Positions 1 through 44,180 of a DNA stretch of 44,180 nucleotides are shown one piece after another. How positions within the stretch are numbered: position 1 is the stretch's first letter; each line of letters opens with the position of its first letter. The stretch is taken from assembly GCA_944376825.1 (NCBI GenBank), contig CALWDY010000004.1:1-44180 (forward strand), in the 5' to 3' direction. A program made the position numbers and the translations under genes. Origin of the DNA: an uncultured Clostridia bacterium (GTDB lineage Bacteria; Bacillota; Clostridia; Christensenellales; UBA1242). Below the pieces are notes generated by a model. It did no database searches and was not told the DNA's origin. It saw nothing but the letters and a program-made list of their open reading frames with translations.

Positions 1-2
1 AA

Positions 3-230
3 TTTAAAAATTTAGTTTATGATTTTATGAAGAATTCTTCTGATTGTCAGAAATATGCTGAAGGGTTAAAACAATCAGAAATTTTTAGAAATTGTGGTAT
101 GGATTGGGGCGAAAAACAAAATGCCACATCTTCTAATCAACAATATTGGATTGTTGCATTGTTACGTGAACTAGAAGAAGAAAACAAAATACAAAGAGAT
201 TGCATTAATAAAAAATGGAGATTAAAATAA
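3..230 (+). CDS. C-terminal part of an unknown protein (cut by window edge)
   Basis: The frame is open to the left edge with no stop, so this is probably the 3' end of a longer gene. The first ATG (27) has no ribosome site in front of it, which argues against it being the true start. The visible 76 residues are hydrophilic. They contain a WGEKQ segment, one short hydrophobic stretch (YWIVALL), and then a charged helix rich in Glu and Lys ending in WRLK. I recognise no family. The stop is followed by AT-rich DNA and then the IS200-type element. Whether this is a live gene end or a remnant cannot be decided from this window. Confidence 0.45.
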   Translation, partial: FKNLVYDFMKNSSDCQKYAEGLKQSEIFRNCGMDWGEKQNATSSNQQYWIVALLRELEEENKIQRDCINKKWRLK

Positions 231-399
231 TATTAAAAAATTTAATAATATAAAATTATTATAAATCATAATAAATTTTTAACAAAAACTTATTATAAAT
301 AAAAATCCACGGGTAAAACCCGTGGTTTTTCAAATTGGGGTAAAACCCCTTGTTCTAGCGACGCGTAAAGCGCGTAGGCTACTTGCGTTTCGCGAACCA

Positions 400-855
400 C
401 TATCTTTTTTTGAATGGATCTATTATCTCTGCCATTGTCATCTGTTCTATCCGTTTATCTTCTTTTAATTGGTTCGCGATATATTCTTTTATCTTTTTTG
501 TATTCTTTCCTACAGTATCCACATAATATCCTGTACACCAAAATTCGCGATGTCGATATTTTAAAAACAAATTTGTAAATCTTTGATATATTAAAACGGT
601 ACTCTTCCCTTTTAAATACCCCATAAACCCCGACACGCTCATTTTGGGTGGTATCTCTACCAACATATGTACGTGGTCTGGACAAATCTCAGCCTCTATT
701 ATATTAACTTTTTTATATTCGCACAAACTTCTTAGAATTGCTCCTATTTCTATTCGTTTTTCTCCAAAAAATACTTTTCTTCTATACTTTGGTGCAAATA
801 CTATGTGATATTTGCAATTCCAAGAAGTATGTGCTAAACTATTTATGTCTTTCAT
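400..855 (-). CDS. tnpA: IS200-type transposase TnpA (Y1, HUH)
   Basis: This is a 151-residue single-stranded-DNA transposase that acts as a dimer, cutting and rejoining hairpin-marked ends. The HUH pair is H61/H63 in the segment PDHVHMLVEIPP. The catalytic tyrosine is Y125 in KIKEYIANQ, the usual position for IS200/IS605 TnpA. Length and motifs are complete, so the gene looks functional. There is no companion tnpB, which fits the IS200 group rather than IS605. The start ATG (855) has an AGGAGG site 9-10 nt upstream. That site lies inside a long hairpin (862-915) that should keep translation low, as known for IS200. Confidence 0.95.
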   Translation of the reverse strand: MKDINSLAHTSWNCKYHIVFAPKYRRKVFFGEKRIEIGAILRSLCEYKKVNIIEAEICPDHVHMLVEIPPKMSVSGFMGYLKGKSTVLIYQRFTNLFLKYRHREFWCTGYYVDTVGKNTKKIKEYIANQLKEDKRIEQMTMAEIIDPFKKR

Positions 856-861
856 GACAAA

Positions 862-915
862 ACCTCCTATGTTATTTTTTCGTGTAGCCTACGAAAAAAT
901 TGTAACATAGGAGGT
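862..915 (-). promoter_or_regulatory. RBS-sequestering hairpin of the IS200 transposase
   Basis: A 13-bp perfect arm pair (862-874 with 903-915) encloses a second 9-bp pair (875-883 with 891-899) around a 7-nt loop. On the minus-strand transcript the tnpA Shine-Dalgarno sequence AGGAGG lies in the 3' arm and is paired with CCUCC. In IS200 such a structure represses transposase translation. I infer the same role here from position and pairing. Confidence 0.75.
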
Positions 916-943
916 ATGTTTTTCAAAGGTATAACCTCTTTTG

Positions 944-966
944 AACCCCGGGACTATCCCGGGGTT
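944..966. terminator. GC-rich hairpin at the IS end (terminator-like)
   Basis: The stem AACCCCGGGA/TCCCGGGGTT has a 3-nt loop and is followed by TTTTCTT on the plus strand. It could stop plus-strand transcription, and it may also be the left-end hairpin recognised by TnpA. It is conspicuously GC-rich in this AT-rich DNA. Confidence 0.55.
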
Positions 967-978
967 TTCTTATACAAA

Positions 979-1008
979 AAAATAAGAACGAGTTATCGTT
1001 CTTATTTT
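979..1008. terminator. Palindromic terminator-like hairpin
   Basis: A 13-bp perfect stem AAAATAAGAACGA/TCGTTCTTATTTT has a 4-nt loop and flanking A/T tracts. It is bidirectional in form and lies just outside the IS. No gene clearly ends here except, possibly, one interrupted or displaced by the IS. Confidence 0.5.
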
Positions 1009-1181
1009 ATTAAAAATTGGCTTTTAACCGCTTTTCATTTCGTTTATCTTATTTAAAAAAAGTTGTTTTTTTCTGTAAATTTGCAATTTGCCACCTTTTT
1101 AACCTGTTTATAATGATAATAATTTTGAAGATTGTGATAATACTAAAAGGACATTTGCTTGTAATTAAAATTTTTGTATAA
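1009..1181. other. Gene-free AT-rich stretch
   Basis: Together with the hairpins on either side this makes the gap 856-1284 between tnpA and the histidine-phosphatase gene. I see no start codon with a ribosome site, no tRNA fold and no long open frame. It may be the remnant of sequence around older insertions. Confidence 0.4.
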
Positions 1182-1224
1182 AACAACCTCCTATGGTATT
1201 TTTTTACCGTAGGAGGTTGTTTTT
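1182..1224. terminator. Strong hairpin with T-tract, related to the IS200 hairpin
   Basis: A 17-bp stem (1182-1198 with 1205-1221, one G-U pair) is followed by TTTTTTATT, so it can act as a plus-strand terminator. Its left arm and loop (1186-1205) match the IS hairpin at 862-881 at about 18 of 20 positions, including ACCTCCTATG and the T-run. It may be a relic of an IS end or a small hairpin element. Confidence 0.55.
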
Positions 1225-1284
1225 TATTATCATCTTTAATGGTGTTTGGTTTTATTTTTTTGATGTATTTTATATAAATTTAAT

Positions 1285-1788
1285 CTATATTTCAAATTTT
1301 AAACAACTTGCCAATTCTAATCCATTCCATATTATTTCTTTAGATTTTATTTTATAAAAATATGACAAGAATGCATAAACTGCTGAACTATGTGCAACTA
1401 TCAAAATGTTATTTGCATTATTATATCTAGATTTAATAAAATTTAAAAAATTATAAATTCTATCAAAAAAACATGAACAATCTTCCGGCAAATTTTTTGA
1501 ACTTCTATATTCCAAATTTAAATAGTTTTCCCACCAATTAAGTTCTTCGTTGGATGTTGGTTTATGACTGAGTTGTTGTCGTTCGGTTAATCTTGCATCA
1601 GTTAATATAGCAATTTTATTTTTACAAAGAATTTTCGCACTTTGTACACACCTTTTTATAGGAGAACAAAAACAAATATCAAACGAAATATGTTTTAATG
1701 TTTTATACAAAATTTTAATTTGTTTTCTTCCAAACATCGTTAATTTGTCACGCTTATATTCCCCATGCCTTACAAGATAAATAATCAT
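1285..1788 (-). CDS. Histidine phosphatase family protein (phosphoglycerate-mutase fold)
   Basis: The 167-residue protein begins with the phosphohistidine motif (LVRHGEY, H8). It keeps the second arginine (SPIKRCVQSA, R46), an acidic LTERQQ segment near residue 69, and the second catalytic histidine in VAHSSAVY (H133). This is a complete small member of the cofactor-independent histidine-phosphatase superfamily. The substrate is not deducible (sugar phosphates, nucleotides and ribazole phosphate are all possible). The start has a GGAG site 7 nt upstream. It lies 26 nt downstream of the GNAT-like gene and is probably cotranscribed with it. Confidence 0.8.
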   Translation of the reverse strand: MIIYLVRHGEYKRDKLTMFGRKQIKILYKTLKHISFDICFCSPIKRCVQSAKILCKNKIAILTDARLTERQQLSHKPTSNEELNWWENYLNLEYRSSKNLPEDCSCFFDRIYNFLNFIKSRYNNANNILIVAHSSAVYAFLSYFYKIKSKEIIWNGLELASCLKFEI

Positions 1789-1814
1789 TATTTTGCTCCA
1801 ATCAAAATGTAAAA

Positions 1815-2939
1815 TTAAAATAAATGTTTTACATATGCTCTACGACGCTTATGTTGACGATGTTCGTAATTTTTCCAAAGTTGAATTATGTGTAAGTTAT
1901 CTTCAAGATTTAAGTTTGTTTCACATGATTTAATTCCATGCTTTATAAAACTTTGTACCATTTCATACATAATAAGCGCTGGTACGCCTTTGCTTTGCCA
2001 ACCCGGCTTAACTGCAATAAGAGCCAAATCTAATTGCGTTGGTTTTTTAACTGCTTTTAAAATGCTGAATATACTTTTTAGTGTAAGTCTGCCTTGGCAC
2101 TTGTTTATAACTTCACTAAGAGATGGTATTGCAAACCCCCATGCTATTGGTTCGTCATTTTCATCAACAATCATACTCATAAAATCTAGACTTATAAAGA
2201 GTTTAAACTGGTCTATTATTTGTTTTCTAAGTTTATCTGTGTATGGGACAACGCCATAAAGTGGGCCATAAGCATCATCTAAAAGTTTAAATATTGGTTT
2301 TGCATATTTTTTTATAAATTTCTTTTTGCTTGTTTTTTCTGCATTTTTAAGATGATATCTTTCCTTAACAAGATTTGCAACTCTCTTTGTTTTTTCATCT
2401 ACTTCTTTTGGTATAGTTATATTAAATTCCAACCAATCCACTTCTTTTTCATAGCCACAATATTCAACCAAATCTTTATAATAATCAAAATTGTATGCTT
2501 CTTCAAAGGTTGCAATTTCTTCAAAACCTTCAACAAGCATCCCTTCTCTATCTAAATCATTAAACCCCATAGGGCCATGAACTACATTCATCCCCAATTT
2601 CTTAGCCCAATTTTCTACACTATCAAAAAGTGCTTTTGCCACTTCTTTGTCATTTATGCAATCAAATCGTGTAAATCTCACTCTTTTTTCGTTTGCTTTT
2701 TTATTATATGCTTTTTGCAATATACCTGCAATTCTGCCAACCAACTTGCCATCTTTATATGCCAAATAGTAAACAGCCTCACATTCATCAAAGGAAACAT
2801 TTTTTTGAGGGTCAAAAAGTTCAAATTCGCTCATCCTTAGTGGATGAACATATTGTTTAACTCCTTTATATAATTTTGTTGGAAAATCAATAAATAATTT
2901 TATATCTTTTTTATTTTTTACTTCTTTAATTTGTACCAT
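1815..2939 (-). CDS. GNAT-like acyltransferase family protein, about 370 aa
   Basis: The N-terminal half resembles the widespread ~370-residue GNAT-like proteins of Firmicutes and Bacteroidetes: YLAYKDGKLVGRIAGILQ near residues 58-75, then the conserved MNVVHGPMGFNDLDREGML block and the EVDWLEF block. A second acetyltransferase-like segment near residues 305-345 contains IAVKPGWQSKGVPALIMYEM, which resembles the GNAT pyrophosphate loop (Q/RxxGxG/A). The substrate is unknown. There is no ribosome site before ATG 2939. Instead TTGAGA-17-TATAAT ends 9 nt from the ATG, so the transcript should be nearly leaderless. Confidence 0.7.
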   Translation of the reverse strand: MVQIKEVKNKKDIKLFIDFPTKLYKGVKQYVHPLRMSEFELFDPQKNVSFDECEAVYYLAYKDGKLVGRIAGILQKAYNKKANEKRVRFTRFDCINDKEVAKALFDSVENWAKKLGMNVVHGPMGFNDLDREGMLVEGFEEIATFEEAYNFDYYKDLVEYCGYEKEVDWLEFNITIPKEVDEKTKRVANLVKERYHLKNAEKTSKKKFIKKYAKPIFKLLDDAYGPLYGVVPYTDKLRKQIIDQFKLFISLDFMSMIVDENDEPIAWGFAIPSLSEVINKCQGRLTLKSIFSILKAVKKPTQLDLALIAVKPGWQSKGVPALIMYEMVQSFIKHGIKSCETNLNLEDNLHIIQLWKNYEHRQHKRRRAYVKHLF

Positions 2940-2948
2940 AACATCACT

Positions 2949-2977
2949 ATTATATAACTTTTTAATTTTTATCTCAA
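2949..2977 (-). promoter_or_regulatory. Promoter of the GNAT-like gene, near-leaderless
   Basis: On the minus strand the -35 box TTGAGA (2977-2972), a 17-nt spacer and the -10 box TATAAT (2954-2949) are close to consensus. The expected start of transcription is only 2-4 nt before ATG 2939. The -35 box abuts the stop codon of the LysM gene. Confidence 0.7.
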
Positions 2978-3274
2978 CTAATAAAACAATATTTTTTGAC
3001 CAATAAACATAGGCTTGTTTTTTGTTGCTCTAATCACTTCTTCAACGCTTAAATTCAAGGAAGATGCAATTTTTTCATAAGTATCTAGCGGTTTAACAAT
3101 GTAACAATATTTATATGGTTTAGGCAAAATTAAAACATCATTACATTCTATTTCACTCAATTTATTTAAATTTGTAAGTTCATATTCACCTATTTTTAAT
3201 TTTGTGCAAATTGACTTAATTGTGTCGTTATCATTTACAACATAATATGGTTTTGTTTTTAAATGAATTTGCAT
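2978..3274 (-). CDS. Small protein with two LysM domains
   Basis: This 98-residue protein consists almost entirely of two LysM-like units, about residues 9-52 (YYVVNDNDTIKSICTKLKIG ... DVLILP) and 55-98 (YCYIVKPLDTYEKIASSLNL ... GQKILFY). LysM binds N-acetylglucosamine-containing glycans such as peptidoglycan, and small LysM proteins also occur in spore coats. There is no signal peptide or membrane segment, so the protein is either cytoplasmic, deposited around the forespore, or exported by another route. ATG 3274 is preferred over an upstream TTG because AAGGAG lies 9 nt before it. The gene is divergent from the SpoVB-like flippase gene. Confidence 0.75.
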   Translation of the reverse strand: MQIHLKTKPYYVVNDNDTIKSICTKLKIGEYELTNLNKLSEIECNDVLILPKPYKYCYIVKPLDTYEKIASSLNLSVEEVIRATKNKPMFIGQKILFY

Positions 3275-3304
3275 AATCAAACTCTCCTTATAATAAAATA
3301 TGAT

Positions 3305-4852
3305 ATGAAATCTTTATTTAAAACAGTATTTATAATCATTTTTTTTACAGGAATAACCAGACTTTTAGGGTTTATTTTTAGAATTTGGCTTTCAAGAACC
3401 ATAGATCCCGAAGCATTAGGAGTATATCAAATTAGTTTTTCTGTTTTTATGGTGCTTTTAACACTTGTATCAAGTGGAATTCCACTTATTATATCCAGAC
3501 TTACTGCTAAACATATTGCAAATAAAGATAAAAAAGCCGAACATCAAACAGTTACCACTGCAATTGTAGTTGCTTTAATTTTAAGTTTAATTATATGTGC
3601 AATGGTTTTAATTTTCAACAAGCCTATTTCGCATATTTTTGCAGATGAAAGTTGTATGTCTATATTGTTAATGCTTTTACCTGCCCTTATATTTTCCAGC
3701 GTATACAGTGCAATAAAAGGAAATTTGTGGGGAAGAAACAAATATGTTTCATCTTGCAGTGCTGAACTTTTTGAACAAATTGTTAGAATGGTAATATGCT
3801 ATTTGCTTTTATGTGGTATTTGGCCTGTTTTTGATGGCGCCTCCGGTGCTGCTTTATCTTTGTCAATTGCTTGTATTTTTTCTTGTTTATTTGTTATCTT
3901 TTTGTACTTCAAGACAGGAGGGCGATTTGCAAAACCAAAATACTATAAAGAAATTATAAAAACAAGCACTCCAATAACTTTAATTAGAGTTGCGTCAAGT
4001 TTAATTCAACCCGTTGTTGCAATCATTATTCCCCTAAGACTTGTAACTGCTGGCTACACTTCTAGTCAATCATTAAGCTTGTTTGGAATTGCAACCGGAA
4101 TGACACTACCTCTTTTATTTATTCCAATGACAATAATTGGTTCACTTTCTTATGCACTTGTTCCAGATTTGTCATCTGCACTTGCAAAAAAAGATGAAAA
4201 TTACATATCTTCAAGAACAACAACATCCCTTGTTTTTTCGCTTTTTATTTCATTTTTTATAGTTCCCATTTTTATGGGAGCCGGCGAAAACATTGGTAGT
4301 TTTTTCTTTGATAATTCATACAGTGGAATACTGCTATCTAGTTCCGCATGGATAATAATACCGATGTGCATAACAAATATATCTTCATCAATATTAAATG
4401 CAGTTGGCCTAGAAATAAAATCTTTTAAAAATTATATTGTTGGCTCTATAATGATGCTTTTATGCATTTGGTTTTTGCCGAAATATATTGGGATTAATGC
4501 ATTGACTTATGCTATGGGAACTTGCTTTACAATGTCAAGCATTTTAAATTTAAGAATGATAAAAAAACAAGTATGTAAAACTTTAAATCTTAAAAAATAT
4601 TTCATAATGTTTGCATGCTTTTTAATTCCAACAGCATCCATTACATCGTTTTCTACCAATATTTTAAACAATTTTGTTCCTTTATTTTTTAATTTGGCAA
4701 TATCATGTACACTTGGTGCTTCATTCTTTATTTTATTATGCATGATTTTTAATGTGTTTAAATTTAGCACTGTTCTTATTTGGATTAAAAATAATAATTT
4801 ATTAAAAAATCATTTAAAACACAAAAAAACAACGATAAGGTTTAAAAAATAA
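3305..4852 (+). CDS. SpoVB/MurJ-like polysaccharide or lipid II flippase (MOP superfamily)
   Basis: The 515-residue polytopic protein has about 14 hydrophobic segments. Its N-terminal signature (FFTGITRLLGFIFRIWLS, then ALGVYQISFSVF) is typical of stage V sporulation protein B and related flippases that move undecaprenyl-linked precursors across the membrane. ATG 3305 is chosen because an earlier ATG (3263) lies inside the divergent LysM gene, and the MKSLFKT start fits the family. There is no ribosome site; a TATAAT box at 3289-3294 would give a leader of about 4 nt. It may act in spore cortex or cell-wall synthesis, but MurJ-type or exopolysaccharide transport cannot be excluded. Confidence 0.8.
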   Translation: MKSLFKTVFIIIFFTGITRLLGFIFRIWLSRTIDPEALGVYQISFSVFMVLLTLVSSGIPLIISRLTAKHIANKDKKAEHQTVTTAIVVALILSLIICAMVLIFNKPISHIFADESCMSILLMLLPALIFSSVYSAIKGNLWGRNKYVSSCSAELFEQIVRMVICYLLLCGIWPVFDGASGAALSLSIACIFSCLFVIFLYFKTGGRFAKPKYYKEIIKTSTPITLIRVASSLIQPVVAIIIPLRLVTAGYTSSQSLSLFGIATGMTLPLLFIPMTIIGSLSYALVPDLSSALAKKDENYISSRTTTSLVFSLFISFFIVPIFMGAGENIGSFFFDNSYSGILLSSSAWIIIPMCITNISSSILNAVGLEIKSFKNYIVGSIMMLLCIWFLPKYIGINALTYAMGTCFTMSSILNLRMIKKQVCKTLNLKKYFIMFACFLIPTASITSFSTNILNNFVPLFFNLAISCTLGASFFILLCMIFNVFKFSTVLIWIKNNNLLKNHLKHKKTTIRFKK

Positions 4853-4872
4853 TGTAAAAGCAATAATTTTAT

Positions 4873-5580
4873 ATGCTTACTTTAATTATTAGATCTATAA
4901 TAATTTATTTTATTGTGCTAATTGTGTTTAGATTAATGGGCAAACGCCAACTTGGTCAAATGCAACCTTTTGAACTTGTTTTAACGCTCGTTCTTGCAGA
5001 TCTTGCAACGATTCCAATGGCAGAAATAAGCGTTCCTTTAATTCATGGAATTGTGCCACTTCTTGCACTTTTAGTAATACATTATATTATTACAATGATA
5101 ACAAGGTTTAGTCCAAAATTTAGCGAACTTATAAGCGGGAAACCTGTCATTGTTATCAATCAAAATGGGATAGACTATAAATCTGTAAAAAAATTAAATT
5201 TAAATATTGACGACATATTGGAATCTCTTAGATGTGCTGGATACTTCTCTATTGATGAAGTGCTTTTTGCAATAATGGAAACAAACGGAAAAATTTCTGT
5301 GTTGCCGAAAGCAAAAAACACACCTTTAACCAAACAAGATATGGGGCTTGTAAGTCAAGAAAATAGTATACCCGTAACACTTATCAGTGATGGAAAAATA
5401 TTAAATGAAAACTTTAAAAATATTAAAGTTGCCAAACAAGATGTATTGGATTATATAAAAGCGCTTAAATTAAATGTAAAAAAAATACTAGTTTTTACAT
5501 TAGATAATAATGGAATTGTTTATTTACAAGAAATGCATAAAAGAGGTCAAGCAATACAAACTAATTTAAAAGGTAAATAA
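4873..5580 (+). CDS. DUF421 family membrane protein (YetF-like)
   Basis: The N-terminus has about three membrane segments (residues 3-80) with the family hallmark GKRQLGQMQPFELVLTLV. A soluble alpha/beta domain follows, with KPVIVINQNGI and a later SIDEVLFAIMETNGKISVLPK segment, as in YetF/YkjA/YrbG proteins. The molecular role of DUF421 is not established; some members are linked to spore or membrane physiology. It is followed after 2 nt by a DUF4363 gene, a common pairing in Firmicutes that supports both assignments. There is no clear ribosome site, and it follows the flippase gene closely (20 nt), so cotranscription is likely. Confidence 0.85.
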   Translation: MLTLIIRSIIIYFIVLIVFRLMGKRQLGQMQPFELVLTLVLADLATIPMAEISVPLIHGIVPLLALLVIHYIITMITRFSPKFSELISGKPVIVINQNGIDYKSVKKLNLNIDDILESLRCAGYFSIDEVLFAIMETNGKISVLPKAKNTPLTKQDMGLVSQENSIPVTLISDGKILNENFKNIKVAKQDVLDYIKALKLNVKKILVFTLDNNGIVYLQEMHKRGQAIQTNLKGK

Positions 5581-5582
5581 AA

Positions 5583-5972
5583 ATGAAAAAATTTATTGCT
5601 ATTTTATTTGTTGTTTTAGTTTTAGTTGGTTTGTCTGTTTGGGAAGAGATAACAATAGACAATTATTTAAACGACATACAAACACAGTCACAAGAACTTA
5701 TGGATCTTACCTATGGATCAAAAAACATCCAAACAGAAGAAATTATACTAAAAGTAAACACATTAGAAGAAACATGGGTGCACCACGAAGAAATATTATG
5801 TATGTTTGCAAACCACAAAGACATGCGAGATTTGTGCACAGAGATTCAAAGACTTAAAGGTAACATTGAAGTTAATCAATATGAAGATTTTACTGCAAGC
5901 CTAAAAATAATTAATCATCTTTCACAAGATTATCACAAAATAATGGGCATAAGTTTTCAAAACATATTTTAA
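5583..5972 (+). CDS. DUF4363 family membrane-anchored protein
   Basis: The 129-residue protein has one N-terminal membrane helix (residues 4-20) and then a helical extracytoplasmic domain with the family-typical tryptophan/histidine region ETWVHHEEIL and a late SLKIINHLSQDY helix. It starts 3 nt after the DUF421 stop with an AAAGG site in that gene's end. The function is unknown. Co-occurrence with DUF421 suggests the two proteins act together in the membrane (inference). Confidence 0.8.
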   Translation: MKKFIAILFVVLVLVGLSVWEEITIDNYLNDIQTQSQELMDLTYGSKNIQTEEIILKVNTLEETWVHHEEILCMFANHKDMRDLCTEIQRLKGNIEVNQYEDFTASLKIINHLSQDYHKIMGISFQNIF

Positions 5973-5973
5973 A

Positions 5974-5995
5974 AAAACACCAGATGGTGTTTTTT
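5974..5995. terminator. Bidirectional terminator between convergent genes
   Basis: AAAAACACCA and TGGTGTTTTT form a 10-bp stem with a 2-nt loop and A/T tracts on both sides. It serves the DUF421-DUF4363 transcript on the plus strand and the uvrA-J-protein transcript on the minus strand. Confidence 0.85.
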
Positions 5996-6503
5996 AAATT
6001 ATCAAACAAAAAATTATTATCAATATAAAAGTTAATATAATACTGCCTATCATTATAGATAATCTAACTTTTTCTCTTTTTTCTGCATCTTCAATTTTTA
6101 TGAGATTACAAACTATTTCGTTTTTTCTTTTTTTGTCGCTTTGTTTTTTGGGGGTTTTATTTAATTGGTTGTCAAATTTTTTGTTCTTTTTATTAGCAGT
6201 AGAATATTTTGAAAAATTTGCTTTAAGTTTTTCTTTTAATTCTTTAAAAATATTTGGTTCTTCTTTATTGGTTTTTACATCCACACTATCGCCAAAAATT
6301 TTTTTATCGTATTCCTTTCTTAAATTCTCATCTTTTAATACACTATATATTTCATTAAGCTTAGCTGTTTTATTTTGCGCATAAAAGTAATCACCTTTAT
6401 ACAAGTCAGGGTGATATTTTTTTATTTCATTTATATAAGCTTTTTTTATTTCATTTATGCTTGCATCTTTACTTATGTTTAATATCTTATAATAATTATC
6501 CAT
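5994..6503 (-). CDS. Membrane-anchored J-domain protein
   Basis: Residues 3-68 form a J domain with the Hsp70-activating HPD motif (KKYHPDLYKGD) and the helix IV end KEYDKK. There is no Gly/Phe-rich or zinc domain, so this is not DnaJ itself. A lysine-rich linker follows. A C-terminal hydrophobic helix (about residues 148-168) anchors it to the membrane with the J domain in the cytoplasm. It probably recruits DnaK to a membrane-near client, which is unknown. The start overlaps the uvrA stop by 8 nt, so the two are translationally coupled. Confidence 0.8.
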   Translation of the reverse strand: MDNYYKILNISKDASINEIKKAYINEIKKYHPDLYKGDYFYAQNKTAKLNEIYSVLKDENLRKEYDKKIFGDSVDVKTNKEEPNIFKELKEKLKANFSKYSTANKKNKKFDNQLNKTPKKQSDKKRKNEIVCNLIKIEDAEKREKVRLSIMIGSIILTFILIIIFCLII

Positions 6504-9312
6504 TTAAAACCTTTTTTAAATATTTGCCGGTGTAACTTTTTGCCACTTTACAAATTTCTTCTGGACTTCCTTTTGCAACTATTTCTCCACCACCGTTTCC
6601 ACCTTCTGGACCAAGATCTATAATGTAATCTGCACACTTTATTACATCTAAATTGTGTTCAATAACAACCACTGTGTTATTATTTTGAACTAATTTCTTT
6701 AAAATTGCAATTAGTTTTTTTACATCATCAATATGAAGTCCAGTTGTTGGCTCGTCTAAAATGTAAATTGTTTTACCTGTTGAACGCTTTGCAAGTTCAG
6801 TTGCAAGTTTAACTCTTTGGGCTTCTCCCCCACTAAGTTCTGTTGCACTTTGTCCAAGTTTAATATAACCAAGTCCAACTTCGTAAAGAGCTTTTACTTT
6901 TGAGTATATGCTTGGTATATTTTCAAAAAAAGAAAGGGCGTCTTCAACTGTCATATCCAAAACTTGTGCAATTGTCTTTCCTTTGTATTTTACTTGCAAT
7001 GTTTCATTGTTATATCTTTTCCCTTTGCAAACTTCACAAGGAACCGTTATATCTGGCAAAAAGTACATCTCAATTTCTTTTACCCCTGCGCCTTCACACG
7101 CTTCACATCTTCCGCCTTTAACATTAAAACTAAACCTTCCCGCCGTATAGCCTCTTTGTTTTGCATCTTGTGTTTGTGCAAAGAGTTCTCTTATTGGAGT
7201 CCAAAGCCCTGTATAAGTTGCAGGATTACTTCTTGGAGTTCTGCCAATTGGTGCTTGATCTATACAAATTACTTTGTCTAATTTCTCTATATTTTTTATT
7301 TCTTTAAACTGACCCAATATTTGATTTGCACCATTTAGATTATTTGCCAAGTAAGGATAAAGGACACCATTTATTAAACTGCTTTTCCCACTGCCACTCA
7401 CACCAGTTATTGCAGTTAAAAGACCAATAGGTATATTAACATTTAAGTTTTTTAAATTGTTTTGCTTTGCTCCAATAATTTCAATAAATTCTTTTGGTTT
7501 TTTTCGTTCTTGGGGTGTTTCTATTTTTTCTTTTCCTGAAAGATATTTGCCTGTTATAGATTTATCACAACGCTCAACTTCTTCAACCGTTCCACTTACA
7601 ACAATTTCTCCGCCATGAATTCCCGCTCTTGGTCCAACATCTACAATATAATCGGCACTTTTTATTGTGTCTTCATCGTGCTCAACAACAATTAATGTGT
7701 TGCCCAAGTCTCTTAAATGCTTTAATGTTTTTAAAAGTTTATCATTATCTCTTTGATGAAGCCCAATGCTTGGCTCATCCAAAATATACAAAACACCAAC
7801 AAGTCCACTTCCAATCTGCGTTGCAAGTCTAATTCTTTGACTTTCTCCGCCACTAAGAGAATTGGCACTTCTATGCAATGTTAAATATCCAAGTCCAACA
7901 TCGTTTAAAAAATTTAATCTTGATTTTATTTCTTTTATTATAGGTTCACTAATTTTTGATTCTGTTTCATCAAATTTAATTTGATCCATATAATTTATTA
8001 AATCGCAAACACACATTGTGCTCATTTCATATATATCTTTTCCATTGATCTTTATGCTTAATGCTGAATGGTTTAGTCTTTTACCTTGACAACTTTTGCA
8101 TGGCATTTCTTTCATAAATTTACCAATTTCAAATTTTATAAATTCACTATTTGTTTCTTTATATCTTCTTTTTAAGTTGTTAATAATACCTTCAAAAGAT
8201 GCATTAAATTCCCCATTAAACCTTGCACTATGCATTTCCATTTTTACTTTTTCGCCTTTGTTTCCATACAAAACCAAGTCTAATTTGTCTTTTGGTAAAT
8301 CTTTTACTGGACAATTTAAATCTAACCCATAGTGCTTGCTAAGCATATTAAAATAAGTTCCCGCCATTGTTGTGGAATCCCCACTCCATCCATTTATTAA
8401 AAATGCACCTTGTTTTATTGAAAGATGAGAATTTTTTAAAACCAAGCCTTCATCAATATCTTCTGTATACCCTATTCCTGTGCAGTCAGGACATGCACCA
8501 AAAGGACTATTAAACGAAAACAATCTGGGCGTTATTTCTTCTAATGTCCAACCACATATTGGACAAGCAAATAAGGTACTATATAAACTCTTTTCTCCTT
8601 CGCACGAAACAACGCAAAGCCCCTCACTAAGTTTAACGGCATTTTCAACACTTTCAAAAAGTCTCGATTTAACACTATCATTTAAAACAAGTCTGTCAAC
8701 AACAACATTTATGTTGTGTTTTTTATTTTTGTCTAACTCTATTTTTTCATCAAGAGTGTATATAATGTCATCCACCTCAACTCTAACATATCCACTTTTT
8801 CTCAATTTTTCAAAAAGTTTTTCTTGTGCACCTTTTTTTGATCTTACAACAGGAGACATAATCATAACCTTGCTATTTTGTGGCAAAGAGATAACCTTTT
8901 CAACTATTTGATCAACTGTTTGTTTCTTTATTGGTTTGTTGCAATTTGGGCAATATGGAACACCAATTCTAGAATATAAAAGCCTGAAATAATCATATAT
9001 TTCTGTAACAGTGCCCACTGTACTTCTTGGGTTGTGATTTGTTGTTTTTTGGTCAATAGAAATTGAAGGAGAAAGTCCCTCAATAAGGTCAACTTCAGGC
9101 TTTTGACTTTGGCCTAAAAATTGTCTTGCATAGGAAGATAAAGATTCTATATATCTTCTTTGTCCTTCTGCAAAAATAGTATCAAACGCCAAAGTGCTTT
9201 TACCACTTCCGCTTACTCCTGTAAATACAATAAGTTTGTTTCTTGGTAAATCCAAATTAACATTTTTTAAATTATTTTCTCGTGCACCACGAATTTTAAT
9301 CATATTTTCCAT
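6496..9312 (-). CDS. uvrA: Excinuclease ABC subunit A
   Basis: This is the damage-recognition ATPase of nucleotide excision repair. It has two ABC modules, each with Walker A (GVSGSGKST near residue 32 and GVSGSGKSS near 640) and a signature motif (LSGGESQRIRLATQ and LSGGEAQRVKLATE). The zinc-binding CPNCN and CEACEG ... CEVCKGK clusters are intact. Length (938 aa) is normal. ATG 9312 (MENMIKIRGARENN) is preferred over the first in-frame ATG (9339), since an extended -10 (TGGTATAAT, 9330-9322) lies between them and the upstream ATG would not be transcribed. No ribosome site is visible. Confidence 0.97.
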   Translation of the reverse strand: MENMIKIRGARENNLKNVNLDLPRNKLIVFTGVSGSGKSTLAFDTIFAEGQRRYIESLSSYARQFLGQSQKPEVDLIEGLSPSISIDQKTTNHNPRSTVGTVTEIYDYFRLLYSRIGVPYCPNCNKPIKKQTVDQIVEKVISLPQNSKVMIMSPVVRSKKGAQEKLFEKLRKSGYVRVEVDDIIYTLDEKIELDKNKKHNINVVVDRLVLNDSVKSRLFESVENAVKLSEGLCVVSCEGEKSLYSTLFACPICGWTLEEITPRLFSFNSPFGACPDCTGIGYTEDIDEGLVLKNSHLSIKQGAFLINGWSGDSTTMAGTYFNMLSKHYGLDLNCPVKDLPKDKLDLVLYGNKGEKVKMEMHSARFNGEFNASFEGIINNLKRRYKETNSEFIKFEIGKFMKEMPCKSCQGKRLNHSALSIKINGKDIYEMSTMCVCDLINYMDQIKFDETESKISEPIIKEIKSRLNFLNDVGLGYLTLHRSANSLSGGESQRIRLATQIGSGLVGVLYILDEPSIGLHQRDNDKLLKTLKHLRDLGNTLIVVEHDEDTIKSADYIVDVGPRAGIHGGEIVVSGTVEEVERCDKSITGKYLSGKEKIETPQERKKPKEFIEIIGAKQNNLKNLNVNIPIGLLTAITGVSGSGKSSLINGVLYPYLANNLNGANQILGQFKEIKNIEKLDKVICIDQAPIGRTPRSNPATYTGLWTPIRELFAQTQDAKQRGYTAGRFSFNVKGGRCEACEGAGVKEIEMYFLPDITVPCEVCKGKRYNNETLQVKYKGKTIAQVLDMTVEDALSFFENIPSIYSKVKALYEVGLGYIKLGQSATELSGGEAQRVKLATELAKRSTGKTIYILDEPTTGLHIDDVKKLIAILKKLVQNNNTVVVIEHNLDVIKCADYIIDLGPEGGNGGGEIVAKGSPEEICKVAKSYTGKYLKKVLNG

Positions 9313-9321
9313 AACATAATA

Positions 9322-9330
9322 ATTATACCA
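9322..9330 (-). promoter_or_regulatory. Extended -10 promoter of uvrA, near-leaderless
   Basis: TGG-TATAAT on the minus strand is an extended -10 box that ends 9 nt before ATG 9312. The -35 position (TTTATT) is weak, as is common with extended -10 promoters. The predicted leader is about 2-3 nt. Confidence 0.55.
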
Positions 9331-9382
9331 CATTGCCAAGAATAAATAAATATAAATACAACTTTTTTAAAAATATTAAATA

Positions 9383-9411
9383 TTGACTAAAATATGAAAA
9401 TATTGTACTAT
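9383..9411 (+). promoter_or_regulatory. Leaderless promoter of the accessory two-gene cassette
   Basis: TTGACT (9383-9388), a 17-nt spacer and TACTAT (9406-9411) are followed by 6 nt and then ATG 9418. Transcription should begin at the A of the start codon. Confidence 0.65.
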
Positions 9412-9417
9412 AAACTT

Positions 9418-10206
9418 ATGAAGAGTTTAAAATTATTTCAAGAAAATGAAAAACAATATGACGATTTACTAAAAACACTTGTTTTACATGCAAAAGAAAA
9501 ATTGGGGAAAAATATATTCACTGATTTTCATTTGCCTTTAAATTTTAGTTTAAATAATCTTGATGATAGCATTTTTAAAAGTCGTTCCAATCAAACTTTG
9601 CCACTTCCATTTCCAAATGAAATGTTTGATTTATTTATAAAAATGCCAAAAAAAGCAATAAACAATGTTTATAATTTTAATAATAAAGGTAACAACATAA
9701 CTGGAATATATTTAATAGGAAAACACAATTCTAAATCCGTTTTATATGCATTAAGCGTTGTAAGATTTTTAGGATATAATGACTACCTTAATTTTTGTAT
9801 TAAATTAGATGTTTGTATTGCAGGAAAAACTTGGCTTAATTTATTGAGATTGGATTCTTTTGGTCCTGCCCACCCAAATTATTTTGAGGGTAAAAAGGTT
9901 TTTACAGATGAAAGTAGTGTACCATATATTCAAACTCCACACTTGCATGTCAATTCTCAAGAAAATCAAATATTGGCATACAATAGATTAAGTTATTCAC
10001 CAGCAATAGAATTAAAGTTTAATTTTGAAAATTTTAGAAGTGATGACAAACGCCTTTTAAAAAATTGCTTTCAATATTTTAAAGAGTTTGCTAATATAGA
10101 CATAGAAATAAACAAAAATATAGAGAAGGATTTTCACTACAATTTTAATAATCCATTATATGATTATGAGAAAATACAACAAGTAAATAGTGTTAAGGAG
10201 TTGTAA
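9418..10206 (+). CDS. Accessory protein with LLRLD..GPxHxN and PHLH motifs
   Basis: The 262-residue soluble protein carries, in order, a helical N-terminus, a segment around residue 75 (NNKGNNITGIYLIGKHNSKS), then NLLRLDSFGPAHPN near 140 and TPHLHVNSQENQ near 175. The spaced LLRLD/GPxHxN/PHLH pattern recalls an uncharacterised family that I would place, from memory and unchecked, near DUF6978; clustered His residues may bind metal. ATG 9418 is preferred over 9394 because the promoter's -10 box lies between them. The next gene follows with no gap. The pair sits against the grain between uvrB and uvrA, which suggests an acquired cassette (defence or toxin-antitoxin is only a guess). Confidence 0.6.
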   Translation: MKSLKLFQENEKQYDDLLKTLVLHAKEKLGKNIFTDFHLPLNFSLNNLDDSIFKSRSNQTLPLPFPNEMFDLFIKMPKKAINNVYNFNNKGNNITGIYLIGKHNSKSVLYALSVVRFLGYNDYLNFCIKLDVCIAGKTWLNLLRLDSFGPAHPNYFEGKKVFTDESSVPYIQTPHLHVNSQENQILAYNRLSYSPAIELKFNFENFRSDDKRLLKNCFQYFKEFANIDIEINKNIEKDFHYNFNNPLYDYEKIQQVNSVKEL

Positions 10207-10530
10207 ATGAAATTGAACCAAGCATTAAAAGTTTTAGAAAAAAATTATAAAATAACACAAAGAACATTAGATGTATATGTGATTGAAATCGACCAAGATT
10301 TTGACGACTTAAATAAAATGACATTAGCGATAAAAGAAATTGATGGTGAAGCTTACATTACAGATTATGGGTATACTTGCCAATTTACAGATATGGATGA
10401 AGAACAAATTAAAGAAATTTGCAAAAATAACAATGTTCAATTTTTCAATTATGCCATACAATGCAAATATAATAACGAAAACGATATAAAAAATTTAATA
10501 TCATGTATAAATGAAATAATAAATTCATAA
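10207..10530 (+). CDS. Small acidic partner protein, DUF1828-like
   Basis: The 107-residue protein starts 1 nt after the upstream stop with AAGGAG overlapping that gene's end, so the two are translationally coupled. The central segment DGEAYITDYGYTCQFTDMDEEQIKEIC has the look of DUF1828 (a strand, then TD.GYT, then a helix), an assignment from memory. The N-terminus LDVYVIEIDQDFDD would be the first strands. It is followed at once by a terminator shared with uvrB. The function is unknown; a dedicated partner of the upstream protein is the simplest reading. Confidence 0.55.
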   Translation: MKLNQALKVLEKNYKITQRTLDVYVIEIDQDFDDLNKMTLAIKEIDGEAYITDYGYTCQFTDMDEEQIKEICKNNNVQFFNYAIQCKYNNENDIKNLISCINEIINS

Positions 10531-10558
10531 AAATAACATTCTCAACGAATGTTATTTT
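10530..10558. terminator. Bidirectional terminator between the cassette and uvrB
   Basis: AAAATAACATTC and GAATGTTATTTT form a 12-bp stem with a 5-nt loop. It overlaps the end of both convergent genes. Confidence 0.85.
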
Positions 10559-12509
10559 CTTTTCTTAATCTTAAAATTTCATCTCTAAGCTTTATTGCGG
10601 TTTCAAAATCAAGTTGTTTTGATGCAATATCCATGAGACCTTTGAGTCTTTCAATCTCTCTTGATGCATCTTGTTTTGATTTTTTATTGTTTTCATCTAC
10701 AACTTTTTTATTTATTTCAAGGGTATTTTTAATCTCTTTAATTATTGTTTTTGGAACTATATTATGGTCTTTGTTATATTTTTCTTGAATACTTCTTCTT
10801 CTCGCCGTTTCATCAATTGCTCTTTTCATGGAATCTGTTATAACATCGGCGTACATAATAACTTTTCCTTCGCTGTTTCTGCTAGCCCTTCCAATAGTTT
10901 GAATAAGTGCCCCCTCACTTCTTAAAAAGCCTTCTTTGTCAGCATCCAAAATACAAACAAGTTCAACTTCTGGCATATCCAGCCCTTCCCTAAGAAGATT
11001 GATACCAACCAACACATCAAAGTCTCCTCGCCTTAGACCATTTATAATTTCTATTCTGTCCATAGTATCTATTTCGGAATGCAAGTATTTAACTTTAATT
11101 TGTCGTTCTGCCAAAAATTCCGTTAAATTTTCCGCCATTTTTTTTGTTAGTGTTGTTATTAAAACTCTATGATTTTTATTTGTAATTTTAAAAATTTCAT
11201 TAATTAAATCTTCAATTTGTCCTTTGGTTTTTCTAACCTCAACAATAGGGTCTAATAGTCCTGTTGGTCTTATTATTTGCTCAACCACATCGTTGCCAAC
11301 ATTCTTTTCGTATGCACCAGGCGTTGCAGAAACAAATGTTACTTGCCCCAATCTTTTTTCAAACTCATCAAATTTTAAAGGTCTGTTATCAAATGCAGAT
11401 GGCAACCTAAACCCATACTCTACAAGATTTGTTTTTCTTGATTTATCACCGTTATACATCGCTTTAATTTGTGGAATTGTCATATGGCTTTCATCAATAA
11501 AAGTTAAAAAACCTTTTGGAAAATAATCCATAAGAGTAAATGGTGGCTCGCCAGGCTTTCTTCCATCAAAATATCTAGAATAGTTTTCTATCCCACTACA
11601 ATAACCAATTTCTCGCATCATTTCAACATCATAACTAACACGCTCTTTAATTCTTTGTGCCTCAATAAACCTTTCTTGTTCAGTAAAAAATAAATACATT
11701 TCATCACGGTCTTTTTCAATGTTACTTAGTGCAAGTTTAAGTTTATCGCTTCCAACTGCATAATGTGTTGCTGGAAAAATTGCAACATGACTAAGTTCGC
11801 AAATAGTGTTGCCCGTAACAGCATCAAATTCGGTTATTCTATCAACTTCATCGCCAAAGAATTCAACCTTTATTGCGTGTTCACTATTGTTGGCTGGAAA
11901 AATGTCTAAAACATCCCCTTTTGCCCTAAAAGTAGAGCGTTTAAAATCAATATCACTTCTTAAATATTGAATTTCAACAAGTTTTCTTATAATATCATCA
12001 CGAGATACATGGTCTCCTTTTCTTATTGAGACCTGCATTCTAAAATATTCTTCTGGCGAACCCAAACCATAAATGCATGAAACTGACGCCACAACAATAA
12101 CATCATTTCTTTCCATAAGAGAAGCTGTTGCGCTACTTCTTAGTTTGTCTATTTCTTCATTTATTGCCATATCTTTTTCTATATAAGTATCACTTGAAAC
12201 AAGATAAGCTTCTGGTTGATAATAGTCATAATAAGAAACAAAGAATTCTACTCTGTTATTTGGAAAAAACTCTCTAAACTCATTACAAAGTTGTGCCGCT
12301 AATGTTTTGTTATGTGCTATAACAAGAGTTGGCTTGTTTAAATTAGCAATTACATTTGCCATTGTAAAAGTTTTACCACTACCAGTAACCCCCAATAAAA
12401 CTTGCGATTTTAATCCATCTTTCAAGTTTTCACACAATTTATCAATTGCTTGTTTTTGATCGCCTGCTGGCTTATATTTAGAAACCAATTCAAATTTTTT
12501 ATATTCCAT
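10542..12509 (-). CDS. uvrB: Excinuclease ABC subunit B
   Basis: This is the helicase-like subunit that loads onto damage located by UvrA and recruits UvrC. Walker A (GVTGSGKT) is near residue 41. The DNA-strand-separating beta-hairpin ([11 protein letters not shown]) is near 93, and helicase motifs FIDESH and [13 protein letters not shown] are present. The C-terminal UVR motif (residues ~615-650, [17 protein letters not shown]) binds UvrC/UvrA. Length (655 aa) is normal. AAAGGA lies 5 nt before the ATG, inside the end of the upstream small gene, so it belongs to the minus-strand operon with the two winged-helix/TM genes. Confidence 0.97.
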
Positions 12510-12510
12510 A

Positions 12511-12873
12511 CTATCCTTTAAAAATTATTTTTAAAAGTAAACCCAAAACAAAACTCAAAAGTGTTAAAAGCAAAGTTCTTAATATCATTCCCCAAAGTGC
12601 TTGCTTTTCTTTTTTTTGATCTTTTTTAAATGTCAGGCCTTTATTTTTCAGGTTTACACAATAATAATAACCCTTTTTGCTGTTAGATACAACAAAATCA
12701 AGATAATTATCTTTACAAAGAGAAATCATTATATCATTTAATTCTGCAATGGATATAACATATTTTTTAGAAACATATTCTGCCAAATCGGATGTTAAAA
12801 TAAGATATGTTTTTTTATCTAAACATATCGATGACAAATAAAACATAACAAGCTTTTCTTTTTTGTCTAACAT
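12511..12873 (-). CDS. Small winged-helix-like protein with C-terminal membrane anchor (copy 2)
   Basis: The 120-residue protein has an N-terminal ~75-residue helix-rich domain ([16 protein letters not shown] ... [24 protein letters not shown]) whose helix-helix-beta pattern looks like a winged helix. A charged linker (KKDQKKEKQ) and one C-terminal membrane helix (~95-117) follow. It is a diverged paralogue of the gene just upstream, and both begin ML(D/N)(K/E)xEKLxxxF. Function is unknown; such tail-anchored HTH proteins may sense the envelope. The gene ends 1 nt before uvrB. Confidence 0.6.
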
Positions 12874-12879
12874 AAAAAC

Positions 12880-13248
12880 CTACATAATTAAATAATATAA
12901 AAGTGTACCCAAAAACGAACCAATTATGGCAAAAACAAAAATTAATGCAAGCAAAAATATTGTTTCTATTTTTAGTTTTTTTAATTTATTTTTTTCTATT
13001 ATTTCTTGTTCAAAAATTTGTTTAGATAACGGAGTTGCACAAATACAATATTTTAAATCATCAAAATATCTTATATTAATAAAATTATTTAACTGCAAAT
13101 GCTTTAAAATATTTTTGACATTTATTTTTCTTTTTATATTTTTTTGCATTAAAAAACCTTCAAAGTCTTCCAAATCAAAAACCTTATATGAATCATCACA
13201 TTCATTTATTATAAACATTAAAATTAATTTTTCATTTTCATTTAACAT
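12880..13248 (-). CDS. Small winged-helix-like protein with C-terminal membrane anchor (copy 1)
   Basis: The 122-residue protein has the same plan as its downstream neighbour. Its N-terminal domain starts MLNENEKLILMFIINE and has a predicted helix LKHLQLNNFINIRYFDDLKY. A Lys/Glu linker and a C-terminal membrane helix (~97-120, FLLALIFVFAIIGSFLGTLL) follow. It lies 6 nt upstream of copy 2, which suggests tandem duplication followed by strong divergence. A TATAAT-like box near 13275-13280 could be the operon promoter. Function is unknown. Confidence 0.6.
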   Translation of the reverse strand: MLNENEKLILMFIINECDDSYKVFDLEDFEGFLMQKNIKRKINVKNILKHLQLNNFINIRYFDDLKYCICATPLSKQIFEQEIIEKNKLKKLKIETIFLLALIFVFAIIGSFLGTLLYYLIM

Positions 13249-13311
13249 ACATTAAAAACTTTATATAAGTTTAATTATATTATTTGTAAAAGAAAAAAAA
13301 TAATAAAAAAA

Positions 13312-13339
13312 AAATAGCAAATAATTAAATTTGCTATTT
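13312..13339 (-). terminator. Terminator of the patatin-MBL operon
   Basis: On the minus strand, AAATAGCAAAT and ATTTGCTATTT form an 11-bp stem with a 6-nt loop, followed by a long T-run. It lies just past the stop of the metallo-beta-lactamase gene. Confidence 0.75.
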
Positions 13340-13347
13340 AAATAAGT

Positions 13348-14475
13348 TTATTTTTTATTTTTTTTTATTTTTTTATTGTATTTTGGAATAAAAATAATGA
13401 TAAAGCAAAGTCCTTCAATCACAACAACAACAGTCCACCAGTGAATATATGTATAAACAATTGGCGCTTTGTTTGTTGCTATATTTAAGTTTCCTTTTCC
13501 ATTTGTTTGTTCATCTTTATCAACACCTACAACTATGTTTCCGTTTATATCCGTTCTTAAAATTTTATTTTTGCCAACAACAGCCTCAACTCTTGCTAAA
13601 ACATCTTCATTTGGATGTCCATAACTATTATCTTCTCCAACACTGATTACCGCATACAAAGGACTAACTGTACTTAAAAATTCAAGTGATGTTGAAGTGC
13701 TGCTTCCATGATGTCCAAGTTTTAAAACATCACAACTCAATATTTCTATGCCATATTTGTTTAATACTTGTTCTTCAACTTTTTCTTCCGCATCACCCGT
13801 AAGCATAATTTTTCTATTTTGATATGAAAGAATAATGATTGGAGAATAATTGTTTGGTGTTGTATATGTATCATCTATTGGCGATAAAAATTGAATGTTA
13901 TAGTCTATGTTGTCCTCCAACTTTGGCATACTTTCATACATTGTATTTAAAAACACATCACAATTTTCATCATACATCAGTTCAATCATAGTTGTATAAC
14001 ATAATGTATTACAAATTCCCACATTTGTATATCCATAGGTTTCTATTTCTTCATCCGTAAAAACATTAGGTCTATAAAAATTCAAAACATCATAATTTTG
14101 GAAAACCACATCGGCACCACCACTGTGATCTTCATCTTGATGTGTTACAACAAAATAATCTATTACATTGTCACTTCTTTGTGAAAAAATTGATTTTAAA
14201 TAATTTAAAAGTTTATCTTCACTACTGCTAGGTCCAGCATCCACAAGCATAATTTTTTCGTCTGGAAGTTCAATTAAAATGCTATCTCCTTGCCCCACAT
14301 CAATAAAATGAACTTTCATTTCGCAATTTTCAACATCGGTTAAAACAACTGGATTAAAATAATTGTTTATAAAGATTTCAATTTTTTCATAAAATAAAAA
14401 TGTTGAACACAACAAGCAAGTAATAATAACGAAAATCAATATTTTTAACTTTATGCCTTTTAAATTATTAGTCAT
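13348..14475 (-). CDS. Membrane-anchored ComEC/Rec2-type metallo-beta-lactamase-fold protein
   Basis: The 375-residue protein has an N-terminal membrane helix (~10-30). An MBL domain follows, with FIDVGQGDSILIELP, the metal-binding VTHQDEDHSGGAD motif (near residue 110), a later GDAEE, and LGHHGSSTSTS. A C-terminal membrane helix precedes a lysine-rich tail. The architecture matches the detached MBL domain of the DNA-uptake channel ComEC, a probable extracytoplasmic hydrolase (possibly a nuclease). ATG 14475 overlaps the patatin stop and is preferred over an upstream TTG. GAGG lies about 12 nt before it. Confidence 0.85.
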   Translation of the reverse strand: MTNNLKGIKLKILIFVIITCLLCSTFLFYEKIEIFINNYFNPVVLTDVENCEMKVHFIDVGQGDSILIELPDEKIMLVDAGPSSSEDKLLNYLKSIFSQRSDNVIDYFVVTHQDEDHSGGADVVFQNYDVLNFYRPNVFTDEEIETYGYTNVGICNTLCYTTMIELMYDENCDVFLNTMYESMPKLEDNIDYNIQFLSPIDDTYTTPNNYSPIIILSYQNRKIMLTGDAEEKVEEQVLNKYGIEILSCDVLKLGHHGSSTSTSLEFLSTVSPLYAVISVGEDNSYGHPNEDVLARVEAVVGKNKILRTDINGNIVVGVDKDEQTNGKGNLNIATNKAPIVYTYIHWWTVVVVIEGLCFIIIFIPKYNKKIKKNKK

Positions 14476-15358
14476 TAATTTCAATTTCCTCTTCCATAAA
14501 ATGTTTCTTTGTTTTGTTTTTTTGTGGCTTTTTGTTTAAAATTTTCAATATTTCGGGCATTTTATCAATTGCTTCTTTGTATCCCTCTTCCACCATATCC
14601 ATCATGCCTTCTGTTTTAGATGCACTAAACCTTTTTGTTTCAGGCCCAATCATGACATCCGCGTGCAAATACCCTCTAAGAGCAGTATTTTCCATTAAAA
14701 TTCTAATTGAACAACTTGCCACATCAATAACCTTTAAACTATCTGTTCCATATGTTCTATGTTTGTTAACATCAACTCCTATAACGTAGTCACATCCAAA
14801 TTTTTTAGGTACATTTGTTGGTATTGTATTTTTAAGACCTCCATCACAAAGATGATAATTGTTAAAAACAACAGGCACAAAAACTCCCGGCACACAACAA
14901 CTGCCAGCAATTGCCTTTGCCAAATTGCCTTTTTTAAGCACAATTTCTTTTGTTGATTTTATATCGCAAGCAACACAAGCATAATTGTGTGGTAAATCTT
15001 CAATGTTAATGTCACCTAAATGCTTTTTTATAATTTCTTGTATTCCATCAGTTTTTGAGGGCATAAATGGAATTCTGTTTGTTTTTATTTCAGATTTATC
15101 CACATTTTTCGCAACTTGCATCATTTGACTAAAAGTATATCCCGCAGCATAAAATGCTCCTATTATACTTCCTGCACTTGTTCCAACAATCATTGAAAAA
15201 TCTTTGCTTGATATTCCATATTCTTCAAAAGCTTTTATTACACCAAGATGTGCAAATCCCCTCGCACCTCCTCCGCCAAATGCTATACCTATTTTCGATT
15301 TTTTGTTTTTTGAAAACAACAAAACTCGGGATTTTTTATTTTTAAAAAAAATACTCAT
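14468..15358 (-). CDS. Patatin-like phospholipase
   Basis: The 296-residue acyl hydrolase has a glycine-rich oxyanion loop (GIAFGGGGARGFAHLGV, residues ~25-42), the nucleophile elbow GTSAG (serine near 65), and the catalytic-dyad Asp in LCDGGLKN (~170). It probably cleaves membrane lipids or lysophospholipids in the cytoplasm (RssA/YlbK-like). There is no signal peptide. GGAG lies 7 nt before the ATG. It overlaps the start of the MBL-fold gene, so the two are coupled. Confidence 0.92.
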   Translation of the reverse strand: MSIFFKNKKSRVLLFSKNKKSKIGIAFGGGGARGFAHLGVIKAFEEYGISSKDFSMIVGTSAGSIIGAFYAAGYTFSQMMQVAKNVDKSEIKTNRIPFMPSKTDGIQEIIKKHLGDINIEDLPHNYACVACDIKSTKEIVLKKGNLAKAIAGSCCVPGVFVPVVFNNYHLCDGGLKNTIPTNVPKKFGCDYVIGVDVNKHRTYGTDSLKVIDVASCSIRILMENTALRGYLHADVMIGPETKRFSASKTEGMMDMVEEGYKEAIDKMPEILKILNKKPQKNKTKKHFMEEEIEIND

Positions 15359-15440
15359 ATATACTCCAATTTAATATATGTTTATTATTTAAGTTTAACA
15401 TAAATTAAAAAAAACACAAATTAAAATTATTTTAGTTAAT

Positions 15441-15469
15441 AAAAAATGCAATCAATGATTGCATTTTTT
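15441..15469. terminator. Terminator after the coiled-coil protein gene
   Basis: A 13-bp perfect stem AAAAAATGCAATC/GATTGCATTTTTT has a 3-nt loop. It reaches into the stop codon of the minus-strand gene ending at 15468. Confidence 0.85.
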
Positions 15470-16796
15470 ATTCATTTGTTTCTCCATCATTTTTTGCACT
15501 TGATTTAAGTTCTTCAATTTTTGCTTTTGTTTCTTCAATGTCGCTTTTTAAATTATTGCTGTTGGCAGTTAAAATATTATATGTGTTTTCAAGAATTGGC
15601 AATCTTTCTTGATTTTGCTTCATAACATCTTCGCAATGAGCAACGCTAACTTTTAAGCCATCTAAAAGATCAAGGTCTTCTGCAAGTTTCTTTGCTTTTT
15701 CGTCATCAATATCGCCATAATTGTTTACACCATACAAAACAACTTTTTGTTTTGCAACAAGTGCTTCTTTTCTACGGAGTTTCTTCTTGTCATTTTCCAA
15801 ACTCTTTCTAACCCTTGCAAGAGGCAAATACTCTTTTTTCACTGCTTTAAGTTCTTTGTCATTCACTTTAAGTCTTTCTAAAAGTGTTTCAAGTCTTTCC
15901 TCGTATTCTTCCAATGTAAGATTTGCTTCTCCAGCTGATTCTTTATCTTGAGTTTGAGCAAGTTTTTCTTCAGCCTCACGAACCATCTTTTTATATTCTT
16001 CTATCTCAGCTTTTTGCTTTTCAAGTTCTGCTTCTAACTCTTTTACTTTTTCACTTTCAGCATTTTCAACTTTTTCTTCGTTGTTTAAAGCCTCTCCTTC
16101 ATCATTAATTGATTCTTGTTCTTCTTCCACAACTAAATCTTGATCAACATTTTCATCGTTTGTTTGAACTTGTTCTTCAACATTTTCTTCCGCTAAATCT
16201 GACATGTCTTGTACATTTTCTTCAATTGGTTGTTCTTCTTGCAAAAGTTCTTCTTTGGCAGGTTCTTCTACTGATTCTTCTTCAACAGGTTCTTCAACTA
16301 GTTCTTCATCATCATCAAAGAAAATACTATCAAAATCTATATCATCATCAAGGTCGTTGTTTTCTTCTAGATTTTCTTCTGTTGTTTCATCAATAGATTG
16401 GCTTGATTTTTCTTGCTCTAACCTTTGTTTTTCTTCAATAAATTTAAGTCTTTCTTGTCTAAAAGCCTCTTTTTCTTGTTCAAGTTTAGCATACTCTTCA
16501 TCAAGCATAGATTTGTTTAATAATTTTTGCTCTTCTTCTGCTTTGTTTAAATCAACATCTTCGTATTTTTCTTCAACAACATTTTGATCTTCTAAAAGTT
16601 TTTGTTGAACATCAACTTGATTATTGTTATATGTAATTTGTTGAGGTTGATAATATTCTTCACTTTTTTGCTCAGGTTTTTCTTTTGAATCCGAACCCAA
16701 AACAGTTAAAAGCAAATTTCCTAAAAACACTACAACAAATCCACCAACAACTATAATGCCAATAACAGCTAAAACATTTAACAACACTTCTAACAT
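15468..16796 (-). CDS. Membrane-anchored acidic coiled-coil protein
   Basis: The 442-residue protein has one N-terminal membrane helix (~5-30). A central region (~100-240) is extremely rich in Glu, Asp and Gln and likely disordered. A long C-terminal coiled coil (~250-440) has heptad-like leucines and many Lys/Glu. I recognise no catalytic domain. Composition and layout suggest a structural or scaffolding protein at the cytoplasmic face, loosely like EzrA- or DivIVA-type proteins (inference only). ATG 16796 is chosen because AGAGG lies 7 nt before it; the first in-frame ATG (16826) has none. It lies directly downstream of ssrA with no terminator between. Confidence 0.65.
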   Translation of the reverse strand: MLEVLLNVLAVIGIIVVGGFVVVFLGNLLLTVLGSDSKEKPEQKSEEYYQPQQITYNNNQVDVQQKLLEDQNVVEEKYEDVDLNKAEEEQKLLNKSMLDEEYAKLEQEKEAFRQERLKFIEEKQRLEQEKSSQSIDETTEENLEENNDLDDDIDFDSIFFDDDEELVEEPVEEESVEEPAKEELLQEEQPIEENVQDMSDLAEENVEEQVQTNDENVDQDLVVEEEQESINDEGEALNNEEKVENAESEKVKELEAELEKQKAEIEEYKKMVREAEEKLAQTQDKESAGEANLTLEEYEERLETLLERLKVNDKELKAVKKEYLPLARVRKSLENDKKKLRRKEALVAKQKVVLYGVNNYGDIDDEKAKKLAEDLDLLDGLKVSVAHCEDVMKQNQERLPILENTYNILTANSNNLKSDIEETKAKIEELKSSAKNDGETNE

Positions 16797-16853
16797 AAAT
16801 AATTCCTCTCTTTTTTTTATTTGCAAAACTGCATAACAATTTGAATAACAAAT

Positions 16854-17196
16854 TGGTGGAGACGGCGAGAATTGAACTCGCGTCCGAAAAAGTTTAAGTA
16901 AGCCTTTCTACATGTTTAGTTTGCGTTTTAATTTCGTCTTTAAAACTTGCACAAACACAATTTTTAAAAACTATCCTAAAAATAAGATTGAAAGGTTAGG
17001 CCCCAGTCAAAATTTTGTGTCTATCAAACTTAATAAACTCGACACCAATTTATTAAGTGACTAATTGCACTTAGGCAGCCATAGCCACGGCGTTATTATT
17101 GTTTGCGTTTAAGCATTTTTCGGTTTTAAAGTAGCCCGAAACTACTACATGCTTTATACCTAGTTAAATCCTTCCCGTCGAAACCGTATCGTCCCC
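16854..17196 (-). ncRNA. ssrA: tmRNA
   Basis: This is the transfer-messenger RNA that rescues stalled ribosomes and tags the nascent peptide. The 5' end GGGGACG..CGGTTTCGACGGG (17196 leftwards) and the 3' end with GGTTC-type T-arm, GTCTCC acceptor and CCA (16854) are canonical. GGGGAC pairs with GTCTCC with one G-U. The tag frame runs 17106-17071 after ...AAAC and reads ANNNNAVAMAA-stop, resembling clostridial tags but ending AMAA rather than the usual ALAA. It lies 5 nt after smpB, its protein partner, and is probably cotranscribed and processed by RNase P. Confidence 0.97.
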
Positions 17197-17201
17197 ATAG
17201 A

Positions 17202-17657
17202 CTAACAATTTTTGAGTTCCCTGTCTAGTTGTAATTTTAAAGTTTTTTGCTTGAGGACCTCTCTTTTATCATACAATTTTTTACCTTTTGCGAGCCCTAT
17301 TTCCACTTTAACAAGTCCATCTTTTAAATATACTTTAAGTGGAACAAGACTATAACCTTTTACAATTACTTGTTTAGCAAGTTTGTCAATTTCGTAATGG
17401 TGAAGAAGCAATTTTCTGTTTCTAAGTTCTTTTGGAGCAAATGCAGAAGTTTTTTCATAGGGTTTAATATAAGCATTTTTTAAATAAACTTCTCCATTTT
17501 TTAATGAAACAAACGCATCATTTATGCTAATTCCGCCAGCACGAATTGATTTAACTTCGCTACCAAGAAGTTGTATGCCAGACTCATATGTGTCAGATAT
17601 AAAATAGTTATGATAAGCCTTTTTGTTGTTGCAAATTATTTTTATCGCACAACTCAT
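17202..17657 (-). CDS. smpB: SsrA-binding protein SmpB
   Basis: The 151-residue protein delivers tmRNA to stalled ribosomes. The OB-fold motifs are intact: KAYHNYFISDTYESGIQLLGSEVKSIR at the N-terminus, GKKLYDKREVLK in the basic tail region. AAAAGGAG lies 7 nt before the ATG. The gene sits immediately upstream of ssrA and downstream of rnr. This is functionally coherent, since RNase R degrades the defective mRNA released by SmpB-tmRNA. Confidence 0.97.
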   Translation of the reverse strand: MSCAIKIICNNKKAYHNYFISDTYESGIQLLGSEVKSIRAGGISINDAFVSLKNGEVYLKNAYIKPYEKTSAFAPKELRNRKLLLHHYEIDKLAKQVIVKGYSLVPLKVYLKDGLVKVEIGLAKGKKLYDKREVLKQKTLKLQLDRELKNC

Positions 17658-17729
17658 TATAACACTCCTTTTCTAGATTTTCAATAGTTAAATTTAATAT
17701 TTTAAGTAAAAGATAAACATTTTTAATAA

Positions 17730-19814
17730 TTATACTAAAACAAAATCTATTTTTCTTTCAAAAACATTTGAATTTACTACTTTTATTTTAACTTTATCCC
17801 CTATTGAATAAACATGTGAATTACCTTTCAGTTTTAAAGATTTTTCCATATACAAATATGCATCATCGGGTAAAGACTCAATTCTCACAAGTCCTTCAAT
17901 AGTGTTGTCAAGTTCAACATAAAAACCGTAATTTTGAACGCCAGAAATTACTCCTTCAAACTCTTCTCCTATATGATTTTTAATAAAAACTGCTTTAAAT
18001 AAATCATCAACATCCCTTTCTGCTTGATCTGCATTTTTTTCAGTTTCACTTGATCTATATGATGCATCAAGCACAAAGTCAGCAAGTTCTTCTTTTCTTT
18101 GTTTTGTAAAATTTTTGTGTAAACTTTCTTTAATAATTCTATGAATAACAAGGTCTGGATATCTTCTTATTGGAGATGTAAAATGACAATAATAATCTAA
18201 TGCCAAACCAAAGTGTCCCAAACACACATCCTGATATCTTGCCTTTTGAAGAGAACGAAGCATAACTTTGTTTGCAATCTCCTTATATGACTTATCTTGC
18301 GTAAGTTTTAAAAGTTGTTGAATAAAAATTGGAGTAATCTCTTTTAATTTAGGCGTGTTAATTCCAAGCCCATTAAAAAATGTACAAACATCTTTTATCT
18401 TTTCTAAAACTGGTTTTTCATGAATTCTATAAACAAATGGAATTTTTAAGGTTGCAAAATGTTTTGCAACAACCTCATTGCAAACAACCATAAAATTTTC
18501 TATTAATTTATGTGCCTCATTTCTTTCTCTTCTCTTTACAAATGAAACATTAAAGTTTTTGTCAACTTCCAAAAATGTTTCACCTATATCAAGATCAAGT
18601 TGCCCTGCATCATTTCTTCTCTTTTCTAAAATTTTAGAAAGATTGTTCATAATAAGCAAGTCATCTTTTATGTCTTTAAGATTTTGGCTTTCTATTTCAT
18701 CACCACATAGCACTTTATAAACTTGATTATAAGTCAATCTATGGCAAGAACAAATAACACTTTCATATATTTTGTGAGATTTTATGTTTCCGCTAGGATC
18801 TATTTCCATTTCCACAGTTAATGTCAATCTGTTAACATTTGGATTAAGCGAACAAATTCCGTTTGAAAGTTCAACCGGAAGCATTGGAAGAACCATATTT
18901 GGAAAATACACACTTGTTCCTCTTGTATATGCTTCGTTTTCTAATCCTGTGTTGTACTTAACATAATGTCCAACATCTGCAATATGAACACTTAATATAT
19001 AATTGTTTCCAGCTTTTTCAATTGAAACTGCATCATCAAAGTCTTTTGCATCTTCCCCATCTATTGTAAATATTTTTTTGTTGGTTAAATTTACTCTACC
19101 AACCATCTCATCGTTTGAAACAAATTGCTTAACTTTTTTTGCTTCGTTTACAACTTGCTCTGGAAACTGTTCATAAAGTTTATGCTCTCTAATAATTCCT
19201 AGTTCCAAACTATATATGTCGTCACTTTCTCCTAATATTTCAATAACTTCACCATTAAGCCTTCCCGAGCGGGATTTATTTAATTTAACAACAACTCTAT
19301 AATTGGGTTTTGCTTGCATTGTTAATTTTCTTGGCACAAAAATTTCTTTGTTTAGTTTTTTATTATCAGGGATAACAAAAGCATCTTTACTATGATATGT
19401 GATTGTTCCAACAACAGTTACATTTGCATTTTCTAAAATAGAAACAACTTCACATTCTGTGCTTTCTTCTGTTTGACAAATAACTTTTGCCAAAACTAAA
19501 TCACCATCCAATGCACCAGAAAGTTTTTTTTGTGCAATAAAAAAGTCTGGCAAGTTTTTATCAATAGGACTTAAAAACGCATAGCCTTTTGAAGTTCCAA
19601 TAATTTTGCCTTTAATATAATTTTTGTTGTTAACAACAACAAATTCTCCTTTACGCTTTTCATAAATTTGACCACTAGAAATTAATCGGTTAACAACATT
19701 TTTTATCTCTTTTGGTGTTTTTGTATACTTTCCAGCAAAAAACAAAATCATATCATCTTTGCTATGAAATTTAATTTTTCCATTTTGTAAATATTCTAAT
19801 ATTTTTTGTTTCAT
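17730..19814 (-). CDS. rnr: Ribonuclease R
   Basis: The 694-residue 3'-5' exoribonuclease degrades structured RNA and non-stop mRNA. A helix-turn-helix-like N-terminus (residues 5-60) precedes the cold-shock domains. The RNB catalytic centre shows the Asp cluster FTIDGEDAKDFDDAVSI near residue 255, and later YCHFTSPIRRYPDLVIHR. The C-terminal S1 domain (~625-694) begins EEFEGVISGVQNYGFYVEL. No ribosome site is seen before ATG 19814. It follows secG, with the hairpin at 19893-19923 between them, and precedes smpB, an arrangement common in Firmicutes. Confidence 0.96.
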   Translation of the reverse strand: MKQKILEYLQNGKIKFHSKDDMILFFAGKYTKTPKEIKNVVNRLISSGQIYEKRKGEFVVVNNKNYIKGKIIGTSKGYAFLSPIDKNLPDFFIAQKKLSGALDGDLVLAKVICQTEESTECEVVSILENANVTVVGTITYHSKDAFVIPDNKKLNKEIFVPRKLTMQAKPNYRVVVKLNKSRSGRLNGEVIEILGESDDIYSLELGIIREHKLYEQFPEQVVNEAKKVKQFVSNDEMVGRVNLTNKKIFTIDGEDAKDFDDAVSIEKAGNNYILSVHIADVGHYVKYNTGLENEAYTRGTSVYFPNMVLPMLPVELSNGICSLNPNVNRLTLTVEMEIDPSGNIKSHKIYESVICSCHRLTYNQVYKVLCGDEIESQNLKDIKDDLLIMNNLSKILEKRRNDAGQLDLDIGETFLEVDKNFNVSFVKRRERNEAHKLIENFMVVCNEVVAKHFATLKIPFVYRIHEKPVLEKIKDVCTFFNGLGINTPKLKEITPIFIQQLLKLTQDKSYKEIANKVMLRSLQKARYQDVCLGHFGLALDYYCHFTSPIRRYPDLVIHRIIKESLHKNFTKQRKEELADFVLDASYRSSETEKNADQAERDVDDLFKAVFIKNHIGEEFEGVISGVQNYGFYVELDNTIEGLVRIESLPDDAYLYMEKSLKLKGNSHVYSIGDKVKIKVVNSNVFERKIDFVLV

Positions 19815-19892
19815 ATTGTTATGTTATCACAAAAACATTTGTTTTAATAACTTTTTATCAATAAAAATAAAAATTTTTTATTTTTTGATGTA

Positions 19893-19923
19893 AAAAAAAG
19901 TTTTCAAATAGAAAACTTTTTTT
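19893..19923 (-). terminator. Terminator after secG
   Basis: AAAAAAAGTTTTC and GAAAACTTTTTTT form a 13-bp A/T-rich stem with a 5-nt loop. It overlaps the secG stop and could attenuate read-through into rnr. Confidence 0.7.
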
Positions 19924-20224
19924 AAATAAAGAACAATGTTGTAAAATATAACACAATACAAACTGCAATAACACAAATACAAGTAATTGTTGCACGTGAA
20001 AGTTTTACGTTTTTTGATTCACCTTTGTTTTGTGCATAATAACTTTCTTGAACATGACCAGTAAGAGCACTTGTTGCATCATCATTAGAATTTGATTGCA
20101 TAATAATTGTTACAGTCATAACAATTGCACAAAGTGCCATAATGCAAACCAAAACTATTCTAATTATAGGAAAAGATGCGCTTACCCAATATGGTAATGT
20201 TGCCATTAAGAAATTGAAGAACAT
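19922..20224 (-). CDS. secG: Preprotein translocase subunit SecG
   Basis: The 100-residue protein has two membrane helices (~18-42 and ~78-99) separated by a polar loop with SNSNDDATSALTG, the recognisable SecG region (usually followed by a Gly-rich FGG-type loop, which is modified here). It stabilises the SecYEG channel. AAAAGGAG lies 6 nt before the ATG. The usual Firmicutes order secG-rnr-smpB-ssrA is intact, which strongly supports the assignment of this short protein. Confidence 0.85.
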   Translation of the reverse strand: MFFNFLMATLPYWVSASFPIIRIVLVCIMALCAIVMTVTIIMQSNSNDDATSALTGHVQESYYAQNKGESKNVKLSRATITCICVIAVCIVLYFTTLFFI

Positions 20225-20241
20225 AAAAAACTCCTTTTAAT

Positions 20242-20463
20242 TTAAAAACTGTAAATGCTTAAAAAGATAAGTATTCCAGAACAAATAATAAATAATAAAA
20301 CTGTTGTAACTTTAATTTTAACCTTGTCTCCCTTGCCCATTGTTTTAATAAAAGACCTTAAAATAAGTATATCCAAAATTGCAAACAAACCAACAAGTGC
20401 AACTTTTAAAATGGGATCAAGTTGTGAAACAAAAGTAATGATGTTGTTAATAAATTCTTGCAA
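20242..20463 (-). CDS. Small two-helix membrane protein
   Basis: The 73-residue protein has two hydrophobic helices (~18-38 and ~51-71) joined by a basic loop (KTMGKGDKVKIK). It starts with TTG at 20463. GGGAGG lies 5 nt upstream and the next in-frame Met is deep in the protein, so the TTG start is well supported. It precedes secG by 17 nt in one operon with a good promoter. I do not recognise the family; an accessory secretion factor is possible from context only. Confidence 0.6.
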   Translation of the reverse strand: MQEFINNIITFVSQLDPILKVALVGLFAILDILILRSFIKTMGKGDKVKIKVTTVLLFIICSGILIFLSIYSF

Positions 20464-20490
20464 AGTTTCCTCCCAACTAATAACAAGAAT

Positions 20491-20519
20491 ATACTAGCAA
20501 AAAATGTCAACAATGTCAA
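20491..20519 (-). promoter_or_regulatory. Promoter of the secG-rnr-smpB-ssrA block
   Basis: On the minus strand a perfect -35 box TTGACA (20519-20514), a 17-nt spacer and TAGTAT (20496-20491) precede the small membrane gene. A second TTGACA starts 9 nt further in. Confidence 0.7.
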
Positions 20520-20605
20520 GGGCATAAGACAAATACCCTAAAAGTATATATATGTTGAAAAAATAAGTCAAATTATTTTGTAAAAATTTAAATATATATT
20601 ATTCT

Positions 20606-20611
20606 TATAAT
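20606..20611 (+). promoter_or_regulatory. -10 box abutting the RT start codon
   Basis: A perfect TATAAT touches ATG 20612, so transcription should start near 20618, past that ATG, leaving ATG 20621 as a leaderless start. No convincing -35 box lies upstream. Confidence 0.5.
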
Positions 20612-21955
20612 ATGGAAAATATGATAGAAACAATAGAAAATTATGTAAAAAAACAATTTAACATATCTAATGTAACAAGTAAATTTAATCAAAATAAAAT
20701 TTTAAACAGAATAAGAGTGCAATTTGAAACTAAAAATGTAGATTTTAAATCAAAAATAAAATTTAAAAGAGTAATTTCTCTTGGCAAAAAAAGAAGTGTT
20801 GCATATTTTAGTAATAAATTCTGTTTAGAGTATTTCTTAACAAAATATTTTGTAAACAATATCAAAGACTTAAAAGATAAAGGTCTTGCAAACATGAAAA
20901 TTCCAACTCAAAAAATATTAAATTATTTAGATAATATATCATTTTTTGAAGAATTTACTGTTATACGATTTGATTTTAAAAACTATTATAATAATCTTTC
21001 AAGTTTATATGTATACGAAAAGTTTGTTAAAAATTATAAATTATCAACAATTGAAAGATTTTTTTTGGAACAATATGTAAAACAAATTCCCTACTGTTTT
21101 GCAGGACTTGCTACAAGCAATTATTTTGCAGAAATTATGGATAGTTATATAGAACAACAACTTGAAACCGAATTTAATAAAATAGGAGATGCCGTTTGCT
21201 TTCATTACGGGGATGATTTTAATATTTTTATAAATAAAAAATTAAATAAAGACTTTTCATTAAATATAATACAATCAAAAATCTTTGAAATATTTCATGA
21301 TGATACAATATCTTCTAATATTTTGAACAAAGAAAAAATACATACCGAAGGCACAAAATTTACCTTAATGACCAATGAAGATTTGCCTATTACGTTCAAT
21401 TTTTTGGGTTACGAATATTTGATATACAATGAAAACAATAAAATTGATTACACATATGGCGTTGTTGATTATACTATTAATAAATACAAACAAAACCTTA
21501 AAGATGTTTTATGCAAATATAAAAACAACATTGAAGCACAACGAATTATTGTTGTTATGCAAACCCACAAAATTTCTTATCCAAACCCTTCAATTTTTAA
21601 TAATGGCAAAAACATTTCTCCTAGATTTAATGAGCAAACTAAATGTTTAAAATTTAAACCAAATAAACTAAACAAAAAAACAAAAGATTTCTTGCAAAAT
21701 GTTATTTATGATTGCTATAAAGAACTTGATTATAAATTACCATACTTTTTAGCCGATTTAAGCCCAAATTCTAAATATAATTTGTTTTCAAATCTAATAA
21801 AAGGTAAATTTTTATTTTTTGATAACAAAAAAGGCATTGAAAAAAATGTTCTAATTAAAATGGCAAAACCATTTGATAAAAATAAAAACTTTGACACATT
21901 AACTTATAACCAACTCGCTCTATACTTGGCAGAAAAAACAAAAATTAACTATTAA
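20612..21955 (+). CDS. Atypical reverse transcriptase with YGDD active site
   Basis: The 447-residue protein has RT motifs in order: A at residues ~117-134 (VIRFDFKNYYNNLS, Asp 121), B near 160-180 (IPYCFAGLATSNYFAEIMDS, lacking the usual PQG), C at 199-202 (YGDD), D/E near 262-270 (FNFLGYEY). A ~175-residue C-terminal region has no domain I recognise. There is no group II maturase/HNH domain, no retron-type neighbour RNA and no DGR repeats. The closest class is the unknown-group/abortive-infection RTs, some of which are antiphage systems (inference). TATAAT (20606-20611) abuts the first ATG, so the ATG at 20621 may be the real, leaderless start. The gene stands alone and ends in a terminator. 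Confidence 0.85.
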   Translation: MENMIETIENYVKKQFNISNVTSKFNQNKILNRIRVQFETKNVDFKSKIKFKRVISLGKKRSVAYFSNKFCLEYFLTKYFVNNIKDLKDKGLANMKIPTQKILNYLDNISFFEEFTVIRFDFKNYYNNLSSLYVYEKFVKNYKLSTIERFFLEQYVKQIPYCFAGLATSNYFAEIMDSYIEQQLETEFNKIGDAVCFHYGDDFNIFINKKLNKDFSLNIIQSKIFEIFHDDTISSNILNKEKIHTEGTKFTLMTNEDLPITFNFLGYEYLIYNENNKIDYTYGVVDYTINKYKQNLKDVLCKYKNNIEAQRIIVVMQTHKISYPNPSIFNNGKNISPRFNEQTKCLKFKPNKLNKKTKDFLQNVIYDCYKELDYKLPYFLADLSPNSKYNLFSNLIKGKFLFFDNKKGIEKNVLIKMAKPFDKNKNFDTLTYNQLALYLAEKTKINY

Positions 21956-21986
21956 AAACGGAACCAATAATGGTTCCGTTTTTAAT
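21955..21986 (+). terminator. Terminator of the RT gene
   Basis: AAAACGGAACCA and TGGTTCCGTTTT form a 12-bp perfect stem with a 4-nt loop and T-tract. It starts within the RT stop codon. Confidence 0.9.
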
Positions 21987-22110
21987 ATCTCATTGGCACT
22001 GCCTTAAAACAAGATATTATGATTGGCAATTTGATGTGTTATCAAATTAATTCCGAATATTTCTATTCTCAAATGTATTTTATACCATTAAAAGGCAATT
22101 GTCAACAAAT

Positions 22111-22138
22111 AAAAAGGCAAGAATATTCTTGCCTTTTT
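22111..22138. terminator. Terminator of the giant surface-protein gene
   Basis: AAAAAGGCAAGAAT and ATTCTTGCCTTTTT form a 14-bp perfect palindrome, usable on either strand. The 210-nt gap 21956-22166 between RT and the giant gene holds this and the RT terminator and nothing else that I can identify. Confidence 0.85.
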
Positions 22139-22166
22139 AAATTGACATTCCAGTTTTTTAAATTTT

Positions 22167-25100
22167 TTAATCAAATTTTTGTTCTTCAATTTTCATGTCA
22201 ATATAATCTTTAAATGTTTTGCAATTTGCAAAATGTTTGATTCCTTCAATTAGAATATTGTCTGGGAATTCTTCTAATCTCATTCCTTCAATCCATTCTT
22301 TGCTTATTCCATCCAATAATGAACGGTTGTAACATTTCTTTTCAACATCTTTAACATATTTCATATTTTCAATTTTATACATATTGTTAAATGCTGTTGA
22401 TGTTAAAATTCCACTTGTGTAAATATTCATATGATATTTACTAAATATATTTGTGTATTCAACTTTTTTGTTTATAACTTTTTTAGAAACAATTGTAACA
22501 ATTTTACCATCATCTCTAACAACTCTTGTTCCAATTGGACATCCCCAAGCTTGGTTTGAACAAATTGGGCAGAACATTTGTTTGTCATAATTAAACACTG
22601 CGTGATCTTGAACAACTTTAAGTTTTGAACCATCGCTAAATTTAATTAGTGTATATTTATCTGCAACTTTTTCCTTTTGAATCCAAAGAGCATTAACAAA
22701 TTCAAAACATCCTTTATCAAAGTTCCAAACAAGAAGTTTGTCTTTGTATGTTAGTTTCTTTGCTTTCTTTCTTCTTAACTTTTTCTTCTTTTCATCCCAT
22801 ATTGTTACATAAGTGTCCGATGTAAAACAACCAGAATAATTATTCTCTTTATCTACATACCATATGTATACACCATATTCACCCACATAATAAGTATTAA
22901 ATCCAACAGACTTTGCATTAACCATATCCACATCCATAGTTGCACTAGAACTTCCATTAATTATAATACCACCACCAGCAATTGTGTCCATAAATTCTAT
23001 ATTTAATACGTCTTGTGGCGTTAAGTCGCCTGCCAAAATTATTGCACTTGATTCAGTAAAGTCGCTATTTGCCACATAAATTCCAACATCCTTTGTTGTT
23101 CCACCTTTTCCTGTTATTGCTGGACTTCCGCTTAATGTTAGCCTGTTACCATAAGGCAACCAAATCGCATAACCCCCCCTTGAACTAATGGTTACATTTC
23201 CACTAATATTTAATTTTCCCTGAAATTGACCCACAATGTAAATTGTAGAAGATGTTGATGTTGTTGATTTATTATTAATTGTTAATGTAAAATTATTGTC
23301 TGTTGTAAGGGTTAATTTGGCAGTAGATATAATATTAAATAGATATGTTCTAACGGTACCTTGAATACCAACATTTCCAAGTGGTTTTATTGTAAAATTT
23401 TTAGAAATTGTAATTGCAGCTGATATTGTAGTTGTTCTAAGAAGTTCTATTGTTGCACCAGTAGTTGCCGAAGTTATTGCACTCGTTAATGATGTATAGT
23501 ATGTGTCTCCAATTCTTGCATAATAACCTGTTCTCACAAGGATTGAATTTTGGTTAGAACTTGAAATTGCGCTGTGAGGAGTGCTTGAAGTTGATGTGCT
23601 TTTATAGAAGGTTGTAGGTAAAGATATTGATGTTACCACTGTTTTTGGTGCGTGTATTACTTTAAGTGCATTGCATCCAGTAAACATATCCGTAGTTGTT
23701 GCTCCGCTTTTGATTGTAAAGCCTGACAAATTTAATTCTGTCAATGCACTACAATTATAGAACATAGAATTCATTCTTGCAACACTGGATGTATCAAAAT
23801 TGCTTAAATTTAAAATGGTAAGAGAACTGCAATAACCAAACATCGAAACCATATTTTTAACACTGGATGTATCAAAATTGCTTAAATTTAAAGAGATAAG
23901 AGAATTGCAATTTTGGAACATACAAGCAACACTTGTAACCTCTGACATATAAAAATTGCTTAAATCCAGCTGTGTTAAAGAAGTACAATTTCCAAACATA
24001 AAATTCATATCTGTAACTTTAGAAGTATCGAAATTTCTTAATGTTATGTTTGTCAATTTTGTTAAATGCCCTGAAGGCTGTATAGCGCTAATAAGATATG
24101 AACTATCCTGTGGAGCGTATATAGTCGCAGGTGAATAGATTTTTAGCGTTGTTCCGCTAAGGTATGCATATACACCAAAGCATGAAGTATATGAAGTAGA
24201 CCAGTCGGTTGTACTAAATTCATCTGTTGCACCAATTTGATACAATGTTCCCGTTGTTGGTTTTGTTGATGTAAATTCTATTGATGTTAGTGATGTTGCG
24301 TTAGGTATTTTGGTTTTCCAATTTTTACTTAAATAACTTGCCATTCCATTTGCTCTTTTAATTGTTAGACTTTCAAAGTAGCTTGTGATTGAAGGACACG
24401 CCCTTGGTGGATTTTCAATTGTATAAAAATCACTAAATGGCAACGCAATTGATGTTCCAACCGTTTGTGGTGTGTGTATTGTTGTAAGAGATGCACAACC
24501 ATACAGCATGCTTGTTGTTGTTACTCCACTATTAATGTAGAAACTTAATAAATTTAATGTGGTTAAATTGCTACACGCAACAAACATTGATTCCATATTT
24601 GTTACTTTTGATGTATCAAAATTACTTAAATTTATATCATTTAAACAATTACACCCATAAAACATTTGTTGCATATTTAAAACGGAAGAAGTGTTAAATG
24701 AACTTATCTCTAACTGTAATAATGACCTGCATTGCCAAAACATATAAGACATGTTTGTAACTTTGCTTGTATTAAATTTATTTAAATTTAATGTTTCTAA
24801 TACCATACATTCATAAAACATATACGACATATTTGTAACTTTGCTTGTATCGAAATTATCAAATGTTATACTATACACATCCAAATTCGCAAACAAACCC
24901 GAACTATCCTGTGGTGCATAAATTGTTACTGGTGAATAAACTTTTAAAGTTGTTCCATTAAGATATGCGTATACCCCAAAACAATTTGTATTTGCTTCTG
25001 TCCAATTTGCACTGCTTGTTTCATCCGTTGCCCCAATTTGAATTGGTGTTCCGGATAGACCTGTGTTGTCGTTTGTAAATTCTATTGATGTGAGCGATAA

Positions 25101-28100
25101 TGTATCAGCAATTTGACTTTGCCAACCGTTATGCAAATAACTTGCCATTCCGGTTGTTCTTTTAATTGTTAATCCTTCAAAATCACTTGTAATTGAAGTG
25201 CAATTTCTTATATTATTGGTTTCAAGTGTATAGAAATCACTAAATGGCAACTCAATTGATGCTCCAACAGTTTGTGGTGTGTGTATTGTTGTAAGAGCTG
25301 AACAACCTTCAAACATTGCAGTAGAATCTGTAAGTTGGGCCATATTCCAGTTAGACATATTTATTTCTGCTAAATTTGAGCAATTCCAAAACATAAATTG
25401 TGTATCTTTTAAGTTTTGTGGTGCAAAGTTTATAAAATTAAATTCATATAAAGTATTGCAACCTTGAAACATGGATGAAGCATTTTGCAAATTTGAAAAA
25501 TCCATATAAGTGATTATATTTAAATCCAAACTTCTACAACCCATAAACATTCCCGACATATTTGTTACTTTATCAGTTACAAAATCGTCTCCCACCGACA
25601 CACTCCTCAAATTATAGCATTCCGTAAACATTGAGGACATGTTTGTTACTTTTCTTGTATTAATAAACAAGGATAATGCAGACAAAGAACTACATCTTGA
25701 AAACATAAGCGTCATGTTCGTTACATTTGATGTATCAAAAAACGAATAAAGTCCAAATGAACCAGGCTGACCAAAAGTTTCAACTTTTAATGATTGACAC
25801 CCCACAAACATTCCTTGCATATTTTGTGTTTTTGAAGAGTTCCAATTATTAAACATAATAGATGTAACATTTCCCAACTCCTCAAATAAATATGAACAAT
25901 CTTGTGGTGCATAAATTGTTACTGGTGAATAAATTTTTAGTGTTGTTCCACTAAGGTATGCATAAACACCAAAGCAACTCGTGTTGCCATCTGCCCAATA
26001 TGCACTGCTTGTTTCATCTGTTGCCCCAATTTGAATTGGTGTTCCAGTTAGACCTGTGTTATCGTTTGTAAATTCTATTGATGTGAGCGATGATACATTT
26101 GAAATTTGGTTTTTCCATCCGTTATGCAAATAGCTTGCATTTTCTCTCCAAATTGCATATAGGGTTATGTTTGCTGTTTCGTTATATATGTAACTTGTGC
26201 CCGCATTTTGATAGTTTCCTTCCCATGCTGACGCACTTGTACTCCATCCAACAAAAGTGTAACCGCTTCTTGTAAAGGTTTTGCTTGGTTTTGTTGTGAA
26301 AGATTTACCATAGTTTACAGTTTGTGTCGCATCTGCTTCACCACTTCCGTTTGATTTATAAGTTATTGTAAATTGTAATGATGCTATATATATTCTTTTG
26401 TTTGTTGTATCTAGTTTTGCAACATAATTTGTGTTTTCAATGCTAACCTTGTTTAAAATTTGTTGTGCATAAGCAGAATATACACTGTCACTAAACTGAA
26501 CCAGTGTTGGGTTGCCTTCATACGTTGATGTGCCTGATGCAACAACAATACTGTTTAATGAAACGCTAGAAGAATTGATGTTTATTACGCTATCACCATT
26601 AGTTGTAACATATATATCTCCAACAGTTGAATTATTCTTTAAATCAAGATTGTTATTTGTTAATGATAGATCTGTATTTATTGATTTTCCATAGAATGTT
26701 CCACCATTTATTTCAATTCCTAAAGACGTTCCATCAATTGTATAAAAATCACCAATTGGCTTATATGTTCCACCGTCAACAATAATTTTTGAGCCAAAAA
26801 CACTTATAATTCCGTTGTATGTAGAACTTTCATATGCCTTAACATTGTCATCACTTATATCAGTTCTTAATGTTAATGAACCTGTAGTAAATATTAAACA
26901 TGCAAATTTGTTTGCTGAAAATTCACCACCACTTATTGACGCATTTCCACCAAGAACAAGAACTGCTTCTTTTACATCATTATTAGAAATTCTACATTCC
27001 ATAAATCGTAAAGAATGGCTATCACTTCCCGACAAATACGCCAAAAAACCAACTTTATTTTCTCTAAATGTTGTTCCGCCAATTGTAACATGATTTGTAG
27101 CATATAACAATGCAGAATCTACATAAGTTTCACATATATTATTATCTAAATATGAATCTTTAATTCTAACGGTATCCTCACTATAAATTAAATGTGAATT
27201 TTCATGCAAAGTGTTTTGCGAAATACTAGAAGTAGAGATTACAATTCCACCTATTTCATTTGTTTCTGCAAGCATTGCTATAATAACAGCTGTCATCGAG
27301 TTCAATGTGTTATTTTCAATAGTCGTGTCTGTTAATGAATTTCTATAAACATTTAAAATTAAGCCTACACCTCCGTCGCCAGGTGAGTTCATCTCAAACT
27401 TTGTCATTGATACATTTTCAAAAAACAATGTGCCTATATTTACAAAAACGTTTGAAGAATATATTTGGTTATTTCCATCAAAAGTAATTTTTCTTGAAGA
27501 AGATGAACCAATTTTTACAACAACTGAACTTGGTGTTATTTGTGGCTGATTAATAAAATCAAGATTGTCACTCCCAATAACAAACATCGGTGCAGATGTG
27601 TTTGTATAGAAGATTGTTGTAGCCACATCAGCAGTTATTGATACATTTTTGTATATAAATTGAGTATTTTCAAGTGTAATTGAAGATGCAACAATTGTTA
27701 TTGTTTCTTGGTCTGCCACATTTAGTATAGCTTCTTCTAGGGTTTTATAATATGTTGAACCGATTCTTGCTTCAGCAGGAGACCATTGTGCTGTAAGAGT
27801 TACATTTCCATAACAATTTGCAGGAATATTTAATTGTGTATTTGAAATTAAATTTGGCAATATTGAAGAGTGTTGCCCTGTTCCCCAAGCAACAGTCCAT
27901 TTTTCAAACACAAAATTTGCTCTATTTGGAATTGGAATTGTAATTTTTTGCGCTGTAGATTTCATCGTATATGAAGGATTTGTTACAGCATTTCCACCAT
28001 TTTCGTCAATATCAATTATATAATTAGTTAATGTCCATTTTGCATAAAGTGTGGTTGGCTGTGCTATATCCCAATTTCTTTTACTTGCCATGCTTGCTGT

Positions 28101-31100
28101 GTAATATTGTGTGCCACCACCGTTAATTTGAGTGAAATACCCACCAAATGTGTAACCTGTTCTTGTTGGTGCTGTTGCCGTTGGCATTGCCCTACCATAG
28201 GTTGCAGTAACAGAGTCGGTTCCACCTGTTCCACTTTGTTTGTCAAGAGTTACTACAAAAGTATTTGCAGTAATTCTAAAGTTTGCAGTAACTGTTGTAT
28301 ATTTTGTTATTGTCCCACTTAAAGGACTCCAATTGCTAAACGAATGAGTGAACCCTGTTGGATTTGCCTTTGGTGTTGCTGTTGACTTTTCGGTTTTTGA
28401 TTGACGAGTAAGTGTTAGCACATTTGCACTTGTGGTAAAAGTTGAACCACTTATAACATTTATTGTTGCAGGACTTACTGTTCCGTAATTTGAATTGTTA
28501 CTATTTATTGTTAATGTGTATACATTTACTGATGTGGATTTGTTGTCACTTGGTGTTGTATAGTTTGTTGAATCGCTATTAATTGCTCTTACATAAATTG
28601 TTCTTGTGCCTGTTGCCTCAATTATTGTGCTTAAATAATCAATTCCACTTGTTGCACTTGTCCAAGTTGTTCCGTTTATGCTTATTTCATAACCAGTTGC
28701 ATTTGTTGCGCCACTCCAAGTTACAACACCATCTTTATCAACGCTTATAGTTGTTGGTGCTGTTACTGCTCCTTTGCTTATAGTAAACCTTACAGCTGGT
28801 GTTGTTGCACCGTTATAGTTTGTTGTTGCTGATACAACTGCATAAATATAGTATGTTCCAACGTTTAAATATGTACTGCTTGTAACACTAGTCCATGCAG
28901 TTCCACCACTATTTGAATTTGTTGTATTATAATAATATGTTACGCTACCATTTCCAGTGTTTCCATTTATTGATGGCTCTGATTTTGTTCCACCATATGT
29001 GTATCCCGACATTGAAACCGTAGGGGCTATGTCTGCCTTATCGATTGTAAGTGTAAAAGTTGCACTTGCAGAAGTATAATTTTGCGTTGCAGCACAAGTT
29101 ACCGTTACTTTGATAACTGTTCCTGCATTAATTGTGCTTAAATTTGAAATTGTAACTGTTGTTCCAACAACAGAAACCGTTGCAGTTGCATTATTGTCGG
29201 TTGCCGACAATGCGCCACCATGACTTGATGCCACACTAAATGCTTTTGTTGCCGTTTTGTAAACAACGCTTGATGATGTTGGATCTAATGTTATATATCC
29301 TGTTGCTTGTATTACAGTTAATGTTCCGTTTATGTATGTAATAGCATAGTTGTTTGTTACATTGGTTGTGCCACTCATAACAACTGCTCCACTTGGAACA
29401 TTATCTACGCTTCCAACATTTGTTATGGTTCCAGTAATTGTACACGAAGATATTGTGTGTCCAGACAAAAGTCCCGAAGATGTAAATGTGTTTTTAGTTA
29501 ACGGTGTTCCATTATAAACTTTGCTTGCACTATCCGCTGTTATTGTTAATGCCTTTTTATCCACGTTAACAGTAATAGTTTCTGTTGTTGCAGACAAGCC
29601 ATTATATGTGCTTGTTGCTTTTACTTTTACCGTGTATGAGCCAACGCTTGCACCGGCATTGAATATTAAAGTTACAGAAGATGTTGTTGCTGATGAATTT
29701 GAAAGTGCAAAATAACTGCCTGTAGCGCCAACAAGTGAATATATCCACCTTCCACCACCACCACTTGCTGTTATGGTTGCAATATCTGTTGTTTGATAAC
29801 CATATGTTAAGGTTGCAGTTGTTTTTGAAGGAGAAACTGAAACACCAAGTGAATTCCACCTTGCATAAAGGGTTTTTGCTGTTGTTGGTGTGTATGATTG
29901 TCCACCATCGCCAATTTTTGTTCCACCAGTTGCAGAATCATACCATCCAGCAAAAGTGTATCCTGTTCTTGTTGGAGTTGGCAAAGTTACACTACCCAAT
30001 GTCCAATTTGCATAAAGCGTAACAGTTAAGTTGTTTATATATGTTAAATTTTTAACAATTTGTTGATTTTCATAAACTTTTGCACCACCAGCAGTTGTTG
30101 CCCAACCATTGAATGTTGCAGTAGCGGTTGCGGTTGAATTTGTTGAACCACTATAATTATAGTTATATGTAACCAAATAACTTCTTGTATATCCATTTGC
30201 TGTTAGTTGTTTTTCAACATCATATGTGTGTGTTGAATTTGCTGTTGTTCCGGCTGTATGGCCATTTCCGTTATATGTTACAGTATATGTGTTTGCTGTC
30301 CACATAGCATAAAGTGTGGTTGGCTGTGCTATATCCCAATTTCTTTTACTTGCCATGCTTGCTGTGTAATATTGTGTGCCACCACCGTTAATTTGAGTGA
30401 AATACCCACCAAATGTGTACCCTGTTCTTGTTGGTGCCGAAGCTGTTGGCATTGCACTGCCAAAGATTGCAGTAACAGAGTCGGTTCCACCTGTTCCCTT
30501 TTGTTTGTCAAAAGTTATTTTGTATTCATTAGCAGTTGCACTTGCCGTTAGGGTCACCGCCCCTGCTGGCATATTAAATGTATAACTTGCATTATTGCTG
30601 TTTGGCAATAGTGTTGCATTGCTTGATGTCCACAAACTGAATGTATATCCAGCACTTACTGTTGCAGTTGCCGTTATATTTTGAGCATAATCATATGTGC
30701 CATTCCCCGATACCGATGAGATACCTGTTGAATTTTTTAATGTTAATATATAACTATCCCTAGTATAATAGTAATTTACTACTGTTGAACCATCTGCATT
30801 AATTATCACTGTTTTTGCAGTTGGTGCTGTAAATCCCGTATAAGATTTTACACTTGGCGTAACACTTGCACCAGTTGTGCCGGTTAAAGGTTCCGTGTCT
30901 GCCAAATCCCAATGAGATGCGGTGCTTTCGCTTGGGGAACTAATGCCAATTTTTTCTTGATAGTGGTTTACTGTGTAAGGCGTTCCGGTGTTAGCATTCC
31001 ACCTTGCGTAATAAGTTTTATTTCCAGTTGTTGATCCTGCTGGTATAGTTGTTACAACCGATCCACTAAATGATGCATTTTCATACCAACCAGCAAAAGT

Positions 31101-32090
31101 ATAACCAACTCTCTCTATATTTGCAGATGTTGGAAGGGTTATTGTTGCACTTTCTATTGTGTATTTTGTTGTAGGGGTAAAACTTGCTTTCCAAGCACCA
31201 TCATTTAAAATGTATGATATTGTGTACTCAACAACACTCCAGTTTGCAGTAAGAGTTATGTTTCCATAACAATCTGTTGGAATAGAAAGTGATGTTGAAG
31301 TTCCGCTTATAGTTGGTTTTAACGAATCGATTGCATGGTTTGAAGAATCAGTCCAACTAACTGTCCAACCAACAAATGTATATCCATTTCTAGTTGGGTT
31401 TGGAATTGTTTTTGATTGTTCTGATCCAACTGTGTATGTATTGTCATAAGCCCCTATGTTTCCACCATTTGGCTCGATGGTGATTGTATAAGAAAGGGCG
31501 TTCCATCTTGCGTAAAGAGTTGTGTTGTCTGCAACTTTATATACAGTTTCGCTTGTGTATTTAGTCCCCCCAATTGTATTATCATACCACGCATCAAAAG
31601 TGTAACCACCCCTTGTTGGAGTTGGAAGCGGTCCAACTTGTTGGTCGTATGTAACTTGAATAGACTCAGGCGAAACACTTCCGCCATTTGCATTAAATGT
31701 CAAATTGTAATTATTTGCAGTCCATTTTGCATAAAAGGTTTGCGTGCCTCTTGTTTTTGCAGGAATTGATGTAACTGTGGTCGCAAGAGATTTATCACTG
31801 CACCAAGAATCAAAAGTATATCCTGTTTTAGACGCATACGTGTTTCCATCCGGCAAAACAAATGCAACTGTATCGGAATATGTATAACTGGTTAAAGTTT
31901 CTCCTTTTGCCTCACCGCCATTAAGTTCTAAAACAAGCGGATAGGAATCTTGTCCAAATTGAATTCCACCACTTGTTCCAAAATTAAGAGTTGATAAAGC
32001 ATAAACACCCGTTACAGTAGCGAGCGCAATTGTTACCATAGATATAAAAACCATTAATGCTGTTTGAAATTTTTTTGACATATTTGACAT
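22167..32090 (-). CDS. Giant repeat-built surface protein ending in a Hint (Hedgehog/intein) domain
   Basis: The protein is about 3,307 residues. An N-terminal export helix (~6-32) is followed by tandem InlB-type/Listeria-Bacteroides repeats (GYTF.GW ... LYA.W) to ~745. Next come MBG- and Ig-like Thr/Ser-rich units (~745-1350, e.g. KALTITADSASKVYNGTPL), another InlB-like unit, a beta-helix-like region (~1440-1900) and one more InlB repeat. Three BspA/DUF285 blocks follow (~1985-2820, repeated FDTSKVTNMSYMF), then a second beta-helix-like part and a C-terminal Hint domain from Cys 3088 (GCFTSDTYVTIWD; SDGSKLKVVQDHAVF; YHMNIYTSGILTS) with a ~60-residue tail. There is no LPXTG. ATG 32090 has AGAGG 7 nt upstream and is preferred to the first ATG, 32156. 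Adhesion or host/cell contact is likely; Hint self-processing is inferred. Confidence 0.85.
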   Translation of the reverse strand: MSNMSKKFQTALMVFISMVTIALATVTGVYALSTLNFGTSGGIQFGQDSYPLVLELNGGEAKGETLTSYTYSDTVAFVLPDGNTYASKTGYTFDSWCSDKSLATTVTSIPAKTRGTQTFYAKWTANNYNLTFNANGGSVSPESIQVTYDQQVGPLPTPTRGGYTFDAWYDNTIGGTKYTSETVYKVADNTTLYARWNALSYTITIEPNGGNIGAYDNTYTVGSEQSKTIPNPTRNGYTFVGWTVSWTDSSNHAIDSLKPTISGTSTSLSIPTDCYGNITLTANWSVVEYTISYILNDGAWKASFTPTTKYTIESATITLPTSANIERVGYTFAGWYENASFSGSVVTTIPAGSTTGNKTYYARWNANTGTPYTVNHYQEKIGISSPSESTASHWDLADTEPLTGTTGASVTPSVKSYTGFTAPTAKTVIINADGSTVVNYYYTRDSYILTLKNSTGISSVSGNGTYDYAQNITATATVSAGYTFSLWTSSNATLLPNSNNASYTFNMPAGAVTLTASATANEYKITFDKQKGTGGTDSVTAIFGSAMPTASAPTRTGYTFGGYFTQINGGGTQYYTASMASKRNWDIAQPTTLYAMWTANTYTVTYNGNGHTAGTTANSTHTYDVEKQLTANGYTRSYLVTYNYNYSGSTNSTATATATFNGWATTAGGAKVYENQQIVKNLTYINNLTVTLYANWTLGSVTLPTPTRTGYTFAGWYDSATGGTKIGDGGQSYTPTTAKTLYARWNSLGVSVSPSKTTATLTYGYQTTDIATITASGGGGRWIYSLVGATGSYFALSNSSATTSSVTLIFNAGASVGSYTVKVKATSTYNGLSATTETITVNVDKKALTITADSASKVYNGTPLTKNTFTSSGLLSGHTISSCTITGTITNVGSVDNVPSGAVVMSGTTNVTNNYAITYINGTLTVIQATGYITLDPTSSSVVYKTATKAFSVASSHGGALSATDNNATATVSVVGTTVTISNLSTINAGTVIKVTVTCAATQNYTSASATFTLTIDKADIAPTVSMSGYTYGGTKSEPSINGNTGNGSVTYYYNTTNSNSGGTAWTSVTSSTYLNVGTYYIYAVVSATTNYNGATTPAVRFTISKGAVTAPTTISVDKDGVVTWSGATNATGYEISINGTTWTSATSGIDYLSTIIEATGTRTIYVRAINSDSTNYTTPSDNKSTSVNVYTLTINSNNSNYGTVSPATINVISGSTFTTSANVLTLTRQSKTEKSTATPKANPTGFTHSFSNWSPLSGTITKYTTVTANFRITANTFVVTLDKQSGTGGTDSVTATYGRAMPTATAPTRTGYTFGGYFTQINGGGTQYYTASMASKRNWDIAQPTTLYAKWTLTNYIIDIDENGGNAVTNPSYTMKSTAQKITIPIPNRANFVFEKWTVAWGTGQHSSILPNLISNTQLNIPANCYGNVTLTAQWSPAEARIGSTYYKTLEEAILNVADQETITIVASSITLENTQFIYKNVSITADVATTIFYTNTSAPMFVIGSDNLDFINQPQITPSSVVVKIGSSSSRKITFDGNNQIYSSNVFVNIGTLFFENVSMTKFEMNSPGDGGVGLILNVYRNSLTDTTIENNTLNSMTAVIIAMLAETNEIGGIVISTSSISQNTLHENSHLIYSEDTVRIKDSYLDNNICETYVDSALLYATNHVTIGGTTFRENKVGFLAYLSGSDSHSLRFMECRISNNDVKEAVLVLGGNASISGGEFSANKFACLIFTTGSLTLRTDISDDNVKAYESSTYNGIISVFGSKIIVDGGTYKPIGDFYTIDGTSLGIEINGGTFYGKSINTDLSLTNNNLDLKNNSTVGDIYVTTNGDSVININSSSVSLNSIVVASGTSTYEGNPTLVQFSDSVYSAYAQQILNKVSIENTNYVAKLDTTNKRIYIASLQFTITYKSNGSGEADATQTVNYGKSFTTKPSKTFTRSGYTFVGWSTSASAWEGNYQNAGTSYIYNETANITLYAIWRENASYLHNGWKNQISNVSSLTSIEFTNDNTGLTGTPIQIGATDETSSAYWADGNTSCFGVYAYLSGTTLKIYSPVTIYAPQDCSYLFEELGNVTSIMFNNWNSSKTQNMQGMFVGCQSLKVETFGQPGSFGLYSFFDTSNVTNMTLMFSRCSSLSALSLFINTRKVTNMSSMFTECYNLRSVSVGDDFVTDKVTNMSGMFMGCRSLDLNIITYMDFSNLQNASSMFQGCNTLYEFNFINFAPQNLKDTQFMFWNCSNLAEINMSNWNMAQLTDSTAMFEGCSALTTIHTPQTVGASIELPFSDFYTLETNNIRNCTSITSDFEGLTIKRTTGMASYLHNGWQSQIADTLSLTSIEFTNDNTGLSGTPIQIGATDETSSANWTEANTNCFGVYAYLNGTTLKVYSPVTIYAPQDSSGLFANLDVYSITFDNFDTSKVTNMSYMFYECMVLETLNLNKFNTSKVTNMSYMFWQCRSLLQLEISSFNTSSVLNMQQMFYGCNCLNDINLSNFDTSKVTNMESMFVACSNLTTLNLLSFYINSGVTTTSMLYGCASLTTIHTPQTVGTSIALPFSDFYTIENPPRACPSITSYFESLTIKRANGMASYLSKNWKTKIPNATSLTSIEFTSTKPTTGTLYQIGATDEFSTTDWSTSYTSCFGVYAYLSGTTLKIYSPATIYAPQDSSYLISAIQPSGHLTKLTNITLRNFDTSKVTDMNFMFGNCTSLTQLDLSNFYMSEVTSVACMFQNCNSLISLNLSNFDTSSVKNMVSMFGYCSSLTILNLSNFDTSSVARMNSMFYNCSALTELNLSGFTIKSGATTTDMFTGCNALKVIHAPKTVVTSISLPTTFYKSTSTSSTPHSAISSSNQNSILVRTGYYARIGDTYYTSLTSAITSATTGATIELLRTTTISAAITISKNFTIKPLGNVGIQGTVRTYLFNIISTAKLTLTTDNNFTLTINNKSTTSTSSTIYIVGQFQGKLNISGNVTISSRGGYAIWLPYGNRLTLSGSPAITGKGGTTKDVGIYVANSDFTESSAIILAGDLTPQDVLNIEFMDTIAGGGIIINGSSSATMDVDMVNAKSVGFNTYYVGEYGVYIWYVDKENNYSGCFTSDTYVTIWDEKKKKLRRKKAKKLTYKDKLLVWNFDKGCFEFVNALWIQKEKVADKYTLIKFSDGSKLKVVQDHAVFNYDKQMFCPICSNQAWGCPIGTRVVRDDGKIVTIVSKKVINKKVEYTNIFSKYHMNIYTSGILTSTAFNNMYKIENMKYVKDVEKKCYNRSLLDGISKEWIEGMRLEEFPDNILIEGIKHFANCKTFKDYIDMKIEEQKFD
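28042..28252. repeat. Intragenic direct repeat, copy A
   Basis: This encodes an InlB-type unit (TGGTDSVTA ... GYTFGGYFTQINGGGTQYYT). The first ~120 nt are essentially identical to 30307 onward, exactly 2,265 nt (755 codons) away, and the rest is only slightly diverged. The arrangement fits recent duplication or gene conversion. Confidence 0.85.
30307..30517. repeat. Intragenic direct repeat, copy B
   Basis: This is the second copy of the InlB-type unit. Recombination with copy A would remove or add 755 codons in frame, a simple route to length variation of the surface protein. Confidence 0.85.
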
Positions 32091-32169
32091 ATTTTTACCT
32101 CTTAAAAGTTGCAAGAAATTGTGTGTGCGCGCACGGCGTGTGAAAACCATGCACAAATCTTACAATCAC

Positions 32170-32199
32170 ATTATAAAAAATTCAATTCGACAATGTCAA
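32170..32199 (-). promoter_or_regulatory. Strong promoter of the giant surface-protein gene
   Basis: On the minus strand TTGACA (32199-32194), an 18-nt spacer and TATAAT (32175-32170) are both perfect consensus boxes. The leader of about 70 nt contains an alternating purine-pyrimidine GC tract near 32120-32135 and the AGAGG site. Confidence 0.8.
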
Positions 32200-32241
32200 G
32201 CATAAAGTGCGTGAATTTTACATTATTATTATTTATATAAT

Positions 32242-32276
32242 AAAAAAAAATATTAGCACATACAAGCACGTGCTAA
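32242..32276 (-). terminator. Terminator of the ArsR-family gene
   Basis: On the minus strand TTAGCAC and GTGCTAA form a 7-bp stem with a 10-nt loop, followed by TATTTTTTTTT. It lies about 100 nt past the regulator stop. The rest of the gap up to 32374 shows nothing I can identify. Confidence 0.65.
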
Positions 32277-32374
32277 ATAAAGTTAAAAAATTCATTTCAA
32301 ACTAATCTAGAGAAAAACCAAACGAGAATATTGTAAAGCATAATAAATTGAAAAAAATTTTGACATAGAAAAGT

Positions 32375-32740
32375 TTATTTACTGCCAACTTTTAAATTCT
32401 CAACTGCCAATTCAAAAATTTTTTTAACATATTCATTTGAAAAAGAATAAAAAATTTCTTTTCCCCTTTTTTGGCAAGATAAAAAACCCGCATTTTTTAA
32501 AACTTTTAATTGGTGTGAGATTGCACTTTTTGTCATATCCAAAATTGAAGCTATATCACTTACACAAACTTCATTATCATCCAAAATACTTAAAATTCCA
32601 ATTCTTGTGTTATCGCTAAGCAATTGAAAAAAATTACTCAAATCAATCAACAATTTGTTTTGTGAAAAACCCTTTTTGTATATTTTAACAACATCTTCAT
32701 GCAATACATTACAATCACACTTAACAACACTTTTTCCCAT
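32375..32740 (-). CDS. ArsR/SmtB-family metal-sensing repressor (CadC-like)
   Basis: The 121-residue winged-helix repressor has an N-terminal CDC (C8, C10), as in CadC-type sensors. The helix-turn-helix is VCVSDIASILDMTKSAISHQLKVLKNAGF (~58-86) and the wing is KRGKEIFYSF. CadC uses Cys in an ELCVCD motif; here it reads NEVCVSD, so C59 is kept and the second Cys is Ser 61, which may alter metal choice. AAGGAG lies 5 nt before the ATG. A perfect inverted repeat upstream (32769-32784) is a likely operator. No metal transporter lies next to it, so its target may be itself, the divergent DUF378 gene or a distant gene. Confidence 0.85.
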   Translation of the reverse strand: MGKSVVKCDCNVLHEDVVKIYKKGFSQNKLLIDLSNFFQLLSDNTRIGILSILDDNEVCVSDIASILDMTKSAISHQLKVLKNAGFLSCQKRGKEIFYSFSNEYVKKIFELAVENLKVGSK

Positions 32741-32768
32741 ATTTACTCCTTATCATTTATTACAAAAG

Positions 32769-32784
32769 TTGAACATTTGTTCAA
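32769..32784. promoter_or_regulatory. Probable ArsR-family operator
   Basis: TTGAACA-TT-TGTTCAA is a perfect inverted repeat close to the AACA..TGTT core of known SmtB/ArsR operators. It lies 29 nt upstream of the regulator's ATG, where binding would block its own promoter. Confidence 0.65.
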
Positions 32785-32903
32785 TCGTTTGCAACATATT
32801 AATATTTTTTTTTAATTTTGTCAACAAAAAAGTATAATTATTTTTTTTATCAACATAATAAAAATGATTTTTAAAATCAACAAATTATAAAAGGAGAAAA
32901 AAA

Positions 32904-33119
32904 ATGATTGTTGTAAATTACATTGCATTTATACTTTTAGCAGTTGGCGGATTAAACTGGGGTCTAATTGGAATTTTTAATTACAATTTAGTTTCTGCAA
33001 TTTTTGGTGAAGAACCAAAAATTTGGAGTTCTATCGTTTATATCCTTGTATTTTTATCAATGCTTTGGTTGTTATTCTCAATAATCTACTCTGGTGGAGT
33101 TTTGAGCTTTAGAGCATAG
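32904..33119 (+). CDS. DUF378 family small membrane protein
   Basis: The 71-residue protein has two membrane helices and the family signature AVGGLNWGLIGIFNYNLVSAIFG. The role of DUF378 is unknown. AAGGAG lies 9 nt before the ATG. A TATAAT box (32833-32838) gives a ~60-nt leader. It is divergent from the ArsR-family gene and so may be under its control (inference). Confidence 0.85.
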   Translation: MIVVNYIAFILLAVGGLNWGLIGIFNYNLVSAIFGEEPKIWSSIVYILVFLSMLWLLFSIIYSGGVLSFRA

Positions 33120-33120
33120 T

Positions 33121-33146
33121 AAAAATGAGGTGTACACCTCATTTTT
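33121..33146. terminator. Terminator after DUF378 gene
   Basis: AAAAATGAGGTGT and ACACCTCATTTTT form a 13-bp perfect palindrome just past the stop codon. Confidence 0.9.
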
Positions 33147-33297
33147 ATTGTTTATTTTTTTTATTAGTTTATATAATTGCAAAAATACAATTGAAAAACA
33201 ATTCAATTATATAAATTTTATACATTACAACCATTAAATGATTACAATTTAAAAACTCTATCTATATTTTTCTTTATTTTGTACAGCATATACATAT

Positions 33298-33855
33298 ATG
33301 ACATTTAAAAAGATTTCATTATATTTAAGTGCATTTGTGCCACTATATTTTTTGGTTATGATAAAAATTGTTATTGATATAATCAATGACAATCTATCTT
33401 TTAATGTTTTAAACTCATTTTCGCTTTTGCTTTTACTAGTTTTAATAATTTTAGGAATATTTGGGGCAATAAAATCAATTAAACACGACAACACAAAATC
33501 AACAAAAATAAAAATTATAAACAAAAATTGCATAACTGAACAATATTTTTTGGGTTATTTTTCACTTTTTGTGTTGTTTGCTTTAAGTTTTGAACTTGAA
33601 AGAGTTAGTATGTTTGTGGTTTTTTCTTGCGTAATAATTTTAATTGGCATTGTTTATATAAAAAACGATTTGTTTTACATTAACCCGCTTTTGAACATCT
33701 TAGGTTATAATTTTTATGACATTACATTTATTAATTTAGAAAACAACAAAGGCGAACAAACTGCAAAATTTTTTTATAAAGGCACATTGGATTTATCTTT
33801 AAGTAATACTTATTACGCAAAATTAAGTCATGAAAATTTTAGTATGATAGAATAA
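33298..33855 (+). CDS. Four-helix membrane protein with YINPLLNILGYNFYDI motif
   Basis: The 185-residue protein has about four membrane helices (~7-27, 41-61, 85-100, 105-124) and a cytoplasmic C-terminal domain starting with NDLFYINPLLNILGYNFYDI. The NPxLxxxGYxxY pattern after the last helix is a family hallmark that I associate, from memory only, with KwaA-like (Kiwa) small membrane proteins. No KwaB-like partner is present, so this is a weak suggestion. No ribosome site is seen; a TATACA box lies 3 nt before the ATG. Confidence 0.55.
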   Translation: MTFKKISLYLSAFVPLYFLVMIKIVIDIINDNLSFNVLNSFSLLLLLVLIILGIFGAIKSIKHDNTKSTKIKIINKNCITEQYFLGYFSLFVLFALSFELERVSMFVVFSCVIILIGIVYIKNDLFYINPLLNILGYNFYDITFINLENNKGEQTAKFFYKGTLDLSLSNTYYAKLSHENFSMIE

Positions 33856-33954
33856 AATAAAAAATTTAAAAAAAGTGTGATAAAAAATTGCAAAAATTTA
33901 AAATAATTTGTTATACTTGTTTGGTAAAATTTATACTAATAAAAGGAAAAATTT

Positions 33955-35184
33955 ATGTTTGACATATTCCCACTAAGCTCAAATGGCATGATGATTGACA
34001 TCACAATTTTATTTAGAATTTTGTTCCCAATAATAACATTAGTTGTTGTTGCAGTGTTATTTTTTGTTATAAGAACAAAATCTACAAAATCAATAAAAGC
34101 AACAAAAATTACACTTGCATCTTTATTATTGTTTTTGTATGTATTTAAAGCAGTTTTTTGGATTGTAAGAATAATTACAATTAGTGATTCTAATTCTTTT
34201 TCAACAATTTACATTCCAAAGGCTTTCGGTTTAGACATACCTTCTTGGATAGTTTTGTTATCCAGCATAGTTTTATATATTAGCGCATTTTCAAAAAAAC
34301 CTAGCATGTTTATGGAATTTTTAAAGCACACACTTCTTGGCGTAGGTCTTCCTTGCGCTGTTATATCTTTATTCACTGTGGACATAATTGATATCTATGA
34401 CAATTACTATCACATTTTAAACATAATAGCTATGACTTTAAACATGTTGTTGATATTTATACCTCTTTATCTAATAAAAATAAAAGAAATACAACCAAGT
34501 TTAGATAAATTTTGGTATGCCATTTCAGGATATATTTGCTTAACATCAATATGCATGTCTTTATCTCTAATAATTAGAGAAGGCAATTTGTCAGAAATGA
34601 CTTACTCTAAGATTCTTAGAAAAATAGGAATACAAATTTCTTTCCCTTGGCATCTTTTAATAATTATTCCAACATTCCTTATAATTGCTTTTGGTTTGTA
34701 CTATTTAATTACAAAAATTTATAAAAAGAAATTTTCAAGTGAAAACCAAACAGAAACACAACAACAAATGGAACTTAAAAGAAATGAATTTTTTGATTTA
34801 TATGCTTTTGCAACAAAATCAATTTGCTGTATGCAAGGATTTTTAATTTTAATAATTTTAGCAGCAATTATTAAAAAACCTTTAGGAACACCATGGGGCA
34901 TTTTATGTTTGATACCACTTGTGATGACAATTTTCTGTATTTTTGCCGTTTTTGAAATGGAAAAACAAGCAAATTTAAATGACGAACATATATTTGACAA
35001 AGGAAATCCAACGGCAAAAAGAATAATTACGTTTGCATTAATTGGAGATGTTTTCTTTGGATTATCTTTCTTAAAACAAATTAAAAACGAGAGAGAAGCA
35101 ATTATTGAAAGAAAAGAAAGAGAAGAAAAAAGAAGATTAAGAGAACTTAAAAAAAGAGAAGAATTAAAAAACAAAAAAGCATGA
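33955..35184 (+). CDS. Polytopic membrane protein with charged C-terminal tail
   Basis: The 409-residue protein has about nine to ten hydrophobic helices: six to seven in the first 260 residues, a polar loop (ENQTETQQQMELKRNE), two to three more, then a long basic coiled tail (RKEREEKRRLRELKKREE). I do not recognise the family. It slightly resembles YwaF-type integral membrane proteins, but this is uncertain. AAAGGA lies 6-7 nt before the ATG, with TTGTTA-18-TATACT as a plausible promoter upstream. The tail runs into the terminator. Confidence 0.55.
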   Translation: MFDIFPLSSNGMMIDITILFRILFPIITLVVVAVLFFVIRTKSTKSIKATKITLASLLLFLYVFKAVFWIVRIITISDSNSFSTIYIPKAFGLDIPSWIVLLSSIVLYISAFSKKPSMFMEFLKHTLLGVGLPCAVISLFTVDIIDIYDNYYHILNIIAMTLNMLLIFIPLYLIKIKEIQPSLDKFWYAISGYICLTSICMSLSLIIREGNLSEMTYSKILRKIGIQISFPWHLLIIIPTFLIIAFGLYYLITKIYKKKFSSENQTETQQQMELKRNEFFDLYAFATKSICCMQGFLILIILAAIIKKPLGTPWGILCLIPLVMTIFCIFAVFEMEKQANLNDEHIFDKGNPTAKRIITFALIGDVFFGLSFLKQIKNEREAIIERKEREEKRRLRELKKREELKNKKA

Positions 35185-35202
35185 TATTCATCATGCTTTT
35201 TT
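35174..35202. terminator. Bidirectional terminator between convergent genes
   Basis: AAAAAGCATGAT and ATCATGCTTTTT form a 12-bp stem around a 4-5 nt loop. It overlaps the last codons of both the membrane-protein gene and the guanylate-kinase gene. Confidence 0.85.
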
Positions 35203-35769
35203 ATCAAATTTTTTTTGCTCTATTTTTTCATGTTTTTTTATTAAAGATTCAATTTTTTTCAAGGTTTTTTCTTTGCTAATATTGTCGATTATATAATCAT
35301 AATTTTTTGCATAACTAAGTTCAAACTCCATTCTTGATATTCTTAAATCAATATCATGATCTCCCCTATGTTTAAGCCTTTTTATTAGTTCTTCTTTTGG
35401 TGCTGTTAAAAAAATAGACAAAACTTCAACTTTGTTTTTAAGGGCTCTTTTTAAATTTATTTGCCCTAACACTCCAATATCTTTAATGTAATGCACTTCT
35501 CTTTTCTTTATTTCATCAACAGAAGATTTTAGCATTCCATAAAAATTTTGGTGTATTTCTTCATGCTCAAACAATTCGCCATTTTTTATTTTGTTTTCAA
35601 ATTCTTCTCTTGTTACATATATATAAGGATTATGCATATCCCCGTCAGTATTTCTAGGCTGTCTCGTTGTGCAAGTTTGCATAAGTTTTATGTTAGAATG
35701 GTTATTTAAAATTTCTGTTATTATTGTGTTTTTGCCCACACCAGCAGATCCCGATATAATTATTAGCAT
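35191..35769 (-). CDS. gmk: Guanylate kinase (or close homologue)
   Basis: The 192-residue P-loop kinase converts GMP to GDP. The P-loop is GSAGVGKNT (residues 7-15); guanylate kinases usually have GPSGVGKGT/ST, so N replaces G/S before the Thr. The GMP-binding region TTRQPRNTDGDMHNPYIYVT departs from the usual TRxPRxGExxGxxYxF, and ELFEHEEIHQNFYGM keeps the family's E-x-x-x-x-NxYG. The lid carries RLKHRG. AAGGGG lies just upstream of the ATG. A nucleotide-kinase role is secure, but GMP specificity is less so because of the altered loop. Confidence 0.75.
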   Translation of the reverse strand: MLIIISGSAGVGKNTIITEILNNHSNIKLMQTCTTRQPRNTDGDMHNPYIYVTREEFENKIKNGELFEHEEIHQNFYGMLKSSVDEIKKREVHYIKDIGVLGQINLKRALKNKVEVLSIFLTAPKEELIKRLKHRGDHDIDLRISRMEFELSYAKNYDYIIDNISKEKTLKKIESLIKKHEKIEQKKFDKKA

Positions 35770-35910
35770 ATAATCCCCTTTATAATTAAATTAAACAAAT
35801 TAGAATTAAAACTAATTTATTAGCCCATGCCCACGCAGAGCATAGATTTATAAACTTTATAATTATATCTTCTTATTTAAGAGTTGTCAATTTTATATGT
35901 AAATAATAAT

Positions 35911-36804
35911 TTATATCACTGTAAAACTTGCTTTAACATTTTCACCAGATGTTGCATCTTGATAAGTAAGCCAATAACCATATTCTTTTTCTTTTGTACT
36001 ATCAAGTGGCAACCACTCTGCATAACCCTTAAGTTCTTTTGGTGGGTTTTCACTATATAAGCCCGGCACCCCATAACATATGTATTTTACATCATCGTTT
36101 TCATAAATTAATCCTACCACATAGTAATTTTCACCATCTTCATTTTCAATTTTTACCCATTTAGAGTAAGGGATTATTTGAGATAAAAATTCCTCTTCTT
36201 CGTGAGATTGAAAAAGTTTGTTTATATCTTCACTTATTCCGTCATAAAAAGTTTCAGCTTCGTGCTCTTGTTCTTCTTCGCCCGAAAAAAATGCATATCT
36301 ATATTTGCAAGAAGAACATTTATCATTGCAATCGCCATTGCACATATTTTTATCTATTTCCTTTTCAATTTCTTCCTGATCGAATAAAAATATATTGTTT
36401 TTGTCTAAAACTTCTTTACATTCTTCAATATTTTTTACATTTTCCATTTGCATAACAGCTTGTGCCAAAAACTGATCGGTTACTTTTGTGTTCTGTGTTG
36501 AACCATGTAAAATTGGCTTCACTTCACCATGAAATATATTTATAATTGCACAAGAAAATTCATCCAAGCTTAATGGCGAGTTAAAACTAAACGAATATTT
36601 CATATTTGCTATTTTTGTCATGCCTGCTTTTACTACTCTATCCCCTTCTTTTAAACCAAGCGACAATATTCCGTTAGGTTCATCATGAAAGTTATACAGT
36701 TTTGCCTGACCAACAATATCACCATTTTCCTTTTCAAAACTCACAACTGCTTTTTCGTTGCCACCATTAATATCTGATAACACCAGGGTTTTTCTAAATA
36801 ACAT
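35911..36804 (-). CDS. Unknown cytoplasmic protein with Cys cluster
   Basis: The 297-residue protein has a beta-rich N-terminal ~100 residues (VVSFEKENGDIVGQAKLYNF). A helical region follows, then a Cys-rich segment near 154-167 (CNGDCNDKCSSCKYR, five Cys, possibly metal-binding), a Glu-rich stretch, and a C-terminal beta domain (ENYYVVGLIYENDDVKYICY ... EYGYWLTYQDATSGENVKASF). There is no signal peptide or membrane helix. I do not recognise the family. GGAG lies 8 nt before the ATG, and an operator-like palindrome overlaps the -10 region. Confidence 0.6.
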   Translation of the reverse strand: MLFRKTLVLSDINGGNEKAVVSFEKENGDIVGQAKLYNFHDEPNGILSLGLKEGDRVVKAGMTKIANMKYSFSFNSPLSLDEFSCAIINIFHGEVKPILHGSTQNTKVTDQFLAQAVMQMENVKNIEECKEVLDKNNIFLFDQEEIEKEIDKNMCNGDCNDKCSSCKYRYAFFSGEEEQEHEAETFYDGISEDINKLFQSHEEEEFLSQIIPYSKWVKIENEDGENYYVVGLIYENDDVKYICYGVPGLYSENPPKELKGYAEWLPLDSTKEKEYGYWLTYQDATSGENVKASFTVI

Positions 36805-36827
36805 AATGTATCTCCTATAAAAAATTA

Positions 36828-36844
36828 CACTATATATTATAGTG
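36828..36844. promoter_or_regulatory. Palindromic operator-like site over the -10 box
   Basis: CACTATA-TAT-TATAGTG is a perfect 7+7 inverted repeat. On the minus strand it contains TATAAT (36841-36836), with TTAACA 19 nt further up as a weak -35. A repressor bound here would block the Cys-cluster gene. Confidence 0.45.
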
Positions 36845-36868
36845 CAACTTTTAAAACATTTGTTAAAC

Positions 36869-37696
36869 TTATAATTTAGATTTGTGACTAATTATGTCGA
36901 AATATGTTTTTGTTAAATCTGCATAGTTTTGTATTGTTAAACTTTCAGCCCTCTGCTGTGGTTCTAATTTGCAACTGTCAAGCATTTTTAAAACTTTTTC
37001 CTTTGACAAATTTAGCCCTTTTTGCAAATTATTTAAAATGGTTTTTCTTCTCATAGCAAAACTTGCCCTAACAACATTCGAAAACAATTTTTCATCACAA
37101 TCATATTTGTTTTTTTCTAGTTCAATTTGCACAATTGCAGAATCCACATTTGGCATTGGGACAAACATTTTTCTATTTACATTTCTTAAAATTTTTACAT
37201 TACCATAAAAATTTAAAAGCACAGTTATACTTGAATAATCTTTTGAATTACAAGAAGATATTAAACGCTCTGCAACTTCTTTTTGTATCATTATTGTAAT
37301 TTTGTTTACTCTTTTTGTTTCTTGAATAAATTTTAAAATTAATGGAGTTGTAATATAGTATGGTAAATTTGCAATTATAGAATAATTATTTTGAAAATTA
37401 TTTTCAATATCCTTTATATCTTCTTTTAAAGCATCCTTAAATATTATTTTAACATTATTTAAATCTTTTAAATTCTCATAAATTATTGGTTTTAAATTTT
37501 CATCGATTTCATAACTCACAACCCTTTTACAATTTTTGGCAATTATTTTTGTTAAAGTACCCGCACCTGCACCAATTTCAAGAATTTCATCTTCTTTTTT
37601 TAAACCTGCATCTTTTACAATAGCGTTTAACAAATTAGTGTCAAAAATAAAATTTTGACCATATTTTTTATTAAATTTAATACTATTTATTTCCAT
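36869..37696 (-). CDS. rsmA: 16S rRNA (adenine1518-N6/adenine1519-N6) dimethyltransferase
   Basis: The 275-residue enzyme dimethylates two adenines in helix 45 of 16S rRNA. It shows the SAM site (ILEIGAGAGTLT, ~40-51), the catalytic NLPYYITTPL (~108-117), and a typical small C-terminal helical domain. The start GQNFIFD region near residue 14 is characteristic. GGAG lies 4 nt before the ATG, and the gene follows tatD by 9 nt in one operon, as in Bacillus (where rnmV lies between; it is missing here). Confidence 0.96.
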   Translation of the reverse strand: MEINSIKFNKKYGQNFIFDTNLLNAIVKDAGLKKEDEILEIGAGAGTLTKIIAKNCKRVVSYEIDENLKPIIYENLKDLNNVKIIFKDALKEDIKDIENNFQNNYSIIANLPYYITTPLILKFIQETKRVNKITIMIQKEVAERLISSCNSKDYSSITVLLNFYGNVKILRNVNRKMFVPMPNVDSAIVQIELEKNKYDCDEKLFSNVVRASFAMRRKTILNNLQKGLNLSKEKVLKMLDSCKLEPQQRAESLTIQNYADLTKTYFDIISHKSKL

Positions 37697-37705
37697 AAAA
37701 CTCCA

Positions 37706-38473
37706 TTATATTTTAAATATTTTTTTTGTGTTATTTTCAATTATTTTTTCAAGCTCATTTAAATCAATATTTTTTATTTCACTTATTTTTTTAATTATTA
37801 AATTTATATTTTTAGGCTCATTTATTTGCCCCCTAAAAGGCACGGGCGAAAGATATGGACAATCCGTTTCAGTCAGTATTTTATCCAGAGGCGTTTTTTC
37901 AACAATATTTATTAAGTTCTTTGCATTATTAAATGTAATAACGCCACCATAAGAAACATAAAAACCCATATTAATTATTTCATTTAATATTTCTTCGCTA
38001 GCATTAAAACAATGAAAAACTACTCCATTTTTTAAACAATTTGCATATTTGCGTACTATTTCCATTGTATCACCAATTGCATCACGGGTATGAATTACAA
38101 TAGGCAATTTAAGTTTATTTGCCAAAAGTATTTGGCTTATAAAAACTTCTTTTTGTATAACTTTATTTTCTTTTGTGTAATGATAGTCAAGCCCAATCTC
38201 GCCAATAGCAACAACTTTTTTGTCTTTACATAAATTTGCCAATTCTTTTTCTAAATTTTCATTATATTCTTCGCAATTTTCGGGATGCACGCCTACAATT
38301 GCATAAACATTTTCATATTTTTGTGAAATATTAACTGCATCACAACTTGATTTAATATCATAACTAGCACAAACGATTTTTTTCACATTATTAGTTTTTG
38401 CATCAAAAAGCACCTTGTCTATTCTATCTTTCAGCATATCGTCTTGAATGTGAGCATGTGTGTCTATATACAT
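37706..38473 (-). CDS. tatD: TatD family metal-dependent hydrolase (DNase)
   Basis: The 255-residue TIM-barrel hydrolase has the metal ligands DTHAHIQ (N-terminus), GEIGLDYHY (~90), PIVIHTRDA (~125), FHCFNAS (~153) and TETDCPYLSP (~202). Family members show 3'-5' DNase or D-aminoacyl-tRNA-linked activities. AGGAG lies 6 nt before the ATG, and TATAAT (38496-38491 on the minus strand) is the likely -10 box. Divergent from spmA. Confidence 0.95.
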   Translation of the reverse strand: MYIDTHAHIQDDMLKDRIDKVLFDAKTNNVKKIVCASYDIKSSCDAVNISQKYENVYAIVGVHPENCEEYNENLEKELANLCKDKKVVAIGEIGLDYHYTKENKVIQKEVFISQILLANKLKLPIVIHTRDAIGDTMEIVRKYANCLKNGVVFHCFNASEEILNEIINMGFYVSYGGVITFNNAKNLINIVEKTPLDKILTETDCPYLSPVPFRGQINEPKNINLIIKKISEIKNIDLNELEKIIENNTKKIFKI

Positions 38474-38537
38474 AAATCTCTCCTATGATAATTATACTTA
38501 TAAAAAAAATAAAGTAAAGAAATTAGATGTACAAGCA

Positions 38538-38543
38538 TATAAT
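38538..38543 (+). promoter_or_regulatory. -10 box of spmA, leaderless
   Basis: TATAAT is followed by 5 nt and then ATG 38549, so transcription should begin at or next to the start codon. There is no ribosome site and only a poor -35 box, which may point to an alternative sigma factor. Confidence 0.45.
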
Positions 38544-38548
38544 TTAAC

Positions 38549-39118
38549 ATGAATATTGTTTGGACAATCTTAATGTTTTTAAGTTTAATAACCCTTGTTT
38601 TTTCTGCACCCGACCTTATTATAAGCACAATGATTTCGGAATCAAAAAATGTTGTTTCTCTTTGCATCAATTTGATAGCAATTTACGCTGTGTGGATGGG
38701 AATACTCGAAATTGTTGAAAGAACAGGACTAAGCGAAAAGCTTGCAAAACTTTTACATAAACCAATAAAAAAATTATTTAAAATTGAAGACAAAGAACAA
38801 ATAAAGTATGTTGCTTTAAATCTTTCTGCAAATTTTTTAGGTCTTGGCAATGCAGCAACCCCAAGTGGAATAAAAGCAATAAAAAGTATGCAGGCTAATT
38901 TAAAACAAACAAAGTTTGCAATGCTTATGCTTTTGGTTATAAATTCAACAAGCATACAATTACTTCCAACAACAGCAATAGGACTGCTAGCAAGTGCAGG
39001 TTCAACAAATTCATCTAGTATAATTTTGCCAACTCTTATTGCAACAACTTTATCAACCATTTGTGGTGTTTTTCTTTTATTAATATACAACAAATTTAAA
39101 AAGAGTAAATATGAGTAA
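38549..39118 (+). CDS. spmA: Spore maturation protein A (nucleoside-recognition/Gate domain)
   Basis: The 189-residue membrane protein has about five helices. The family segments are present: NLIAIYAVWMGILEIVERTGLSEKLAKLL and NLSANFLGLGNAATPSGIKAIKSMQ. In Bacillus, SpmA and SpmB are needed for spore-core dehydration. Many non-sporulating Firmicutes also keep the pair, so this is not proof of sporulation. It overlaps spmB by 8 nt. Confidence 0.93.
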   Translation: MNIVWTILMFLSLITLVFSAPDLIISTMISESKNVVSLCINLIAIYAVWMGILEIVERTGLSEKLAKLLHKPIKKLFKIEDKEQIKYVALNLSANFLGLGNAATPSGIKAIKSMQANLKQTKFAMLMLLVINSTSIQLLPTTAIGLLASAGSTNSSSIILPTLIATTLSTICGVFLLLIYNKFKKSKYE

Positions 39119-39617
39119 TTATATAATACCAATTCTTTTAATTATTTTAATAGTTTATGGTAGCATAAAAAAAGTTAATGTATACCAAAGTTTTTGTTAT
39201 GGCGCAAAAAATTCAATAAGTCTTGTTTATAATATTTTCCCATACATTTGTGCAATAATGGTATGTGTTGCACTTTTTAGAATAAGTGGACTAAGTAGTT
39301 TGCTGGTAAACATTCTTTCCCCTCTATTTAATTTTTTAGGTATTCCAACCCAAGTTTGCGAATTGGTTCTGCTTAGACCCTTCACAGGCAGTGGAAGCGT
39401 GAGTATGCTAGAAAATATAATTTCAACTTATGGAGCAGATAGTTACATTTCTAGATGTGCCGCATGCATTCTTTCAAGCAGTGAAACAGTTTTTTATGTA
39501 AGTGCAGTATATTTTGCAGATACAAAAGTAAAAAATATTGCACCAGCAATTATAATCGCCTTGATTGGCAATATTGTTGGTGCAGTTGCTTCGTGTTTAC
39601 TTTGCAAAATAATGTAG
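39111..39617 (+). CDS. spmB: Spore maturation protein B (nucleoside-recognition/Gate domain)
   Basis: The 168-residue membrane protein pairs with SpmA. Family motifs: VYQSFCYGAKNSISLVYNIFPY, LLRPFTGSGSVSML, and SSSETVFYVSAVYF. Its start lies within the end of spmA, so translation is coupled. No terminator hairpin is evident between it and the convergent rsmI (27-nt gap). Confidence 0.93.
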   Translation: MSNYIIPILLIILIVYGSIKKVNVYQSFCYGAKNSISLVYNIFPYICAIMVCVALFRISGLSSLLVNILSPLFNFLGIPTQVCELVLLRPFTGSGSVSMLENIISTYGADSYISRCAACILSSSETVFYVSAVYFADTKVKNIAPAIIIALIGNIVGAVASCLLCKIM

Positions 39618-39644
39618 CATTTATAATTTTAAACAATAAACAAT

Positions 39645-40445
39645 TTATTTAATTGTAAGTTTATACACTTCATTTTTTGGAATATGTCTTGATTTTGCAA
39701 CAATTTTTATTGCATCATTTTTATTTATTCCACTTTTTATAAGTTCATCTAACTGCTGTTTTGGAGTTGTTGCAAAATTTATTTCTTCATTTTCTTTTCC
39801 ACCTTCAACAACCAAAACATATTCACCTTTTATTTCAAACTCTGGCAATTCACTTAAATTAAAACGAATTGTTTTTTCATGTATTTTTGTTATTTCATTA
39901 ACAAAACATGCTTTTCTATCCCCTAAATTTTCGTACAAAAATTTAACATCTTTTTCAAGGTTATATGGTGAAACATAAAATATAAGCGTGCTAAAAACAT
40001 TTTTAATTTTTTCAATTTGATTTTTCCTAATTTTATTTTGCTCATCCAAAAAACCAACAAATGTAAAACTTGAACTATCAAAACCACTTAATACAAGTGC
40101 AGATAAACAAGCCGATGCACCAGGAATAATCGTAAACTCTATATTATTTTCAATAAGTTTATTTACAAGTATATTACCAGGGTCGGAAATAAGTGGCATG
40201 CCAGCATCACTAATAACTGCTATATCTTTATTATCATGTGCAAGTTTTATAATACCATCAGCGCTATTTTTCTCATTAAATTTATGATAACTAATAAGTT
40301 TTTTTGAAATATTGTAATAATTTAATAATTTTAAAGAATTTCTTGTGTCTTCACAGGCAATAACATCAACATTATTTAAAACTTCTATCGCCCTAAAAGT
40401 TATGTCTTTTAAATTACCAATTGGAGTTGCAACAAAATATACCAT
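39645..40445 (-). CDS. rsmI: 16S rRNA (cytidine1402-2'-O)-methyltransferase
   Basis: The 266-residue SAM-dependent enzyme of the tetrapyrrole-methylase fold has VATPIGNLKDITFRAIEVL at the N-terminus, ACEDTRNSLKLL, ISDAGMPLISDPG (~79-91) and IPGASACLSALVLSG (~106-120). Length is slightly under the usual ~280. GAGG lies 7 nt before the ATG, and the start is 3 nt after the upstream stop. It is the last gene of the holB-ricT-trmN6-like operon. Confidence 0.96.
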   Translation of the reverse strand: MVYFVATPIGNLKDITFRAIEVLNNVDVIACEDTRNSLKLLNYYNISKKLISYHKFNEKNSADGIIKLAHDNKDIAVISDAGMPLISDPGNILVNKLIENNIEFTIIPGASACLSALVLSGFDSSSFTFVGFLDEQNKIRKNQIEKIKNVFSTLIFYVSPYNLEKDVKFLYENLGDRKACFVNEITKIHEKTIRFNLSELPEFEIKGEYVLVVEGGKENEEINFATTPKQQLDELIKSGINKNDAIKIVAKSRHIPKNEVYKLTIK

Positions 40446-40447
40446 AT

Positions 40448-41179
40448 TTAACCTCTATCTCTATATAATTTTTGTATAGTTTGCACATAATCGCCGTCAA
40501 GGGTATTTGTAATAAGTGTTGGCAAAACTTTTACTCCTTCTTTTCCACCCTTTATACATTCAATATAAACAGTGTTTGCTTCTTTTGCTATTGTTGGTTG
40601 TGCAAAAAATATTTTTTTGGGTTCTAGTTTATGTTGTTTAAGTTTATATATAAGTTCACAAACTCTATTTGCAGGATAAACAATAAAAAATTTACCTTTG
40701 AATTTTAACATTTCACACGCACAATCAACTAGTTCATCAAGCGACAAAAAACTCTCATGCTTACACATTGCAATGCTCTCATCCTCACTTTTTTGGCAAG
40801 TTTCATTTTTATAATATGGTGGATTACAAAACACTACATCCACATTAAAATTTATAAATTGTTTAAAATTTTGAATTTTGCTTTCGATAATTTCTATATT
40901 ATTTATTTTATTGTAATCCAAATTTTTTTTTGCAAGCAAAGCATAATCATGTTGCATTTCAAAAGCATAAATTTTTTTAGGATTTGTTTTATAATTAACA
41001 AGAATAGATATTATTCCACTTCCTGTACCTATTTCAACGCAAACATCATTTTTTTTTGTTTTAACAAAATTGGCAAGAAGAACACTGTCGCTAGTAAACC
41101 CATATCCCTTTGTATATTGATATATTTTTAAATTATCTAAATTTAAATCATCTAACCTTACATCCAAATTATTTGCCAT
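40448..41179 (-). CDS. tRNA1(Val) (adenine37-N6)-methyltransferase-like protein (TrmN6/YabB)
   Basis: The 243-residue class I methyltransferase has the SAM motif VCVEIGTGSGIISILV (~40-55) and the N6-adenine catalytic motif VVFCNPPYYK (~107-116). It matches YabB, which lies between holB/ricT and rsmI in Bacillus. ATG 41179 (MANNLDVRLDDL) is chosen over 41203 because AAGGA lies 5-6 nt before it; it overlaps ricT by 11 nt. The usual yabA gene between ricT and this one is absent. Confidence 0.88.
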   Translation of the reverse strand: MANNLDVRLDDLNLDNLKIYQYTKGYGFTSDSVLLANFVKTKKNDVCVEIGTGSGIISILVNYKTNPKKIYAFEMQHDYALLAKKNLDYNKINNIEIIESKIQNFKQFINFNVDVVFCNPPYYKNETCQKSEDESIAMCKHESFLSLDELVDCACEMLKFKGKFFIVYPANRVCELIYKLKQHKLEPKKIFFAQPTIAKEANTVYIECIKGGKEGVKVLPTLITNTLDGDYVQTIQKLYRDRG

Positions 41180-42008
41180 TTTTTTCCTTATTATCTTTGT
41201 CAAATTTTATTTCACAAAGATTAAACTCTTCAATTTCAAAATTATCTTCACCAAGCAAAAATTTAACTTGCACTAGTTTTTTCAAAAGATTATTATAAAC
41301 AACTTGGCCCTTTCCCCTTTTAGTTTCCACAACACTTCCAACTTTTGGCATCAAATTTAATGTTTCAGCGTAATGATTGTTTTCATATGCCAAACAACAC
41401 ATAAGCCTGCCACAAAGTCCACTTATTTTACTTGGATTTAAACTAAGCCCCTGGTTTTTTGCCATTTTTATTGTGCTATGTTCAAAATCTTTTAAAAACA
41501 AATTGCAACACACAGGTCTTCCACACGGTCCCAATCCACCTAAAAGTTGCGTCTCAACACGAGAACCAATTTGTTTTAGTTCTATTCTAATTTTAAAAGT
41601 GCTTGCAAGTTCCTTTACAAGTTCTCTAAAATCAACTCTATTATCAGATGTAAAATTAATAACAACTTTTGTTCTTTCCAAATTTAATTCTGCATTTGTT
41701 ATTTTCATGTCAAGATTTAATTTTGTTGCTATCTCTTCCGTTTTTTCTTTAATTAATTTCTCTTTTTCAATGTTTTCTTTTTTTGTTTCTATGTCCTTCT
41801 CTGTTGCAAACCTTAAAACATTTTTAAGCTGGTCAGCATATTCATAGTTATCAATCATTTGAATTGGGGAACAAACATATCCCAACTCATTTCCCCTAAC
41901 CGTATCAACAACAACAACATCTCCCACTTTTAAATTCAAATTATTTGGTGAAAAAGAATAAACCTTTCCTCCTTCCGTATAGCTTATATCAACTTTTGCT
42001 ACCTGCAT
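41169..42008 (-). CDS. ricT: PSP1-domain protein RicT (YaaT)
   Basis: The 279-residue protein has the PSP1 C-terminal domain: FTSDNRVDFRELVKELASTFKIRIELKQIGSR (~118-150) and the cysteine-rich LGGLGPCGRPVCCNLFL ... ISGLCGRLMCCLAYE. These cysteines bind an Fe-S cluster in the Bacillus RicA-RicF-RicT complex, which supports RNase Y maturation and sporulation/competence. GGAGG lies 11 nt before the ATG, and it overlaps holB by 10 nt. No RicA or RicF gene is in the window. Confidence 0.93.
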   Translation of the reverse strand: MQVAKVDISYTEGGKVYSFSPNNLNLKVGDVVVVDTVRGNELGYVCSPIQMIDNYEYADQLKNVLRFATEKDIETKKENIEKEKLIKEKTEEIATKLNLDMKITNAELNLERTKVVINFTSDNRVDFRELVKELASTFKIRIELKQIGSRVETQLLGGLGPCGRPVCCNLFLKDFEHSTIKMAKNQGLSLNPSKISGLCGRLMCCLAYENNHYAETLNLMPKVGSVVETKRGKGQVVYNNLLKKLVQVKFLLGEDNFEIEEFNLCEIKFDKDNKEKNGK

Positions 42009-42964
42009 GTGTATTTAACCTCCAAGATATTTATTAACAATGTTTCAAACAATAAATTTACAGAAACATTAGAATACTGTCTTTCATTTGCTTCATTTAA
42101 CAAATTCAAAATTTCAACTAATGCAGTTTTTGAAAATTCATTTTTTACAGCAATATAATCTTTAATCAAACTTTCATCATTTAAAAGATTTTCTTTGCCA
42201 AAATTATAAACCAATAAATCTCTATACATAGATGACAGAATTTCTAATATTTCATTAAATTTATCTTTATCAAGTCTATAAGATAAAAAATTTATAACAT
42301 CACTGCTTTTTTTCAAATTAAAAACAATATTTTTGCAAAATTCAAAAGTGCTATTATAATCATTATTATTCAAAATATTAAGTGTTTTGCCAATATAACC
42401 ATCACCCTTAATAATTGCCAAATCAAAATTTTTGTTATTTTTGTATTTTTCTAATATTTCTTTTATTTCTTCTTTGTTAAAAGAACAGATTTCAATTTTA
42501 ATAAGCCTTGATTTTATTGTTGGCAAAACTTTATCAAAATTCGCAGATGAAATTAAAAAAATAACATTTTGTGGCGGTTCTTCAATAATTTTTAAAAGCT
42601 TATTTTGTGCTTCTATGCTAGAATTGTCTATATCATTTATTGCAATTATTTTAATGTCGCTTAAAATTGGTTTTTTGTAAGCTTGTTCAATAATATCTTT
42701 TGCATCAAAAACACTAAAACTTTTTTCTTTCGGATAAAACAATACATCTGGATGTGAAATATTTTTTATTTTAACGCAATCTTCACAAATAAAACATCCA
42801 TTGTTTTTGCAAATCAAACCTGTTGCAAGAGCGTTTATTGCAAAACTATTAGTTTGTGCATCTAAACTATAAAATAAATAACCGTTTGATAATTTACCAT
42901 TTTTCTTTTCTTGCAAAATTTTTTGTATGAAAGGTAATTTAATAAAATGCTCACATATATTCAT
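41999..42964 (-). CDS. holB: DNA polymerase III subunit delta-prime
   Basis: The ~321-residue clamp-loader subunit has a P-loop position reading YLFYSLDAQTNSFAINALA, so ATP binding is lost, as is common for delta-prime. The zinc cluster CKNNGCFICEDC (~53) and the segments NKLLKIIEEPPQNVIFLISS and LPTIKSRLIKIE (sensor SRC replaced by SRL) follow. Start 42964 (MNICEHF) is preferred over 42982 (MCYHIL); neither has a ribosome site, and a TATACT box lies 1 nt before 42964. It heads the operon with ricT. Confidence 0.88.
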   Translation of the reverse strand: MNICEHFIKLPFIQKILQEKKNGKLSNGYLFYSLDAQTNSFAINALATGLICKNNGCFICEDCVKIKNISHPDVLFYPKEKSFSVFDAKDIIEQAYKKPILSDIKIIAINDIDNSSIEAQNKLLKIIEEPPQNVIFLISSANFDKVLPTIKSRLIKIEICSFNKEEIKEILEKYKNNKNFDLAIIKGDGYIGKTLNILNNNDYNSTFEFCKNIVFNLKKSSDVINFLSYRLDKDKFNEILEILSSMYRDLLVYNFGKENLLNDESLIKDYIAVKNEFSKTALVEILNLLNEANERQYSNVSVNLLFETLLINILEVKYTCR

Positions 42965-42982
42965 GAGTATATGGTAACACAT

Positions 42983-43278
42983 TCAAAAAAAAATTCAAAA
43001 ACAATTAAACATAAAAAACAATTTACATATGTGCAAGTAATAATTGACAAAATTTTTACAATTTGCTATACATATAAAGGTGTTATAAAAATAGGATCAC
43101 CGATAATCAAAAAAATTAACAAATATCTTTTAATTAACAATAAAACAAATCAGCGATCCATCATTTAATTCGTGCTAATGTATCATAGCCAATCACCCAA
43201 CATTAGCAATTTAAAAACACCCAAATTTACCCCCTCCCCCCAAAAAAAACACGCGAAAATTTACTCAAAAACCGAATA
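42983..43278. other. Gene-free leader region before the tRNA-like array
   Basis: It holds a strong plus-strand promoter (43044-43072) and an inverted repeat TGCTAATGT/ACATTAGCA (43173-43181 and 43200-43208). The left arm matches the start of the odd array modules (GCTAATGTA), so it may be a decayed module 0. The stretch after it (43209-43278) resembles the B/C spacers of the array. No coding frame is convincing. Confidence 0.6.
43044..43072 (+). promoter_or_regulatory. Near-consensus promoter driving the tRNA-like array
   Basis: Perfect -35 TTGACA (43044-43049), a 17-nt spacer and TATACA (43067-43072). The predicted start near 43079 reads through all seven modules and the tRNA to the terminator at 44041, with no internal terminator (U-tract hairpin) visible. 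Confidence 0.7.
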
Positions 43279-43279
43279 T

Positions 43280-43958
43280 CCTAATGTAGCCAGTCGGTAG
43301 TGCACCGCCTTAGAAAGACAAGGAAAACGCATTTTTAAGCAATCTTACAACTAAATATTCGCTCCATTTTGGAGCTATGCTGATGTGGCACAGTCGGTAG
43401 CGCACCGCCTTGGTAAGATAAAAAATGGCAAATTTTACCACTTAAAAAACAATAAAATTTAACTCAAAAACTGAATATGCTAATGTAGCACAGTCGGTAG
43501 TGCACCGCCTTGGTAAGACAAGGAAAACGCATTTTCAAGCAATCTTACAACTAAATATTCGCTCCGTTTTGGAGCTATGCTGATGTGGCACAGTCGGTAG
43601 CGCACCGCCTTGGTAATTTTAAAATAACCAAAATTTACACCTCAAAAAACACTCAAAAATTTAATAAAAATTGCTTATGCTAATGTAGCACAGTCGGTAG
43701 TGCACCGCCTTGGTAAAACAAAAAATGGCAAATTTTACCACCCGAAAAACAACATAAAACATTCTCAAATTTCATTATGCTTATGTGGCGCAGCAGGCAG
43801 CGCACAGCATTGGTAAGATACGGTTTTACCATAAAAATTAACCTAAAAAATTGAATATGCTGATGTAGCTCAATCGGTAGAGCACTTCCTTGGTAAGACA
43901 AGCAATTGGCAATTTTAAGCAAAATTACAACTGAATAGTTACTCCATTTTGGAGCTAT
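43280..43958 (+). repeat. Array of seven tRNA-Thr 5'-half modules with exact 100-nt period
   Basis: Modules start at 43280, 43379, 43479, 43579, 43679, 43779 and 43859, before the intact tRNA at 43959. The conserved D-loop block (CAGTCGGTAG or variant) falls at 43291, 43391, 43491, 43591, 43691, 43791, 43871 and 43971. The first six are exactly 100 nt apart, then 80, then 100. Each module matches tRNA positions 1-39 and stops after the anticodon loop (CCTTGGTAAG). Spacers are of two kinds: A (after modules 1, 3, 7; contains CTCC(A/G)TTTTGGAG) and B/C/D (after 2, 4, 5, 6). Odd modules carry TAATGTAG and even ones TGATGTGG, giving a 200-nt higher-order unit. No integrase is nearby. Confidence 0.85.
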
Positions 43959-44034
43959 GCTGATGTGGCACAGTCGGTAGCGCACTGCCTTGGTAAGGCA
44001 GAGGTCACGGGTTCAAGTCCCGTCATCAGCTCCA
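43959..44034 (+). tRNA. tRNA-Thr (anticodon GGU), CCA encoded
   Basis: The 76-nt gene has a perfect acceptor stem GCTGATG/CATCAGC, discriminator T and encoded CCA. The D-stem GCAC/GCGC has one A-C mismatch (12:23). Anticodon stem CTGCC/GGCAG carries loop TTGGTAA (GGT = Thr), and the T-arm ACGGG-TTCAAGT-CCCGT is perfect. It is the only complete copy, at the end of the module array. Confidence 0.93.
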
Positions 44035-44040
44035 ATCATT

Positions 44041-44090
44041 AACCTTTGAAAAACCCTTATATTTAGGCACTTTCAAAGGTTTTTTATTTT
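44041..44090 (+). terminator. Terminator of the tRNA-Thr array unit
   Basis: AACCTTTGAAA (44041-44051) and TTTCAAAGGTT (44071-44081) form an 11-bp perfect stem with a 19-nt loop, followed by a T-tract. It lies 6 nt after the tRNA CCA. Confidence 0.88.
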
Positions 44091-44125
44091 CTAAAATTTT
44101 TGATAAATTTTTACTCGAAAAATAT

Positions 44126-44157
44126 TTGCTGTCAATTTTTGGAGCAATTGCTGTCAA
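44126..44157. repeat. Short direct repeat downstream of the tRNA
   Basis: TTGCTGTCAA occurs at 44126-44135 and 44148-44157 (22-nt step) with GGAGCA between, close to the 3' side of the tRNA. Read on the minus strand each contains TTGACA. This could be part of an attachment or promoter region cut by the window end. Confidence 0.35.
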
Positions 44158-44180
44158 AAAAGAGACAAAAAAATAGACCG

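Follow-up and report, generated by a model that had tools for sequence, protein, structure and literature searches.

A tandem array of tRNA-Thr 5′ halves as a probable record of repeated element insertion into one tRNA gene

The window, meaning the whole 44,180-nt stretch of DNA from an uncultured Clostridia bacterium that was analysed here, closes with a tandem array of tRNA-Thr 5′ halves. This array is very probably the record of repeated, site-specific IME or ICE insertion into one tRNA-Thr(GGT) gene, with the left ends of successive elements stacked one behind another. As read from the genome sequences of relatives, each component of such a process is present: the target, the common core, a left end carrying a whole tRNA, the integrase, displaced halves at both ends and elements in tandem.

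In the proposed mechanism, crossover would take place within the 7-bp anticodon loop TTGGTAA, with the integrase presumably cutting at the borders of this motif. The left end of many elements would be laid out as TTGGTAA, a spacer of ~60 bp, a complete tRNA-Thr, a terminator, repeats and int. Insertion at the outer core would push the 5′ half of the resident gene upstream and leave the resident 3′ half at the far end of the element, while the incoming element would supply a whole, self-matched tRNA to be read from the host promoter. The junctions expected in excised circles are right end-TTGGTAA-GACAAGC for the outer core and right end-TTGGTAA-GGCAGAGG for the inner core. Because the next element enters the newly brought tRNA, the halves would come to nest like brackets. 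Element bodies would later be lost one by one, with the short left-end units staying behind as a tandem array and the tRNA remaining intact. By bringing a whole tRNA, an element would plausibly avoid the formation of hybrid tRNAs with mismatches where the tRNA-Thr of the host differs.

Architecture of the array

All array features lie on the plus strand. Seven tRNA-Thr 5′ halves, starting at 43280, 43379, 43479, 43579, 43679, 43779 and 43859, are followed by one full tRNA-Thr(GGT) at 43959..44034 (ARAGORN; Rfam RF00005, 68.8 bits), which is probably element-borne. The common 7-bp core, TTGGTAA, is the tRNA-Thr anticodon loop, lies at 43990-43996 in the intact gene, and ends at 43316, 43416, 43516, 43616, 43716, 43816, 43896 and 43996, which gives a core-to-core spacing of 100 bp five times, then 80 and 100 bp. 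The regular run of halves ahead of a full tRNA-Thr, as reported in the preliminary description, was therefore confirmed by ARAGORN, Rfam and the core positions. Its list of a recurring sequence block holds as a pattern, but at ~43791 and ~43871 the sequence is CAGCAGGCAG and CAATCGGTAG rather than CAGTCGGTAG, and its count of seven halves is correct but passed over one further, decayed half at ~43174. This decayed 5′ half (43174..43210, end approximate; repeat family D4) is probably the oldest remaining, and its TTYRTTCGT+5′-half junction is intact at three other loci (L005, L004 and L011).

The first of the seven displaced halves (43280..43316, 37 nt) has its core mutated to TTAGAAA. It is followed by a 100-bp unit (43317..43416) made of a type-A spacer (43317-43378) and a 5′ half (43379-43416), and by a second (43417..43516) with a type-B spacer (43417-43478) and a 5′ half (43479-43516), a near-identical copy of which occurs in G042, from another family of the order. 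Three further 100-bp units carry a type-A spacer with a half at 43579-43616 (43517..43616), a type-C spacer with a half at 43679-43716 (43617..43716) and a type-B-like spacer with a half at 43779-43816 (43717..43816). An 80-bp unit (43817..43896), with a type-D spacer (43817-43858) and a half at 43859-43896, recurs in other genera, for example in G033. The terminal type-A spacer (43897..43958) is assigned to the left end of the resident element on the basis of the link between terminal spacer type and left-end type described below.

Upstream of the array, at 43044..43072, is the promoter-like TTGACA-17-TATACA noted in the preliminary description, which would be that of the original host tRNA-Thr gene; it is absent from the list of the consensus scanner, and three sister species (G015, G001 and G003) share both hexamers unchanged. 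The strong terminator placed after the tRNA is likewise present, as a terminator-like inverted repeat (44034-44051/44071-44088) whose 19-nt loop is beyond the scanner's limits. Beyond the tRNA, 44035..44180 would be the left end of an integrative element, with the terminator followed by GCTGTCA repeats, and the contig end cuts off the rest. The window's genome holds no second GGT (TTGGTAA-type) tRNA-Thr, the other two matches carrying TTTGTAA and TTCGTAA loops.

Elsewhere in the window are an IS200-type Y1 transposase (400-855, minus strand; PF01797), a 447-aa ORF (20612-21955, plus strand) that looks reverse transcriptase-like by eye from its HYGDD motif, and a 3329-aa protein (22167-32156, minus strand) with many InlB/BspA-like repeats, whose C-terminal stretch resembles a Hint/intein-type domain by eye.

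Occurrence in related genomes

A DNA search of 60 related genomes found single units, spacer included, at 96-97% identity in other genera and in another family of the order. Among 309 genomes of the family that were surveyed for the tandem pattern, at least 117 carry it and a reversed control pattern has no matches, which rules out chance. Units of 86-116 bp account for 117 of the 309 genomes and 19 of 42 genera, while 29 genomes have shorter units and 10 have longer ones. The same plan recurs at the loci of relatives: a 5′ half ending exactly at TTGGTAA, a spacer, a further 5′ half and finally an intact tRNA. MAG assemblies often break at these repeats, and some genomes are present in two collections (for example, G275 and G345); units were made distinct by exact sequence.

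At the orthologous locus, beside holB-like and PSP1-like genes, arrays differ or are absent among sister species, and G003 has none. Absence of the array in relatives, combined with no transcript beyond the mature tRNA, had been named beforehand as what would point to inert debris; what is found is an array that varies between sisters and is missing from that one. At L028 (G003:C17), a 3.2-kb element without an integrase is flanked by an intact tRNA-Thr on one side and by the remnant of a 3′ half on the other, with the holB-like gene on the opposite side of the tRNA relative to the window, as if inverted. Another variant, in G017 (L026 rc 3150-3900), consists of two 79-bp units, a ~200-bp spacer with terminator-like sequence and an intact tRNA. 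The same kind of array is also seen at tRNA-Ile(GAT), with related integrases, units of 101-102 bp and unrelated spacers (L087 rc 1-600, L086 rc 8700-9300, L088 rc 7400-8000 and L108 rc 9300-9900).

Units as probable left ends of integrative elements

The junctions between tandem elements show to which partner the spacer and tRNA belong. At L077 (rc ~20770-20890), the right end of an element joins directly to TTGGTAA, spacer, 5′ half, TTGGTAA, 3′ half and the next element, and at L279 (position 17092) the right end of one element abuts the spacer, 5′ half, core and 3′ half of the next. Since the spacer and whole tRNA sit right at the junction of tandem elements, they belong to the element. Shared sequence identity spans TTGGTAA at all junctions. 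The terminal spacer type is linked to the left-end type of the element, with none of 5000 permutations reaching the observed mutual information (the result is the same for left ends clustered at 78% and 85%, while 70% merged most types), whereas the second-last spacer of the same arrays is not linked to it (p about 0.07-0.13). The preliminary description was right to suggest that insertion at the anticodon loop made the array grow, and right in its idea of a mobile array.

In many relatives, a tyrosine integrase of ~465 aa (PF00589) lies just downstream of the tRNA and is oriented toward it. It contains a phage-integrase domain and Phage_int_SAM_3, with Phage_int_M also present. The best PDB matches of the integrases are the Int chains of 6emy, 6emz and 6en0, which we take to be Tn1549 Int, and the integron integrase IntI4 is a far weaker match. 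An integrase-alignment scan of named genomes returned 53 loci, nearly all from uncultured Clostridia or Christensenella MAGs, and at least one upstream unit is present in 19 of the 22 integrase loci whose complete tRNA-Thr lies clear of the contig edges. Mobility genes carried by the elements include a MobL relaxase (L022, L274 and L275) and a TraG/VirB4-like T4SS ATPase (L023). One complete element of ~13.6 kb (L275:600-14300) carries the MobL relaxase together with an Eco47II-type restriction-modification system and HamA with a helicase (Hachiman-like defence).

The window's contig stops at 44180, 146 bp past the tRNA, so its own integrase and far end would lie beyond. These last 146 bp are identical (146/146) to L207, from another genus, where the matching left end is followed first by a 228-aa ORF and next by a tyrosine integrase; from this identity, the window most likely ends just inside such an element. 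Two contigs of the same genome with integrase fragments (C28 and C33) were considered as the missing part of the element and found no support.

Nesting of the displaced halves

For elements that each carry a complete tRNA, a match is predicted between the final 5′ half and the 3′ half beside it, and none for the halves that were displaced. In 86 of 94 arrays, all 12 Watson-Crick stem pairs form between the last 5′ half and its neighbouring 3′ half, whereas the next displaced half forms all 12 in 14 of 75; compared within arrays, the last half pairs better than the displaced half in 60, equally in 13 and worse in 2. The 3′ half stranded at the far end behaves in the complementary way: in 9 of 11 arrays its better partner is an upstream displaced half and not the last one, with one tie and one failure (G096); the elements concerned span 1.5-47 kb, and two of the nine (G157 and G212) have the remnant on another contig. 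The far-end remnant is followed by an ordinary terminator in G341, G343 and G344, which is what the end of the original gene should show, and the G215 remnant pairs with the second-last half, which is the match that nesting predicts for the innermost element. Relatives carry both a regenerated tRNA at one end and a matching displaced fragment at the other.

Stepwise spacing and a proposed helical phase

Unit length was proposed at the outset to be constrained, and the lengths of 216 distinct units (185 distinct spacers) uphold this. They fall at 67-68 (2 units), 78-80 (32), 89-91 (10), 94 (2), 97-102 (146), 110-113 (14), 119-124 (8) and 131 bp (2), with none of the 216 at 69-77, 81-88, 103-109, 114-118 or 125-130 bp, so that the classes cluster near 68, 79, 90, 100, 111, 121 and 131 bp with a period of about 10.6. 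The best period is 10.55 bp (R=0.78) for 80 clusters at 90% identity, which are not fully independent because some spacers share ancestry, and 10.7 bp (R=0.62) for 16 spacers less than 60% alike (R=0.61 at 10.5, Rayleigh p=0.002). Spacer pairs separated by a single indel differ by 1 nt (248 pairs), 2 nt (1), 10-12 nt (14) or 21-22 nt (2), and none differs by 3-9 nt. Most often a 37-nt half is partnered by 63 nt of spacer and a 38-nt half by 62 nt, which indicates that the core-to-core distance is the quantity kept.

These steps suggest that the helix phase between adjacent cores (~10.6-bp steps, one DNA helix turn each) is under selection, either because a recombination complex would bridge neighbouring cores or because out-of-phase neighbours would resist deletion. 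At 10.5 bp per turn, all classes would be about half-integral, a reading that hinges on the exact helical repeat; the cores would then lie on opposite faces, which could shield units from deletion. The A-tracts of the spacers are themselves phased, every 11-12 bp (about 11.5; z 8.8 over 16 unlike spacers), and would be predicted to curve the spacer DNA. Because their period differs from that of the lengths (about 10.6), slippage of A-tract repeats could add to the 11-nt indels.

On a more tentative reading, to which we give somewhat less than an even chance, the spacer is a distinct attachment-site arm, whose curved, helically phased DNA holds two usable cores in register. One integrase could then replace the whole essential tRNA of the host through the outer core or the 3′ half only through the inner core, and the elements could thus enter hosts with differing tRNA-Thr. 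Were this true, the arrays would preserve a history of insertions that can be read off, and would amount to an experiment of nature on helical twist.

Alternative explanations

The ~100-bp units could instead be independent mini-cassettes, resembling those of integrons, that integrases move in trans in the form of very small circles or of single-stranded DNA. Near-identical units do occur across genera and families, and arrays often have more units than element bodies, but the type of the terminal unit goes with the element that follows it, the 3′ half of that element is matched by the last unit's own 5′ half, and units appear as left ends at element-element junctions. A double-stranded circle of 100 bp is also very stiff, and we consider this origin unlikely. 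Tandem duplication of the tRNA gene by replication slippage or homologous recombination, with no element insertion at all, would account for the 200-bp A+B segment at 43291-43490, which is repeated at 87% identity and makes some local duplication or exchange likely; as the source of the array it is extremely improbable, given that spacers and 5′ halves within an array are often unlike and yet common to other genomes, that junctions always fall at the anticodon loop beside integrative elements, and that the halves nest. Several mobile or repeat systems were also set aside. A SINE-like retroelement, as the preliminary description had put forward, would leave reverse-transcribed copies at variable target sites with target duplications, whereas here there is a single precise target and the units are at element ends; a retro-mechanism through the reverse transcriptase-like ORF was rejected, this ORF having no Pfam or PADLOC match and lying 22 kb off. 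Single-strand insertion by the IS200-type transposase was likewise rejected because the junctions fit a tyrosine integrase instead. The identical repeats and unique spacers of a CRISPR array are not matched by diverged tRNA halves with spacers that recur across genomes, nor an integron cassette array by AT-rich spacers of weak structure that lack attC features and integrases that are not IntI-type.

A functional non-coding RNA or regulator made of tRNA halves, an idea of the preliminary description, is very doubtful compared with insertion of elements into the tRNA gene. The units are likely to be co-transcribed, judging from the conserved promoter motif, and long spacers in units of 119-131 bp (L178, L179, L125, L136, L152, L175 and L180-L183) also speak for RNA function. 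Those starting GGAAAAACCAAGTAAA contain a ribosome-binding site and a tiny ORF (e.g., ATGCAACTTTAA) within a hairpin and have more structure than the remaining spacers (z -2.6 to -3.4, two listed), and this combination looks like a leader or regulatory piece. However, spacer structure is weak overall (mean z -0.58, RNA folding of 74 representatives), the displaced halves are mismatched and decaying, and sister species have the array absent or different at the same locus. A search of the array against Rfam matched tRNA as the sole family, and the conserved secondary structure beyond tRNA that would mark a structured non-coding RNA family was not found. The proposed reservoir, decoy or regulator is accordingly not upheld, and the exact spacing goes with DNA helix phase rather than with RNA.

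Comparison with known systems

In the literature found, such arrays are undescribed, though subscription journals were mostly outside its coverage, which makes this no proof of absence; the features that we did not find described are a left end that has two cores and carries a whole tRNA, the stacking of such left-end units and their spacing in steps. They suggest that a single-copy tRNA gene can be replaced repeatedly by mobile-element alleles without loss of function. The arrays would form an ordered fossil record of insertions, and their stepwise spacing would be natural evidence for a helix-phase constraint on the attachment region of a tyrosine recombinase.

It is well known that tRNA genes harbour islands with anticodon-centred sites, that the tRNA is regenerated and that such islands can form tandem arrays (PMC4383910; PMC8371274). 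The Islander set comprises 2083 anticodon-centred sites, with 125 tandems of at least two and 4 of at least three, and 3760 3′ against 159 5′ displaced fragments (PMC4383910). These islands share with the elements described here an anticodon-loop crossover, which is probable for the latter, the island-regenerated tRNA, the displaced fragment at the far end and the tandems. However, they carry a tRNA fragment, whereas many of the elements here carry a whole tRNA behind a spacer and a second core, as a result of which the host gene has its two halves displaced and short units derived from left ends accumulate. With a 2-kb minimum, 100-bp units would escape Islander, and because the minimum length and tRNA filters of standard island finders miss such units, similar arrays elsewhere may be overlooked.

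The internal eliminated sequences of Paramecium also have a ~10-bp length periodicity, attributed to DNA looping in the excision complex (PMC3464196). They share only this length logic with the array units, and differ in being eukaryotic and excised by a domesticated piggyBac transposase, with no tRNA and no array. Integron cassette arrays likewise arise through a tyrosine recombinase that inserts short units in tandem at a single site, but the arrays here have no attC structure and no cassette genes, their integrase is not IntI-type, and their units are element ends. The elements described here resemble ICEs and IMEs with an Int of the Tn916/Tn1549 type in their integrase and in the MobL relaxases or T4SS ATPase on the element. 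In contrast to these, they are confined to one fixed target, which is the tRNA-Thr(GGT) anticodon loop or, in a related group, tRNA-Ile(GAT), and form arrays there.
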